Of a stretch of DNA of 64,000 nt, positions 1 to 64,000 are shown one piece after another. The stretch spans positions 3,077,016 to 3,141,015 of the forward strand of contig NW_006921536.1 of NCBI RefSeq assembly GCF_000340215.1, in the 5' to 3' direction. The stretch's first letter is position 1. Each line of letters starts with the position of its first letter. Both the position numbers and the translations under genes were made by a program. The DNA comes from Pseudocercospora fijiensis CIRAD86 (Eukaryota; Ascomycota; Dothideomycetes; Mycosphaerellales; Mycosphaerellaceae). The notes beneath the pieces were generated by a model, which was not told the origin of the DNA, ran no database searches, and saw nothing but the letters and a program-made list of their open reading frames with translations.

Positions 1-325
1 GTCGACCTATAACTCTAGTAACCTTGGTAATGCTACGGAGGTTATTATAGTCTGTATAGACCTATATCGTATATTGGGCCCTATCGAGGTAATGCCTCTA
101 ATACTTAAAGGCCTCGATAATAGCTAAGAGCTCTTGCTCGTAGGTCTCGTAGCGACGCTTAGCATTAATTATCTTTCTTAAGAAGAAGGCAATTAGGTCC
201 TAGTAATAGTTATTATCTGATTGCTAGGACATAATAGCCGATATAGCGAACTATAAAGCGTTAGTCTTAATTCGGATCTGCTTGTTTAGCACGAAATAGT
301 ATAACAAGGGGACTTTAGTAAAGCG

Positions 326-1336
326 CTACTTTAGACCGTCAAAAGCGGCTTGTGCTCTATTAGTCCATTTGAACTCTCTAGATAGATTGGCCTTAGTTTT
401 AGTGAGTTCCGTTAGTAGCATTACGTGCCGCGAGTAACCTTCGATAAATCGACGGTAGAAGTTAGCAAAACCTAGGAATAATTGAAGCTCTTTAATACTA
501 GTAGGTATTAGCCATTTAGTAATAGTCTTAATTCGATTAGGATCAGCCTTAATACCCTCGGTTAATACGAGGAAGCTAAGGAAGGACACCTCTTTAGTAG
601 CAAAGGTGCATTTAGAAGGCTTGTAATATAGGCTATAGGCCCGTAGGCGATCGAGGACCTTTCGTACTATAGCCTAGTATTCCGCAATATTAGGTAAGTG
701 TGTATAAACTAGGATGTTATCTAGGTAAACTATATAGAGGTGATCTAATAGGCCTAACAGGGCCCGATTAATGTAGGACTAGAATGTAGTAGGGGCATTA
801 GCTAGCCCAAATGGTATAACTAAGTACTTAAAATAGCTATAGCGAGTACGAAAGGCTGTCTTCTATTTATCGCCCTTACGAATACGGATGCGGTAATAGG
901 CGTCTTTAATGTCTAATATAGTGTAGTAGTAGGCACTAGAAAGGCGATTAAGGGTCTTATTAATAAGAGGAAGTGGATAGCGATCTTTAATAGTAATAGC
1001 ATTAAGCCTACGATAATCGACATATAGGCGCAGGCTACTATCCTTCTTTAGTACGAATAGGATGGGTGCACTAGCAGGGCTGTTACTATACCGAATACGA
1101 CTATTGGCTAGGTTTTCTTCTAGGTACTTACGTAATACAGCAAGCTCGCGCTTACTAAGGTTGTAGAGTAGTCTAAAAGGGACCTCTTTGCCCTCTATAA
1201 TATCAATCTTATAATCCGTCTCTTTGAATATAGGCAACGTCGATGCTAAGTAGTGTTTAAACATATTAATATAGGTCTCTCGAATAGGTTCTAGTATACG
1301 CTCAAGCTGTTTAGGATCTATGCTATTAGGGGGCAC
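326..1336 (-). pseudogene. Reverse transcriptase / RNase H fragment of copy A
   Basis: Two open stretches on the minus strand (863-1336 and 326-589) carry the Ty3/gypsy reverse transcriptase core. The first contains [20 protein letters not shown] and the [14 protein letters not shown] segment (motif with the first catalytic Asp). Around 715-726 the catalytic box reads YLDN instead of YLDD. The second stretch corresponds to the connection region (FLGFANFYRRFI) leading into RNase H. The normal protein is a polyprotein of well over 1000 residues, so these are surviving windows between RIP-generated stops. No function is expected. Confidence 0.85.
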
Positions 1337-1979
1337 TAGCTCATCGTTATCTCTACCGAGTAGGTCGGCAGTTAGATTAGCTAAGGCGGGAGTTAGGTTG
1401 CTAATGAATAGGACCCTAATATTATTAGGACACTCGCTAATATCGATGTGTTTAATGTCCTCTTTCCTAGCGATTCTAAATCGCTATTATTGACTGCCTA
1501 AGTCTATAACTATAGTATAGTACTTGAGAACAGGGTTGCTAATAACAATGTCGGATAGGAGGCTGTCTATGTCTACTATATAGGTAGTGAAGTTTAGTAG
1601 GCGCTTATTGCCGAGGTCGTCTCTTAGGGCTATATAGATATAGTAGGCTCTATAGGTTAAGTGCCGAGCGTTATTAAACCAAGCAAGGGTTAGCAGGTTA
1701 GTCCTAGGCAGTTGTCGAAGGTCTAATTGCTTAGCTAGGCGATAGCTAATAAGGGCACTAACTGAATTTCCTAGATCTAGTATAACCTTAGTCTTATAGT
1801 TAGTCCTATACGTGTCCGATACGAGACAGGTACGTATAATAGCTAGTATAATGTCGATAGTCTTACGCCGTACAAGGCTAACAGTTAGTACGGCGCTTAT
1901 TCTTTTTTCGACTAATAAGAAGGTTGGCCTATAGGGGTAGCGTTAGCTGCTAAAAGGTGCTTTCGGTGCTTAGCGGCAG

Positions 1980-3264
1980 CGCGGTCGATTCGGGCCTAGT
2001 CCTTAGGTTTGTCGTATTAGCCTAGTAGATAGCTAATGCTGTTACAATTGAAGCACTTTAGTCCGGTTAGGGGATTGCTATAGCTATTGCCGCTGTTGTT
2101 AGCCGAGCGATTAGTACTATAGGGATACGAGCCCCTTCTACGGCCCCTGTTACGGCCTCCTCTGTATAGCCGTCGGCTACGGCTTCTCCTACGGTCGTTA
2201 TTGTTGCTACCTCTATTGTTAGCACTAGTATTGTTCTAATGCGAACCTTGATTTCCTCCGCGGCTACGATAGGTAGCTAGGCGTATCTTAGATTCTAACC
2301 GTTGTTAGAGCTATACTATACGCTCTACAGTCTCGACTTTAACTATAAATTGAATGCGTATAAGATTGGTCTGTTTAAATATACGGCGGCGGTCTAATTT
2401 AAGGACCAATTCCTATCTTAGTTTTAGGCGTATTTCCGAGATCTATATAGAATTAGTCTTAGCCGGAAGGTTATCCTCGAGGGTCTTTAAATAGGCCTTA
2501 AATAAACGAGCCGACTGGTTAGTCTTTTGTTTAGCTCGAAGGTATTAGTCCTAAGTATGCTATTGTCTTAGTATCGGGTTTCTAAGAGTGTCTAGTATAA
2601 TAGTCTTATAGGTTTTCTACTGAACAGCAGTCTAATTATTAAGGGAATCGAAATGGTCGTCCTAGGTGCGCTTTAGGTTACTATTAATGTACTGCATAGC
2701 GTAAACAACTAAGGAATAGTCGTCTAGAAGAGCCCTTAGTGCATTTCGCTAGTTAAGTTCGCAATTACGTATATAATCATTGTATTGCTTGCGACTAGAG
2801 CTATTAAACACGGTGCAGTCCTTAAGTTTAGTATCCTTCTTCTAGACTAGGACTGATAGTAAAGAAGGCCCTACGGTCGGCTTAGTGTTAGTTGTTAGGG
2901 CCTCCTAAAGGCGACGAATTTCGAGGAGGTTATCCTTTAGCTGTTGTTCTTAACGTAGAGCAGCGAGCCTGTTTTAGGTGGCTTCTTAAAGTCTCGCTAC
3001 TAGCTAGGGCCTAAAGGCTAGTTAGCTATATCGTCGATTAACAATGTTGTTAAGTATGTTATTAATAGGCAACTCTAGGTCGTCACCTAGAACTATAGGT
3101 TCTTCGGTAGGCCTAGTAGCAGGCTCTTTAGCAGGCACCTTAGTAGGGGGTACTTTAGTAGGCACTTTAGCAGGCACTGTGCTACTAGCGTTGTCGTTGC
3201 TAGCGCTGCTAGCGGCAGCACGGTTGTTTTTTCGTAACGAACTAGCTATTATAAGGGGCGACAC
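1980..3264 (-). pseudogene. Gag and zinc knuckle of copy A
   Basis: The open stretch 3022-3264 on the minus strand is a gag N-terminal part with repeated Pro-Ala-Lys-Val units and the end motif ILNNIVNRRYS, also present in copies B and C. Downstream the gag frame is broken by stops but remains recognisable. At about 2040-2065 (minus strand) a degraded CCHC zinc knuckle is seen: KCFNC is followed by a short spacer in which the expected His and last Cys positions are altered by transitions. The plus-strand open frame over the same bases is an antisense shadow of the repeats. Confidence 0.75.
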
Positions 3265-3521
3265 TAATAATGTATTGTTAGCCCCTAAGATGCGGATGTA
3301 GCGGAATTAGTAGATATTAGTCTAGTACGATTGACTTAGTGTAATAGGCCGTATAGAAGGCCTTGCTTAATAATTGGTACGGTTGTTTCGATAGAGTAGT
3401 ACGTGTAGGTCCCGTTCTTCGGGCGTAATATAGTTAAATCGATAGTTTTCGTAGCTATACCGCTAAAAGCTTAAAATAAGGACTATCTAGCTGCTACCCT
3501 TAAAGGGTAGATCGAATACTG

Positions 3522-3719
3522 TATAAGAAGGGTTATGTTAGCAGGTAGATAGGGTAGTAGTGAATCAGTATAGTATTCGATAGAGATCTAAGAGGAGAGG
3601 GAGGAAGGCAGGCTAGTTAGCCTAACGCTAAGCGCCAAGCCCTGCCTAAGGCATCGAGACCCTAGCTTTACTCGAGCCTAGTCACATACTAATTACGTAT
3701 AACCTCTTTAGTCCTAACA
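3522..3719 (-). repeat. 5' LTR of chromovirus copy A
   Basis: About 198 bp matching the LTRs of copies B and C. In element orientation it begins TGTTAG and ends in a TGTAAGAAGGG-type terminus read on the other strand (here TATAAGAAGGG, RIP-altered). It contains the conserved block around TACGTAATTAG and the CTTAGGCAGGGCTTGGCGCT-like core. Only one LTR of this copy is inside the window. Confidence 0.85.
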
Positions 3720-4519
3720 GTATCTACGTTACTATAATACTATTATATCTAACTCGCCGTAAGGCATAGCTTCGTAAGCGTTAGTCTAGTAGTAAGAAGA
3801 AGGACTAGTAGCTTATTAACGGTCTAGCAAGAGTAAGAGCCCTATAGAATAAATATTAAGCACGCTATAAGCCTACTTCTAAGGAGTCTACTTCTATAGC
3901 CGCTGTCGCTATAGAAGCTACAGGTTATTTAACGGATATAATAGCGTAGCAATAAGAGCTTAAGAACGACGTGCTTACGACTAATATTAATTACTTCGAG
4001 TCCTTTATTGCCGCTACGCCTATTAAGCTGCTATAAGTTAGTACCGATAAGCGGATAAGCTAACTAATCTATATAAGTCTACTTAAATAGTAGTACCTGC
4101 CTATGTAACGGACGGCCTATCTAACGCTCTCGTAACTAGCTATCGACTTATTGTCCGCCTTCGCTATATCCGTAGAGTCCGAGCGTACCTTTAGTAGTAG
4201 TAGACGTACGGTTTTATAGGACCGAGCCTCTCTTAATAGCAATAGCATCCGAATAAGCGAGTGTTCTAAGTAATAGCAACGTACTAGCGTAGCGGATTTA
4301 CTAGTAGATATACTATAACTAAGTATAGAAGCGGAAGACAACGACGAGTTATATAAATAGCTATAGAACACCCTCCTTCTTAACCCTAAGCGTTACTACT
4401 GCCCTCACTGTCGCTGAGATTGTATTTGAATATAAATTGAATATGAATATTCACTAACATTCATTAGTGAATCTGAATACGAGCAGTGAATCTTGAATAT
4501 TCAGTATTCAACAGCTATG
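3720..4519 (+). pseudogene. hAT transposase C-terminal relic and AT-rich terminus
   Basis: Plus-strand translation around 4127-4330 gives the hAT dimerisation region: LAIDLLSAFAISVESERTFS followed by SSRRTVL, a stop at the usual Trp, then DRASLNSNSI and ECSK with stops at the following Trp positions. Trp to stop (TGG to TAG/TAA) is the expected RIP outcome. The N-terminal part is missing, cut by insertion of chromovirus copy A. After about 4390 the sequence becomes AT-rich with many TGAATAT-like words and a perfect 9-bp hairpin at 4449-4472 (ATTCACTAA, six-base loop, TTAGTGAAT), which resembles hAT subterminal DNA. The exact element end is not resolved; it may coincide with 4519/4520, where a duplicated host segment begins. 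Confidence 0.75.
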
Positions 4520-5397
4520 TGGTGCGTGAGTGTCTCCCTAGATGTCTTTGTGCTGTACCATTCATTCCCGACCATGGCCACCGCCGTCATCGTCGCAAAG
4601 GAGCCAATGGCTTGTGTAGGCAGATTGGCTGTAGCCAGATATGCCAGAGCGCGTTGGCGTGGAGTCTGAGGTTTCTTCATGGCTGAAAACGGAGCGCTCA
4701 TAACGCTACCGACAACATGAGAAGCAGCGCCGACGGTTAGGCCGACGAAGCCACCAAAGACACCAAAAGGATTGAAAGACTTTGCTGACTTGCCCATGGC
4801 TTTCACACTCTTCTTCACATGGTTCGCATACTGCTTCTGGAAGTCGCCCATAGCATGGCCCACGTCTGCGGCATGATGAAGGGCTTGCTTAGAGACATTG
4901 GCGGAGAGAAAGGCGGATGTGGTGTTTAGGAAACTGTACCATGAGTCTGGAGGAATTCCATAGTTGATCAGATTGGTGGGATAGGCAGCGAGGAGTGGAG
5001 CGCTCGGACCAGGTGACACTTGGGGTATTGCCAATGGCTTGTTGATGGCATTCGCTGCGGCCAGTGTGTATGTCGGGAGCTCGGCATTGGGAAAATTGAA
5101 TGGAGCAGATGCCGTGGGACCGATCGGCTCCCCATTGGCATTCTTTTCTTTAGCGAGGTCTTTGCTAGTAGCATCGGCCTGGACGTCCTTCTCTCTAGGG
5201 AGACCTTTGCTTGCACCATCTGGCTGTGCATCTTCATAAGAGGGAAGGTCGTCTCCATGGAGTGTCTGCTCCTCAGCTCGTGATGAAGCAGCATCCGAAA
5301 GATCGTCTCGGTCTTGGTGGCGTGAGCTGTTCTGCGTGGCTTCCACTTCTTTCGACAAAGCCATCGTTCCGGTAACGTCAATTTGCCGTTGTGTCAA
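4501..5397 (-). CDS. Hypothetical protein, 298 aa, probably with replaced C-terminus
   Basis: Single-exon reading frame of 298 residues. The N-terminal 100 residues are polar and low-complexity, with LPSYEDAQP and a later ELPTYT. The middle (about 120-230) has the run PGPSAPLLAAYP, then an SWYSFLNTTSAFLSANVSKQ segment, followed by a Gly/Ala/Val-rich hydrophobic patch (FGGFVGLTVGAASHVVGSV) and KKPQTPRQRALAYLATAN. No catalytic domain is recognised; the style matches lineage-restricted ascomycete hypothetical proteins. The last about 40 codons come from a 104-bp segment that occurs identically upstream of the gene at 5702-5805, and the final codons run into AT-rich transposon-like DNA. The native C-terminus was therefore probably lost at a breakpoint near 4623. 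Start chosen as the first Met of the frame; an internal Met at residue 12 is also possible. Confidence 0.55.
   Translation of the reverse strand: MTQRQIDVTGTMALSKEVEATQNSSRHQDRDDLSDAASSRAEEQTLHGDDLPSYEDAQPDGASKGLPREKDVQADATSKDLAKEKNANGEPIGPTASAPFNFPNAELPTYTLAAANAINKPLAIPQVSPGPSAPLLAAYPTNLINYGIPPDSWYSFLNTTSAFLSANVSKQALHHAADVGHAMGDFQKQYANHVKKSVKAMGKSAKSFNPFGVFGGFVGLTVGAASHVVGSVMSAPFSAMKKPQTPRQRALAYLATANLPTQAIGSFATMTAVAMVGNEWYSTKTSRETLTHHIAVEY
4520..4623. repeat. 104-bp direct repeat, copy 1
   Basis: Identical over 104 bases to 5702-5805 and in the same orientation. Copy 1 encodes the last residues of the hypothetical protein on the minus strand (from LPTQAIGSF to near the stop). Its left edge is exactly where AT-rich transposon-like sequence starts. 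Confidence 0.9.
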
Positions 5398-6264
5398 TTA
5401 AATACAGGCTATCGCGGTCCCCGAATGTAACGGCCACAGAAAGGTTCAGATCTGATGGTGAATGTCTTCAGCTAAGGAGTAGTGGAAGACTGGCGTGGCC
5501 ACTGGTACAGCTTGAAAGGGAGAATAAAATGTATGGTCCGGGTATCGAGCTGTGAGCACTCAGCACGAAATGAGAATACATCTTGATGATATTCTCAGCT
5601 CCGATACTTGAAGCAGGGATACGAGAGGTTTATCTGCGAATGCGAGGTCCACATGGCTCGAATCTGATTGGCCATACCGCCTTGGACTCCCTGAAGGGGG
5701 ATGGTGCGTGAGTGTCTCCCTAGATGTCTTTGTGCTGTACCATTCATTCCCGACCATGGCCACCGCCGTCATCGTCGCAAAGGAGCCAATGGCTTGTGTA
5801 GGCAGCAGTATTCGATATGGCGAAGCTGCGGGTCTCGGAGGTGTGAGGTGGATGCTAACTTTGCTAAGCATGCTCCGCCATGCGGCATTTCCGAGCGTCC
5901 AGGCACCCATATTCCAGGTGACGATCCGGGTGGCAGTTCTGGATGACAGGTGATGAAGCAGAAATCGAGCGGATCAGTATGGCCGTCATTGCAAAGCGCT
6001 CTTTTGAAGTGTGGTCGACGTCCGAGCAGAAGCAAGAGCTCGGTGAGTGACTCGAGCCACACAAGGGGCAGGAATAAAGAGTCAAGGACAGACAATAGAC
6101 CGGACCGCTCATTGCAAAGCTATCGATGTTCTGGACGACTTGCATATGCGAATAGGTGAACGGGCAGAGATATAGAAAAAAACACGAAACATGGCATACG
6201 CGACGCGAAGATTCAGCGCCAAGACATTGTTGGCTGCTTAAGACTGCTGTATCTCAAACACGCA
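5398..6264. other. Intergenic region holding repeat copy 2
   Basis: Upstream region of the hypothetical gene and downstream region of the hydrolase. Apart from the second copy of the 104-bp repeat I see no convincing gene. Several overlapping frames of 60-116 codons exist on both strands, but none has a domain, a splice pattern or a clear codon bias. Base composition is that of ordinary host DNA, not RIP-mutated. Confidence 0.6.
5702..5805. repeat. 104-bp direct repeat, copy 2
   Basis: Perfect match to 4520-4623, 1182 bp away. Both copies lack transition differences, which fits either a recent origin or the known length threshold of RIP (hundreds of bases in Neurospora), below which short duplications escape. 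Confidence 0.9.
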
Positions 6265-7273
6265 TCAAAACTCCTTCCTGAGCACATCCACAACAAGAGG
6301 TATAACCAAATCCGGTCTCGTAAACGGTGCTCCATGCCCAGCCTTCACCTCATAGACACTAACATCACCTCCCGGTCTCGCTTTCCTCACTGTCTCAGCC
6401 ATCCTCTTCTGCACTCTAGGAGGAAGTGGAATGTCCTCAGCCGGAATGATGAACACAACCTTATCCACATCCACGTACCCAGCATGCTCTGTTTCGTTGG
6501 TGATCGACAAGTATGACTGAAATCTAAACTGCTCAGCGATCGCCATGGCGTCTGCTTCCGGAAGATCTGAGAAAGTCGTTCGAGCTGAGGTGACTAGGTC
6601 GGAATGGTATAGAAATGGTCCCTGCAGACTCAAGATCAGTACAAGGAAAATGTTGTTGTGGGTGGGTGGGAATGAAACTCACATCCGCATCAACAGAGTC
6701 GAACTGCAACTCCATTTCTTCGTTGATATTGATCATGCTTTGTCCCACCCTGGGAACATATGCGGCAAGATACACCAGCCCTATCACTCGTCCTTCGCCT
6801 GGCACGCCCGTTCGGCAACCATTTCTCTCTCGCTTCGTGGTCAGGCCACGACCGCATGCTGTCAGAATGAGACCGGCGTACGAATGTCCAACGACCACCA
6901 CATCTTTGCCAAGATCGCAGAGGGTTGTGAGGATACCGGAAAAGAACGAAACATCTTCGTACAAGGTATTAGGGCGCTCGCCAGGCTTTCGGGATGCTGT
7001 GGGGACGTCGAAGGCGAAGACTTCGTACCCATGGGCTCGAAGGCCGGTAACTATGGGATCATACTGGAGAAAATTGTCAAATGTTTGATGTTCCCCTGTA
7101 TGGCAGGAGCTGATATCTCCCAGGTGGCTGTTCTTTCCGATACTTACAATAGGGATTGTCGAGAAAGCTCCGGGAATGAGCAAAACTGCAGGCAAGGGCT
7201 TGGAATCAGCACGGTCTCGATTCGCGCTACTTGTCCCTGACATGGGGGCCATTGTGGGTGGAGGAAGGTGCAT
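6265..7273 (-). CDS. Alpha/beta hydrolase (three exons)
   Basis: Alpha/beta-hydrolase-fold protein, probably an esterase-like enzyme. Visible elements are the first strand with oxyanion loop (PAVLLIPGAFS), a second strand (GYEVFAFDVPTAS), and the nucleophile elbow VVVVGHSYAGL with Ser in GHSYAG. A later Asp candidate lies in the VDVDKVVFIIPAED region, and the catalytic His in VKAGHGAPFTRPD near the C-terminus. Two introns are inferred. Intron 1 at 7064-7147 (84 bp, GTAAGT...CTCCAG) joins GAFSTIPI to YDPIVTGL; intron 2 at 6622-6682 (61 bp, GTGAGT...CTGCAG) joins VDAD to GPFLYHSD. Both keep the frame and restore the family spacing. The start is placed at the Met in MHLPPPTMAPM; the frame is open upstream to 7345 and a later Met in MAPMSGTSS is also possible. 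No signal peptide is seen, so it is probably cytosolic. Substrate unknown. Confidence 0.8.
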
Positions 7274-7345
7274 TGTGAATGGAGGAAGGCGTTCATATGC
7301 AAGGAAGGTGCGATGAGCGAGGGAGGATAGCAGTGTATATATCAC

Positions 7346-8111
7346 CCATAGCGTCGACCATCAGTCCTCATAGATGCTATCCCGAATCTCAATCTCGGTG
7401 CGAGGTAGGCTCGCCGCTCGGGTATGATGCGGCAACCGAGCTGTCGTGTAGCAAAGACGGGTAGCACGTTGCTAATGCCTTATTAGGAGGGAAACTATGG
7501 GCAAAACTGAGCCGCCCTGCCAGGAATACAAGTGTGATGCTCTGCTCTGACCGCTCAAAGGAGGAGGATGGGATGACCCGAAGAACCGCCGCGGTGCATT
7601 ACTCGAGTCGCAGGTCTTAGAAGTGTGCTTGTTTCCCGAATGATTCGCCCAGGAGCAGCTGTGCCTCTCTGAAATGTTTTAAGTGATTGCGCATTGCAGC
7701 GTAGTGCAGGTTGAGATGGCGTGCGAAGCCGAAGCAGATATGAAGGAGGCGCGAGGAAGATATCATGACCACGGTAGAACTCGGCATCTAAAGACAACCT
7801 TAAGCAAACCTCTCGCATCCTCAAGATACCGCTATGGCAAACCTCTCGCATCCTAATAGAGATACTGCTATAACAGTAACGATAGCGCTAGCGATCAAGC
7901 GCAATACAAGTCGACCGAACAAGAGAGTCTCGCTACGACCGAATAAGAGTGCCGCGCTACGACAGAAACGGGACCGCGGCTGTGTGTTCAGGCGGTACGA
8001 AGCATAAGGCGGAAGCTTCGCTCGCACTTTGTAGGCACCACGCAGAGCCGCCTACACTGTACAGCCATATTAGAACCAGTAGCCTTGTGCCTGTAAATTT
8101 CATTGGAGTGC
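7346..8111. other. Intergenic region with short degraded repeat patch
   Basis: No gene recognised. Around 7800-7975 the sequence turns transposon-like (many CTA/TAG and CG words). It contains two short imperfect duplications: a unit beginning CAAACCTCTCGCATCCT (about 7807 and 7834) and a unit around CTACGACCGAATAAGAG. This looks like a small decayed repeat fragment. The rest is ordinary intergenic DNA between the 5' end of the hydrolase and the 3' end of the PIG-P gene. Confidence 0.5.
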
Positions 8112-9338
8112 TCAATCAATATGCTCAAAGTGGGTATCGTAATCATCGTCAGCGCCGTACAGAATCTCGCAAACGCCTCCAATTGGTATGTCCATCACTG
8201 CGTCAGTCCCTTCATTCCACAAATTACGCCAATCGAGCTCCGGGCTGAGCGGCTGTACTTTTGTGATGCTCGATTGCCTGCTGTGTGCATTCCTGCCTTT
8301 GCCACCAGCTTTCTTTCCGATACTGCTCTTGTGGGCGTGACTTCCTTTGTACTTGGTCGTATCAATGTCATTCTTCCAACTGGCTTGCGCCCCACGCATA
8401 ATCTTGCCGTTTGCGTCTACAACAGCCACATTGGCTGCCTCATCAACAAGACATTCCACACTCTTGAGAGGCAGAGTCAAATATCCGATATTGTAGGAGG
8501 CCAGAGCGACATAAATGTAGACGACAAGCATGACCGTCCAGGCGGGAACTGCTAGAGCCCACCATCGGTTGGGGTAGTAGTAAATGCCCAGCTGGTGCAG
8601 GAATGGAGACGGCAAAAAGCTCCACAGCAGATACACAATGAACGCCAAGCTACTGGTCAAGTAGAGTGTGAAGCCGTAGTACTCGTAAGTAGGCACACGG
8701 GGGCTCGCGCGAGGAATCGGCTTGGCAGAGCGGAAGGTGCTCGTTAGTGTCGAGGCAGCGGCGGAATTTGGTGTTTGTGTGCCCGTCACATCACCACGAG
8801 TATGCGCTGTGCCTTCATCGCTGGAAGGGTCTGGCGTGGTAGGTCTGCTGTTCTGCGCTGTGAGAGGCCTCAACAGTGATGTCAAGGATGGGGAAGGCGG
8901 CAACGGCGTAGGCGGCCGATTGTAGAACGGAGGGGCGAAGGCGGAAGGGGCGAGATGAGTGTAGCTTCTGGAGTACTGATGGTATATTGGCGTTGTTGGG
9001 AGATTTGGGACGTGCCCGTCTTCTTCTTCCGCGGACTCCTCATCTGTAGATGCTGGTGATAGTGACGGTGGTTCGTGGGCTGAGTCTAGGGAGAAATGAT
9101 CGATAGAGGCAGGCTCAGACGGCGAGCTGATATTGTCGCCAGAGATGTCGGGTAATATAGTTATGGCATGGTCTGGATGCAGTGTCGCCGGCGCACCATT
9201 GGCAGTATCATGCTTTTTCTCAAGCGAACGAAGGGTGGGCAGGTTCGGAGTCGACTTGGACTGAAAGCCCGTTGGCACTGCTAGTGGCTTCGGAGGCGTT
9301 CCTTTGCCTCTGCTTTGTGGTGGCATCGTGGGTAGCAC
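8112..9338 (-). CDS. PIG-P domain protein, GPI-GlcNAc transferase subunit
   Basis: 408-residue single-exon frame. PIG-P (Gpi19 in yeast) is a small membrane subunit of the complex that moves GlcNAc from UDP-GlcNAc to phosphatidylinositol on the ER, the first step of GPI-anchor synthesis. Residues of about 215-310 form the PIG-P domain: YEYYGFTLYLTSSLAFIVY, a first membrane segment ending in LLWSFLP, the conserved PNRWWALAVPAW, then the second membrane segment VMLVVYIYVALASYNIGYLT. The N-terminal 200 residues are Pro/Ser/Thr-rich and disordered. The C-terminal part is basic, with the late motif EWDWRNLWNEGTDAVMDIP-like (here LDWRNLWNEGTDAVMDIPIG), a known end region of fungal PIG-P. Longer than the yeast protein, as usual in filamentous fungi. 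Assignment confident. Confidence 0.9.
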   Translation of the reverse strand: MLPTMPPQSRGKGTPPKPLAVPTGFQSKSTPNLPTLRSLEKKHDTANGAPATLHPDHAITILPDISGDNISSPSEPASIDHFSLDSAHEPPSLSPASTDEESAEEEDGHVPNLPTTPIYHQYSRSYTHLAPSAFAPPFYNRPPTPLPPSPSLTSLLRPLTAQNSRPTTPDPSSDEGTAHTRGDVTGTQTPNSAAASTLTSTFRSAKPIPRASPRVPTYEYYGFTLYLTSSLAFIVYLLWSFLPSPFLHQLGIYYYPNRWWALAVPAWTVMLVVYIYVALASYNIGYLTLPLKSVECLVDEAANVAVVDANGKIMRGAQASWKNDIDTTKYKGSHAHKSSIGKKAGGKGRNAHSRQSSITKVQPLSPELDWRNLWNEGTDAVMDIPIGGVCEILYGADDDYDTHFEHID

Positions 9339-9977
9339 TCATGCTCATGGAGATGCTGGCTACCGAAGTAAAGGAAACACCGGCCGCTGTCTCCTTTCAG
9401 ACGCTCACGTGTTGGAGCCTCAGGCTGCATGTCTTGGCTCGATAGTAATCGTGGCCGTGGCCTACGCTTGCTTTCTGGCAGACCAATAGCTATTCAAGGC
9501 CGTTCGACATTATGCTTGAGAATCATAAGCTGTATCAATTGATCGTGACATCCTAGAGTGGATGAAGCGACCTCATTGATCATGGGCACGCTCTCAGAAG
9601 GCTAAGCGTTACTCGGCAGAAGCAGAGAATGGCTGTCCTGCCGTCCTGATGTTCCGTCTTGTTACCACACAAGGCGTAATTCGATTAAAATGGAAAGAAA
9701 GCGATATGATTCTCCTGCGCATGTCTCATAACATTATTAGAGAATCGAAAAGTATAGTATAGCTTTATATATCAGGAAGCGAAGTGGAAATTTCTGCAGG
9801 TAGTAGTAGTGTTAACAAAGCAAAAAACAAGCCTTTGGGTATCTTTTGATCCAAATATGCAAAGAAAGACAAAAAAAGCACGCATGCTTGCTCAACTCAA
9901 CTCCCAAAAAGTCATAAAAAAAGTCCTCCCATCTATTCGTAGTCCTGTTTCAACCTTTTTCTGACTGTTTTGTTCGT
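9339..9977. other. Intergenic region, PIG-P promoter / laccase 3' flank
   Basis: No gene seen. It contains the upstream region of the PIG-P gene and the 3' untranslated region of the laccase, with AT-rich and A-rich runs at 9660-9960. Short frames here are antisense extensions without support. Confidence 0.6.
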
Positions 9978-12035
9978 CTACAGCCCCGAATCAATCTCCT
10001 CTACAACATTATGTCCACTCCACGCTGACCAATCCCTACAAGTCTGCGCCATAATCCCAGGAATCTGCATTTGTTTCTTGATCTCATCAGGTCGCTCCAA
10101 AAGATTAATGTAAAGTCCACCGGACACATGCCACGCAATATGGCAATGCAACGGCCAAGTACCAGGATTATCAGCCTCGTACTGAATCACAATATAAGCT
10201 GGGTTATCCGGCGACGGAGCATTCTGAAGAAGTTGGACATCACGGCGTTGAGGGTTTCCAGCATTCACGATGGAGCCATCCCACGTCCCGAACCCTTCTG
10301 CTAACACGTGGTAATTGTGGCCGTGTAAGTGCATTGGGTGAGAGCCGGTTTGTGCGTGGTTGTAGATGATGAGACGGATGTTCTTCGCGTTTCCGAGGTT
10401 GTAGACGTTGTATTCCGCTGGAAACGTTTTGTGGCCGAGTTTTGCGTCGAGGAGGACGGGGTCATTGTAGTTGGCGCGGAAAGTGGAGTTGTTCATGTAG
10501 AAGAGGTTGTGGGTGCCGTTGGATTGGAAAGTGATGGCGACTTCTTGGACGAGGTCGGGAGTTTGAGGTGCGATGCTGTAGTATGGGACGGTTGAGCTGA
10601 GAGGGTCGTTGTTGCATGTTGTGAGAACGGAAGTTGGAACGGTCGATGATGTTGTTGGGACTGCTGTTTGGTTTGCATTTTCGTAGTAGATTGCTGCGAC
10701 ACCTTGTGAGGAGATACCGTCGGGAAGAGAGCAGCCACCTTCGCGAAAACCTGGTCCGAGGTCTGCTCGCATCCAGACGGCGTCTGTTGGCTTGCCGGTG
10801 GCTTTGACGATCACGTCGCTGCGCTGGCCGACACCTAGAGTGACGACGTTGGTGGTGTATGGAACGATTGGGACGAAGTCGTTGGCGAAGACAGTCATTT
10901 GGTGGTTGTCGATCGAGAACTTTTGCAAGCCCTCAGCTCCAGCGTTGATCAATCGGAGGCGATAGGTCTTGCCAGACTGGAACTTGAACTTGGAGACACC
11001 GGCGTTGGGCGTGCACTTTGTGCCTGCGGTGGCGTTCTGGCAGGGGTAGTTCATCTTTCCGTTGATGAGAACATTGTTGGAAAGCGGTGGGAAGAGGTTC
11101 TGCGATGCTGGAGCCATGACTGTTTCCACGAGGCTGAACCAGTCTTGGTGGAACCAATCATTGACCATAACCGGACCAAGATCCTCGTCATACTTGATGT
11201 TGTCGTGTGGTCCGTAGATGACGAGTGGACCGAAAATTCCGGCGGCTAATTGGGCAGAGTAGTGGGAATGGTACCAAGTTGTGCCTGCAACGAACTAAAG
11301 TCAGCAATTGCTCATACAACGCATCTCGATCATAGGCTTACCATAAAGATCCGCGCGGAAACGGTATGTGAAAGTTGAGCCTGGAGCAATAGGGCATTGG
11401 TCGACGCCTGGAACGCCATCCATCCATTGAGTCTCCTTCTGAAGCAGACCATGCCAGTGCAAAGCTGTGCCTTCGTTGAGCGCGTTGTGTACAGTCACCT
11501 CGATCCAGTCTCCCCAATTTGCCTCGATCTTCGGGCCTGGGAATTGACCATTGACCACTGCTCCGTGCTTCTCCACACCGTCTGGTGCGATCGTCATAGC
11601 GCTGATCGTGAAGTCATAATGTCTCGTCACACCAGTGTTAGGCATATCGGTGTATTGATTTGTACCTTTCGCTGTTCGTCCTCCCCATGGGAATCCACCT
11701 GGCATTGGTCCTCCAGAAAGAAAAGGTGGAAGCTTCGGTGCTCCAAATGTTCCCCAATTACTATTACCATTTGTCTGTTGTTGTGAAAGAGATGGCTTCA
11801 AGTCCTGGCCGTGTGGAATCCATGCTGCTGAAGAGTAGTGACTTGCGCCTGGACCGCCGTGAGGCTGTGTAGAAGGGTAGTGTTGTTGTGCTTCGGAGTC
11901 ACTGATAGGTCCGTTGCCAGTGTTATTATATGTTGCACCGTTCGTGTCGTCGCCTCGAGGAACTGGCGCTGGAGCAGCAAATGCTGAGGCGAAGAAGGCC
12001 GTACCAGCTAGGAACAGCTGGAGAGCCGAAGGCAT
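9978..12035 (-). CDS. Secreted ascomycete laccase (multicopper oxidase), two exons
   Basis: Multicopper oxidase that oxidises phenolic substrates and reduces O2 to water. Exon 1 is 11342-12035, exon 2 9978-11284, and the intron 11285-11341 (57 bp, GTAAGC...TTGCAG) joins LYG to TTWYHSHY in frame; the product is 666 residues. The N-terminus is a typical signal peptide ([19 protein letters not shown]), so the enzyme is secreted. Copper ligand motifs are all present: [25 protein letters not shown] and [14 protein letters not shown]. The residue ten after the type-1 Cys is Leu, typical of medium/high-potential laccases. The last residues DSGL match the conserved C-terminal end of ascomycete laccases (the plug region). 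A Pro/Gly/Gln-rich stretch of about 110 residues lies between signal peptide and first cupredoxin domain. Roles in pigment or lignin/phenol metabolism are possible; no cluster partners are visible. Confidence 0.93.
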
Positions 12036-12726
12036 ATTGCTTCTAGAAGAAGAATTACAGCGAAATGGAAATGAAACCTAAGCGAAAAGCATGAAGCAGC
12101 ACAGAAGGTAGGAAAAGGTGCGCAAGGAGACACTGCTTCTCTTTTAGTCCTACCACCGGACAATCTGGAGGCGTGCGTGTCGCAAGGGAGCGTCCATATA
12201 TAGCGGCTGTGCCAATTCTCAGCACGTTCATGATACTTCGACTATGCGGTTCGGCCTCGAGGCTCGTGGCTGCGTTGAATTACCCGTCGGTGCCGACACC
12301 CAGCGAGCGAGTTGACTCGATAGAGGATTGTCTTGGACCCACCCTGCGAAAGGCTTCACCTGTCATAGACACGGGAGCAAGGATAACGTTACCTGCTGTT
12401 GAAAGAATCGTTTTCTCGTCACCTCGTGCTTCAGAGAACCAGGGGATGTATGCATGATCGGAAGGATTACACGCCAGTCCAGATATGCTAGCGGGCAAGG
12501 CCCGTGTAAACGCCTAGCTGCACTTTGCCGATCCAATATCTCGGCTCTCCAACAAGCTTCGAAGTGCTTTGCGTGTACACGTTCCAGGTCGTCATCATTA
12601 ATATACTTGGATACTCAATGCTTCTGCCTTGCTCGGAAAGTTGAAGAGTTGGATTGCGGTGGGGTGCCTTGAGGTTTGCTTGCGATTCAATGTGAGGTGC
12701 GACGCAGTCATCAGGAATTCCACACG
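12036..12726. other. Laccase upstream region, no gene seen
   Basis: Host-like composition. This is the likely promoter region of the minus-strand laccase. Frames on the plus strand here lack domains and overlap minus-strand frames of similar length. I cannot identify specific binding sites with confidence. Confidence 0.5.
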
Positions 12727-12792
12727 CTACTCCTCGGGCTTGTTGAAGAAACGAGCACGAGCCTGTTGCTCCTCTTTACTCAAACGAGCGAT
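12727..12792 (-). pseudogene. Possible orphan terminal exon
   Basis: The minus strand shows an acceptor-like CATTACAG followed by codons reading IARLSKEEQQARARFFNKPE and a final Glu before TAG. The Glu/Gln/Arg-rich helical end looks like a genuine protein C-terminus. Upstream on the minus strand, about 80 bp away, a GTAAC donor candidate would join YSVMCTLKGR in frame, but other frames are open here too. RIP-mutated repeat DNA begins about 350 bp upstream, so the 5' part of the gene may have been destroyed. Function not recognised; chance is possible. Confidence 0.25.
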
Positions 12793-13149
12793 CTGTAATG
12801 CCAGTCATTGTCAGCCCTGCTTGATGAACCTTTTGCAACGTGGATGTGGCAACCAACCATGGAAGGTTACTCGGCCTTTCAATGTGCACATCACGGAATA
12901 CTGTAGGAATTGCTGACACGATCGACCGCCTCTACGCCTTCTACTAGGCTTTGGTCATGCTGTAATAGGGTTTCCCGGTCAGCTGTTTGGCGTTCGCGGT
13001 ACTGCTTGTGAGATAGCCGCTAGTAGGTGACTTCGGAGAGTTCTCCGAGCGGTGATGTGGCAGACTTCCAAGAATAACCGTTTGAGCCTCAGTCGGGCTC
13101 CACCAACCTTGATTGAGCGCGGACCCCTGCAAGACTTGCCCTAAGCCCT

Positions 13150-16100
13150 TTTAGCAAATCCTCACGATGCACCTTCGTTTGTTTGCAGGTCTTAGGATGC
13201 TTGTTGCATGGTAGGGTTACTCTTAGATGTTAGGAGTTTTAGCTAAACCTAGAGCGGAGTTAGGGGCATAGTCTTTTACTAGCGTTTACTAGGCAATAAG
13301 CTACCCGCAATCCTCTAGTTTAGTGCTATTTAGAACTACTCGGCGTAGTAACGGATTAGGTTAAGAAGGGCGCCTCTCTCGAGCCTATCGGTTAACTATT
13401 GTTAAAGCGGCTATTTAACTATTATAGAAGCGGCGCTTTTATAGTAGAAGAGACTATTATAGACTAATATATAGACTAAGATTAAATACACACTATTGCT
13501 ATAGAATACTATTATTGCCTTTACCGCCTTCTACGACTATAGCGGAAGGCTTATCTACGCTAATAGCTATCTCTTCGACCTCGTTATTACTTAGTACGTA
13601 GTCTCGTACGTATTACTAGCTTACTAGCGGTTAACTAGCGATTACTATATATTCTTAAACCTCTTATCTCTCGTCTAACTCGCTCGTCGCTAGGCAAGTT
13701 ATTAGCGGCGTCGTCTTCCGAGTCGTCTATTGTTTATCTATTTAGTCGCCTATTCGCTCGTTTATAATCCTCGTCTCGGATATAGCTTATTGTCCTGTCT
13801 ATAGTGTACTAGTCTACGTTATAGAAGATAAGAAGCTCGTTAAAGGACGAGAGGCCGGAATCTGCAAAGTAGCGGTCGTCTATAGCAATGCTATTAATCT
13901 CGCGAATACCGTATATATAAAGCTATAATAGCTTACCCTAATGCTAGTAGTTAGTTAAATAGCAAGTACCTAGTAGCGTAGGTAGACCTCGTACTAGCGG
14001 CGGCGGTTCTATGTCTTCTATTAAATCTACCTCTTCTATGTCGTCTAAATCGAGCGGTTATAAGGACTGTGTTTCTAGCGTTGTCTCGCGGCGCGGCGTA
14101 TCGAAGGAGGGCGGCGGTAGGCGCGGAATTAGCCTTAGAGTAAGGTTACCTAGCGGAGGTAGTAATAAGAATATAGGTTAGCGAATAGGTAACGATTAAA
14201 CGCGCCGTTTTGAAGGTAACGGTCGCAGTATTATATTAGTATAGATATAGTGCGTTTCTAGTGTAGTTAGTAGTAATTGAGTGCGAGTTAGTATCGCTAG
14301 AGTTAGTGTCGCTAGTTTAGAAGGTAGTTAAGTCGTCTACCGTCGCTTAGTCTCGCCTATAAATAGGACTTCCTATAGATTAGCGATAAAATAGTTAACA
14401 TTTAGTGCGTAGTAACTATCCGAGAAGTCCTTAACCTTCCGCACGTAGAAGGCGTAGAATAAGTCCTTTATAGAAGCGTTAATAGTAGGGTCGTCTACTA
14501 TGCGCTAATATTTTAGATTTAGCGTTTCTACTGCCTCCTTAAAGTAGCCTCGAAGGTCTCTTAATTAAGGTGTTTGTGCTAAGGCAACGGCGTCTTCTTC
14601 GTAACCTTCGATTACGAGTTGCTAAGTATCGAGAACGCGCTAGTATTTGTAAGCAAATATTACGTTAAGGCCTAGAAACAGCTCGATATATCGTCGCTGT
14701 TATAGCTTACTAATTTCTAGTCTATTAAATAGGTAGTCTCGTAGAATATAGTAACAAGGTAGGCGGGTTTGAAACTACGAGAGGCAATTGCAACAAGCCG
14801 GAGTTATATAGTCGTAACTGCGCAGTATGCCCTTGTAAATAGGCGCCGCCTTAGCTTCTATCTTAATAGCGATATCTACCTATTCTCGTAGTCGATCTTA
14901 AGCCGCTAGCGATTACAGACTCTCGAAGCTTAGAAGGCGCTTTTTATACTAGTATTATATGCCTTTGCTAACCCTATAGCTAGCGAGTTGTGCCTTATAA
15001 GCTAGCCTGTCGTCTACCTTAAGAACCTCGAGAATCGTGCTATAGAGGTTATAGAACACGAGGTTCCGCTTGTTCCGGTTATACTTAATAGTATAGTAAT
15101 AGCCCTCGAGAGGCGAAGTTGTCCGTATTTGTAGCAACAATAGACTATAGAGCCGTACCTATGTAGCCTATATTCGTAAAGTCTAACTATTCTAATTATA
15201 GCGTATATATTAGACCTTGTTTTGCCAGTCTGTAGGCTTCTTCTCTTGTAACTACTCCTAGATCCAAACTATGTCGTTAGTAACCTCGCTAGCGCTACGG
15301 GCGTAATAGATTGCGTAGTAGAATCGCTTAACAACCTCTAGAAATTAGGCCTCTAGAAATAAGCGAAGGAAGGTCTCTTTAACGTGCCGCTAGTAGAGGT
15401 AGATAAGCACCTGTTTCTCCTTCTAAGAGAGGTTAATTGCGGCCTACTTAGAGGCCGAGTCGTCTACTATAGCTATAATAGCATTCTATAGTAGTAACTA
15501 CTCTTTAAGGACTCGGAGACCGGCTTCTACTAGCTTAGCTTTCTAAGATTCTAGCAACATATGTCCTGCTAGCAACTAGTACCCTAACCTATTACGAACA
15601 TATATAGTAAAAAGGCTCTAGCTAAGGTCGGTAGTCTTATAAGTTGCGTCTAGTAAGAACAACTATATAGCATGTAAGTTAGTAATGTTTTAAATTTTTG
15701 AAGTTAGTCGTAAGAACTGTAGAACGCAAGCTTAGAAGCTTAGTTATACGCCTGCCTTCTATAGTAATAATAACAATACCTGCACTTATATCTCCTGCCT
15801 TAGTATTTAACAACTCTCGCTGCTAGTCGGTCTGAAATACAATACTACGCTCTTCCTTGCCCTTTAATCTCTTCGATATTACCTAGTATTTAAGCTCTTT
15901 GCCGTCTATATTATTACAAAGGCTATTAAGAATAGCAGGAAGGTCGCCTAGCTAGATATTCGCATTTCTACGCTTAGTACTACGCACCTTCTTTAAGTCC
16001 GGCCTAATCTTTAACTAACCGATAGTACTAGCCTTTATATACTGCCTACTAATCTTACTAAACTCGTCCTTTATTAGGCTATTTTTAACAAATTTAATAA

Positions 16101-16716
16101 CCTTAGCAACGTTGAATTTACGCTGTTCTATTAACTCCTCGAGCAACACCCTTAAGGCGTTGCTAGCCGACCTAATATCTATATACTTTAGGTTATAGCA
16201 GTATAGGTTATTACCTACTATAGAAGGGTCGACTCGGTAATAGCGGATACTAATTTTATATAGATTAGCCTCTTCTTTGCTCCGGAAGTGCGAGATAACT
16301 AGTATTATAGCATTATACGGCTCTTTATTATATTTAGCCTTGCGAATACCCTCCGAGGGCGACTTATTCCGCTACTAATCGCGCCTATAACGACAATACT
16401 AGTACGACTACTATTATAATCTATCCTTCGTCCTTTGCGACTTCGCCTCCTTATATACGTTACTTATATAGCCCTTTAGTACCTCGAAGCGCTTAGGCTC
16501 GAAAGTTAACCCCTACGGTATATTAAATAGCTGCTCTCGGACATCGATTATATTATATAGTATACGGTTAGGCCTAAACGGCGGCGGCACTAGTTTAGAC
16601 AAGATAGGCGGTATAGCGACGATAATAATAACAACGATTAAATAGTATTTAAGCTATTATAGAAAGAGCTAGATCTATATATAAGAAAGAGCTATAGAGA
16701 TAAGGTTGGAACTAGA
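13150..16716 (-). mobile_element. MULE-type DNA transposon relic, RIP-mutated
   Basis: Minus-strand translation from about 16603 downward gives an N-terminal region (VPPPFRPNRILYNIIDV), then a degraded FAR1-like Cys/His DNA-binding segment ending KAKYNKEPYNAIILVISHF with RIP stops at Trp/Cys positions. A long central part follows (YYRVDPSIVGNNLYCYNLKY, LRVLLEELIEQRKFNVAKVI). At 14955-15140 lies the TTSPLEGYYYTIKYN segment that fits the conserved TSxxEGxHAxxK block of Mutator-like transposases. No intact frame remains. Terminal inverted repeats could not be recognised, so the left border (about 13150, where host-like sequence stops) is approximate. Its 5' flank is interrupted at 16717-16724 by the hAT-type element and seems to resume at 26667. 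Confidence 0.65.
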
Positions 16717-16724
16717 AGTATAAC
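16717..16724. repeat. 8-bp target site duplication, left (AGTATAAC)
   Basis: Identical to 26659-26666 on the other side of the hAT-type element; marks the insertion point inside the 5' flank of the MULE relic. Confidence 0.88.
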
Positions 16725-16744
16725 TAGACCCCGCAGTGGTTCGG
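16725..16744 (+). repeat. Left terminal inverted repeat of the hAT-type element
   Basis: TAGACCCCGCAGTGGTTCGG, perfectly inverted at the right end. Downstream, GGTTCGG/GGTTTGG words repeat (16760-16860), as they do inside the right end (26560-26640). Confidence 0.88.
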
Positions 16745-16865
16745 TTTCCGAACCACCAAACGTATATGGTTTGGTTTCTTAGCGGCGAACTAGCTCCCTG
16801 GTTCCGGTTTGGTTTTTTCGAACCATATAGATTCCTGGTTTAAACTAGAGACTGTATTGGTTTTA

Positions 16866-17165
16866 CTATAAGGACACTCTTATTCGACTGCCGGCTACGA
16901 TTGCCGGCTATAATAGTAACTCTGTTACATTTACTAGGCGTAGTTGCCGTTGCTAGGGCGTAGTTGCCGTTACTAGGGCGTGGTTTTGCTATAAGGACAC
17001 TCTTATTCGACTGCCGGCCACGATTGCCGGCTATAATAGTTACTAGGTTGTATTTACTACGCTTTATTACCGTTGCTAGGGCGTGGTTGCCGTTGCTAGG
17101 GCGTAGTTGCCGTTGCTAGGGCGTAGTTGCTATTGCCGGGGCGTGGTTGCCGTAGTTGCGAAAGC
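16866..17165 (+). repeat. Left subterminal repeats of the hAT-type element
   Basis: Two copies of a block of about 50 bp starting CTATAAGGACACTCTTATTC and containing two GCCGG palindromes lie at about 16868 and 16990. Each is followed by tandem runs of a 20-bp unit (GTAGTTGCCGTTGCTAGGGC and variants), seven or so units in all. Repeated subterminal motifs are typical transposase-binding DNA in hAT elements. Confidence 0.8.
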
Positions 17166-17620
17166 TCATCTATATAACGTTACGTAGGCGGTAACAATTA
17201 GGGCTTCGCGATATTCTTATACTTTTAACTTCTTCCTCTATACCTATACCGATAACAACTACTATACGCTGCGCCCCCGCCCCTTTCCCTTACAATAGTA
17301 AGAGAGAAGCGCGCCGCGCGCTAAACAGAAGATAGAACTAAAGACCGCGAGTTTGTTTTGCCTAAGCGTCTAACTAAAAAGCGTAAGACTAAAGAGGAGT
17401 ACTCTACGAAGAAGAATTCCGTACGAGACCGCGAGAGAAAGGATAAGATAGATAAGGATAAAAGAGCTAAGGATAAGAGAAGAAAGGCGCGGAATAAGGC
17501 ATTCTATCGATAGCTAGCGCCTATAGAAAAAAGTGAAGGTTGGAATAAGAAGACAACCTAAGAGAAGGCTAAGAGGAGGAAAGAATTGCGGCTAGTTTTC
17601 GAGCGTAAAGTTCTAGCAGC

Positions 17621-17727
17621 GTAAGTCAATCTAGCTAGCGGCTATAGCTAGCAGCTATAGCCGGCAGCCGTAGCCGGCAGCTATAGCCGGCATATTTTTC
17701 TTTAATACGTTAACTAATAGCATTCAG
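17621..17727 (+). other. Intron with GCCGGC array (cargo gene 1, intron 1)
   Basis: 107-bp intron with donor GTAAGT, branch TAACTAAT and acceptor CATTCAG. Between 17632 and 17692 it is filled by a tandem array of about 12-bp units of the form CTATAGCCGGCAG. Confidence 0.75.
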
Positions 17728-18208
17728 ACCTATAGTCGCTACCTCTATCGATACGACCGATAGTAACGGAGATATTTAGATAGCTAAGAACAACAATACT
17801 AGAGTTTAGGATGCCGCGACAGAGCTTAATACTGCGAATAAAGGAACTAAAAAAAGCGAGGAGATACTATACGTCGATCTAGTAACAGGTGCAGTCTTAG
17901 GGCCTAACGCTATAGACGATAAGCGCTAGGAGTAGATCGAGCACAGTTAAAGAGACGAGATACTAGTAAAGGGCTAAGGTATAAGTCCTATTAATCTAGA
18001 AAATCATAGTCAAAGCTACTACGAAAAGCTAGCAAGGATTGGAATCGAGACTAGTCGTCTTTATATCCTCGATATAGAGTAGAAGTTTCTTTATTAGTAT
18101 TAGAGCGAAGCCTTTACGTCTATAAAGGCAAAGTAGCTTACGATTAATGCGATCGGGGCTAGGTATCTAGGGACGGTAGAAGTGTTACTATAGGAGGAAG
18201 GGGTATAG

Positions 18209-18274
18209 GTAATTATTCTATGCTCGGCATATATAGCCGGCGTTCGTAGCCGGTAGATACTAATAGTTAAACAG
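18209..18274 (+). other. Intron with GCCGGC array (cargo gene 1, intron 2)
   Basis: 66-bp intron GTAATT...AAACAG with branch ATACTAATAG. It contains ATATAGCCGGCGTTCGTAGC and a second CCGG copy, two units of the array motif. Confidence 0.75.
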
Positions 18275-19604
18275 AAAGCGTTTCTCGAAGGCAGAGTGCT
18301 ACTACTATATAAAATCTTTACTAAGGCAGAGAGGGCTTATATCCGGAATCTAAGCTACTAGTAGGATGGGTTGGCGTTAGAATTCTCTAAATCTCTATAT
18401 AAGCCTCCGAAGGATTACCTATTTTAGCGATACGGCTTTATCTCGACTACTCCGTAGGCACCCGAAGAAGCTCGAGCGCTCTTTAAGATCTTTACTAAGA
18501 AGCGGAAGGAGTTCGAGGATCAGGATTAGTTAATAGAGCTATTAGTTAGTCTTAGGTTTCGTAGTCAGACTCGGCCTAAGCATTTACTTATCGAGTGTCT
18601 TATACCGAAAGAGGATAGATTAAGACTGAAAACGAGCTTAGATTCGTTAGGTACAGTAGCTCGGTTCCGTTAGTAGGAGAGAGCCGCCGTATAGAAGGCA
18701 AAATTCAGGTAGTCAGGGTAGCTAAGAAAGAAATTCTAGTAGTTAGGCTAGCTAGGGTAGCTAGGAAAAAAAATCTAGTAGTTAGGTAGCTAGGAAACAA
18801 AAAAAAAAGGTAGCTAGCTATTTACTGCCTAGCTGTTCCTAACGATACGATACTATAAAAGAAAGGGTGTTTCTCTATAGCTACTAGTATACATCTACTA
18901 CTCCTAAGTCCTTACCTTACCGTACGAAACCTTAAAACATGCCGACCGACATTGTATATACACTAGGCGCTATACTAGGAAGGGTAACAACGAGACGATA
19001 GTCGAAACAGTCTAGTATACGAGCGAGATTGCGACAACGTCGAGAGGAGGTCGCATACTTACCTTCGAGCCTATCGAGTCCTAGACTACGATTAGGGCTA
19101 GATTCATCCTCTCCGAATCCTAGTAGTAGGAATTCATTATAGGGTACTACTACCTAGTCCTTACCTTTACGGAGTCTAAGTAGAAGGTTGTTCGGAGATA
19201 TAAGAACATCGAGTATTAACCCGGAAATCTTCGAAAAGGCTAGCTAGGCGTATCTTTAGAAACCCGAGTATATAGAGTAGTTCAATCAATAGGTCTATAA
19301 GATATAGTTCCCTTTATACTTACGTTCGAAGGAGTATAAACTCCGGAAGTACTCGATGCGATAGGGGAGTAAGGAGCGAACGGACACATTCTAGAAGTTC
19401 TTTATAGAGGGGGCATTGCACCGTTATACGACTTCTCGACTTAAAGGTTAACTAGTAATTGTCTGCAACTTCTGCGGTTCAATCTTAAAATACCCGAAAC
19501 TAGGGGATAGGAACTCATCGCCTACGAACTATCTCTATTCTAAACGGTGTCGGGAATCTTAAGGAGAGAGGAGAGTTGATATAGATACAGCGTTCTAGAA
19601 AGAG

Positions 19605-19704
19605 GTATGTCTTCTAAAATGCCGGCTATAGCTACCGGCTATAGCTACCGGTTATAGATTCCGGCTACCTAAATCAACCGTAGAGATCTAGCTAATTATT
19701 ATAG
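19605..19704 (+). other. Intron with GCCGGC array (transposase intron 1)
   Basis: 100-bp intron, GTATGT donor and ATTATAG acceptor. The array of CCGGCTATAGCTA units spans about 19620-19668, opposite in orientation to those in cargo gene 1. Confidence 0.75.
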
Positions 19705-20638
19705 GCTACGCTTAAGGAAGCTCTAGGATTAAAGGCTACCGATTTCTCCCCCGAAGACTTTAAGCAACTAGCAAACGAAATGCTAGCTACAAACGGTCTT
19801 CCGGAAGACTTTTACGAAAGGGAGTCTATATAGAAGACATACCTATATCTTATAAACTACCCTCCCCCATTTCTCGGCGCGACAACCTAGCGTATTATGT
19901 TCGAAAAGAACAAAGAGGCTGCGTTAGACGACATTTGGGAGATCCTCCGTAATACTCGCCGAGTAGCTATTGCTGTCGATAGCTAGTTAAGCCGGACTAT
20001 AAGAGCCTCCTTCCTCTCGATTATGCTATACTTTATCAATTCGGATTAGAAACTCTAGGAACTTATAATCGGATTCCCTAAAATTCTAGGTTCCTATACT
20101 AGTAAGGATATAGCGAAGCTTGTCTATACGGCAATAGATAGGGTTAGCGTAACAACGAAACTGATCTCGATTACTACGGACAACGCTAGTAATAATCGAA
20201 CATTATATAAGGCGTTATATATACAATTTACTCGCATATATCTTTAAAATCACTAATTGTATCGATAGGGTCGAGTGCGTAGAGGAGATTACAAGGTCTA
20301 TAATCTAGCTTAATCTTCCGAATGTTAAGCTCGCTACGATTCCGGATACGCACGATAATACGCACGATAATAACGATGAAGAGGAGCCTATTAATAGCCC
20401 TAGCCCTATTAAATCGGAGCCGACGTCGTTGCTAGTTGCATCCCTATAGAAGTTTCCCTACCTCGCTTATATAGTTCAAATCGCGATCCGAGCCCTCTTT
20501 AAGACGCTTAAAATTGCACTATTAAACGACGACCAATAGAAGATCCTAGATAAGGATAAAGCAAAGTCGAAAGTCGAGAAACTCATTATAGCAATAAGAC
20601 GGGATAAGGTAGAGAGCCTCGCTCTCGTTTTATATAAG

Positions 20639-20707
20639 GTATAACTTTTATCCGTAGCCGGCACCTATAGCCGGCAACCTAGTATAGTTCTAACTCTTTT
20701 TCTCTAG
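20639..20707 (+). other. Intron with GCCGGC array (transposase intron 2)
   Basis: 69-bp intron, donor GTATAA, branch TTCTAAC, acceptor TCTCTAG. Two array units (GTAGCCGGCACC, ATAGCCGGCAAC) lie at about 20652-20676. Confidence 0.78.
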
Positions 20708-22223
20708 CTTCGTCGTCTAGTAATATATACGAACTCGAGCTTATAGAGATATAACCGATTCGAGGCTATTTAAAAGAACCTAATCGAGCGCCCTAAAACC
20801 GATACCTAGAATATCGCATAGAATAAGCGATAGCAAAAGCGGCCTCCTTAGCGCCTACTCCGTTTTACCTAAGACGTTAAGACCCGGTTCGATTCGACTT
20901 TCTATATAGTTACGAGGGGATATACTTTACGTACCGCTCTCGAGATCTATTAGAGTTCCGAGGGTATTAAGTAGCTTAGCCTTACCGCCGCCGAATAGCG
21001 CTAAGCAGAGTATCTCGTCGATATTAGTAAGCATTACGCGAAGGTTACTACTACGATTAGAAGAACCCGAGGACCGACGATCTACCTTATCTTTACGTAC
21101 TACAACTAGCTCTTTAACGAGCTCGAGGAAACCGTAGCTAAGCTAGCTAGGAAGAGCGTTCCCTAGAAAGTAGCTATAACGAAAGCTATAGACACCTCCT
21201 ATACTAAGTTGCATAAATATTACAGTACTACCTTTAACTCGTTCGGGGATATCTATAGCGTTACGTGCTTGCTTAACCCGGTAGAAAAGGATATATACTA
21301 GCAGAGGCCGGAATAGAAGGCGGACGAGGTGTAGCCGAAGCATTACTAGACTATTCTAGAAAAGATGTTCTACGAGCGTCGGAAAGAAACTAGTCTAAAT
21401 GCAGCTCCTACAAAGAAAAAGAAGGTTTAGAAGGCTCCGATATTATACCTGTTTCGTAGGTAGGAAGTAGAGGCAGAAGAGGAAGCAACTACTAAAGTGA
21501 ATAAAGAAGAGTTCGATCTCTATCGGCGCGCGAGTAAGTACAAACCCGTAGGCTTAGAAAGAGGGCTAATAATCTCTAGATCTTACCGGTCTTCTAGACG
21601 AATTCGGAGACGATATTCTCGCTATATAGTAGCGGTTAGAGCCTAAGTTTCTAACGATAGCGTCGGTCGCTCGGGACGTCCTCGCTATCCCGAGCGTAGG
21701 CATAGGCTATAAGAGGTCTTTTAGTATCGCTCGTTACTAGGGCCGCTTTAATCGAACATACTCGCCTACTACCTTCGAATCTATTATAGTATTCCGATAC
21801 TATCTCCTCTACTAGAATCGCTAAGGCAGGTTACTAAAGATTATACTAAAGGAGTTGATCGAGGAATTAGAAAACCTTAAGATCGAAGAAACCTAGGAGC
21901 GCGAAGAGAATACGAAATTTAGTCTAAGCGAAACCCTAATTAGCGATAACGAAGAGGAGGAGGGCGGAGGCAGAAGGCGACACTAGGTCGAGAAGCGGAA
22001 ACGTATATAAGCTTAGAGTAGCTTTAAGGAGACGAAGCGTTTACGTACAAGGTAATATAGCCGGCGTATATAGCCGGTATATGTCCGAAATGTATTTCGA
22101 ATTCCTAGGACCCAAACAGACTAGTTGCTATAGCAACCGACCCCGCTTACCTACGGACTATTTCTAATTCTCTGTTCGCTCTTCCTCTCCTTCTTCCCTT
22201 TCCCTATATTCTTAAAGACAAAC

Positions 22224-22378
22224 ATGCCTTAAGGATTCGGCTCTTCGGGCCTTCTTAAGCCGGCTGCCTCCCCTTCCTTAAGCTACTATCCTTTATTCGA
22301 ATCTAACGATAACCTAATAAGGCGGTTTAATAGAAGACTATTTATTCTAGAAGGCAAGAAGCATTAATGTCTCCTTAC
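22224..22378 (+). pseudogene. Candidate 5' exon before histone H3-like gene 1
   Basis: Open from ATG with one TAA at codon 3 (probably ancestral Gln): a 50-codon stretch including SSGLLKPAASPSLSYYPLFE and NLIRRFNRRLFILEGKK. It is followed by a stop, a branch-like TATTAATTTT and TTTTCTAG just before the next exon. The donor is not clear and the phase with the next exon does not match the most obvious GT, so the link to the H3-like gene is unproven. Confidence 0.4.
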
Positions 22379-22403
22379 GATTATATGCTTATTAATTTTC
22401 TAG

Positions 22404-23008
22404 GTCCTACCGATATACCCTCGTCGCCTAAACGCGTAGATAAATATCTTTAGAGGCTAAAGGGTAAGGGTAAAGCAAGCTAAGTATAGGGAGACCGTAG
22501 CGAGAACGAGATATCGGAAGAGTAAGGCTCTCCGTAGTATATACGAAGGAAGGGGGTTCCTCGGAAAATAGTACCGAAAAACAAGAAGGCTATAGGTAGA
22601 TAGGAGAAGGCTAAAAAGAGTAGGCGGACGAAGACTATCGCGAAGAAAAGTTATCTTTCTATTAAAAGAAAGGGAACAAGGCAGGACTCGACGATAAAGA
22701 AGCGGCGCTTTAAACTAGGTACTATTGCCCTTCGCTAGATCCGGCTTTTCTAAAACAAAAGAGGGACCGAGCTTTTAATCCCTAAGACTCCCTTCTAGCG
22801 ACTCGTCCGAGAAATTACATTAGATTTTCGGTCTAGTATGCGATTTACGGCTAAGGCGATTGGTGCTTTTTAGGAAGCTACGGAGGCATTTCTCGTAACC
22901 GAGCTTAAGCTTTCAAACCTCCTTACTATCTATACGAAGCGGGTTACTCTTTAAAATAAAGATATGCAGCTTCTAGCTAAAATTCGGCGTCGGTTTATAG
23001 CGGATTAG
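22404..23008 (+). pseudogene. Histone H3-like protein 1 with long basic tail (transposon cargo)
   Basis: One frame of about 200 codons with stops only as TAG/TAA. The first about 99 codons are a Lys/Arg-rich tail (RRKGVPRKIVPKNKKAIGR; SRRTKTIAKKSYLSIKRKG). From 22703 the histone fold aligns without gaps to canonical H3 except in the alphaN linker. It reads RRFKLGTIALR, then TELLIPKTPF, stop (Gln in H3), RLVREITLDFRSSMRFTAKA, IGAF, stop, EATEAFLVTELKLSNLLTIY, TKRVTL, NKDMQLLAKIRRRF. Loop 1 has canonical H3 length, not the longer CENP-A loop. Two residues are extra between alphaN and alpha1. The end TAG after FIAD lies where H3 normally stops. A GCCGGC unit pair follows in the 3' region (about 23066-23088). 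Role unknown; an element-encoded nucleosome component is the plain reading. Confidence 0.82.
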
Positions 23009-23119
23009 TTGGAAATTGTATTTAGTCGTTAGATTAACCTAGGAGGAGGCCCATTTTCGTATCCTTTTGCCGGCTATAGGTACCGGCCACATTTCTGATT
23101 TTATCTCCGCGCCGTCCCT

Positions 23120-23500
23120 AAATCTAAGGTACGAAGTAGAAACCTAGCGCTCTATATTCACCCGGCTCTTATAGAGACGAGCTACATTTAGATTAGTTTC
23201 TTCGCATATCGCGACCTAGCGGGTAGTAAGCGAAAGGGCGATAGAACGTTTATAATACGTCTCTATTGAGACCTAAAACACAAAGGTCCTAAGGAGCCCT
23301 AGCATCCTAACTATAAGGAGATTCTTTAGCATTAGCACTTTGATCCTCTATACTACGAGGCAGATAGCAAGCCTACGAGAGAGAAACTTTAACGAGAAAT
23401 TCTCTATAATGCGTAGCGCTATTGCATAGCTACAGATACGTACTAAGTCCGGCAACTCGAAGAAGAATTAAGATAGCGTATTAGCGACCGAGGAGGAGAT
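23120..23500 (+). pseudogene. Unknown coding-like stretch in the hAT-type element
   Basis: A single frame runs with stops almost only as TAG/TAA (one TGA). It reads, for example, KSKVRSRNLALYIHPALIET, ISFFAYRDLAGSKRKGDRTF and HFDPLYYEADSKPTRE, then continues into the duplicated segment (REILYNA, RYCIATDTY). It may be a further exon of the H3-like gene 1 transcript, a separate gene, or its remains. A GTATCC...GCCGGC...CTGATTTTAT intron-like stretch precedes it (about 23056-23119). No family recognised. Confidence 0.45.
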
Positions 23501-24113
23501 CGATAGTATACTAGTAGAGTCGAGGTCTTATAAGCGAAGCACAAGATAATATAGGCTCTTAGTCGTATAGAGTAACGTACTATATAAATAACTAGGCGTG
23601 CTACTCTTATTCACTTACGACCTATATCCTAGGATGCTCTTATCGTACTTTTTATACTCTTTTCTAATACCTTACCTATAATCGCTCCGCGACAACCGAG
23701 TAAATATAAGCTATAGGATTTCCGCTCGGTACCTTAGCCTTCGAGATACGGCGGAGTTGATTCTCTATAATACGTAGCGCTATTGCATAGCTATAGATGC
23801 GCACTAAGTCCGGCAACTCGAAGAAGATTTAAGATAGCGACCGAGCAGGAGAATAACAGTATATTAGTAGAGTCGAGGTCTTATAAGCGAAGCACGAGAT
23901 AATATAGGCTCTTAGTCGTATAGAGTAACGTACTATATAAATAACTAGGCGTGCTACTCTTATTCACTTACGACCTATATCCTAGGATACTCTTCTCGTA
24001 CTTTTTATACTCTTTTCTAATACCTTACCTGTAAGCGCTCCGCGACAACCGAGTGAATATAAGCTATAGGGTTTCCGCTCGGTACCTTAGCCTCCGAGAT
24101 AGGGCGGAGTTGA
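23400..24113 (+). repeat. Tandem duplication of about 0.36 kb
   Basis: Copy 1 is 23400-23760 and copy 2 23761-24113. Both start TTCTCTATAATxCGTAGCGC and end CGGAGTTGA. They differ by scattered transitions (ATGCG/ATACG, CAGATAC/TAGATGC) and one small indel after GATAGCG. The differing transitions show that the copies were mutated after or during duplication. Confidence 0.85.
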
Positions 24114-24119
24114 ATTTAG

Positions 24120-24400
24120 AGCGATAGCCGGCACTCGTAGCCGGCACTCGTAGCCGGCATATAGAGACGGTAGTAGGCCTTTTCCTGCTAAATGACTAGC
24201 TTGTTTAGTATAGCCTACCTGATATTTCTTATATTTACTAGCAATAGGCCTAGGTTACTTATAAGATTACTATAGCTAGTAAAGGCATTACTAAAGAATA
24301 TCTATACTATAGTAGGATACTATTATTACGCCGGCTATTCATTAAAAGGAGGCTTTCGCCTATTACTATGCCGGCTATATATGCCGGCTATATTTCAAAG
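24120..24400 (+). repeat. GCCGGC arrays between cargo genes
   Basis: Three units of TAGCCGGCACTCG at about 24125-24163 and two of ATGCCGGCTATAT at about 24369-24394, with an isolated ACGCCGGCTATTC near 24340. They lie in non-coding DNA between the tandem duplication and the second H3-like gene. Confidence 0.75.
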
Positions 24401-24689
24401 TCTGCCGTACCTGCCTTTTTTAGCCGTGCCTGCCTTTTTTAGCCGTACCTACCTTCTTTCCTTGCTCTAACGTTACTATAATGTAGGCTTGCGCGAAGCT
24501 TACTCTGTTGCCTAGCGATACCGCGATACTACCGCTATATTCAACCTTCGCATCGATACCTATACCTCTACGCTCTACATCTACTACCTCCGTAATACCC
24601 TTACTCCGCGCGCGCCTTCGTATACCTTCGTAACGCACTTTTTTCCTCAATTCGACGACTTTTATAATAGCGAGTCTACTTAACTAAGT

Positions 24690-25366
24690 TACGACGCCTC
24701 GTAAGAAGGGACCTAGTGCTTCTACGGGTCGCAATAAGATCGGAAATAATAGAACGAGCATAGTACATTAACGTAAGATAGCTGCTGCTGCTACCGCTAG
24801 CTCCGGTGCTAGAAAGGGCGTCGCGAGCAAGGCTCCGCGTAAGACAACGGCGGGTAAGGCTCCGCGCAAGACAACGGCGGGCAAGGCTCTACGCAAGACG
24901 ACAACTAGCGCTTCTACTACTAGTAGCAATCGTACGAAGCGTCGATAGCGCCTAGGAAGTAAGTCCTATTTATAGCCGGTAGCGTAGCCGGCAGCGTAGC
25001 CGGCAGCGTAGCCGGCATTCTTACTGTCTTTTTACTAATCCTTCTTTAGCCGTAGCCCTCCGTAAGATTCGGCAGTATTAGAAGAGTTCTAAGCTCCTAA
25101 TCCGCAAAACTCCTTTCTAACGACTTATTCGCGAAATTGCCTAGGATTACAGAATAGACCTTCGCTTCTAAGCCTCCGCGATAGGCGCCCTTTAAGAGGC
25201 TATAGAAGCCTACCTAGTTCGTATCTTCGAATGTATGTTTCTCTTCTACCTCTTTTCGGACTATGCTAATACTATTTTAGCGGTCAACCTTATAGCTATC
25301 TACGCGAAGCGTATAACGATTATAGACAAGGATTTTAAAGCACTCGATCAGATTCTAAAAGGCTAG
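24690..25366 (+). pseudogene. Histone H3-like protein 2 with triplicated tail motif (transposon cargo)
   Basis: Three exons: about 24690-24958, 25050-25232 and 25281-25366. Exon 1 encodes a basic tail of about 90 residues with ARKGVASKAPRKTT followed by AGKAPRKTT and AGKALRKTT, a tandem repeat of the H3 tail segment around K14-K18, then the R-rich lead into the fold. Intron 24959-25049 (GTAAGT ... TTTACTAAT ... CTTTAG) splits the GTVALRKIRQY block exactly, as H3 requires. Exon 2 has SSKLLIRKTPF, stop, RLIREIA, stop, DYRIDLRF, IGAL, stop, EAIEAYLVRIFE. Intron 25233-25280 (GTATGT...TTTTAG) restores FESVNLIAIYAKRITIIDKD, continuing KALDQILKG before TAG. All stops fall at H3 Gln positions (CAG to TAG). 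The loop-1 length is that of canonical H3. The start codon is not visible; the 5' limit is an estimate. Confidence 0.88.
24959..25049 (+). other. Intron with GCCGGC array (H3-like gene 2, intron 1)
   Basis: 91-bp intron interrupting the conserved GTVALR block of the H3 fold. It holds four tandem units of about 12 bp (TAGCCGGCAGCG) at about 24975-25018, then a pyrimidine stretch, branch TTACTAAT and CTTTAG. Confidence 0.85.
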
Positions 25367-25587
25367 AATGTCTATATTCGAGATAGTACTAGATAGGATA
25401 GATGTACTAGTAGGAAGGATATTCGTAGTGTCGTCTACAAGCTTTTCTATATACGAAATGAGCCGCTATTATACGGCGCTGTATACCGCGCTCTAAATAC
25501 TCTCTAAGCATATATATATAGTACAGTATACTTTATTGGCCGTACGGAATAGAAGTCTCCCAAAATCCCGTTAGTACTAAGGAGTAA

Positions 25588-25648
25588 AAAGGCCGGCTAC
25601 GCTACCGGCTACGCTGCCGGCTACGCTGCTAGCTACGCTGCTAGGTTT
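25588..25648. repeat. GCCGGC array, right part of the hAT-type element
   Basis: Units of the form CCGGCTACGCTG, four to five in a row, preceded by TAGTACTAAGGAGTAAAAA. A near copy of that leader plus two units occurs at about 26433-26482, so the pair may be an internal duplication flanking the minus-strand cargo gene. Confidence 0.78.
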
Positions 25649-25690
25649 TTTAAAGAACTAAAAGAAGATAGACATTCCGGTTAATTTATA

Positions 25691-26230
25691 TTAGTTTAGA
25701 TTTTTATAAAAAGAAAATAGGGAAAAATAAGGAAGGTTGAAGAGCCTAATAGTTATAGTTATAGGCACTATCCCTGTTTTCTAGAGCATATTATATACCT
25801 GCCTTCGCAACTCTACCTAATACTCCCTCTAAATATCCTTATACTCTACCTACTAGAAATTCAACTAGGTACCTAGACCTATAGCTACCTCTATATCTTT
25901 TACTATCTTCTATAGGTTGAAGGCCTCTTCTATAGCAGCCTCTACCTCCTTATATAATACGAAGTTACTACCTGCCCTACCCTTTATATCTCCTAAATAA
26001 CTAAGAGTTCTAAGGAACGAACTAGCATTCGGCCTTAGTATAGCGAGTAACTAGTAGAACGTTCTATAGAGCTGCCTTATAGCTCTTTTATATACTGTAC
26101 CGATACCGAGGGAGGAGCTATCCTAGTACTTAATGTTATCGAATAGTTCGGTAGGAAAGTGTATAAACTTCTTAAGGAGGAGGACTTCTAAGGAAATCGA
26201 TGAGTTCTACCTAGATCTAGATAAAGACAT
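25691..26230 (-). pseudogene. Unknown cargo gene 2 of the hAT-type element
   Basis: From ATG at 26230 to TAA at 25691 the minus strand reads 179 codons in one frame, broken only by TAG codons, so it is a RIP-mutated but otherwise length-intact gene. Segments include LEVLLLKKFIHFPTELFDNI, GIGTVYKRAIRQLYRTFY, LGDIKGRAGSNFVLYKEVEA and AIEEAFNL. It looks helical and mixed-charge, without membrane segments or zinc motifs. No family recognised. It is the only cargo gene read opposite to the transposase. GCCGGC arrays lie on both sides. Confidence 0.6.
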
Positions 26231-26638
26231 TCTACTAAGCAGTTAGGGAATTGAACCGTAAACGAAAGGATGAAATTTATACCTAAGGAGTGCAGTTTCC
26301 GAACTAAACTATAATGCCTTATATATATATATGCTTTTGATTAGTTAGTGCCCTTAGCTGATTGTCTATAGATTTAAGGTTATATAAGTACCTTTATACA
26401 ACTACGTAGCCTAAGTAGGATTCGAAAATTCTATAAGTACTAAGGACTAAAAATGCCGGCTACGCTACCGGCTACACTGCTAAGTCTTATAAAGGGCTTG
26501 CTTGAAGCTACGTATACATTCGTACACTTCTTAAAAACCGATAAATTATATAGTTCGAACCAGCTACTTATGTGGTTGCTTAGCAAACCAACCTAAACCA
26601 AACTAGAGTTTCGGCTTAGCAAACCAAACCAAACCAAC

Positions 26639-26658
26639 CCGAACCACTGCGGGGTCTA
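26639..26658 (-). repeat. Right terminal inverted repeat of the hAT-type element
   Basis: Exact inverse of 16725-16744, preceded by repeated AAACCAAACC words that mirror the GGTTTGG words at the left end. Confidence 0.88.
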
Positions 26659-26666
26659 AGTATAAC
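26659..26666. repeat. 8-bp target site duplication, right (AGTATAAC)
   Basis: Identical to 16717-16724. The sequence after it (26667 to about 26760) still looks RIP-mutated and is probably the outer 5' flank of the MULE relic; host-like DNA starts by about 26800. Confidence 0.85.
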
Positions 26667-26759
26667 CGAGAAGGTTAATACGGTACTAGAATAGGAAAAG
26701 CACCGTCGATTACTAGGCAAACTATACTAAGTCAGTGGATAACGCCCTCCGGAAGTAAA

Positions 26760-28424
26760 CCACTGTTGCAAACAGTGGTACGCTAAATTTCCTGACATAC
26801 AAGAATACCTCATGGTAGACTTGTAGCTTATGACTCGCCGAGATTGCTTATTGGTGTATATGATGGAGGTCCGTCTCAGGTCGGCCACAGCCCTGCTGTC
26901 CACGCGAGTTGTCCGTTTGCGATCTCTCTCCGGCAGAAGCGAATCCCGAAAACAATAGTGCGTACAAATTCTTCACACAATTGTGCGTTCAAAATTAGAA
27001 CTCTGCTCCTGCTCCCACGAGTCATCAGGGCCGAGAAGGAGTTGTTGTGATGTTTCGCCACAGCCACAGCTCGAATGGAGGATTGAGGTTGCTTCTCAGC
27101 TGAAGCCCTCACCGGTCTTTCGCCGCGGAGATGGCGGCAACGGTCATCATATGAATGTCACTGCCGACACAACCTGCGGATGTCGCACGTTTGCAAATCA
27201 TGATCCCTCGACGTCTCGTTTTCCGATAGAACCGCAGCTGTTGCTGTCGTTCTTGCGTAGACAGAGCTTGTTTGCGGCAGCAATCTCCCAGGCCTGGACC
27301 CAAGGCCTGAAGCGCCACATTTATGCGACTCAATATGCGAGTGTTTTCGTGAACTCCTGAGCTCATCTCTGCTCAGTGCTCACGAATGCTGTTGGAGAAA
27401 GACCGGCACAGCATCGAGCGCGAACGTCGGTTCAAGCTTCTCAGCAGGAAGAATTGCTCCGAACGGCGAACGCGCAGTGGAATACATGATCCTTTCAATA
27501 GTGTGGTAAAGTGCTGACGTGCGTGCATGCTGCATGTTGGCCTGCTCCATGTCGTGCAGTCGTAGAGGATCTTGGATCTTCGGAGAATTAAAATAGATGC
27601 ACCTCAGCAGCCATGCGCGCTTCCAAGGCAAGAAGTGTCAAGAAGTGGATTGTCAGCACGAGAGGGCCTGACGAGCTGCATCATGCATAACGCAATGAGA
27701 AGTCACCCTCCCGATGGCTGACCACCCTGCTTCAATAATACAACTTCGACATAAATCGCCAAGGAAGGACCCTCTGCTGCATCACGCCGCGATGGCCGTG
27801 TCTTCAGCAGGATGTTCCGCGAAGTTGGCGAAGGGCTCCGTTTTTCCCATCAGAAGAGTTTCCTGTCAAATGCTCCCATGGCACGGCAAGTAGATCTCAC
27901 GTGCGCCATCTAGAGAGCCAGGTATAGCAGCACGTTCGGACACAGGTGCGATCTCTGACTGTATCGCCGGCCATCTCGTAGCGTGTGCAGTCCGCGTTCT
28001 TGTGTGGTGGCAGGTGTACGTCCAGTTTCACTCAGTCCGGGCTCCCAGGTGTCAAGGTGTTTGGTGTTTCGTCTGCGCCCTTTCTTGCAGCACGAGTTGA
28101 GTGTGTTCCTGGAGAATCAGCGCAGAAGAAAGGACATGAAGATGGGGAAAGCAGTGGATATATGCTCTAGTGGAGAGCGGTAATGAGCAAATATCAGACT
28201 CTGGTTTTCCTTGGTGGTCTCGGCGATGATTGGTCAGTCGTGGAAATGGGACGTGATGAGACGCGGCGGGCGAGGGAGAAGCTCGAAACGTCCGCGTCGC
28301 TGGGCCTCCAAAACGGCGACCGCCATCACCAACACCAACACACACCACCCTTTGCACACTCTCATCGCTGTACATACTATACAGAACGTCGCAAAGATCA
28401 CGGAATCACGAAATCGCAATCGCA
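26760..28424. other. Intergenic region upstream of the mitochondrial SSB gene
   Basis: Host-like composition. Open frames of 60-125 codons overlap on both strands (26844-27631, 27983-28375) without domains, conserved ends or convincing introns, so I call none. The last 80 bases are the likely 5' leader of the SSB gene. A perfect-stem palindrome CCACTGTTGCAAACAGTGG lies at about 26760-26778, close to the repeat border. Confidence 0.5.
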
Positions 28425-29062
28425 ATGCAGGCTCTCCGCTTCCAAGTGCCACGCGCAGCCCGCGCATTCTCCACCACCCCTGCCCGACCACTTGCGAAGA
28501 TGCAGCTCATCGGCCGTTTGGCTGACCAGCCTGAGCTCGTTGATACATCCACTGGACGTCAGCTCGTCAAGTACGCGCTGGGCGTAAACAAGGGTCCAAG
28601 AGATGAAAACGGAGTTCAAGGCGTGAGCTGGTTCAAGGTCGCAAGCTTTCTCGACGACGGACCACAGAGAGATCTCCTGCTCAGTCTGCCGAAAGGGTCA
28701 GTCTATCACTACACGAATGAGGCAGAAGCTGTATAGGATGCGCTAGCACAATCGCCGTGCTTCGCGCGTTCCAAACTGCTTGATCGCTGCTCTGGAGAAG
28801 AGATATAGAAATCAACAGCACTAACAGAAGCGTGCAGAACACAACTCTTCGTTGAGGCAGAGGCGAGGATGGACACTTACGAGGTCGAAGGCCAGAAGCG
28901 CACTTCTCTCAATCTGCTTCAGCGTATGCCAGGCATCTGTCTAGGTCCGAATTGAAGATGACCCGCTAACAAAGTTCAGGCTCCTTCGAGGCACTCCAGC
29001 GACCACGTCAAGTGCAAGAGGAAGATGCCAACACAGCCCAGCAGGCCGCTGCCGGCCAATAG
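28425..29062 (+). CDS. Mitochondrial single-stranded DNA-binding protein (Rim1-like)
   Basis: 146-residue OB-fold protein that coats single-stranded mitochondrial DNA during replication. Exons are 28425-28696, 28838-28923 and 28980-29062. Intron 1 (28697-28837, GTCAGT...GTGCAG) joins LLSLPKG to TQLFVEAEARMDTYE; intron 2 (28924-28979, GTATGC...CGCTAAC...TTCAG) joins SLNLLQ to RSFEALQR. The total of 441 nt is in frame. The N-terminus is a mitochondrial presequence (FQVPRAARAFSTTPARP). The OB core includes QLIGRLADQPELVDTSTGRQ, KYALGVNK and VSWFKVASF. The Gln/Ala-rich tail (ANTAQQAAAGQ) is typical of fungal members. The donor GTCAGT is slightly unusual. Yeast homologue RIM1. Confidence 0.92.
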
Positions 29063-29454
29063 GTGAATCATGCCGCTTGAAGTTGGCACACTGTGTATGA
29101 CGAAGTCGATTTGGTAGAATACCCACGGTCCTGGAACGGATAGCAAAGAGTAGGCGCGAGCTTGAATGTATTATGTTTTGCCAAAAGAGCAAGAATTAGC
29201 CCGGATGGATGTGTATCTCATATGTAAATGGAGAATGCGAACGCTCTCAACTCTTGCAAGAGTGATGATTGCTAGTGCATACTAATATCTGAGAAGTATC
29301 TCTATTACCACTTTACTTTACGAGTCTGGTAACGGAAATCGCACCGGCTGACTTTGAACATCCGTATAGCAGAGCTCATCGGGACCTTCAAAGCGCCGAA
29401 CATTTCGACAAGAATCGCGCCTACCACAATTTCTCTCCTGGATGAAGAGTTCGA
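29063..29454. other. Convergent 3' region between SSB and membrane-protein genes
   Basis: Downstream DNA of two converging genes. Nothing recognised. Confidence 0.6.
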
Positions 29455-30393
29455 TCAAAGTGCATTCCCAAGCGGAGAGTCCTCATCGTCATCGTCATCG
29501 TCATCCTCATCATTCTCGTCCTCGTCCTCGTCCTCCTCCCCCCTCGCACCCTCATCAACACAAACATTTCCAAACCCCTCACACTCCTCCCCCACACACC
29601 CAACCTCTCTACACTCCCACCTGTCAAAAAAACTCGCACAAGCAAAAGTCTCCTCCCCAAAAGCATAAGCAAAAGTCCAAGCCCTCCAAACCAACCCGTC
29701 AAACTTGGCCGTCGCATTTCCAATCCTCATCATCGACAACCCATGACATTTCGGCATCGACTGCGCCCCCCCATCCACATAATCCCCACACTGCAAATTT
29801 CTCGAATCCGCAATGTCAAGGCGAAGACATTCATGGTCACGCTGGTTCCTGTATAAAGAAAATGTGATCAGGATGGCCGTGATGCTGAGCAGGAGGATCG
29901 GAATGATATATGTCAACCAGTAGCGGAGCGGTTGGGCTTGTTGTGGGGAGCGAAGGATGTGATGAGTTGCAGCAATTCGGCGGGGATCGGGAGGGTTTGG
30001 ATTGCTGGGATCTTCGATTCTACGGCACTTGATGACTTGCTCGTACGTGGATTTTGGTCTTTGCTCCTGGGGCCGCAGTTCGCGAGGGATATCGGAGACG
30101 GTGGGAAGATTTTGGATTGGTGCTGGGTGCGAGGCATAGCTGTTTGGCGCCGGATCGTGCGTGTCTTCTGGAGGCGAATCTGGAATTTGCGAGTCGTTTG
30201 CATCGTGGAGTGGCTAGATGTATGTTCGTGTTAGCGGGTTTAGGGGTTACCCAGGCTGGAACAGCGACATGCGCATGCTCGATGCCTTCGGACGGTGGAA
30301 AATGCGACGGCTCACCTTGCGGTCCAGCGAAAGCGATCTTTCGCGTCGCTTCAGCGGCCGAAGAGGCAGTGCTGAGCCTCGTCCTCGACCCAT
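29455..30393 (-). CDS. Hypothetical single-pass membrane protein with acidic tail
   Basis: Exon 1 is 30316-30393 (26 codons starting MGRGRGSALPLRP). The intron 30214-30315 (GTGAGC ... GCTAAC ... CATCTAG) is followed by exon 2 at 29455-30213; the product is 278 residues. After a Pro/Ser-rich region of about 115 residues there is one membrane segment (YIIPILLLSITAILITFSLY). It is followed by a Cys-containing domain (CLRLDIADSRNLQCGDYVDG, later CASFFDRWECREVGCVGEEC) of about 90 residues with some eight Cys. The end is a Glu/Asp-rich tail of about 30 residues encoded by a TCATCG/TCGTCC microsatellite on the plus strand. No signal peptide; the N-terminus has a basic patch (KRRERSLSLDRK). I do not recognise a family; the Cys pattern suggests a disulfide-bonded domain on the non-cytosolic side. 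Confidence 0.65.
29478..29545. repeat. Trinucleotide-type microsatellite in coding DNA
   Basis: Runs of TCATCG, TCATCC and TCGTCC on the plus strand encode the Asp/Glu tail of the membrane protein on the minus strand; it is likely length-variable between strains. Confidence 0.75.
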
Positions 30394-31179
30394 ACTGATG
30401 AACGAAAGACTGCAATGAGACAAGAAAAAAAGAAAGACAGCCCCCGACCGCGACGCACCAACGGAATGAATGATATAGAGCAAAGCGAATTTCCATGGAG
30501 ATCCGATCCGGTGTGTGACAACAATGTCTGGTACCTTTCATCATCTTGGCTCATCCTGATCGAAACAATACCTGCTTACCGCAAAGTCAACCCACGGAAC
30601 GATACCAAATGTGACCTATCACCATCTTGGCATTAGTGGACAGACATATAGCAACTCCTCGTTCAGAAGCAGAATACATGTACGACCACAACACTCGATT
30701 CGGACATGGAATTCACACCGTGGCTCCCATACCAAACGAACCCCATTTCAACGCCGAAAGAAATTCGGATGCTGTCAAGTGATGCATTTATCTACAAAGT
30801 TCTTCTGTTCCTCTCACGTCTCTGGTTATCAAAATTTTCCAAGCCTATGACAGCTTGTTCCGTGCAGAGATCCATTCCCACACCTACATGACGGAAGGTC
30901 AGAAGGCTCGAAATTGCATTCGGTAAGGTCTTGGTTCATAGTCGGCCCATAAGGTATACACATTACGACCAGGTACACTATACTACACTACACTACTCCC
31001 GCTGTCTGCTTTGTCTGTCGCTTTCTTGCTTAGGTACTACTCTCTTGATGTGGGTACAGCCGTATAATCATAACAAGCTGAACAAGGCTTGCAAGTCACT
31101 CACAACTTGCAACAATAATGCAAATACAATGCGTTTCAAACGATACGCTCAGCGTTCAAATAAATGAAAAATTGCTCAC
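30394..31179. other. Intergenic region
   Basis: Shared upstream region of the membrane-protein gene and downstream region of the RA-PH gene. AT-rich towards 31000-31180 (likely 3' untranslated). No gene recognised. Confidence 0.55.
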
Positions 31180-34047
31180 TTAATCATCCCGCTTCTCACG
31201 ATCAATGATCGGCTTCGGGATCCCTTCAGCCCTCTGCTGCTTGTTGAGCAGACTACCCTCGACGAATGTACCATCTGCTTCAAGGTCGACAAGTGGTTTG
31301 CCTCCAGCGCGGCTACCATCAATCACGCCACGACCTTTGGTTTCAGTGCCCCAGCCTTGACGGTTCGCGGCAGATGCGAGGAGACCTTCACCAGTAAACC
31401 CTTCAGGCTTCTGCCTGACCGAATTCTGTCGTCGCACAGGATGGAATTCGCCCGAGCCAGACCCCGATGCTTCGCGTCGTCTTCCTTCAGGCTTGAACAC
31501 GGTCTCTTGGCGAATGCCAAGTGGGTCCTCGCGTGAGGATGCATTCATCACCAGGCCTCTCGGATCATGATTCTCAGGCGACACCCCCTTTCCCTTGCGG
31601 ACGTGATGTACTGGCTCCTTGTGCTGGGGAGTGAGGTCTACTAGCCCTGGGCTATGAGGACTAGGTGGCGGCTGGGCGGCTGGCTCTCTGTCCCTACGAA
31701 ACACCGTGGACGAAGGTATACCCAAAGGATCTTCGGGAGAGGTCGCACTCTTGATGAGACCTGCTGCTCCAACATGCTGGGGCACAAATGCGCGGCCCTT
31801 CTGAGAATGCTGAGGGGGTTCTTTGTACTCGGGCGTCAAGTCTATCAACGGCTTGGGCTGCTGTCTGCGGGAATGGGACCTAGTCAGCTCCGAGGAATCG
31901 CATCGATGGCGGCCTTGGCTTGTGTTCCTTGTAGAGCTGGAGCGCTTCATCTCGTTGTTGCTTACGTGTCTGCGAGTGCTACTTTGCCTCTGCAAACCAT
32001 CGCCTCGAGCGTCGGCCAGCCCTCCGTGAAGAAGATTCGGCCCTGATGTGAATGCTCGTTGCTCGCGAGCTTCCCTATCGGCGTTCTCCTGGCGACGCTG
32101 AGAGTACTTGCGGCCGAGCAGACCGGTATCCTTGAACTCTGTCTGATCGGCAGAGTGCGTGCGCTTGTTTACCGAAGTGCTACGATTGAGATTCGCAAGC
32201 GGCTCGTCATCTGCAAGGATCGCCTTGTTGTTCAGTGCTGGTGGAGGATGCTGTCTTCTCGTCGACACACGCCTTTGCGGCGAGAGTTGGGTATCGAATG
32301 GGTTTGATGATCTTCTGAAGCCGGGATCGTGCTGCGAGCCGGAGCTACGAGGCCTTCGGTCGAACTGGTCCATATCGATCAGAGGCTTGAAACTACCAAG
32401 CTGATAATGAGAATCCATCGATTCCTGCGGGCGGTGACGTGGATTTGCATGCCGATCAATACTGGGCGAGCGATGGCGGGACTCTCTTTCAGCAGGCGAT
32501 TGAGGCTGTTCCTCCTCCTTGGGCCTGCCCTGGCCTAACATATTCACCAGATACCAGCTGCGCCAGGCCCGAATGGTCGAATGGAAATGTTCGCCGGTCG
32601 CGCGGTCGGCTGTCGAGAAGAAGTGGACAAAGTCGCTGGAGTTCTCAAACATAGCGGTCTTCCGCTGACTTTTGATCGCATAGCACATCTTCTTCGGCGG
32701 CTTGATCTTCTTCTTCTGCCTCTCCATCAATGGTGTGTAGATGTCGAAATCGTTCAAGTGGCATAGCTTCTCAGCTTCCTTATACCTGTCAGGAGACTTC
32801 ATATGGATCACCTGACCGTCACCGAGCATTGTCACATATCGCTTTTGCCATTTGCCCACCTTCTGGGAGTGTGAGAGCCACCAAGACGTCTCGCCAGGTG
32901 GCATGCTGGGCACGCCGATAAGAGTCAATTCCTGTTCGACACTTCCTGTGCCAGGATCGATGATAATCAGGCTGTGCTGTCTATCGCTGTCCCAAGTGTT
33001 CATTACATCGCGAATTCTTTCATACCTGCGGAGCGGTCGTTGTATGCCGACCGTGGTATAATGCTCCAGCAGAAGTGCTGATCTGATGTCGATCCGTTCT
33101 GACATGACGATTGCCGCGCTTTTCAGGATTTCGGCGCAAGTAGTATCATGTTCGACGGCGAATAATCGATTAGAAGTTCCGCATTCCACCATAACCTGCC
33201 GACTGCCAGAGTTCACGGCGGAGACGGGAGCATCGTACAGTGGCACTATGCCACCTCCACCAGGTCTTATCGTTTGTTGTGCATGCTTGGCTGTCTTCGG
33301 ACGTTGCACTAGATTGGTGGACTCTGCGCCTGGAGGAGCAGCATGCTTACGCCTGAAAATGGCACCGAAACAGCCCACACTCTCGTGGTCCATGACTGGT
33401 AACTCGGTCATGCTCTTGGTCGCGCGAATCTGACCTGATTGTGGAGGCCCATCAGCGCGCACTGGCGCTTCTGCTGGCTTCGGAGGTGGGAAGAGCTCTC
33501 CGAGGGGAGCAGGCTCGGGTGGTGAAGTGGGTGGTGATGGGCGAGTTCGTCCCTTTCCTGCAAGACTCTCGTTGACGGCTCCAAGTGCTACTGGAGGCGT
33601 AATGTGTGGTGCATTGTCATTCCCGCTGGAGCTCGTGCTTCGATGTGCTCTTGGTGGAGACTGTACTATTTGCTCCTTGTAGACAGCAAGGTTGGGTGAC
33701 TGGCGCTTGGAATGATATCGTGAGGGGAGCTCGGGTGGGTGCTGCTTCGAAGCTTGACTCTGGTCGGAGGCCCTCTCAGCAGCTCCTGGCTTTCGTCGAT
33801 ACCTCGATTTGCTCCTAGCAACGGCATGGCTAGCATCTTGGGCGGGAGAGGTGGGTGGTTGGTGGGTATTGTGCATTTCGTCAGAACGATGCTTTTCTCT
33901 TTGAGAAAGATATCGCGAAGGCTGTGCAGAGGCCATGATGCATTCTGGATCGTTCTTTCCAGCGCGGTGGGCAGAATTGGGACGCGGCAGAGGGTGGGTG
34001 GGTACGGGTTGAATCAAGCTTGTGGTGTAGGCGGTGGGTACTGGCAA
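31180..34047 (-). CDS. RA and PH domain protein, 955 aa
   Basis: Single-exon 955-residue protein. The order is: Pro/Ser/Arg-rich disordered N-terminus (1-270); a Ras-association-like ubiquitin fold (about 275-370; SRQVMVECGTSNRLFAVEHD, then LLLEHYTTVGIQRPLRRYE); a PH domain (about 385-505; ETSWWLSHSQKVGKWQKRYV, KKMCYAIKSQRKTAMFEN, ending RAWRSWYLVNML); and a long low-complexity C-terminus with two or three repeats of the type FVPQH / LIDLTPEYKEPPQHSQKGR versus LVDLTPQHKEPVHHVRKGK. The RA-PH tandem is also found in MRL-type adaptors (RIAM, lamellipodin) that couple small GTPases to actin, and in fungal proteins of cortical or polarity function; that role is an inference. The start could also be the Met in MASAQPSRYLSQ (residue 38). 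Confidence 0.82.
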   Translation of the reverse strand: MPVPTAYTTSLIQPVPTHPLPRPNSAHRAGKNDPECIMASAQPSRYLSQREKHRSDEMHNTHQPPTSPAQDASHAVARSKSRYRRKPGAAERASDQSQASKQHPPELPSRYHSKRQSPNLAVYKEQIVQSPPRAHRSTSSSGNDNAPHITPPVALGAVNESLAGKGRTRPSPPTSPPEPAPLGELFPPPKPAEAPVRADGPPQSGQIRATKSMTELPVMDHESVGCFGAIFRRKHAAPPGAESTNLVQRPKTAKHAQQTIRPGGGGIVPLYDAPVSAVNSGSRQVMVECGTSNRLFAVEHDTTCAEILKSAAIVMSERIDIRSALLLEHYTTVGIQRPLRRYERIRDVMNTWDSDRQHSLIIIDPGTGSVEQELTLIGVPSMPPGETSWWLSHSQKVGKWQKRYVTMLGDGQVIHMKSPDRYKEAEKLCHLNDFDIYTPLMERQKKKIKPPKKMCYAIKSQRKTAMFENSSDFVHFFSTADRATGEHFHSTIRAWRSWYLVNMLGQGRPKEEEQPQSPAERESRHRSPSIDRHANPRHRPQESMDSHYQLGSFKPLIDMDQFDRRPRSSGSQHDPGFRRSSNPFDTQLSPQRRVSTRRQHPPPALNNKAILADDEPLANLNRSTSVNKRTHSADQTEFKDTGLLGRKYSQRRQENADREAREQRAFTSGPNLLHGGLADARGDGLQRQSSTRRHVSNNEMKRSSSTRNTSQGRHRCDSSELTRSHSRRQQPKPLIDLTPEYKEPPQHSQKGRAFVPQHVGAAGLIKSATSPEDPLGIPSSTVFRRDREPAAQPPPSPHSPGLVDLTPQHKEPVHHVRKGKGVSPENHDPRGLVMNASSREDPLGIRQETVFKPEGRRREASGSGSGEFHPVRRQNSVRQKPEGFTGEGLLASAANRQGWGTETKGRGVIDGSRAGGKPLVDLEADGTFVEGSLLNKQQRAEGIPKPIIDREKRDD

Positions 34048-34290
34048 GGTGTGCAGGGTGGGCTTCCAATGGACGTTTGGTGGCGATGGTCATGACATGC
34101 ATCAAAGGGCGTTCCGGGGGGTCGAGAATGGATGCTCGCTGTCGCAAAGCCGGGCGACACGTCGAGGAGGAGTGCGGAGTGCGGAGTGCAGAGTGCGTGC
34201 TTCAGTTGCAAGCAGGAGTTGAAATTATCATTACGCGCTTGGCCAGCGCGTGTTTGAGCAAGGGAAAAGGGTCACCCCACAATCAACGCT
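34048..34290. other. Upstream region of the RA-PH gene
   Basis: Host-like DNA leading to the repeat border at about 34290-34320. It contains a short tandem GTGCGGA/GTGCAGA run at about 34171-34192. No gene seen. Confidence 0.5.
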
Positions 34291-34299
34291 GCTAGGCTC

Positions 34300-34977
34300 A
34301 AGCTAATCGTGCCGAATCGCCAAGCCTGCTCGTCGCAGCATCCCCTTAACCGCCTCCGTGGTTAAGTCCGTCGAACACCTACCCTGGCAATCCCCTTGTT
34401 AGGTTCCACTTTCTGTGCTAAATCCGGTATAGCCCTATACAAAACTATATCGCCCCTCGAATAGCGATCGTATCCGATTAGGGCTCGGATTTAGCCGTAG
34501 TAGAGCTTAAGGTTAAGAAGCCGACACTCTTACGAGTCGTCGCTAGTAAAGGTTCTATAGTCTAAACTCTACTAAGTAAAGGTATAGAAGGTATAGAAGA
34601 AGGCATATAATAGAAGCGCTAAGTACGCTATTAAGACAAGTATATAGACTATATAGACTATAAATTAAGACCTTCTAATAACTAATTAGCTACTAACCGA
34701 GTTTCGGCTGTCTTATATACGCCGTCGACTAAGTCGCTATAAGCTTAGTAAAGAGACACTTCTAGCACTAATTAAACCGCCGAGTCTACTTAAGAAGTAG
34801 TTTAATATTAGTCTACTTATAGCTAAGGTTAACCGGCTCGTAGAGGTAGTAAGGGACTTAAGGGTAGATATAAACCTCCTATAGAAGGAGGTTAAGAAGG
34901 AGGTTAAGAAGGAGGTTAAGAAGGAGGTTATAGAGTCGCCTATAGTAGTTACTAGCTCCGCCGAAGAAGGCTCTCGA
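34300..34977 (+). mobile_element. Unclassified RIP-mutated repeat, left half of the block-3 host element
   Basis: TAG/TAA-rich sequence with faint plus-strand coding (VRDLRVDINLL, then KEV repeated four times from the 12-bp tandem unit AAGAAGGAGGTT at about 34888-34932, and a VVTSSAEEGSR end). It is cut at 34977 by chromovirus B. It continues for only 46 bp (42115-42160) before chromovirus C and then again after 56829. It may be one end of the piggyBac-like element or a separate element; I could not decide. Confidence 0.45.
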
Positions 34978-35174
34978 TATTAGAGCTAAAGAGGCTATAC
35001 GTAATTAGCATATAATTAGGCCGAGTAAAGCTAGGGTCTTAGTGCCTTAGGCAGGGCTTGGCGCTTAGCGTTAGGCTAACTCTCCCGCCTTCCTCCCTCT
35101 CCTCCTAGATCCTTATCGAATACTACCTATACCTACTACTACCCTATCTACCTACTAATATAACCCTTCTTATA
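34978..35174 (+). repeat. 5' LTR of chromovirus B
   Basis: 197 bp, begins TATTAG (from TGTTAG) and ends TTCTTATA (TTCTTACA in the 3' LTR). Confidence 0.9.
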
Positions 35175-35399
35175 TAGTATTCGATCTACCCTTTAAGGGC
35201 AGCAGCTAGATAGTCCTTATTTCAAGCTTTTAGCGGTATAGCTACGAATAAGACTAATCTAACTATATTGCGCCCGAAGAACGGGACCTATACGTACTAT
35301 TCTATCGAAACAACCGTACTAATTATTAAGCAAGGCCTTCTATACGGCCTATTATACTAAGTCAATCGCACTAGACTAATATCTACTAATTCCGCTATA

Positions 35400-36690
35400 T
35401 CCGCATCTTAGGGGCTAACAATATATTATTAGTATTATCCCCTATTATAATAGCCGGCTTATTACGAAATAACAACCGTACTATCGCTAGTAGCGCTAGC
35501 AATAACAACGCTAGTAGCACAGTTCCTGCTAAAGTGCCTGCTAAAGTGCCTCCTACCGAAGAGCCTGCTATAGGACCTATTAAAGAAGAACCTGCAATTC
35601 TAGGTAATAATCTAGAATTACCTGTTAACGACATTCTTAATAACATTGTTAATCGACGATATAGCTAGCCGGCCTTTAGCCTCTAGCTAGTAGCGAGGCT
35701 TTAAGAAGCTACCTAAAACAGGCTTACTGCCTTGCGTTAAGAATAACAGCTAAAGGATAATCTTCTCGAGATTCGCTGCCTCTAGGAATCTCTAACAACT
35801 ACTACTAAGCTAGCAGCAGGACCTTCTTTACTACCTATCTAAAAGAAGGATGCTAAACTTAAGGACTGCACCGTATTTAATAGCTCTAGTCGGAAGCAGT
35901 ACAACGACTACATTCGTAACTGTAAACTTAACTAGCGCAACGTACTAAGAGCGCTACTAGACGACTATTCCTTAGTCGTACACGCTATGCAGTACATTAA
36001 TAGCGACCTAAAGCGTATATAGGATAACTATTTTGACTCCCTTAACGATTAGACCGCTATTTAGTAGCAGACCTACAAAACTATTATACTAGACACCCTT
36101 AGAAACCCTATACTAAGGCAATAACATGCTTAGGACCTATATCTTCGAGCTAAATAGAAGACTAATTAATCGGCTCGCTTATTTGAGGCCTATTTAAAGA
36201 CCCTCGAGGATGACCTCCTAGCTAAGACTAATTCTATATAGATCTCCGAAATACGCCCTAAGCTTAGGTAGGAGCTTATTCTCGAATTGGACCGCCGCCG
36301 TGTATTTAAATAGGCTAACCTAACATGTATTCAATTCATAGTCGAGGTAGAAACAGCTAAACGAGCTGTTTAACTCTAATAAAGACTAGAATCGAGGATC
36401 CGACTAACTAGTACTAACTATAGCAACCGTAGTAGCCGCGGAGGAAATCAAGGTTCCTACTAAGACAACAGCGCTAACAATAGGAACAGTAACAACGACC
36501 GTAGAAGAGGCCGTAGCCGCCGGCTATATAGAGGAGGCCGCGATAGGGGCCGTAGAAGGGGCTCGTATCCTTACAACGCTAACCGCTTAACTAATAACAA
36601 TAGCTACGGCAGTCTACTAACCGGATTAAAGTGCTTCAATTGTAATAGTACTAGCTATCTACTAGGCTAATGCGACAAACCTAAGAACTA
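35400..36690 (+). pseudogene. Gag of chromovirus B
   Basis: Plus-strand gag starting around LGANNILLVL with Pro-Ala-Lys-Val repeats and ILNNIVNRRYS, followed by a helical capsid region (DDYSLVVHAMQYINSDLKRI). The end is at about 36628-36672, a CCHC knuckle read as KCFNCNSTSYLLG, stop, CDKPKN, where the His is changed to Tyr (CAC to TAC). The minus-strand frame at 35395-35646 is its antisense shadow. Confidence 0.8.
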
Positions 36691-36779
36691 GGCCCGAATT
36701 AACCGTGCTTCCGCTAAGTATAGGAAACACCTTTTAGCCGCTAATGCTACCCTAGTCGGCTCTTTTAATTAGTCGAAAA

Positions 36780-39700
36780 AAGAGTAAGCGCCGCACTAAC
36801 TATTAGCCTTGTGCGGCGTAAGACTATCGACATTGTGCTAGCTATAATACGCTCCTACCTTATATAGGACACGAAGGGCACTACCTATTAAACTAAGGTT
36901 ATACTAGATCTAGGAAATTCAGTTAGTGCCCTTATTAGCTATCGCCTAGCTAAGCAATTAGACCTTCGACAACTGCCGAAGACTAACCTACTAACCCTTG
37001 CTTAGTTTAATAACGCTCGGCACTTAACCTATAGGGCCTACTATATTCCTATAGCTCTAAAGGACGACCTCGGAAATGAGCGCCTACTAGACTTTACTGC
37101 CTACGTAGTAGATATAGACAACCTATATAGGGGAGCTACTATTATTATTAGCAACCCTGTTCTTAAGTACTACGCTGTAGCTATAGACCTAGGCCTCTAG
37201 AAGTAGCGATTTAGAATCGCTAGGAAGGAGGACATTAAATATATTAATGTTAGCGAGTGTCCTAATAATATTAGGGTCCTGTTTATTAGCAACCTAATAC
37301 TAGCCTTAGCCTTAGCTAATCCGACTGCCGATTTGCTCGGTAGTAATAACGATAAACCTATGCCCCCTAATAATCCTAATTAGCTTGCTCGTATACTAGA
37401 GCCTATCCGAGAGACCTATATTAAGGTGTTCAAACACTACTTAGTATCGACATTGCCTATGTTTAAAGAGACGGATTATAAGATTAATATTATAGAGGGC
37501 AAAGAGGTCCCTTTTAGACCCCTCTACAACCTTAGTAAGCGAGAGCTTGCTATATTGCGTAAGTACCTAGAGGAAAACCTAGCTAATAGTCGAATTCGGT
37601 ATAGTAACAGCCCTGCTAGTATACCTATCCTGTTCGTACTAAAGAAGGATAGTAGCCTACGCCTATATATCGACTATCGTAGGCTTAACGCTATTACTAT
37701 TAAAGACCGCTATCTACTCCCCCTTATTAATGAGACCCTCGATCGCCTTTCTAGGGCTTACTACTATACTATACTAGACATTAAGGATACGTACTATCGT
37801 ATCCGCATTCGTAAGGGTAACGAATAGAAAACAGCCTTCCGTACTCGCTATAGCTATTTCGAATACTTAGTTATACTATTTAGCCTAGCTAATGCCCCTA
37901 TAACATTCTAGTCCTATATTAATCGAGCCCTTTTAGGCCTGTTAGACTATCTCTGTATAGTTTACCTAGATAACATCCTAGTTTACACACATTTACCTAA
38001 TATTGCAGAACACTAGGCCGTAGTACGTAAGGTCCTCGACCGCCTACGAGCCTATAGACTATATTACAAACCTTCTAAATGCACCTTTGCTGCTAAAGAG
38101 GTGTTATTCCTTAGCTTCCTCGTATTAACTAAGGGTGTTAAGGCTAATCCTAATCGGATTAAGACTATTACTAAATAGCCTGTTCCTACTTCGATTAAGG
38201 AACTATAGTCGTTCCTCGGCTTCGCTAATTTCTATCGTCGCTTTATTAAGAGCTATTTACGGCATGTGATGCCCCTAACTAAGCTTACTAAAACTAAGGC
38301 TAACCCGTCTAGAGAGTTTAAATAGACTAATAAAACGCAAGCCGCTTTTAACGGTCTAAAGCAACGCTTTACTAAAGTGCCCCTATTGCACTATTTTATA
38401 CTAAGCAAGCAGATCCGTATTAAGACTAACGCTTTACAGTTCGCTATATCGGCTATTATGTTATAGCAATTAGATAAGGACTATTACTAGCACCTAATTG
38501 CCTTCTTTTTACGAAAGATAATCGATATAGAGCGTCGCTACGAGACCTACGAGTAAGAGCTCCTAGCTATTATCGAGGCCTTTAAACATTAGAGGCACTA
38601 TCTCGATAGTGCATAGCATACTATTTAGGTCTATACAGACTATAACAACCTCCGTAGTATTACTAAGGTTACTAGGGTTATAGGTCGATAGGCTAGATAG
38701 GCCGTCTACCTCGCTAGGTTTGATTTTAATATATTATATCGGCTAGGCGTAAGCAACCCTACTAATAGCCTATCGAGGCGACCTAATTACGATAGCGAGA
38801 CCTAATATATCAATTCTTTGTTTCTAACCCTATAGCATAAGATTGCTATAGCCTGTATTATTAATAAGCAAGCGTAGGATAAGCGGACTTCTAGACCCCG
38901 CGGCGATAACAAATACTATAGCGGAGTTGTCGTTCTTCTAGTGCACGTTAAAAGAAAGGACGTAGATCGCTCGAGCTATAATAACTCGATTGAAGACATT
39001 GCTATCTATAGTAATAGCCTATATAGCGACAGCACTATAGAAGAGGTTGTAGTAGTTCCGGCTGCTAGTGCTATTAGATATATATAATGCGTACCTCGTT
39101 TAATAGCGAGGGTGCTATTAAATAACCTTACAAATAGGGATAGTTAATCGTTTATAGATAAGCTGTTGCGTGCTTAGCAGAGGGACGCCTTTGCTATCGA
39201 GCGTATTAATAGGCTTATAAGTAGGCGAACGACTCGATCTAGCAAAAGTAATTAGTCGATCGACGACAAAGGTTATTTAAAGTTTAAGGGCAGATACTAT
39301 GTCCCCGCTAAACAATCGATTAGACAAGAGCTTTTAAAGAGGCACTATAATAGTAAGCTCGCTAGTTACTATAGCATAGAGAGGTCGCACGAGTTACTAT
39401 CGCGCACATACTACTAGCTAAATAGTAAGCGGCATATAAAGGAGTATATATAGACCTATATAGTATACTAGCGAGTTAAAGCACTAAAGCACTTACTATT
39501 TAGCGAGTTGTCTTCACTCCCTGTTCTAAAGAAGCCTTTTGCAGAGCTTACAATAGACTTTATTATAGGTCTTCCCCCTACTAAGCGGAGAGAAAGCAAA
39601 GACGTCTTTAACGCTATACTAGTTATTGTAGACCGTTTTACTAAGGGTGCTCGCTACATTCCTACTCGGAAAGACTAGACTGCTATTAATATAGCAGAGG

Positions 39701-40680
39701 CGCTATAGAGTGACATCTTCTATACCTATTAGGGAACCCCTAAGGGGATAGTCTCCGATAGGGGCTCGATATTTATATCTTACTATTAGAGCGAGATTTG
39801 CTTATAGCTAAGACTAAAGCATCGGCTGTTAACAGCCTTCTATCTACAGACTGACGGTTAGACAGAGAGGCAGAATGCTACCCTATAGCAGTACCTACGT
39901 AGCTATATTAATAAGAACCCCGAGGATTGGGTTAACCTCCTATAGCCTATAGAATTCGTGTATAACAATAGTGTACATTTATTAACTAAGATCTCGCCCT
40001 ATATAGCTATAATAGGCTAGAATGCTGCTATACTATAGGACCTACTATCGCTCGAAGCCGAGCGTAAGGAAAGGGAAGCGCGTTAAGTACCCGAAACACT
40101 AGCAGCTATTAAGAGGGTTTAGAAGATGCGAGAAATCTATACTAAAATAGCCGAGAAGTTAACAAAGGCTTAAGAGTACTAAAAGACCTACTACGATAGG
40201 CGCTATATACTAATAACCTTTAAGTAAGGCGATATAGTTATACTTAGCACAAAGAACCTCCGCATCCGTAAATACCTATTACCTAATAGCAAAACAAGGC
40301 CTAAGCTCGCACTAAGATACATCGGCCTATTCCGCATTCGAGAGGCTAAGGGCATATAGGCCTATTAGTTGTAGCTCCTACCTTATTACACTATCTATAA
40401 CACCTTCTATATATCCCTCCTTAAGCCGTACTATCTACGCGAAGGGGACGAAGCCCCTACAGAACACGAAGACATACTAGCGGATAGTAAGGAGCTATAG
40501 TCTATAGAACGTATCCTATAGTATCGCACTAGGTAAGGCAAGAAGGAGTACCTACTAAGATAGTAAGGCTATTTACCTAAATAGGACTCGTAGGAAGCTA
40601 AAGACTCTTTTAAAGACATAACTAAGTTGTTAGATAAGTATTGGACTAGCGTAAAGAACAAGAAGAAGGCTAAGGGCCTA
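36780..40680 (+). pseudogene. Pol of chromovirus B with C-terminal chromodomain
   Basis: Domains in order: protease (VILDLGNSVSALISYRLAKQ, about 36898-36960); reverse transcriptase ([34 protein letters not shown]; catalytic box YLDN at about 37962-37973); and RNase H (about 38400-38630). Integrase follows (about 39300-40100: a T-I-D-F segment, IVSDRGSIFIS and LQTDG, stop, TERQN). The chromodomain lies at about 40501-40645 (IERILQYRTR, KKEYLLRW, GYLPK, DSWEAKDSFKDITKLLDKYW with stops at Trp positions). A chromodomain after integrase defines chromoviruses and is thought to target insertion to heterochromatin. Confidence 0.88.
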
Positions 40681-40689
40681 TAATGTTAC

Positions 40690-41917
40690 TAGAAAGGCCT
40701 AGGAATAATACTACCCCCGGGGTGCTATTAAGCTAACTAATTAGAGGCAAGCAATTGTTAGTAAAGGACAATAAGACTACACTACGATAACGGACGCGCA
40801 ACGAGTACTAACGAGCGCACTATTACTATTAACTAATTGCCTACTCTTTTAAGGACTCTACCTCTTTACTAACGCGCCCTATAGGTCCCCCTTTTATTCC
40901 TTTATTCTATCGAGGCCTTAAGGCCTAGGCGATCTGCGAGGACGGCGCACGCGTAAATAGCGATAGTAATAATAACGACGGCGCGGCCGGCGCGGCTATA
41001 TTAGTAACAGTGTTGCGGAGTGTGTTGCTATTTAAGAAAGGAAGGACACAACTATATTAGTAACGGTGTTGCCGAGTTGTTATTAGTTAAAGAAGGAAAT
41101 TAGAAGAAGGTAAAGTTAGCGCTAAGACGACTAGCGCTGCTATTATTAACATTACTTGCTATTGTTACTGCGCCTATAGACACAACCTCGCCTGCACTAC
41201 GAGCCTAAGGCACCTTTAATTAAAACTTTGATTAAAACTTTAAGCCGCTTAAAAGATTGAGCGACTAATAGACTAGCTAACTAAGAGCAAAACTATAGAG
41301 CTAAGCTAGCTAGGGTCGATCTTGCGGACAATAGGTTACTCCTCGATCTATCTAACCCTTTAAGCGAGGCGAACCTCTACTACTGCACTTATAATAGCCT
41401 TTACCTATAGAAACTAGACGAGCTGTGTTTTTTCGGAAAAGATAAGATAAGATTAACACTTAAAGGCTACCAAACCTAACTAATTAGGGCTAGCGAAACT
41501 ACAAACAATAATAGCCCTCGTAATAATAAGAACAAACCCTCGGAAGCGGATATAGCTAGGTCTTTTAAGAGTAGACGTAAAGAACTCGGTACGACATTAC
41601 TTAGAGCGGGGGTAGGGCTGCAATACCTCGTACGTCTACCTATTATAGTAGGGAAGACGCGCTTGTATTGTAATTAGTCGAAGGCCCTTAATTCTTGTAG
41701 ATACATATCACTTTATATTTCGTTATATATAGGGATAGCGCAGTTAGAAGTTAGACATTGTATTAGAAGGTAAGGTTTAATATAGTTATATAATTAGGTA
41801 GTTAAGTGTTTAATTTAGCGCGGGCTAAGTAGCTTATTAGACTTGCTAAGTTAGCGGCAATAGAGGTCGTAGAACATAGATAGGCTACGAGGGCGCGGCC
41901 TTTAGAAAGGAAGCGTA
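40690..41917 (+). other. Non-coding 3' region of chromovirus B
   Basis: About 1.2 kb between the chromodomain and the 3' LTR with no protein similarity that I can see, and GC-rich patches (GCGCGGCCGGCGCGGCT near 40980). Its inverse is conserved in copy C at about 42349-43570, so it belongs to the family. Confidence 0.7.
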
Positions 41918-42114
41918 TATTAGAGCTAAAGAGGCTATACGTAATTAGCATATAATTAGGCCGAGTGAAGCTAGGGTCTTAGTGCCTTAGGCAGGGCTTG
42001 GCGCTTAGCGTTAGGCTAACTCTCCCGCCTTCCTCCCTCTCCTCCTAGATCCTTATCGAATACTACCTGTACCTACTACTACCCTATCTACCTGCTAACA
42101 TAACCCTTCTTACA
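41918..42114 (+). repeat. 3' LTR of chromovirus B
   Basis: 197 bp, pair of 34978-35174; ends TTCTTACA, followed directly by the target duplication CTCGA. Confidence 0.9.
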
Positions 42115-42160
42115 CTCGAAGTAAGGTAATAGTTATTAAAAGGGCGGAGTTTAAGGCACT
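42115..42160. other. 46-bp spacer between chromoviruses B and C
   Basis: Starts with the CTCGA duplication of B and ends with the GCACT duplication of C, so it is original host-repeat DNA left between two independent insertions. Confidence 0.85.
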
Positions 42161-42348
42161 TATAAAAAGGGTATATTAGTAGGTAGATAGGGTAGTAGTA
42201 GGTACGAGTAGTATTCGATAGAGAACTAGGAGGAGAAGGAGGAAGGTAGGCTAGTTAGCCTAACGCTAAGCGCTAAGCCCTGCCTAAGGCACTAAGACCC
42301 TAGCTTTACTCGAGCTAGTTATATACTAATTACGTATAGCCTCTAACA
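42161..42348 (-). repeat. 3' LTR of chromovirus C
   Basis: 188 bp, begins TATAAAAAGGG and ends CCTCTAACA on the plus strand. Preceded by the GCACT duplication. Confidence 0.9.
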
Positions 42349-43599
42349 TACGCTTCTCTTCTAAAGGCCGCGCCCTCGTAGCCTTTCTATATTCTAACCT
42401 CGACCTCTATTACTACTAACTTAGCAAGTCTAATAAGCTGCTTAGCCGCGCTAAATTAAACACTTAACTACCTAATTATATAACTATATTAAACCTTACT
42501 TTTAACACAATATCTAACTCTAACTGCGCTATCCCTATATATAATAAACTATAGAGTAATATATATCTATAAGAATTAAGGGCCTTCGACTAATTATAAT
42601 ACGAGCGCGTCTTCCCTACTATAATAGGTAGACGTACGAGGTATTGCAGCCCTGCCTCCGCTCTACGTAATATCGTACCGAGTTCTTTACGTCTACTCTT
42701 AAAAGACCTAGCAATGTCCGCTTCCGAGGGTTTGTCCGTTCCGAGGGTTATTGTTCTTGTTATTCGTAGTTTCGCTAGCCCTAATTAGCTAGGTTTAGTA
42801 GCCTTTAATTGTCAATCTTATCTTATCTTTTCCGAAAAAAACATAGCTCGTCTAGTTTCTATAGGTAAAGGCTATTATAAGTATAGTAGTAGAGGTTCGC
42901 CTCGCTTAAAGGGTTAGATAGATCGAGGAGTAACCTATTGTCCGCAAGATCGACCCTAGCTAGCTTAGCTCTATAGTTTTGCCCTTAGTTAGCTAGTCTA
43001 TTAGTCGCTTAATCTTTTAAGCGGCTTAAAGTTTTAATTAAAGTTTTGATTAAAGGTGCCTTAGGCTCGTAGTGCAAGTAAGGTTGTATCTGTAGGCGTA
43101 GCGATAATAGCAAGTAATATTAATAATAGCGGCGCTAGTCGTTTTAGCGCTAACTTTACCTTGTTTTAATTTCCTTCTTTAACTAATAACAACTTAGCAA
43201 TACCGTTACTAATATAGCTATGTCCTTCCTTTCTTAAATAGTAATACACTCTGTAATACTGTTACTAATATAGCCGCGCCGGCCGCGCCGTCGTTATTAT
43301 TACTATTACTAACATTATTCGCCTACGCGCGCGCCGCCTCTATCGACCGCCTAGGCCTTAGGGCCCTAATAGGACGTAGGAATAAGAGGGGCGCTAAGAG
43401 GAGGGTCTTATAGGGTATGCTAGTAAAGAGGTAGATTCCTTAAAAGAGTAGGCGATTAGTTAATAGTTATAGCGCGTTTATTAACGCTCGGTGCGCATCT
43501 ACTATAGTAGTATAGTCTTATTATCCTTTGTTACTAACAATTGCTTGCCTCTAATTAGTTAGCTAATAGCACCCCGGGGGTAGCATTAGTCCTAGGCTT

Positions 43600-46500
43600 A
43601 GTAGTAACATTATAGGCATTATAAGCTCTTAGCCTTCTTCGTGTTCTTTACGCTAGTCTAATACTTATCTAATAACTTAGTTATATCCTTAAACGAGTCC
43701 TTAGCCTCCTATAAGTCCTATTTAGGTAAATAGCCTTACTATCTTAATAGGTACTCCTTCTTGCCTTTCCTAGTCCGGTGCTATAGAATACGTTCTATAG
43801 ACTATAGTTCTTTACTATTAGCTAAGACTTCTTCTAACTTAGTAGGCGCTTTATCGCCTTCGCGTTAATAGTATAGCTTAAGGAGGGATACATAGAAGGT
43901 GTTATAGATAGTATAATAGGGTAGAAGCTATAACTAGTAGGCCTATATGCCCTTTAGTTCTCGGATGCGGAATAGGCTAATGTATCTTAGTACGAGCTTA
44001 GGCCTTGATTTGCTATCGGGTAATAGGTGTTTGCGGATACGGAGGTTCTTTGTACTAAGCATAACTATGTCGCCTTGCTTAAAGGTTATTAGAAGGTAGT
44101 ATTTATTATAGTAGGCCTTCTAATAGGCCTAGGCCTTTATTAGTTTGTTAGCTATCTTGGCGTAAATCTCTCGCATCTTTTAAACCCTCTTAATAGCCGC
44201 TAGTGTCTTAGGTTAACCCGCTTCCCTTTCCTTACGCTCGGCCTCGAGCGATAGGGGGTCTTATAGCAGCGCAAGGTTGCTTCCTATTATAGCGAAATAA
44301 GGTGACACCTTAGTAGATAAGTAGACACTATTGTTATATACGAATTCGGCTAGTTATAGGAGATTGACCTAGTTATTAGGGTTCTCGTTAATATAGCTAC
44401 GTAGGTACTGCTATAGGGTAGCATTCTGTCTCTCTATCTAACCGTTAGTCTGTAGATAGAAGGCTATTAATAGCCGATGCTTTAGTCTTAGCTATAGGCA
44501 TATTTCGCTCTAATAGTACGATGTAAATATCGAGCCTCTATCGGAGACTATCCCCTTAGGGGTTCCCTAATAGGTATAGAAGATGTTAGTCTATAGCGCC
44601 TCTACTATATTAATAGCAGTCTAATCCTTGCGCGCTAGGATATATCGAGCGCCTTTAGTAAATCGATCTACTATAACAAGGATAGCATTATATACGTCCT
44701 TGCTGCCCCTACGCTTAGTAGGCGGAAGGCCTATAATAAAGTCTATTATAAGCTCTACAAATAGCTTATAAGGGATTAGTAAAGAGGACAACTCGCTAAA
44801 AGGCTAATGCTTTAGTGCCTTAATACGTTAGTATATAGCGTACGTATTAACGTATTCCTTTATATCCCGCTTACTATTTAGCTAGTAGTATATACGCGAT
44901 AGTAGCTCGTGCGACCTCTCTATACTATAGTAACCGGCAAGCTTACTATTATAGTGTCGCTTAAGAAGTTCTTATCTAATCGATTGTTTAGCGGGGATAT
45001 AGTATCTGCCCTTAAACCTTAAGTAACCTTTGTCGTCGATCGACTAATTACTCTTACTAGATCGAGTCTTTCGCCTACTTATAAGCTTGTCTATACGTTT
45101 AGTAGTAAAGGCGTCCCTCTACTAAGCCCGTAATAGCTTATCTATAAACGATTGACTATCCCTATTTACAAGGTTATTTAATAGCACCCTCGCTATTAAA
45201 CGAGGTACGTATTATATATATCTAATAGCACTAGCAGCCGGATTAACTATAGTAGTACTATCGCTATTACTATATATTACGATGTCGACTAGGGAGTTAT
45301 TATAACTTCTCCTATCTATGTCCTTAGCTCTTGCCTTAATACGCACTATTAATATAGTAAGAGCATTAATATACTTTAAGCCGTCGCAGAGTCCGGTAAG
45401 CCGCTTATCCTATGCTTGCTTATTAATAATACGGGCTATAGCAATCTTATACTATAGGGTTAGAAACAATGAATTAATAGATTACTAAGTCCCGCTATCG
45501 TAATTAGGTCGCCTCGATAGGCTATTAGTAGGGTTGCTTACGCCTAGCCGATATAATATATCAAAATCAAACCTAGCGAGGTAGACGGCCTATCTAGCCT
45601 ATCGACCTATAACCCTAGTAACCTTCGTAATTCTACGGAGGTTGTTATAGTCCGTATAGACCTAAATAGTGTGCTATGCACTATCGAGATAGTAGCGCTA
45701 GTGCTTAAAGGCCTCGACAATAGCTAGGAGCTCTTGCTCGTAGGTCTCGTAGCGGCGCTTAGCGTTAATTATCTTCCTCGAGAAGAAGGCAATCGGGTGC
45801 TAATAATAGTTATTATCTAATTGCTAGGACATAATAGCCGATATAGCGAACTGTAAAGCGTTAGTCTTAATCCGGATCTGCTTGTTTAGCACGAAATAGT
45901 GTAACAAGGGGACTTTAGTAAAGCGTCGCTTTAGACCGTTAAAAGCGGCTTATGCTCTATTAGTCTATCTAAACTCTCTAGTCGGGTTAGCCTTAGTTTT
46001 AGTAAGCTTAGTTAGTAGAATTACGTACCGCGAGTAACCTTCGATAAATCGACGGTAGAAGTTAGTAAAACCTAGGAATAATTAAAGCTCTTTAATACTA
46101 GTAGGTATTAGCTATTTAGTAATAGTCTTAATTCGATTAGGATTAGCCTTAACACCCTTAGTTAATACGAGGTAGCCGAGGAATGACACCTCTTTAGTAG
46201 CAAAGGTGCATTTAGAAGGCTTGCAATATAAGCTATAGGCTCGTAGGCGATCGAGCACCTTATAGACTATAGCCTAGTGCTCCGCAATATCGGGGGAGTG
46301 TATATAAACTAGGATATTATCTAGGTAAACTATATAGAGGTAGTCTAATAGGCCCGAAAGGGCCCGATTAATATAGGACTAGAATGTTATAGGGGCATTA
46401 GCTAGACTAAATAGCATAACTAAGTACTTAAAATAGCTATAGCGAGTACGAAAGGCTGTCTTCTATTCATCGCCCTTACGAATGCGGATACGATAGTACG

Positions 46501-47830
46501 CATCCTTAATGTCTAATATAGTATAGTAGTAGGTACTAGAAAGGCGGTCGAGGGTCTTATTAATAAGCGGGAGTAGACAGCGGTCTTTAATAGTAACAGC
46601 GTTAAGCCTACGATAATTAACATATAGGCGTAGGCTACTATCCTTCTTTAGCACGAATAGGATAGGTATACTAGCAGGGCTGTTGCTATATCGTATCCGG
46701 CTATTAGCTAGGTTTTCCTCTAGATACTTACGTAATATAGCAAGCTCTCGTTTACTAAGGTTATAGAGGGGGCTAAAAGGAACCTCCTTGCCCTCTATAA
46801 TATTAATCTTATAATCCGTCTCTTTAAATATAGGCAATGTCGACGCTAGGTAGTATTTAAATATATTAATATAGGTCTCTCGAATAGGCTCTAGCATGCG
46901 AGCAAGCTAATTAGGGTCTATACTATTAGGGGGCATAGGTTTATCGTTATTACTACCGAGCAGGTCGGCCGTCGGATCCGCTAGAGTTAGGTTGCTAATA
47001 AATAGGACCCTAATATTATTAGGGTACTCGCTAACATTAATATGTTTAATGTCCTCTTTCCTAGCGATTCCAAATCGCTACTATTAACTGCCTAAGTCTA
47101 TAACTATAGTATAGTACTTAAGAATAGGGTTGCTAATAACAATATTAGATAGGAGGCTGTCTATGTCTACCGCGTAGGCAGTGAAATTTAGTAGGCGTTT
47201 ATTTCCGAGGTCGTCCTTTAGAACTATAGGAATATAGTAGGCTCTATAGGTTAAGTGCCGAGCGTTATTAAACTAAGCAAGGGTTAGTAGGTTAGTCCTC
47301 GGCAGTTATCGAAGGTCTAATTGCTTAGCTAGGCGATAGCTAATAAGGGCGCTAACTGAATTTCCGGGGTCTAGTATAACCTTTGCCTTATAGTTAGTAT
47401 CGGGCCTAGATATAAGATAGGTACGTATAATAGCTAGCACAATGTCGATAGTCTTACGCCGCACGCTTACTCTTTTTTCGAAGGTTGGCCTATAGGGGTA
47501 GCGTTAGCTACTAAGAGGTGCTTTCGGTACTTAGCGGTAGTATAGTCGATTCGGGCCTAGTCCTTAGGTTTGTCGTATTAGCCTAGTAGATAGCTAGTAC
47601 TACTACAATTGAAGTACTTTAACCCGGTAGGTAGACTACCGTAGCTATTGTTGCTACTATTATTAGTCGAGCGGTTAGTATTATAGGGATACGAGCCCCT
47701 TCTACGGCCCCTATCGCGGCCTCCTCTATATAGCCGCCGGCTACGGCCTCTTCTATAGTCGCTATTACTATTTCTATTATTAGTATTATTGTTTTAGTAG
47801 GACCCTTAGCTATTGCCTTCGCGGGCACTA
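43600..47830 (-). pseudogene. Pol and zinc knuckle of chromovirus C
   Basis: Minus-strand pol collinear with B: chromodomain near 43640-43800, integrase about 44150-45000, RNase H about 45680-45900, reverse transcriptase 46300-46897 and protease about 47340-47390. The 46463-46897 stretch is open over 144 codons with YVNYRRLNAVTIKDR and [14 protein letters not shown]. The catalytic box is YLDN (about 46314-46325) as in A and B. The degraded zinc knuckle lies around 47595-47640. It ends where element D is inserted (47840). Confidence 0.85.
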
Positions 47831-47840
47831 CGATTGCCGC

Positions 47841-47993
47841 TATTACGAGTTAAGTGTTCTAGACCTCTTCGGTTAATGCCTAAGGCACTAACTCTTAGCG
47901 CTACGACACTTCCTCGTACGCTTCCTTAGACCTCTTCGTAGACTCGTATTACGACCTCGTCTTCACACTGCTATCCACCTTTGCTATTTGATA
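47841..47993 (+). repeat. 5' LTR of element D
   Basis: 153 bp, begins TATTACGAG and ends TTTGATA (3' LTR: TGTCACGAG ... TTTGACA), the RIP-altered version of a TGT...ACA LTR. Confidence 0.92.
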
Positions 47994-48269
47994 TTTCGTA
48001 ATACTACCTATCGACACGACATCGCATTACCTGCTGCGATACTGTACTAGAGCGAGCGCTTAGCTGCGTTTATAGTAGGCTCTCGTTAACTAGCAACCGT
48101 CGTATAGCAAACAACGAAGTCTTAATCTTAGTTACCTAGCTAAAATTAGTAGGTGTATTCTCTATAGCTAACTATTTAGTAGTCTTTATATATTAGTCGT
48201 CATTTCCTAGTAGATCTGTTATCTTTAACGTTATCTTATTAGTATTAGCGGTCTCTATAAGTTCTTCTT

Positions 48270-50700
48270 AAGCAACACTAGAACAGCGTCTCAAAATTAG
48301 TGCTCAAATCGAAGCAGCTAAAGCTAAAGCTAAAGAGGCCCTTATAGCTAAGCGTATAGCAGACAAGGCTAAATTAGCAGTATTACCCGAGGAAGAAGGA
48401 GATATTGCCTTTCTTATAGGCGACGATAGCCCGGAAGCACCTCTACCTCCTCCTAAACGCTAAACCTTCGCGAATATACCGTTTGAGACTAAGAGCACTG
48501 CGATAATCCCTACGAAGGGACCTGCCTACGCGACCGTTAAAAACGACGAAATAGACGACTTGTTTAATTAAACCTAAGCTAACAGCTCCTTCGCTCCTAC
48601 GACTAAGCACGCTAGTATTACTCTACTACGCTATCTACGTACGACGTTCTTAGGTAGAATTAGTAGAGACGGAGGTCCGTTAAAGTTTGTATCTTTACAC
48701 ACTCGGCGCACCCTGCCTTCCGAGGATTAGAGCAGTATAGGAGGCTCGGCAGGTAATAAGGGAAAGAAGCCTAAAGGTAATCTATCGGCCGAAGAGCGTA
48801 TCGAAGCCCGTCGTAAGGAGCGAGCTAGGAAAGAGGCGGTAGCTGCTACAGCTACTACGGAGACGTTAACAAGAGACGTACTAGAGACTTAAGAGACTGA
48901 AATACAAGGACGCTCTTAACAGCTCCCGGGTACGTATCTAGAAGACCTTACTACGATAATTGATAATATCGATAGTATTATTCCGGAATAGGAACGTATC
49001 GGCGTCCTATACTCCGAATTGCTATACCTAGAGTACAAGGACTACGTTATAACCGACGATGGCTCTTAAGACCTAGATAAAGACGATCCGGAATATTAGC
49101 CGGAACGCATCGACCTTGCACCGTTCCTTAAGTACCGCCTTAAGTTCGATCAAATCGACCGTCCGTCTAGTACCGCCTACGACGCTAACAATTATAGAGC
49201 GTACAACTCTAGTAATCTAGTACACAAGGTAACTATACGCTTAAAGTTCTAGTTTGCGGGCATATCTTATATCCTCGACGCCTATACTCTACTAAAGACA
49301 GAGTAGTCCGACCTTAGCTATAAGGTAAAATAGTAGATATCCGAAGCCGTAGCCTAGAAGATAAAGTATAAGGAGCTAGACTAGAAGTATTAGGAAGCTT
49401 AGGCTAGGGTGCTAAAGGTGGACATAGTTAAGAAGAAGATCTATAATAACCTACTATAGAAGACTAATACGCTCGTTAGTAAGGCAAACTAGCGTATCGA
49501 TACTACTAACGCGAAGAAGCGAGAGCTCGAAGAAGAGATCGAGCTTTTAGAGACAGAGCTCGACTAGAAGCAGTATAATATCGACGCCCTTTAGGTACAA
49601 GTCGACGAGTACGAAGCGGCACCGGCACCGGTAGAACTAGTGCTCCCTAGCCTGTAACTATTATCTAATATCGACCGAAGCGATCGACGCGAGAGAAACC
49701 TAGCACTTCTATCTCCGGTATCTCGACTAGCCGTACTACGCGGAAACACTGCCGCTCTATTGCTAACGCTAGCGCAACCTAACCTCCGAGCTAGTATAGT
49801 ACCGATAACTATATCCCGTTTCTATAAGCACGATAGTAACGTTAAGTAGCTAGACCTACTAATGTTCGGTAGAGATCGAAAGCAATATAAAGCATAGAAA
49901 GACAAATATTAATCTAAGATCTATAACACCTTCGATAAAGATACCGTCGATTTAATCTTCGACTATATTCGCAACCGTATTAAAGGTGCCTCCGAGCCGT
50001 AGGATTTCCTATACCTTAATACCGTAGAGCACCCTACTTTTACTATATTAGATAAGCTCTAGGCCGCTATAGACGTCGAATACGGCTAAGACTTAGAAGA
50101 AGAGAAGCTAAAAGCTTAGTTAGATTTAGAGACTTGTAAGCAAGCTATAGGAGAGCCCTTCTCTACTTTTATTACTAAGTACCGTACCTTGCTTACCCGT
50201 ACGCGTGAAGCACTAAACACCTTTAAGCTATAGAACCGCCTCTTGCGGCGCTATAAAGAAGAGCTTATCTTATATCGGCGCGGCGACTTCTATAAGTTCT
50301 GCCGCTAAGCTCGCGATAGGGAGCAAGGATAGACTACGATAAAAGAGGCTAGAGAAGCATATAGTAATAATAACAATAGTAGCAGCACTCGCGGAGGCGG
50401 CGCCGGCCGCGGCCGTAGAGGTAGTTAGGTAGGAGGATTAGGAAGCCGTAGTAGTACTAACGCTAACGCGAGCAACGGTAGCAATAGCTACGAATCCGCC
50501 AAGATCGTAAGAGTTATTCCGATAAAGTACAAGAAGATACAGGGTCGGCTCGATAACGCCTAGAAAGCTAAGTTTAAGAGCGAGAACCGATGCTAGAGCT
50601 GCTACGAGATTAGCTATCAATCTTCCGACCCTATCTATATTAAGTACAAGAGCAAGGGACGATTCGAATACGGATATATTTAGAAGGAGACGCCTTATAA
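48270..50700 (+). pseudogene. Gag region of element D
   Basis: A charged N-terminal region (about 48290-49660) rich in Lys/Glu/Ala (IEAAKAKAKEALIAKRIADK) with coiled-coil character is followed by a capsid-like part (MFGRDRKQY; GEPFSTFITKYRTLLTRTRE) at about 49860-50300. A Gly/Arg/Ser-rich stretch precedes a degraded zinc knuckle (RC, stop, SCYEIS) near 50587-50640. Stops are TAG/TAA. The listed minus-strand frame at 50438-50620 is antisense. Confidence 0.72.
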
Positions 50701-50999
50701 AGAATACTACCGGAGTATAGAGTTGTATATAATAGGCACTAGTAATTAGTCGTCCTAGCTATTGTTAATAGATGGCTCTAAGTAGTAGGGAAACGGCTCG
50801 CCTTAGGACTAAGTCGCGTTACTAAGGCCTCTAAAAACGAAGAATTGGATGTAATAGGAACTTTAGATATAGGACAAATAGACGAGGATTTATATAACTT
50901 AAGTAACCTCGCAAAGGACGAGGAAGCTTTGCTAAGCGCCTCTGTCTAGACAGGAGGCATATCTCCTAACGGTAACACCCTAGTGTAGCTATAACATAG

Positions 51000-53900
51000 A
51001 CGACATATAGTATACACTGCTAAAATAAACAACACTGCTCCTGTCTCGAAACAAACAAGCGCTTATAAGACTCCTTCCCGTCCTTCCTCTACGATAGCCC
51101 GCAGCCTGCTTAACTATAGAGCTACTGCCCTATTCTTATACCCTAACTTCGTTCGCGCATACCGAATACCCGTCTTTAAGTTAGCATACTCGAAGACACT
51201 TAAGCTAGCCGATAGCCGCAAGTCTAAGCTTACGTACGCCGCGATAATTAGCACGACTATCGGTAATTATACTAGCGAAGAGCTGTTTTATATTACAGAT
51301 CTAGACTAATACGACTTAGTGTTCGGCATATCGTAGCTAGAAGCTTATAATCCTGCTATTTCTTAGAAGAACCGTACTATTCATTTTAATAAGCCCGAAT
51401 GTTGCATTAACTATAACAAAAGAGGTTTGCTATATCTCGTAGCTATCGACGCACGCTTATCGAAATCGTAGACCACCGCTATAGGCCTACCTAAAGGAGA
51501 GGCCCTAGATATATGCATAATTAGTGCCTACGCCTTTACGAAGCTCGCTAAGAAGGCTAGCTATTAGGTGTTTACTATATAGCCCGATAGCTTCGATCCG
51601 TATAACGAATACGTACATAATTTGGAAATCGCTAACGAAATGCTATATAGCGATAATGCAGCGCTAAATGCAATGTCTCCTAATAACTACGAGGAGTTCA
51701 TAAACCCTAAGAACAAGACAGATCTAAAGAGCAAGCTTCCGGAGGTGTATTAGGGTCTCCTTAAAGCATTTAAGAATAAGGAGGAGTTTACCTTGCTAAA
51801 GCACGACTCTTAGCGAGATTACGCGATCAATCTTCGACTAGACATATAGCCCCTGTATTAAAAGGGCTTTCCTATAAACGCCGAGCAACTCGCCGCTATA
51901 AAGAAGTATATCGATAAAGAGCTAGCGAAAGGCACAATCGAGAAATTATCTTTATCCTGTACTAGCCTAGTTTTGCTAGTAAGAAAACCTAATAGAGGGC
52001 TTCGCTTCTACGTAGACTATAGAGCCCTAAATGCCCTTACTATTAAGGATAGATACCCGATCCCGTTAATTAGGGAAACCCTCGACTGTCTATATAAGGC
52101 GCAGTAGTTTACCAAATTGGACATTGTAGCAGCTTTTAATAACCTACGTATACGGAAAGGCGACGAGTAGATAACTACCTTTATTACGAGGTACGGCCTT
52201 TACTAGTATAAAGTACTCCCATTTAGACTATGTAACGGACCAAGTAGCTTCTAGCGATATATAAACTACGCCCTGCGCGAGTTCCTCGATAACTTCGTTA
52301 CAGTCTACCTCGACGACGTCTTAATCTACTTAAGTGGCTTATTAGAAGAGCACTAGGAACACGTTAAGCAAGTCCTCTGCAAGCTAATAGAGGCTAACCT
52401 ACCGGTAGATATCGACAAGAGCGAGTTCTACGTAAAACGTGTTAAGTACTTAGGCCTTATCCTTACGACGGATAGCATCGAAATAGACCCCGCTAAGGTA
52501 GAGACTATTAAGCATTAGCAACGACCGAAGAACGCTAAAGACGTACTCGCATTCCTCGGATTTGCAGGATTCTATCGAAGATTCATCTATAGGTTTTTAC
52601 GGACAGTCGCGCCTTTAATAGCACTTACTAAGAAAGGCATAATATTCAGCTAGTCGGTAGAATGCGAAGCCGCCTTCTAGGGCCTGAAAGCTAAGTTTAT
52701 TACCGCTCCTGTCTTGCACTACTTCGTCCCTTAAGAACCTATATAGGTTGAGACCGATTCCTCGGATTAGGTAATAGCTAGGGTCCTGTCGCAAATGCGT
52801 AACGATATTCTCGTCCCTATTACGTACTTTTCCAAAAAGATAACGCCTGCTGAGATCAACTATAATATCTACGATAAAGAGCTTCTCGCAATTATTAAGT
52901 GTTTCGAGGAATAGGAACCTAAGTTAATAATAGGAAACGATAACCCAATTAAAGTAGTATTAGATTACAAGAATTTGGAGTACTTTATAACAACAAAGCG
53001 GTTAAACAGAAGACAAGTAAGATAGGCAGAGTTCCTTAGTTAGTTTAACTTCAAGATTTCCTATAGACTAGGCCGTTAAGGGACTAAGCTAGACAGTCTA
53101 ACTCGACGCTCGCAAGATCTGCTAATAAATACGGAAGATCTACGACTATAGTACTAAGAACGTACGATCCTTAAGCCCGATAACATCGACTTAGTAACAT
53201 AGTTCGCGTTACGACTAGACGAAGAACAAGTTATTACGGACAACGACTCTAATAAGGGAGGGGGTGAAACCGAAGGCACTTAAATCCCTAAAACCGAAGG
53301 CACTCAAATCCCTAATCGTAAACCCGACCTAGAGCCTTTACCGGAGGGAGCGGAGATCGATATAGAAGCCGCTATTAACGAGATGTTCGACTAGGCCTAC
53401 CTATAGGACTCTATAAAGCACTTTATTAAAGAATAGAAAGACTGCTTAACTAGAGGTCGAGTTTCTACTTTTATACGCAATAGCAAGATCTCGCTAGCAG
53501 ACTACCGCATCGACTAGAACCGACTAGTTGTTAATAATCGCCTCTATATGCTAGCGTTTAAGAACCTTCGAATAAGAACGATCTACCGCTTCTACGATAG
53601 CCCGGTAGCAGGATATTAAGGCATAGCTCGTATACTAGAACTAATCTAGCGCAATAATCTCTAGTAGCTAAAGATGTTAGCTAACGTAGCTACCTATACT
53701 CGAAACTGTAAGAGCTATAGGCAGTTAGCACCCTCGCGACTCTAGAAGCAAGGCACCCTCTTGCCGCTTCCGATACCCTCTAAGCCTTAGAAGCATATTA
53801 CTATCGACTATATCGTCGAACTTCTACCCTCTAAAGATAAGCACCTTAGTAAGAAGACCTTTAGGTACATCCTTACTGTAACTGATTGCCTTACTAAGCA

Positions 53901-54930
53901 AGTGCGCCTCCTACTAATAGACAGTCTCGAAGCCGAATATGCGTTATAGCTCTTTATACACTATATCTTCCCGTTGCACGGGCTACTAGCTATAATCTTT
54001 AGTAATAGAGGGAGTTAGTAGGTTAGTACCCTCTTTTAGCGTCTATACGCAAATCTTAGTATCGTATAGAATATATCTTCCGCTTTCTACCCTAAAATAG
54101 ACGGTTAATCTGAGCGTATAAATCAAACGCTCGAACAGTATTTACGTATCTTCTATAGCTAGCAGCAGGACGACTAAGCCTCCTAGTTGCCTATAGCCGA
54201 ATTCGCCTTTAACAACTACGTCGCTACTAGCACTAGTATAACGCCCTTCTTCGCTAATACCGGCCGCTACCCGCGAATAGATTTCAAATCAGACTTACCG
54301 ACAGTTGCTAAGGAATAGGTACTAGACGCCGAAGCGGCTAATGCCTTCGCGTAGAGAATGCGCGCTATCCTAGAAGAATGCCGAGCAGCGTATATACTAA
54401 CGTAGATAAAGAATACTGATTCCGCTAACCGTAAGCGATCACCTTCTCCTAACTACTAACTAGGTAAAGATAAAGTATAGCTCGACATACGATATCTTAA
54501 GACTAACCGACCTAGCAAGAAACTTAACTATAGATATCTAGGCCCGTTCGACGTCGAGAAGCGAGTCGGACGCAGATTATACAAGCTAATTCTACCGGAA
54601 TCTATAAAGCGCGTCTACCTAGTCTTCTATACTAGTATGCTACGACTAGCAGGAAACGACGGCTTGTCTAGATAAGAACTAATTAACGATCTACCTCCTA
54701 TAGTAGTTGTTAGAGAAGGAAGCGAAGAAGAAGAGTAGGAGCTAATATAGATCTACGGCTCGCGTAAGATTAATAGAGAAGTTTAGTACAAAGCTAAGTA
54801 GAAGAACAGAGATAAGACTAAGTAGCACTAAAGCGACTTCTTACCTAGTACGGAAGAATTGGTAGCTAAGTACTATACTAAATACCCTCGTAGAGCGAAA
54901 CCTAATACAGCGAAGGACTTGCTACCGCTA
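51000..54930 (+). pseudogene. Pol of element D with chromodomain
   Basis: Reverse transcriptase at about 51960-52340 with FYVDYRALNALTIKDRYPIP and an intact YLDDVLIY box. RNase H-like region about 52730-53000. Integrase about 53640-54330 with TIDYI, a second Asp position changed to Asn (FSNRG instead of SDRG), and IDG, stop, SERINQTLEQYLR. The C-terminal chromodomain is at about 54735-54900 (EELELI-like start, SRKINREV, KAKW, SDFLPSTEELVAKYYTKYPR). The stops and the Asp-to-Asn change fit RIP; inactive. Confidence 0.87.
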
Positions 54931-55212
54931 AAATAGTACGGACTAGTAGTAATACAAAAGGGCTATACTTCTCTACCGTGAATCGTTAGAGTAGATGCTA
55001 ACCTCCGACCCTAAGAAGACTCGCTACCGAGTAGTTAAGATAGAGACCGGCTCTTCATCCGTACGCTTATGCCCGCCGTTATAGACTAACCTCTTACCGT
55101 AGCGTTAATAGTCGCCGTGCGATAAAGCTGAATATAGACATACTTATAGAACATAGATATATAGCATAGGAGGCCTGTTTGTATAGCATTAAGTCGTCGT
55201 AGGAGCTCCTTA

Positions 55213-55229
55213 TTAAGGGAGGGGAATAA
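55213..55229 (+). other. Polypurine tract of element D
   Basis: TTAAGGGAGGGGAATAA immediately upstream of the 3' LTR, the plus-strand DNA priming site expected in Ty3/gypsy elements. Confidence 0.8.
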
Positions 55230-55382
55230 TGTCACGAGTTGAGTATTCTAGACCTCTTCGGTTGATACCTAAGGTACTAACTCTTAGCGCTGCGACACTT
55301 CCTCGCACGCTTCCTTAGACCTCTTCGTAGACTCGTATTACGACCTCGTCTTTATACTGCTATCTACCTTTGCTATTTGACA
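55230..55382 (+). repeat. 3' LTR of element D
   Basis: 153 bp, TGTCACGAG...TTTGACA, followed by the GCCGC target duplication. Confidence 0.93.
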
Positions 55383-55387
55383 GCCGC

Positions 55388-56641
55388 GGTTAGTACTAGC
55401 TAGTCGGATCCTCGATTCTAGTCGTTACTAGAGCTAAATAGCCCGCTCGGCTGTTTCTACTTCGACTATAAATTAAATGCATATTAGGTTAGCCTGTTCG
55501 AATACACGGCGGCGGTCTAATTTAAGGACTAGTTCCTACCTTAGTTTAGGTCGTATCTTAGATATCTAGATAGAGTCGGTTTTAGGTAGTAAATCGTCCT
55601 TAAGGGTCTTTAGATAGGCCTTAAATAAGCGAGCCGATTAATTAGTCTTTTGTTTAGCTCGAAGGTATTAGTCCTAAGCGTGTTGTTGCCTTAGTATAGG
55701 GTTTCTAAGGGTGTCTAGCATAATAGTCTTGTAGTCTTGCTACTAAATAGCGGTCTAATTAGTAAGGGAGTCGAAATAGTTATCCTAGGTACGCTTTAGG
55801 TCTCTATTAATGTATTGTATAGTATAGACGACTAACGAGTAGTCGTCTAGAAGGGCCCTTAGCGCGTTTCGCTAGTTAAGCTCGCAGTTACGGATGTAGT
55901 CGTTATATTGTTTTCGACTAGAGCTATTAAATACGGTATAGTCCTTAAGTTTAGCATCCTTCTTTTAGACTAAAACAGATAGAGAGGAAGGCCCTACTAT
56001 TAGTTTAGTATTAGTCGCTAGGGCTTCTTATAGGCGACGAATTTCGAGGAGATTATCCTTTAGCTATTGTTCCTAGCGCAAGGTAGTAAGCCTATTTTAA
56101 GTAGCTTCTTAAAGTCTCGCTACTAGCTAGGGGCTAAAGGCTAGCTAGCTATATCGTCGATTAACAATGTTATTAAGTATATCGTTAATAGGCAATTCTA
56201 GGTCGTCGCCTAGGACTATAGGTTCTTTAGTAGGCCTAGTAGTAGGCTCTTTAGCAGGTACCTTAGTAGGTGCTTTAGCAGGCACTTTAGTAGGTGCTAT
56301 GCTACTAGCGTTGTTATTGCTAGCGCTGCTAGCGGCAGTACGGTTGTTGTTTCGTAATAAACCGGCTATTATAAGGGGCGACACTAATAATATATTATTA
56401 GCCCCTAAGATGCGGATATAGCGGAATTAGTAGATATCGGCTTAGTATACTTAACTTAGTATAATAGGCCGTATAGAAGGCCTTGCTTGATAATTGGTAC
56501 GGTTGTTTTAGTAGAATAGTACGTATAGGTCCCGTTCTTCGGGCGTAATATAGTTAGATTAGTCTTGTTCGTAGCTATACCGCTAAAAGCTTAAAATAAG
56601 GACTATCTAGCTACTGCCCTTAAAGGGTGGATCGAATACTA
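55388..56641 (-). pseudogene. Gag of chromovirus C (right of the nested element)
   Basis: Minus-strand continuation of C. The open part 56145-56384 carries MSPLIIAGLLRNNNRTAASS, repeated Pro-Ala-Lys-Val units and ILNNIVNRRYS, as in A and B. The plus-strand frame over it is antisense. Confidence 0.8.
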
Positions 56642-56829
56642 TATAAAAAGGGTATATTAGCAGGTAGATAGGGTAGTAGTAGGTACGAGTAGTATTCGAT
56701 AGAGAACTAGGAGGAGAAGGAGGAAGGCAGGCTAGTTAGCCTAACGCCAAGCGCCAAGCCCTGCCTAAGGCACTAAGACCCTAGCTTCACTCGAGCTAGT
56801 TATATACTAATTACGTATAGCCTCTAACA
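56642..56829 (-). repeat. 5' LTR of chromovirus C
   Basis: 188 bp, pair of 42161-42348, followed by the GCACT target duplication. Confidence 0.9.
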
Positions 56830-57249
56830 GCACTCTAGTTAAAGGTTAAATAGCTATATAAGACGATTGCCTCGCTTATAAAGATATAGTATGCTTTAAA
56901 TGCTAGCTATAAAGCTAACTTATCGGCAATAGCGACTATTATTAATCGCTAGCGGAGGTTAAAGAGCCCTCTAGCTTTAGGCTCTCGAAGAAGGTATATA
57001 GATTAGGCTAGTTATGCTATATTAAGTTATATGCCTTATATAAGGCAATAGGACTATAATATAAGCAGGCGTATATTAAATAGTGTTTATCCTTCTTATT
57101 AAGAGGCTAGTATTTAAAGCCCTAAGCGGTCCTTACGTGCTTATAGAGATAGCAACGCTAGCGCTTAAGAATAGGCTTCTAGGAGTATATAGCGTTACTC
57201 CTACGAGCGAGGCGGCGAGCTTCTTTAGCAGTAGGAAGGCTATCGCCCT

Positions 57250-59520
57250 TCCTAATCTAATAGCGCTTCTATCGAGCTCCGCTAGTATTATAGGTATAAT
57301 CTACGACAAACTAGCCTTATTGCCTAGACGGCGGAGGCGTTAGCGTACGATTAGCCTTTGCCGTCGCCTCTATAGTAAGGCGAGTATTCTTCTTACTTTG
57401 TGCCTTCTATACTATTTGCTATACTAGTTTAACTCTAAACTCGCGTTAGTTATTAAAGTCCTTGTCTTTCTTATTACTATAAAGAAGTATATATACGTTA
57501 ATAATAGCAGTATTAAGTAGGAAGTAGAATAATAGATGCTAACCCTTCCTTAACTTATACTAAAAGGAACAATAGAACTAGAGCTAATTATAGATATCTA
57601 CGCTACCTATATAATTATTATAGCGAGCTGCAATGCTTAGCAATAACTTCGGTTCTCGTTCTTCTTTCTAGTAAGGTCGTACGTAGTTATCGATAAAGGC
57701 GTTATTACTAGCTCGTAGGCATACTTAGAGGCGTGTTTCTTAGCTTCGTAGATCGATAGTATTCGTAAGGAACTAAACGAGATTTCTATCCTACTAGACA
57801 ACCGCTGCTATACTATAAATTACTTTGTATAGTAGTATATCGAATAGGAAACGAGTCGTCTTACGGTTTAGTAGTAGAAAGGTCGATTTCTTCTACCCTC
57901 CCTTTTTTAGAAGCTAACCTAGTTTCTCGAATTTAGCGCCTCTCTAAGGCTACGATAAGGAGCTAGACCTTACTATACTAGTCGCTCCGATGCCGAGATA
58001 CTTTAATATAGCAAATAGGACTACATTATTAAATAGGTTGTCTATAAATATATAGAAGTAGTATATTTAGAAAGGAAGTTATAGTAACAATCGGAGAATA
58101 GCGATTCTTAGCGGGCTTAGCCTCGCGCTAAGATTAAGTCTATAGGCGTAGTTAGTCGGTTATATACTACTAGGCTCGCTTACGGCGCTTTCCGAGCTTT
58201 CCGTAGCTTCCGAGTAGTTAGCGCCTCTCGAGGTAGATATATAAAAGTCGACTTTTATTTTATTAACCTCGTAGATACTACTTATTCTATTATAACTACT
58301 ACCCTTAGTAAGGCTATTAAGCCTGTCTCGGCGCCGCTTATTACTCTCCTTCGCTCGCTTAATTACCTCGGCGCTAGTAAGCTGCTCTCGAACGATAACT
58401 AGCCGCTCGAGGATCCTTATTACGAATTCGTCTATTTCGACCTTCTAAGAATGCTACTTTCGAGGGCTTAAGAATAGGAAGGAATATAGGTACCTATCCT
58501 TATATAAGCATAGGATATAGTATCCGATAGGTATTAGCTTTCCTCGTATTATTATTATATAACTAGATCGGCCTATAAACTAGATTATAGACTCGTCGAT
58601 AGATATATTGCTTCTAGGAAGAACAACGCTCTTAAACCTCTCTCGTAATAAGTCCGCTAACGGCAATATCTACGACTACGTAGGCAGTCCGGAGCCCCTT
58701 AGAATAGGACTTCTATACTATAGAGCGGCCTTAATCTATCGGAAGCGCTACTTACTTATATAATCGGCAATTAGATATATAGGCTAGTATTTGTCGCCCC
58801 TCTAGTAATCCGACTTATTAGCTATTTAGATCGCCGATATATAGATAATAAGGGCTACGAAGATTAATATATCTTTACGCCCTACTAGTTTCTAAGAGTA
58901 TCTAGATATAACAATCTTAGGCTCCCTATTATAGCTAATTCGGGGGTTTCTAGCCTTATCTAGTTTAAACTCTTCTCGGGTCTCTATATACTTATTAGTA
59001 TACTTAACTAGCCTGTCTATAATCTTATTAGTCTATAGGAGGTTAAAGAACTCGTACTATACGTCGTCTATCTTTAAGAGGTCCCCTTATAGGTAGATAG
59101 GTAAGTTAACCTTCCGCTAGCGCTTAGTTACCTCTAATAGCTTAAATAGGTCTTCCTTTAGGTCGTCTTCTACTAGATAGTAGAGGCTACCGGCTCGGTT
59201 GTCTATACTAATAGTCTTAATTAGGTCGTCCTTATTTCTAGTATTATATAGCTCTTTATCTAACCCTCGAGGCACCGCTATTACCGTTGCTATTACTGTC
59301 TTATAGAATAGACCTTCTATCTACGAATAGACGTACTTATCGTACTTAATAGAGTTACTATAAGCCTTTTTAACCTATTATAGCTACCTTTAGTTATTAT
59401 CTTCTTTATTAGCTTCTATACTATCGATAATAGTAGCTTAAAAGCGGTTTAAGCCGTCTATTGTAGCTACTAACTTAGTAGGTTAAACTTTACGATTTAA
59501 ACCTTTAAGAGTTAGAATTT
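57250..59520 (-). pseudogene. piggyBac-like transposase relic, RIP-mutated
   Basis: Minus-strand reading from about 59520. N-terminal charged region, then LIFVALIIYISAI with DY and RGD following (the piggyBac FLAxxIYMG...DYW block, about 58790-58880). Next come ISKxRFR with IKAALYYRSPIL, and ISIDESIIWFIGRSSYIIII (catalytic Asp in SIDES, near 58585) followed by RGKLIPIGYYILCLYKDRYL. Further down are FIDNLFNNVVLFAILKYLGI (second Asp, near 58020) and a C-terminal helical part LLFYFLLNTAIINVYILLYS near 57510. Stops are almost all TAG/TAA. Terminal inverted repeats and TTAA sites were not found. The plus-strand open frame at 57083-57343 is antisense or non-coding. Confidence 0.75.
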
Positions 59521-59639
59521 AGTCTCCGAGAGCGGCGGCGACTAGAAGAGGCAAAGCGCTATTATAAGCGAGTCCAATTGAGCCTTATCTATTCACCTGC
59601 AGAGCGGCTTCTATATACTAACTATATAGACACTATAGG

Positions 59640-60156
59640 GGTTGATCCCTGTTTACCCGACGAACGCCGACCAGCAACGAGTTAACCAAGGGGATGTCGT
59701 CGCTTCCGTTGCCATCTGCCATCTCGTCTCGTGCTCCTGCAGCGTCCAACGCACGTCGGCCGTGCCTGCATCAACCCCGCCCCGCCGAAAGATGAGGGTG
59801 TGGCAGCAGCACACGCGACCATGCAACGCCCCGGGCCCGGCTGCTTGCCGCTGCGCCACGGCCTTGGCAATCGCCGCCGCCGCCTCCTTCTAATCACCGA
59901 CAATTGTAAATCTGTATCGTCTCTTGGTATCAACAACTTATGCTCACTGACTTGCCCGTCAAACTTTCGATATTGCCTTTGGGGCGCGCCATGGAAGGCA
60001 AGCAATGTCAACAGCTGTCAGGAACAGGAAGACCCGACCTTCGAATGCGCGTTGTACGAGCACTCCGGCGCACTCCTCCCAATATCCCGCTTTGACATCT
60101 CCAACATGTCAGCACTCGGCCATCGACTCGTGCACTGCACAACTTAGCACTGCGCT
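59640..60156. other. Upstream region of the glycosyltransferase gene
   Basis: Host-like, GC-rich from about 59650, directly next to the repeat border. Overlapping frames on both strands lack domains. Contains the promoter and leader of the next gene. Confidence 0.5.
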
Positions 60157-61290
60157 ATGCCGCAGCATACACTGCTCACCCAATACCTGGGCGCAGTCAT
60201 TTCATGGCTTGGCTTCATCGCCGTCATCTTCTTCTACGCCCACAGACCGCCTTTTCTGTCAAATTTTCCCATCGAAAAGTTCACGGCCGCAAATTCAACG
60301 CTTGGCTTTGGAGCCATCGCAGCAGTCTCACGAGCCGCATCCTCGAGACGAGAAGGCCTCATCTTCGCCGCAAATATCACGCGCGTCCATCTCACCATTC
60401 CAGAACAGCCAATCTGGACAGAAGAAGATGTCGCTGGCCTTCATGCCAAGTATGGCAGCACCATGACCCACGGCAGTTCACTGGCCTGGCTTGGTCACCT
60501 GCACGCTTTGAAGTGGTTCCTATCCACCGACCTCCAATCAATCCTCATCCTGGAAGACGATGTTGATTGGGACATCCGCCTGCGCTCCATTCAAATACCA
60601 GCAGCAGCAGCCGCCGTCCGTCTGCTCGCAAATCCACACCACTCCTCAGAAACCGACTTCTGGGGTCCTCTGGCCTCATGGGACTTACTCTACCTAGGCC
60701 ACTGCGGCGACTTCTTCCCAAGCCAACGCTGGAAAGGCATCCCGCATCTCACATTCCCAGACTCCACCTTGCCCGTCCCGGAGAATCTCCATCCATACAC
60801 ACAGAAGTTTCTCTCGTCCATAGACATCCCCGCACAAAACCGCTTAGTCCACCAAACCACCTTCCCGCTCTGCACATTCGGCTACGCAGTCACACGAGCC
60901 TCGGCGAAGCGACTTGTGCACGAGCTCGCGAATCGAGAACCGGATGGAGGCTGCCTAGCCTACGATATCCGAATCCATGAGATCTGCCGCGACAACCCGG
61001 ACTTCAAATGCCTCACTGTGAACCCGGAACTGATGCATCATGTCGATGCTGAGAGCGAGATCGGGAACGTTGATCAAGGTCGGGAGCACGGGCAGCAAGG
61101 TATCGAAAACACGACGAGGAGACACACGCCCAATATCGCCTGTGGAGCGAGAAGCCCGGCGTTGTATACCGATGACCCGGATGTGCTGAATTATCTTGCA
61201 TCCCATGCGATTGGCGATGCGAAGACTTGTCTACCGGAAGATATGGAGGCGGTAGAGAGGGAGATGAGGATGCGGTACCCATATGCATGA
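60157..61290 (+). CDS. GT25-like glycosyltransferase, type II membrane protein
   Basis: Single-exon 377-residue protein. An N-terminal membrane anchor (LGAVISWLGFIAVIFFYA) puts the rest in the Golgi/ER lumen. Motifs fit the GT25 fold: GFGAIAAVS with REGL shortly after, SLAWLGHLHALKWFLST, then the acidic ILILEDDVDWD (metal/nucleotide-sugar site), WDLLYLGHCGD, TTFPLCTFGYAVTRASAKRL and YDIRIHEIC with a later HHVDAESEIGN. GT25 covers LPS galactosyltransferases and collagen galactosyltransferases; fungal members are common but their acceptors are mostly unknown. Start: first Met, shortly before the anchor. It is the first gene after repeat block 3. Confidence 0.85.
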   Translation: MPQHTLLTQYLGAVISWLGFIAVIFFYAHRPPFLSNFPIEKFTAANSTLGFGAIAAVSRAASSRREGLIFAANITRVHLTIPEQPIWTEEDVAGLHAKYGSTMTHGSSLAWLGHLHALKWFLSTDLQSILILEDDVDWDIRLRSIQIPAAAAAVRLLANPHHSSETDFWGPLASWDLLYLGHCGDFFPSQRWKGIPHLTFPDSTLPVPENLHPYTQKFLSSIDIPAQNRLVHQTTFPLCTFGYAVTRASAKRLVHELANREPDGGCLAYDIRIHEICRDNPDFKCLTVNPELMHHVDAESEIGNVDQGREHGQQGIENTTRRHTPNIACGARSPALYTDDPDVLNYLASHAIGDAKTCLPEDMEAVEREMRMRYPYA

Positions 61291-62010
61291 GCCATTCATG
61301 ATGCTGCCACCGTACCTGTATCTAGAGTTGTTGAATCTGAATCTGCAAGGCTTGACTGAGAAAGGGCTTGCCAAGTGCACCAAGAGACTGCCATTCTTCC
61401 CTCCCATGATGGGCAGGTTACGAACTCAGCATATGTACAAAAAGTTGTCTCCATCATATCATCACTTTCCCTCTCACGCTCACAGAGCCGTACGAACTCT
61501 CGGCGTCCCCTGTACCCAAAAAAAAATCCCCGGTCCCCCCTATCCCTCCCTCCGCCCAAGAGATTGATATACCTATACCCATCTGCATTGAGATAGCCAT
61601 CATCACTACCCTCGTGTCAGGAAAACGCCTCGCCTCGCCTCTCTCTGTGGTCGCTGCGTCAGGCTAGCGAATGTGCGGCAGCATTCTGCCCGTTCTCACA
61701 CCGTGAAAAAGAAATGTCCATACATCCTCCGTCTTTCCTCCTTAGGTAGGCCGGTCCACGCTCGCTTTGCTGGAATGAAATCATTGGATGGGGGGGTAAT
61801 GCATGCTTCTTTGGAGAACATCATCGCTCGCTGGAAACGCTCAGAAACAAAACAAAAATGAATGCCGTGTCATGACGCACAAACGGAAGAAGTCATCGTC
61901 CAAAAGTCGAACGGAGAAAAAAAAAGTAGTGGTCAAATGTGAAGGGTGAAAATCGATCGGGCCGAAGCGTGGGTGTGTCGAATGGTGCGCTCTTTGCCCA
62001 CGAGCTACTG
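61291..62010. other. Convergent 3' region
   Basis: Downstream DNA of the glycosyltransferase and kinase genes. C-rich and A-rich runs (about 61518-61560, 61915-61925); no gene seen. Confidence 0.6.
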
Positions 62011-63663
62011 TCAGAGACCTTGCTCGCCGGCGGTACAAAGTTTTATGCCCTTGCCCCATTCTGAGTTGAGCACTTGGTGGGCAGAGATTCGGCGGCTGGC
62101 GTTCGGGTCAAGAATACTGTAAATAACATTTCTGCAGCGCGCCTGACATTTTTCGTGAGTACACCCTTCAGCGTGTAAGGACTTTTGGGAATGCGATGTG
62201 CAGCTTACTCTATGCAAAGTCTCAATCGGAGCATAACCCTCTTCGCTCTTTCGACCACGGATGTAGTTTTCGTAGAATTCGTCCTCGTCCTTCTTGGCTA
62301 CGCGCCACAAGTGTCGACCCGTGCGCATTGCCATGTAGATGACGCCGCAAGCCCAGACGTCAACGGCGCGAGGATCAAATTCCTTGTCCGTGTATTCTTC
62401 AGGAGCGATATATGGAGCACTGCCGCAGAGACCAGCGGTCATGTGCGGTTCTGTTTCCCAAGCCATGCGGAAACATTCACCATTGCCGAAGTCGGTAATC
62501 TTCAGCGCTCCGTGAGTCGTCAATAGAAGGTTCTCCGGCTTGAGATCGCGGTGAGCAACGCCCATCTCGTGTATGTACTCGACCCCTCGCATCAGCTGTG
62601 CAAAGTAGCAGTCAGCTTCGATAACATCGAGCTTGCCATTGGCCAAGACCAAAGAATATAAATCGCCGCCAGCGCAAAACTCCATCACCTCGCAGAAGTC
62701 GCCTTTTGCATCTTCGAGCAAGTCCAAGGTGTGGATGACATTTGGGTGGCGTAATGATGAGGAGATGCAGAACTCTGAGTTGAGGCGTTTGCTGTACTTC
62801 TTCGAATCTTCCTGCGGTCTTCGGCGGAACTCTTTCACGGCGTACAGCATTTCGTGTTTTGAATCGTTCGGGTCTGGTTTATGTGCAATCCGAACTATTC
62901 CAAAAGCGCCCCGGCCGACGATTTCTTGACACTTCCCATACTTCTGCACCAATGTCGCAGTAGCATTGGGACCATGGTTCTTCTCCTTTGCCATCTTGTC
63001 TTTCTCATGCTTAATTTGATCGACCCAATTTGACATCAGTGACAATGGTTGCTCATCGTCGTGTGGCTTCTTCTTTCCCAACATGAAATCCTTGAGCATG
63101 TCCGTCAACTTGTCTTGCCGTTTCGCGCCCTTGAGGAAATGATAGTGCTCGCCGGTGTCCTCGTCGATCCAGAAGCGTTTCGGTGCCACCGCGTCACTCT
63201 TCTCTTTCTTAGATTCAGATCCATTTCGCGTTGGCCCCATCTTCTCGTTCTTCGACGAAGTCCGGCTCACCTTCTGAGGGTTTGCTGGGCGCTGCTTGGG
63301 CGAGGAAGAAGCCTCGACCGCTGGGTCCTCGACAGCGGTCTCCGGTACCCTCTCGGCAGCCTCCTGTTTTATGTTCTCGCGGTTGGTGTCGCGTTGTGAG
63401 AACATGCGCGAGAGGCGCGTGCTGAAAGTCGGCTTCTTCTGAGGTCCGGCAGGTCGGTCTTGCTTTCCTTGTGCTGTATCGCCGTTGACGTTCGCACCGT
63501 TGCCAGGTGGGGTGTCGAGTGGAGTCTGTGGTGGCGGAAGCACAAGGTCGCCGCCTTGTTTACTGCTCGTTATTGAGGTGGTGGAAGCGGTGGGTGCCGG
63601 CGACGGTGCTGAGGTGGGGTGAGTGTGCTCCGGCGACGGCGACGTGCCCGTTGCGACAGCCAT
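62011..63663 (-). CDS. HAL4/SAT4-type serine/threonine protein kinase
   Basis: The open frame is 550 codons, but an in-frame 66-bp intron at 62143-62208 (GTAAGC...TGTCAG) very probably removes 22 residues between ETLHR and ARCRNVIYSILDP, giving 528 residues. The kinase domain (about 240-520) has the glycine loop VGRGAFGIVRIA, catalytic Lys in YAVKEFRRR, HRDLKPENLLL, DFGNG and APYIAPEEY. Insert and C-lobe features (CGSAPYIAPEE, VWACGVIYMAM, TGRHLWR) are those of the fungal Hal4/Sat4-Hal5 family. In yeast these kinases stabilise K+ transporters and other nutrient permeases at the plasma membrane. The N-terminal 230 residues are Pro/Ser/Thr/Lys-rich and disordered. Start MAVATG at 63663. Confidence 0.9.
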   Translation of the reverse strand: MAVATGTSPSPEHTHPTSAPSPAPTASTTSITSSKQGGDLVLPPPQTPLDTPPGNGANVNGDTAQGKQDRPAGPQKKPTFSTRLSRMFSQRDTNRENIKQEAAERVPETAVEDPAVEASSSPKQRPANPQKVSRTSSKNEKMGPTRNGSESKKEKSDAVAPKRFWIDEDTGEHYHFLKGAKRQDKLTDMLKDFMLGKKKPHDDEQPLSLMSNWVDQIKHEKDKMAKEKNHGPNATATLVQKYGKCQEIVGRGAFGIVRIAHKPDPNDSKHEMLYAVKEFRRRPQEDSKKYSKRLNSEFCISSSLRHPNVIHTLDLLEDAKGDFCEVMEFCAGGDLYSLVLANGKLDVIEADCYFAQLMRGVEYIHEMGVAHRDLKPENLLLTTHGALKITDFGNGECFRMAWETEPHMTAGLCGSAPYIAPEEYTDKEFDPRAVDVWACGVIYMAMRTGRHLWRVAKKDEDEFYENYIRGRKSEEGYAPIETLHRVSCTSHSQKSLHAEGCTHEKCQARCRNVIYSILDPNASRRISAHQVLNSEWGKGIKLCTAGEQGL

Positions 63664-63815
63664 CTTTTGTTTTGCGCCGATGCGATTCAGGTTGCGTCAG
63701 TCTGAGCTCGGCGGCCGGCGGGAGCGAGAGCTCTCTGCGCTGTGGTTCGTTTCAGATCCGGCAGCCGCAGCACTCGGTGCGCAGGGACGGCGACGTCAGC
63801 GACGAGTACAAGAAA
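63664..63815. other. Kinase upstream region
   Basis: Short host-like promoter region of the kinase gene before the next repeat; nothing specific recognised. Confidence 0.5.
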
Positions 63816-64000
63816 ATCTAGCTAATAAGATTAAGCCCGTAAAGGGCAGCGTATATATAACCGATAGGTCTAATCCTAGCGGAAATCCTAACTAGCGACA
63901 AAAGTGCCTTAACCGCGAAGCGATGTTAACACCTAGGGATAGTCTATACGACTAGAGATATATTACTAAAAAGTTCTCCGCTATTCCTAAGGGATCGAGA
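63816..64000. mobile_element. Start of a further RIP-type repeat
   Basis: From about 63815 the sequence switches abruptly to the CTA/TAG/CG-rich style of the transposon blocks. Too short to classify; it continues beyond the window. Confidence 0.55.

What the first reader, a model, noticed from the sequence alone, without database searches (positions are those of the whole stretch)
16725..26658. A hAT-type transposon that carries two histone H3-like genes
Seen: one unit bounded by perfect 20-bp inverted repeats and an 8-bp target duplication contains a hAT transposase and, 3' of it, two separate genes whose translations align across the H3 histone fold (TVALRKIRQY, LLIRKTPF, REIA, EAYLV, IYAKR). 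Known: hAT elements normally encode only a transposase, at most with an extra protein. Inference: an element encoding its own nucleosome components could alter chromatin on its own DNA, counter silencing, or bias target choice. That the genes were spliced and of normal fold length argues they were functional before RIP. I do not know a described element of this kind, though I cannot search.
Basis: partly seen in the sequence, partly recalled or inferred. Interest (0 to 1): 0.93.

Follow-up and report, generated by a model that had tools for sequence, protein, structure and literature searches.

The report
Dead jumping gene carrying histone genes
This is one mutated copy of an already published fungal jumping gene that carries two histone H3-like genes; the new part is evidence that these may have been real, spliced and evolving genes of the element rather than accidentally captured junk.

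Summary
Window 16725-26658 is a complete 9,934-bp hAT-type element with perfect 20-bp inverted ends, an 8-bp duplication, and two histone-H3-fold genes 3' of the transposase. It is RIP-damaged.

It is not new: Dhillon et al. 2019 (PMC6710886) described this family in Pseudocercospora fijiensis, and Manning et al. 2013 (PMC3538342) a comparable element in Pyrenophora. The genome here fits P. fijiensis.

What I add questions the published reading. (1) The second H3 gene (H3L2) has two intron-like stretches in frame; one is exactly 48 nt, the length of the published '16-amino-acid insertion'. (2) Four further, diverged elements carry both H3 genes. (3) Counted on transversions, which RIP does not make, two loops of H3L2 change about four times faster at protein-altering sites than synonymous or noncoding DNA; four of six cross-clade tests agree. 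The rest of the fold and H3L1 show no such excess. This suggests diversifying selection on a transposon-encoded histone. It is not proven: loops were first chosen by inspection, and copies are not a random sample.

The parts
16717..16724 (.). left copy of the 8-bp target site duplication AGTATAAC
26659..26666 (.). right copy of the target site duplication AGTATAAC
16725..16744 (+). left 20-bp terminal inverted repeat
   Evidence: 838 genome hits with up to 3 mismatches against 5 control hits
26639..26658 (-). right 20-bp terminal inverted repeat
17301..18700 (+). gene X, function unknown, about 3 exons (17301-17620, 17732-18217, 18284-18700; boundaries approximate, set by eye)
   Evidence: frames; transversion dN/dS 0.26-0.80, none of 6 comparisons significant at 0.05
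18939..22054 (+). hAT-like transposase, 5 exons (18939-19604, 19705-20213, 20269-20638, 20708-21533, 21580-22054), 4 introns; many in-frame stops
   Evidence: one 948-codon read-through frame after splicing, with 49 stops; weak Dimer_Tnp_hAT; transversion dN/dS 0.35-0.56, p<0.004 in 5 of 6 comparisons
22225..23008 (+). H3L1: long N-terminal part (about 155 codons) plus an H3 fold from about 22707; no intron seen in the fold
   Evidence: Histone E 1.8e-27 for the diverged copy L039; ATG present there; alignment gaps of 3, 6, 12 and 21 nt, besides a 1-nt gap in this copy; 18 transversion steps in 297 fold sites
24667..25366 (+). H3L2: exon 1 (tail) 24667-24958, exon 2 25050-25232, exon 3 25281-25366 (start and end approximate; the presumed start codon reads ATA)
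   Evidence: profile of four spliced read-through proteins matches H3.1 chains at E 1e-42
24959..25049 (+). H3L2 intron 1, 91 nt here, with GCCGGC minisatellite; 3 nt from the site of host H3 intron 2
   Evidence: GTAAGT donor 44 of 44, TAG acceptor 44 of 44, length 67-116 nt; host gene, compared by eye
25233..25280 (+). H3L2 intron 2 (proposed), 48 nt; same length as the '16 AA insertion' of PMC6710886
   Evidence: 48 nt in 44 of 44; CTAAT branch 44 of 44; TAG or CAG acceptor 44 of 44; but GT donor in only 2 of 44, AT (as RIP would leave it) in 42
25082..25105 (+). hypervariable loop 1 of H3L2 (alphaN-alpha1 region)
25142..25183 (+). hypervariable loop 2 of H3L2 (end of alpha1, L1, start of alpha2)

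Best explanation
This is a dead, RIP-mutated copy of the H3-carrying hAT family already described in Pseudocercospora fijiensis. Shown: a complete element with transposase, an unknown gene and two diverged H3-fold genes; both H3 genes in all five elements read here; two intron-like stretches in H3L2 whose removal keeps the frame; few transversions in H3L1; H3L2 loops that change faster than noncoding DNA. Inferred: the H3 genes were long-standing expressed genes of the element, not a freshly captured host transcript, and gave it a benefit while active. Most likely the proteins entered nucleosomes or held histone chaperones at element DNA and so opposed silencing, with H3L2 loops tracking a changing host partner. 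RIP later inactivated the copies.
For: Match with the published family: length, 20-bp ends, 8-bp duplication, two H3 genes, loss of CA/TG, intact host H3 on C6. Introns. Both H3 genes in the window, L039, L040, L048 and L049, whose longer aligned stretches are 75-89% identical to the window element. H3L2 fold transversion dN/dS 0.36 (p 0.0037) for window versus L039. Loops: dN 0.042 (25/593) against dS 0.011 over all H3L2 codons and 0.012 (44/3759) in noncoding DNA, over 11 independent pairs more than 0.4% apart; ratio 3.8, bootstrap 1.9-6.2. Codons hot in clade D are hot in clade A (p 1.2e-4) and the reverse (p 3.7e-4); B predicts A (0.0046) and D (0.0032).
Against: Predicting clade B from A or D is not significant (p 0.065, 0.082). 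Over the whole H3L2 fold dN is about equal to dS, and the fold core is not significantly constrained (0.61, p 0.27). Only 1 of 6 fold comparisons shows significant purifying selection, and none for H3L1 or gene X. The H3L2 tail has dN/dS 1.96 on few changes (28 and 4). The synonymous rate in the H3L2 fold is high in one comparison (0.244 against 0.074 for transposase), which would fit a local mutation or recombination hot spot. Loops were first picked by inspection, and copies came mostly from directed searches. A scan permutation reached the observed maximum in 13 of 20000. The 48-nt stretch has a GT donor in only 2 of 44 copies and is unusually conserved (2 steps in 48 sites). A clade of H3L2 with the ordinary H3 rows is not rejected (p-AU 0.086). 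No expression or protein data. No stop-free copy among the 150 scored hits of each, apart from host H3 and host CENP-A.
Confidence: 0.7

Rival explanations
1. Passive transduplication, as published: the element captured a processed transcript of the host H3 gene, which then rode along without function and was killed by RIP.
For: Published exon-exon junctions without introns in deRIPped copies. H3L1 has no intron at the host intron-2 site. Both genes are clearly H3-related, and a clade of H3L2 with ordinary H3 is not rejected (p-AU 0.086). Over the whole H3L2 fold dN is about dS.
Against: H3L2 has an intron 3 nt from host intron 2 in 44 of 44 copies and a second, 48-nt, intron-like stretch. Both genes are in all five elements read. 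The loops of H3L2 look non-neutral. H3L1 and H3L2 each form a supported clade that excludes host H3 and CENP-A.
Confidence: 0.2
2. H3L2 was resident and coding, but its loop variation comes from a mutation or recombination hot spot, not from selection.
For: Third codon positions around the loops are also raised (19/36 steps), and the fold synonymous rate is high in window versus L039.
Against: Invariant codons are interspersed with hot ones. Intron 2, in the same gene, shows 2 steps in 48 sites. In 11 independent pairs the loop synonymous rate is low, on few sites (2/133).
Confidence: 0.25
3. The H3 genes are a separate nested insertion.
For: None found; the stretch between the two genes aligns poorly between subfamilies.
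Against: Same order in the five elements read. Most of the longer inverted repeats of the 25 shown for 21900-25800 are GCCGGC minisatellites, and none frames the two genes with a target duplication that I noticed.
Confidence: 0.03

Closest known systems
H3-carrying hAT family of Pseudocercospora fijiensis (Dhillon et al. 2019, PMC6710886)
   Same: Length about 9.5-9.9 kb, 20-bp ends, 8-bp duplication, two H3-like genes per full-length element, RIP bias, host H3 intact
   Different: I read the 16-aa insertion as a 48-nt intron, find a further intron, a long N-terminal part on H3L1, diverged subfamilies that share both genes, and loop hypervariability
H3L transposon of Pyrenophora tritici-repentis (Manning et al. 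2013, PMC3538342)
   Same: hAT with transposase, an unknown ORF and an H3-like gene that is neither H3 nor CenH3, with an altered tail
   Different: 5.6 kb (and a 2.3-kb form), one H3L gene, mostly without damage, with ESTs. PMC6710886 reports no nucleotide similarity; I could not test protein relationship
CENP-A / CenH3
   Same: Fast-evolving loop 1 in an H3-fold protein (adaptive loop 1 in CenH3 is recalled, not looked up)
   Different: Neither H3L falls in the CENP-A clade; by eye neither has the longer loop 1 of the fungal CENP-A rows of that call
Pack-MULE-type gene capture in plants
   Same: Host-like gene inside a DNA transposon (named in PMC6710886)
   Different: Here the genes sit in the full-length element beside the transposase and are shared by the subfamilies read

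Membership tests
hAT superfamily | 8-bp target site duplication | tested here: met
   AGTATAAC on both sides
hAT superfamily | short terminal inverted repeats | tested here: met
   20 bp perfect
hAT superfamily | hAT transposase with C-terminal dimerisation domain | tested here: inconclusive
   PF05699 E 0.096 and 0.083, 12.9 and 13.1 bits against a cut-off of 21.4; RIP damage lowers the score
hAT superfamily | DUF659 domain, reported for this family in PMC6710886 | tested here: inconclusive
   no Pfam match at E 1 other than PF05699, on RIP-damaged letters with X at stops
hAT superfamily | catalytic triad | not tested
   not attempted on a RIP-damaged sequence
published P. fijiensis H3-hAT family | about 9.5-9.9 kb, 20-bp ends, 8-bp duplication | tested here: met
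   9,934 bp
published P. fijiensis H3-hAT family | two H3-like copies, the second longer by 16 codons | tested here: met
   two Histone stretches; 48 nt extra in 44 of 44 H3L2 copies, read here as an intron
published P. fijiensis H3-hAT family | same terminal sequence as published | not testable with these tools
   the published TIR letters are in a figure, not held
histone H3 | H3 histone fold | tested here: met
   PF00125, 2 stretches; H3.1 chains E 1e-42 for H3L2
CENP-A | groups with CENP-A, longer loop 1 | tested here: not met
   the three CENP-A rows form their own supported clade (95/99) without H3L1 or H3L2, in a tree of 15 rows and 94 columns

The most novel reading that the evidence does not exclude
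A DNA transposon lineage kept a pair of its own histone H3 variants while it split into subfamilies: a slowly changing long-tailed one (H3L1) and one (H3L2) whose DNA- and chaperone-facing loops diversified recurrently under positive selection. That would be a mobile element in an evolutionary conflict with host chromatin.
Probability: 0.35. Interest if true: 0.85.

Novelty: already known. Interest (0 to 1): 0.45.

Why it matters
The existence of the element is published. If the reinterpretation holds, hAT-borne H3 in this fungus is not a captured passenger but a working part of the element. Transposon-encoded nucleosome parts would then be a testable way of countering silencing. Scoring only transversions lets selection be measured in RIP-ruined genes without rebuilding them.

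Tried and rejected
Nested insertion: no support. CENP-A identity: not supported by the tree. Host H3 as parent of H3L2: open, since a clade of H3L2 with the H3 rows is not rejected (p-AU 0.086), nor is one common origin of H3L1 and H3L2 (p-AU 0.27). Homologues of H3L1: 105 proteins, each with a histone domain; in the 9 of 105 I read none shares the long N-terminal part, judged by eye. Homologues of the transposase: none at E 0.001 among 7,996 scored candidates. H3L2 homologue searches failed or were not sent, so relationship to the Pyrenophora H3L is untested. Four of eight literature searches failed. That loop selection and the intron reading are unpublished therefore rests only on the parts of the two papers that I read and on searches. 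A test of the H3L2 tail used a frame shifted by one; it was repeated in the right frame. In-frame stops as evidence gave little: the transposase frame has 49 stops against 65 and 75 in the others.
Full report
What is there. The window holds a complete element at 16725-26658, 9,934 bp, with perfect 20-bp inverted ends and AGTATAAC on both sides. Dinucleotides show heavy RIP: CA and TG at 0.35 and 0.31 of expectation and TA at 1.58, against 1.17, 1.20 and 0.52 at 27000-33000. The first 1,001 bp match 40 places in the genome, itself included, at 96-100% identity (40 of 716 candidates scored). The 20-bp end occurs 838 times with up to 3 mismatches, against 5 for the control.

Which genome. G000 has 73.9 Mb in 30 contigs. 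The intact host H3 gene lies on C6 (L009), and PMC6710886 places the original H3 on scaffold 6. With the element itself this points to Pseudocercospora fijiensis.

Known already. PMC6710886 (read: abstract and outline, the first part of the text, Results, the first part of the Discussion, Methods, and passages) reports 784 H3-like copies in 471 hAT elements of P. fijiensis, full length 9.5-9.9 kb. The elements have 20-bp ends, 8-bp duplications, one or two H3-like genes each, and CpA-to-TpA bias. The paper interprets this as capture of an H3 transcript or retrocopy, because junctions lack introns, and notes a 16-AA insertion in the second copy. PMC3538342 (read: passages and the first part of section 20) reports H3L genes in a hAT of Pyrenophora tritici-repentis, with ESTs. 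The finding's claim of novelty therefore fails.

Gene models. The transposase reads as one 948-codon read-through frame after removal of four GT-AG introns, with 49 in-frame stops. Its hAT dimerisation match is weak. H3L1 (22225-23008) has a long N-terminal part and a fold without a visible intron; a diverged copy keeps its ATG, and alignment gaps are 3, 6, 12 and 21 nt, besides a 1-nt gap in the window copy. H3L2 (24667 to about 25366) has three exons. Across its two junctions the spliced product reads GTVALR in three of four subfamily representatives (GTGALR in E, and GTVALY counted as GTVAL in B) and IFESVNLIAIYAKR in three of four (a stop replaces N in B). Across 44 copies, intron 1 has GTAAGT in 44, TAG in 44 and lengths of 67-116 nt, while exon 1 keeps its frame in 42. 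Intron 2 is 48 nt in 44, with CTAAT in 44 and TAG or CAG in 44, but GT in only 2; the other 42 have AT, which RIP would produce. The 48 nt equal the published 16 codons and, if translated, would interrupt helix alpha-2 (helix limits recalled). Against the intron reading, this stretch is unusually conserved (2 transversion steps in 48 sites) and most donors are lost. Host H3 intron 2 lies 3 nt from H3L2 intron 1, compared by eye.

Subfamilies. L039, L048 and L049 each carry transposase, H3L1 and H3L2 in the same order; L040 carries both H3 genes but aligns only from element position 2858, so the start of its transposase is missing or unrelated. Identity of the longer aligned stretches to the window element is 75-84% for L039 and L040, 83-88% for L048 and 83-89% for L049. 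Twelve facing pairs of perfect ends 9-10 kb apart appear in the 100 places listed of 838. Eleven contain both H3 genes. One, C14:456472-466282, lacks both at the expected places and was not resolved. Short elements of 373 bp share the ends but neither gene (2 read; 40 of 103 candidates scored for their middle at 78-100% identity).

Selection, counted on transversions only. RIP makes transitions, so transversions are free of it. Transposase dN/dS is 0.35-0.56 with p below 0.004 in 5 of 6 comparisons (0.44, p 0.11 in the other). The H3L2 fold gives 0.36 (p 0.0037) for window versus L039, but 0.56-0.88 without significance in the other five. H3L1 and gene X give no significant result. In 31 distinct H3L2 copies, steps per site are 0.83 and 0.82 in two stretches, 0.18-0.36 in the rest of the fold apart from 0.385 at its start, 0.34 in the tail, 0.15 and 0.04 in the introns and 0.26 in the 3' flank. 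The 31 come from 47 rows after dropping 3 duplicates, 2 poorly covered copies and those identical in purine/pyrimidine code. In 11 independent pairs more than 0.4% apart, loop dN is 25/593, dS over all H3L2 codons 0.011 and noncoding 44/3759; p is 3e-5 and 1.6e-6, and the ratio is 3.8 (bootstrap 1.9-6.2). In the same pairs the fold core has a ratio of 0.61 (p 0.27), the tail 1.96 on few changes, and the fold as a whole about 1.1. The loops were chosen after inspection, so codons were also chosen in one clade and tested in another. Four of six such tests are significant (p 1.2e-4 to 0.0046), and the two on clade B are not (0.065, 0.082). A scan permutation reached the observed maximum in 13 of 20,000. 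The H3L1 fold shows 18 steps in 297 sites among 7 distinct copies of 36 rows, against 7 in 79 flanking sites; that sample differs from the H3L2 sample.

Where the loops lie. By eye on the alignment to H3.1 the hot codons correspond to H3 residues about 57-59, 62-64, 76-80, 82, 86 and 89. That these face DNA and histone chaperones, and resemble the adaptive loop 1 of CenH3, is recalled and not tested.

Origin. In a tree of 15 rows and 94 columns, H3L1 (96/95) and H3L2 (99/98) form separate supported clades outside the CENP-A clade. A single H3L clade is not rejected (p-AU 0.27), nor is a clade of H3L2 with the ordinary H3 rows (p-AU 0.086). An origin of H3L2 from an H3 gene is therefore open.

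Verdict. The element is ordinary in the sense of already described. The account of its H3 genes as a captured retrocopy should be revisited. The strongest open idea, a transposon-encoded histone under diversifying selection, has moderate support and known weaknesses: a non-random sample, post hoc loops, a simple average-linkage tree and no intact relative.

Noticed in passing
L046, L047; G000:C7:1843928-1844300 and C14:62379-62751: 373-bp elements with the same 20-bp ends, a middle that does not match the big element, and weaker RIP signs (TA/AT 1.22 for L046 against 1.8), as expected below the roughly 400-bp RIP threshold; 40 scored places share the middle.
   Followed up: partly
G000 contigs C13 and C11, C12, C17, C20, C23: Subfamilies differ by chromosome: 6 of the 8 best D/E-type H3L2 hits lie on C13, and all 12 best B-type hits lie on C11, C12, C17, C20 and C23.
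   Followed up: no
window 17621-17720, 19605-19704, 20639-20707, 24959-25049: Introns of the element's genes carry 12-13-bp GCCGGC minisatellites; several vary in length between copies.
   Followed up: partly
window 23399-24113: A 353-bp tandem duplication between the two H3 genes, in a stretch that aligns poorly with the diverged subfamily.
   Followed up: no
window about 4112-4249: A second hAT dimerisation match (PF05699, E 4.2e-5, above the cut-off) in the left part of the window; only two plus-strand frames of 1-14000 were scanned.
   Followed up: no
G000:C14:456472-466282: A 9.8-kb interval between perfect ends in which the H3 genes are absent at the expected places.
   Followed up: partly
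window 17301-18700: Gene X: a multi-exon reading frame 5' of the transposase; no Pfam match at E 1 lies in it in the three plus-strand frames.
   Followed up: no
window 35000-58000: A second AT-rich block with the same RIP-like dinucleotide pattern.
   Followed up: no
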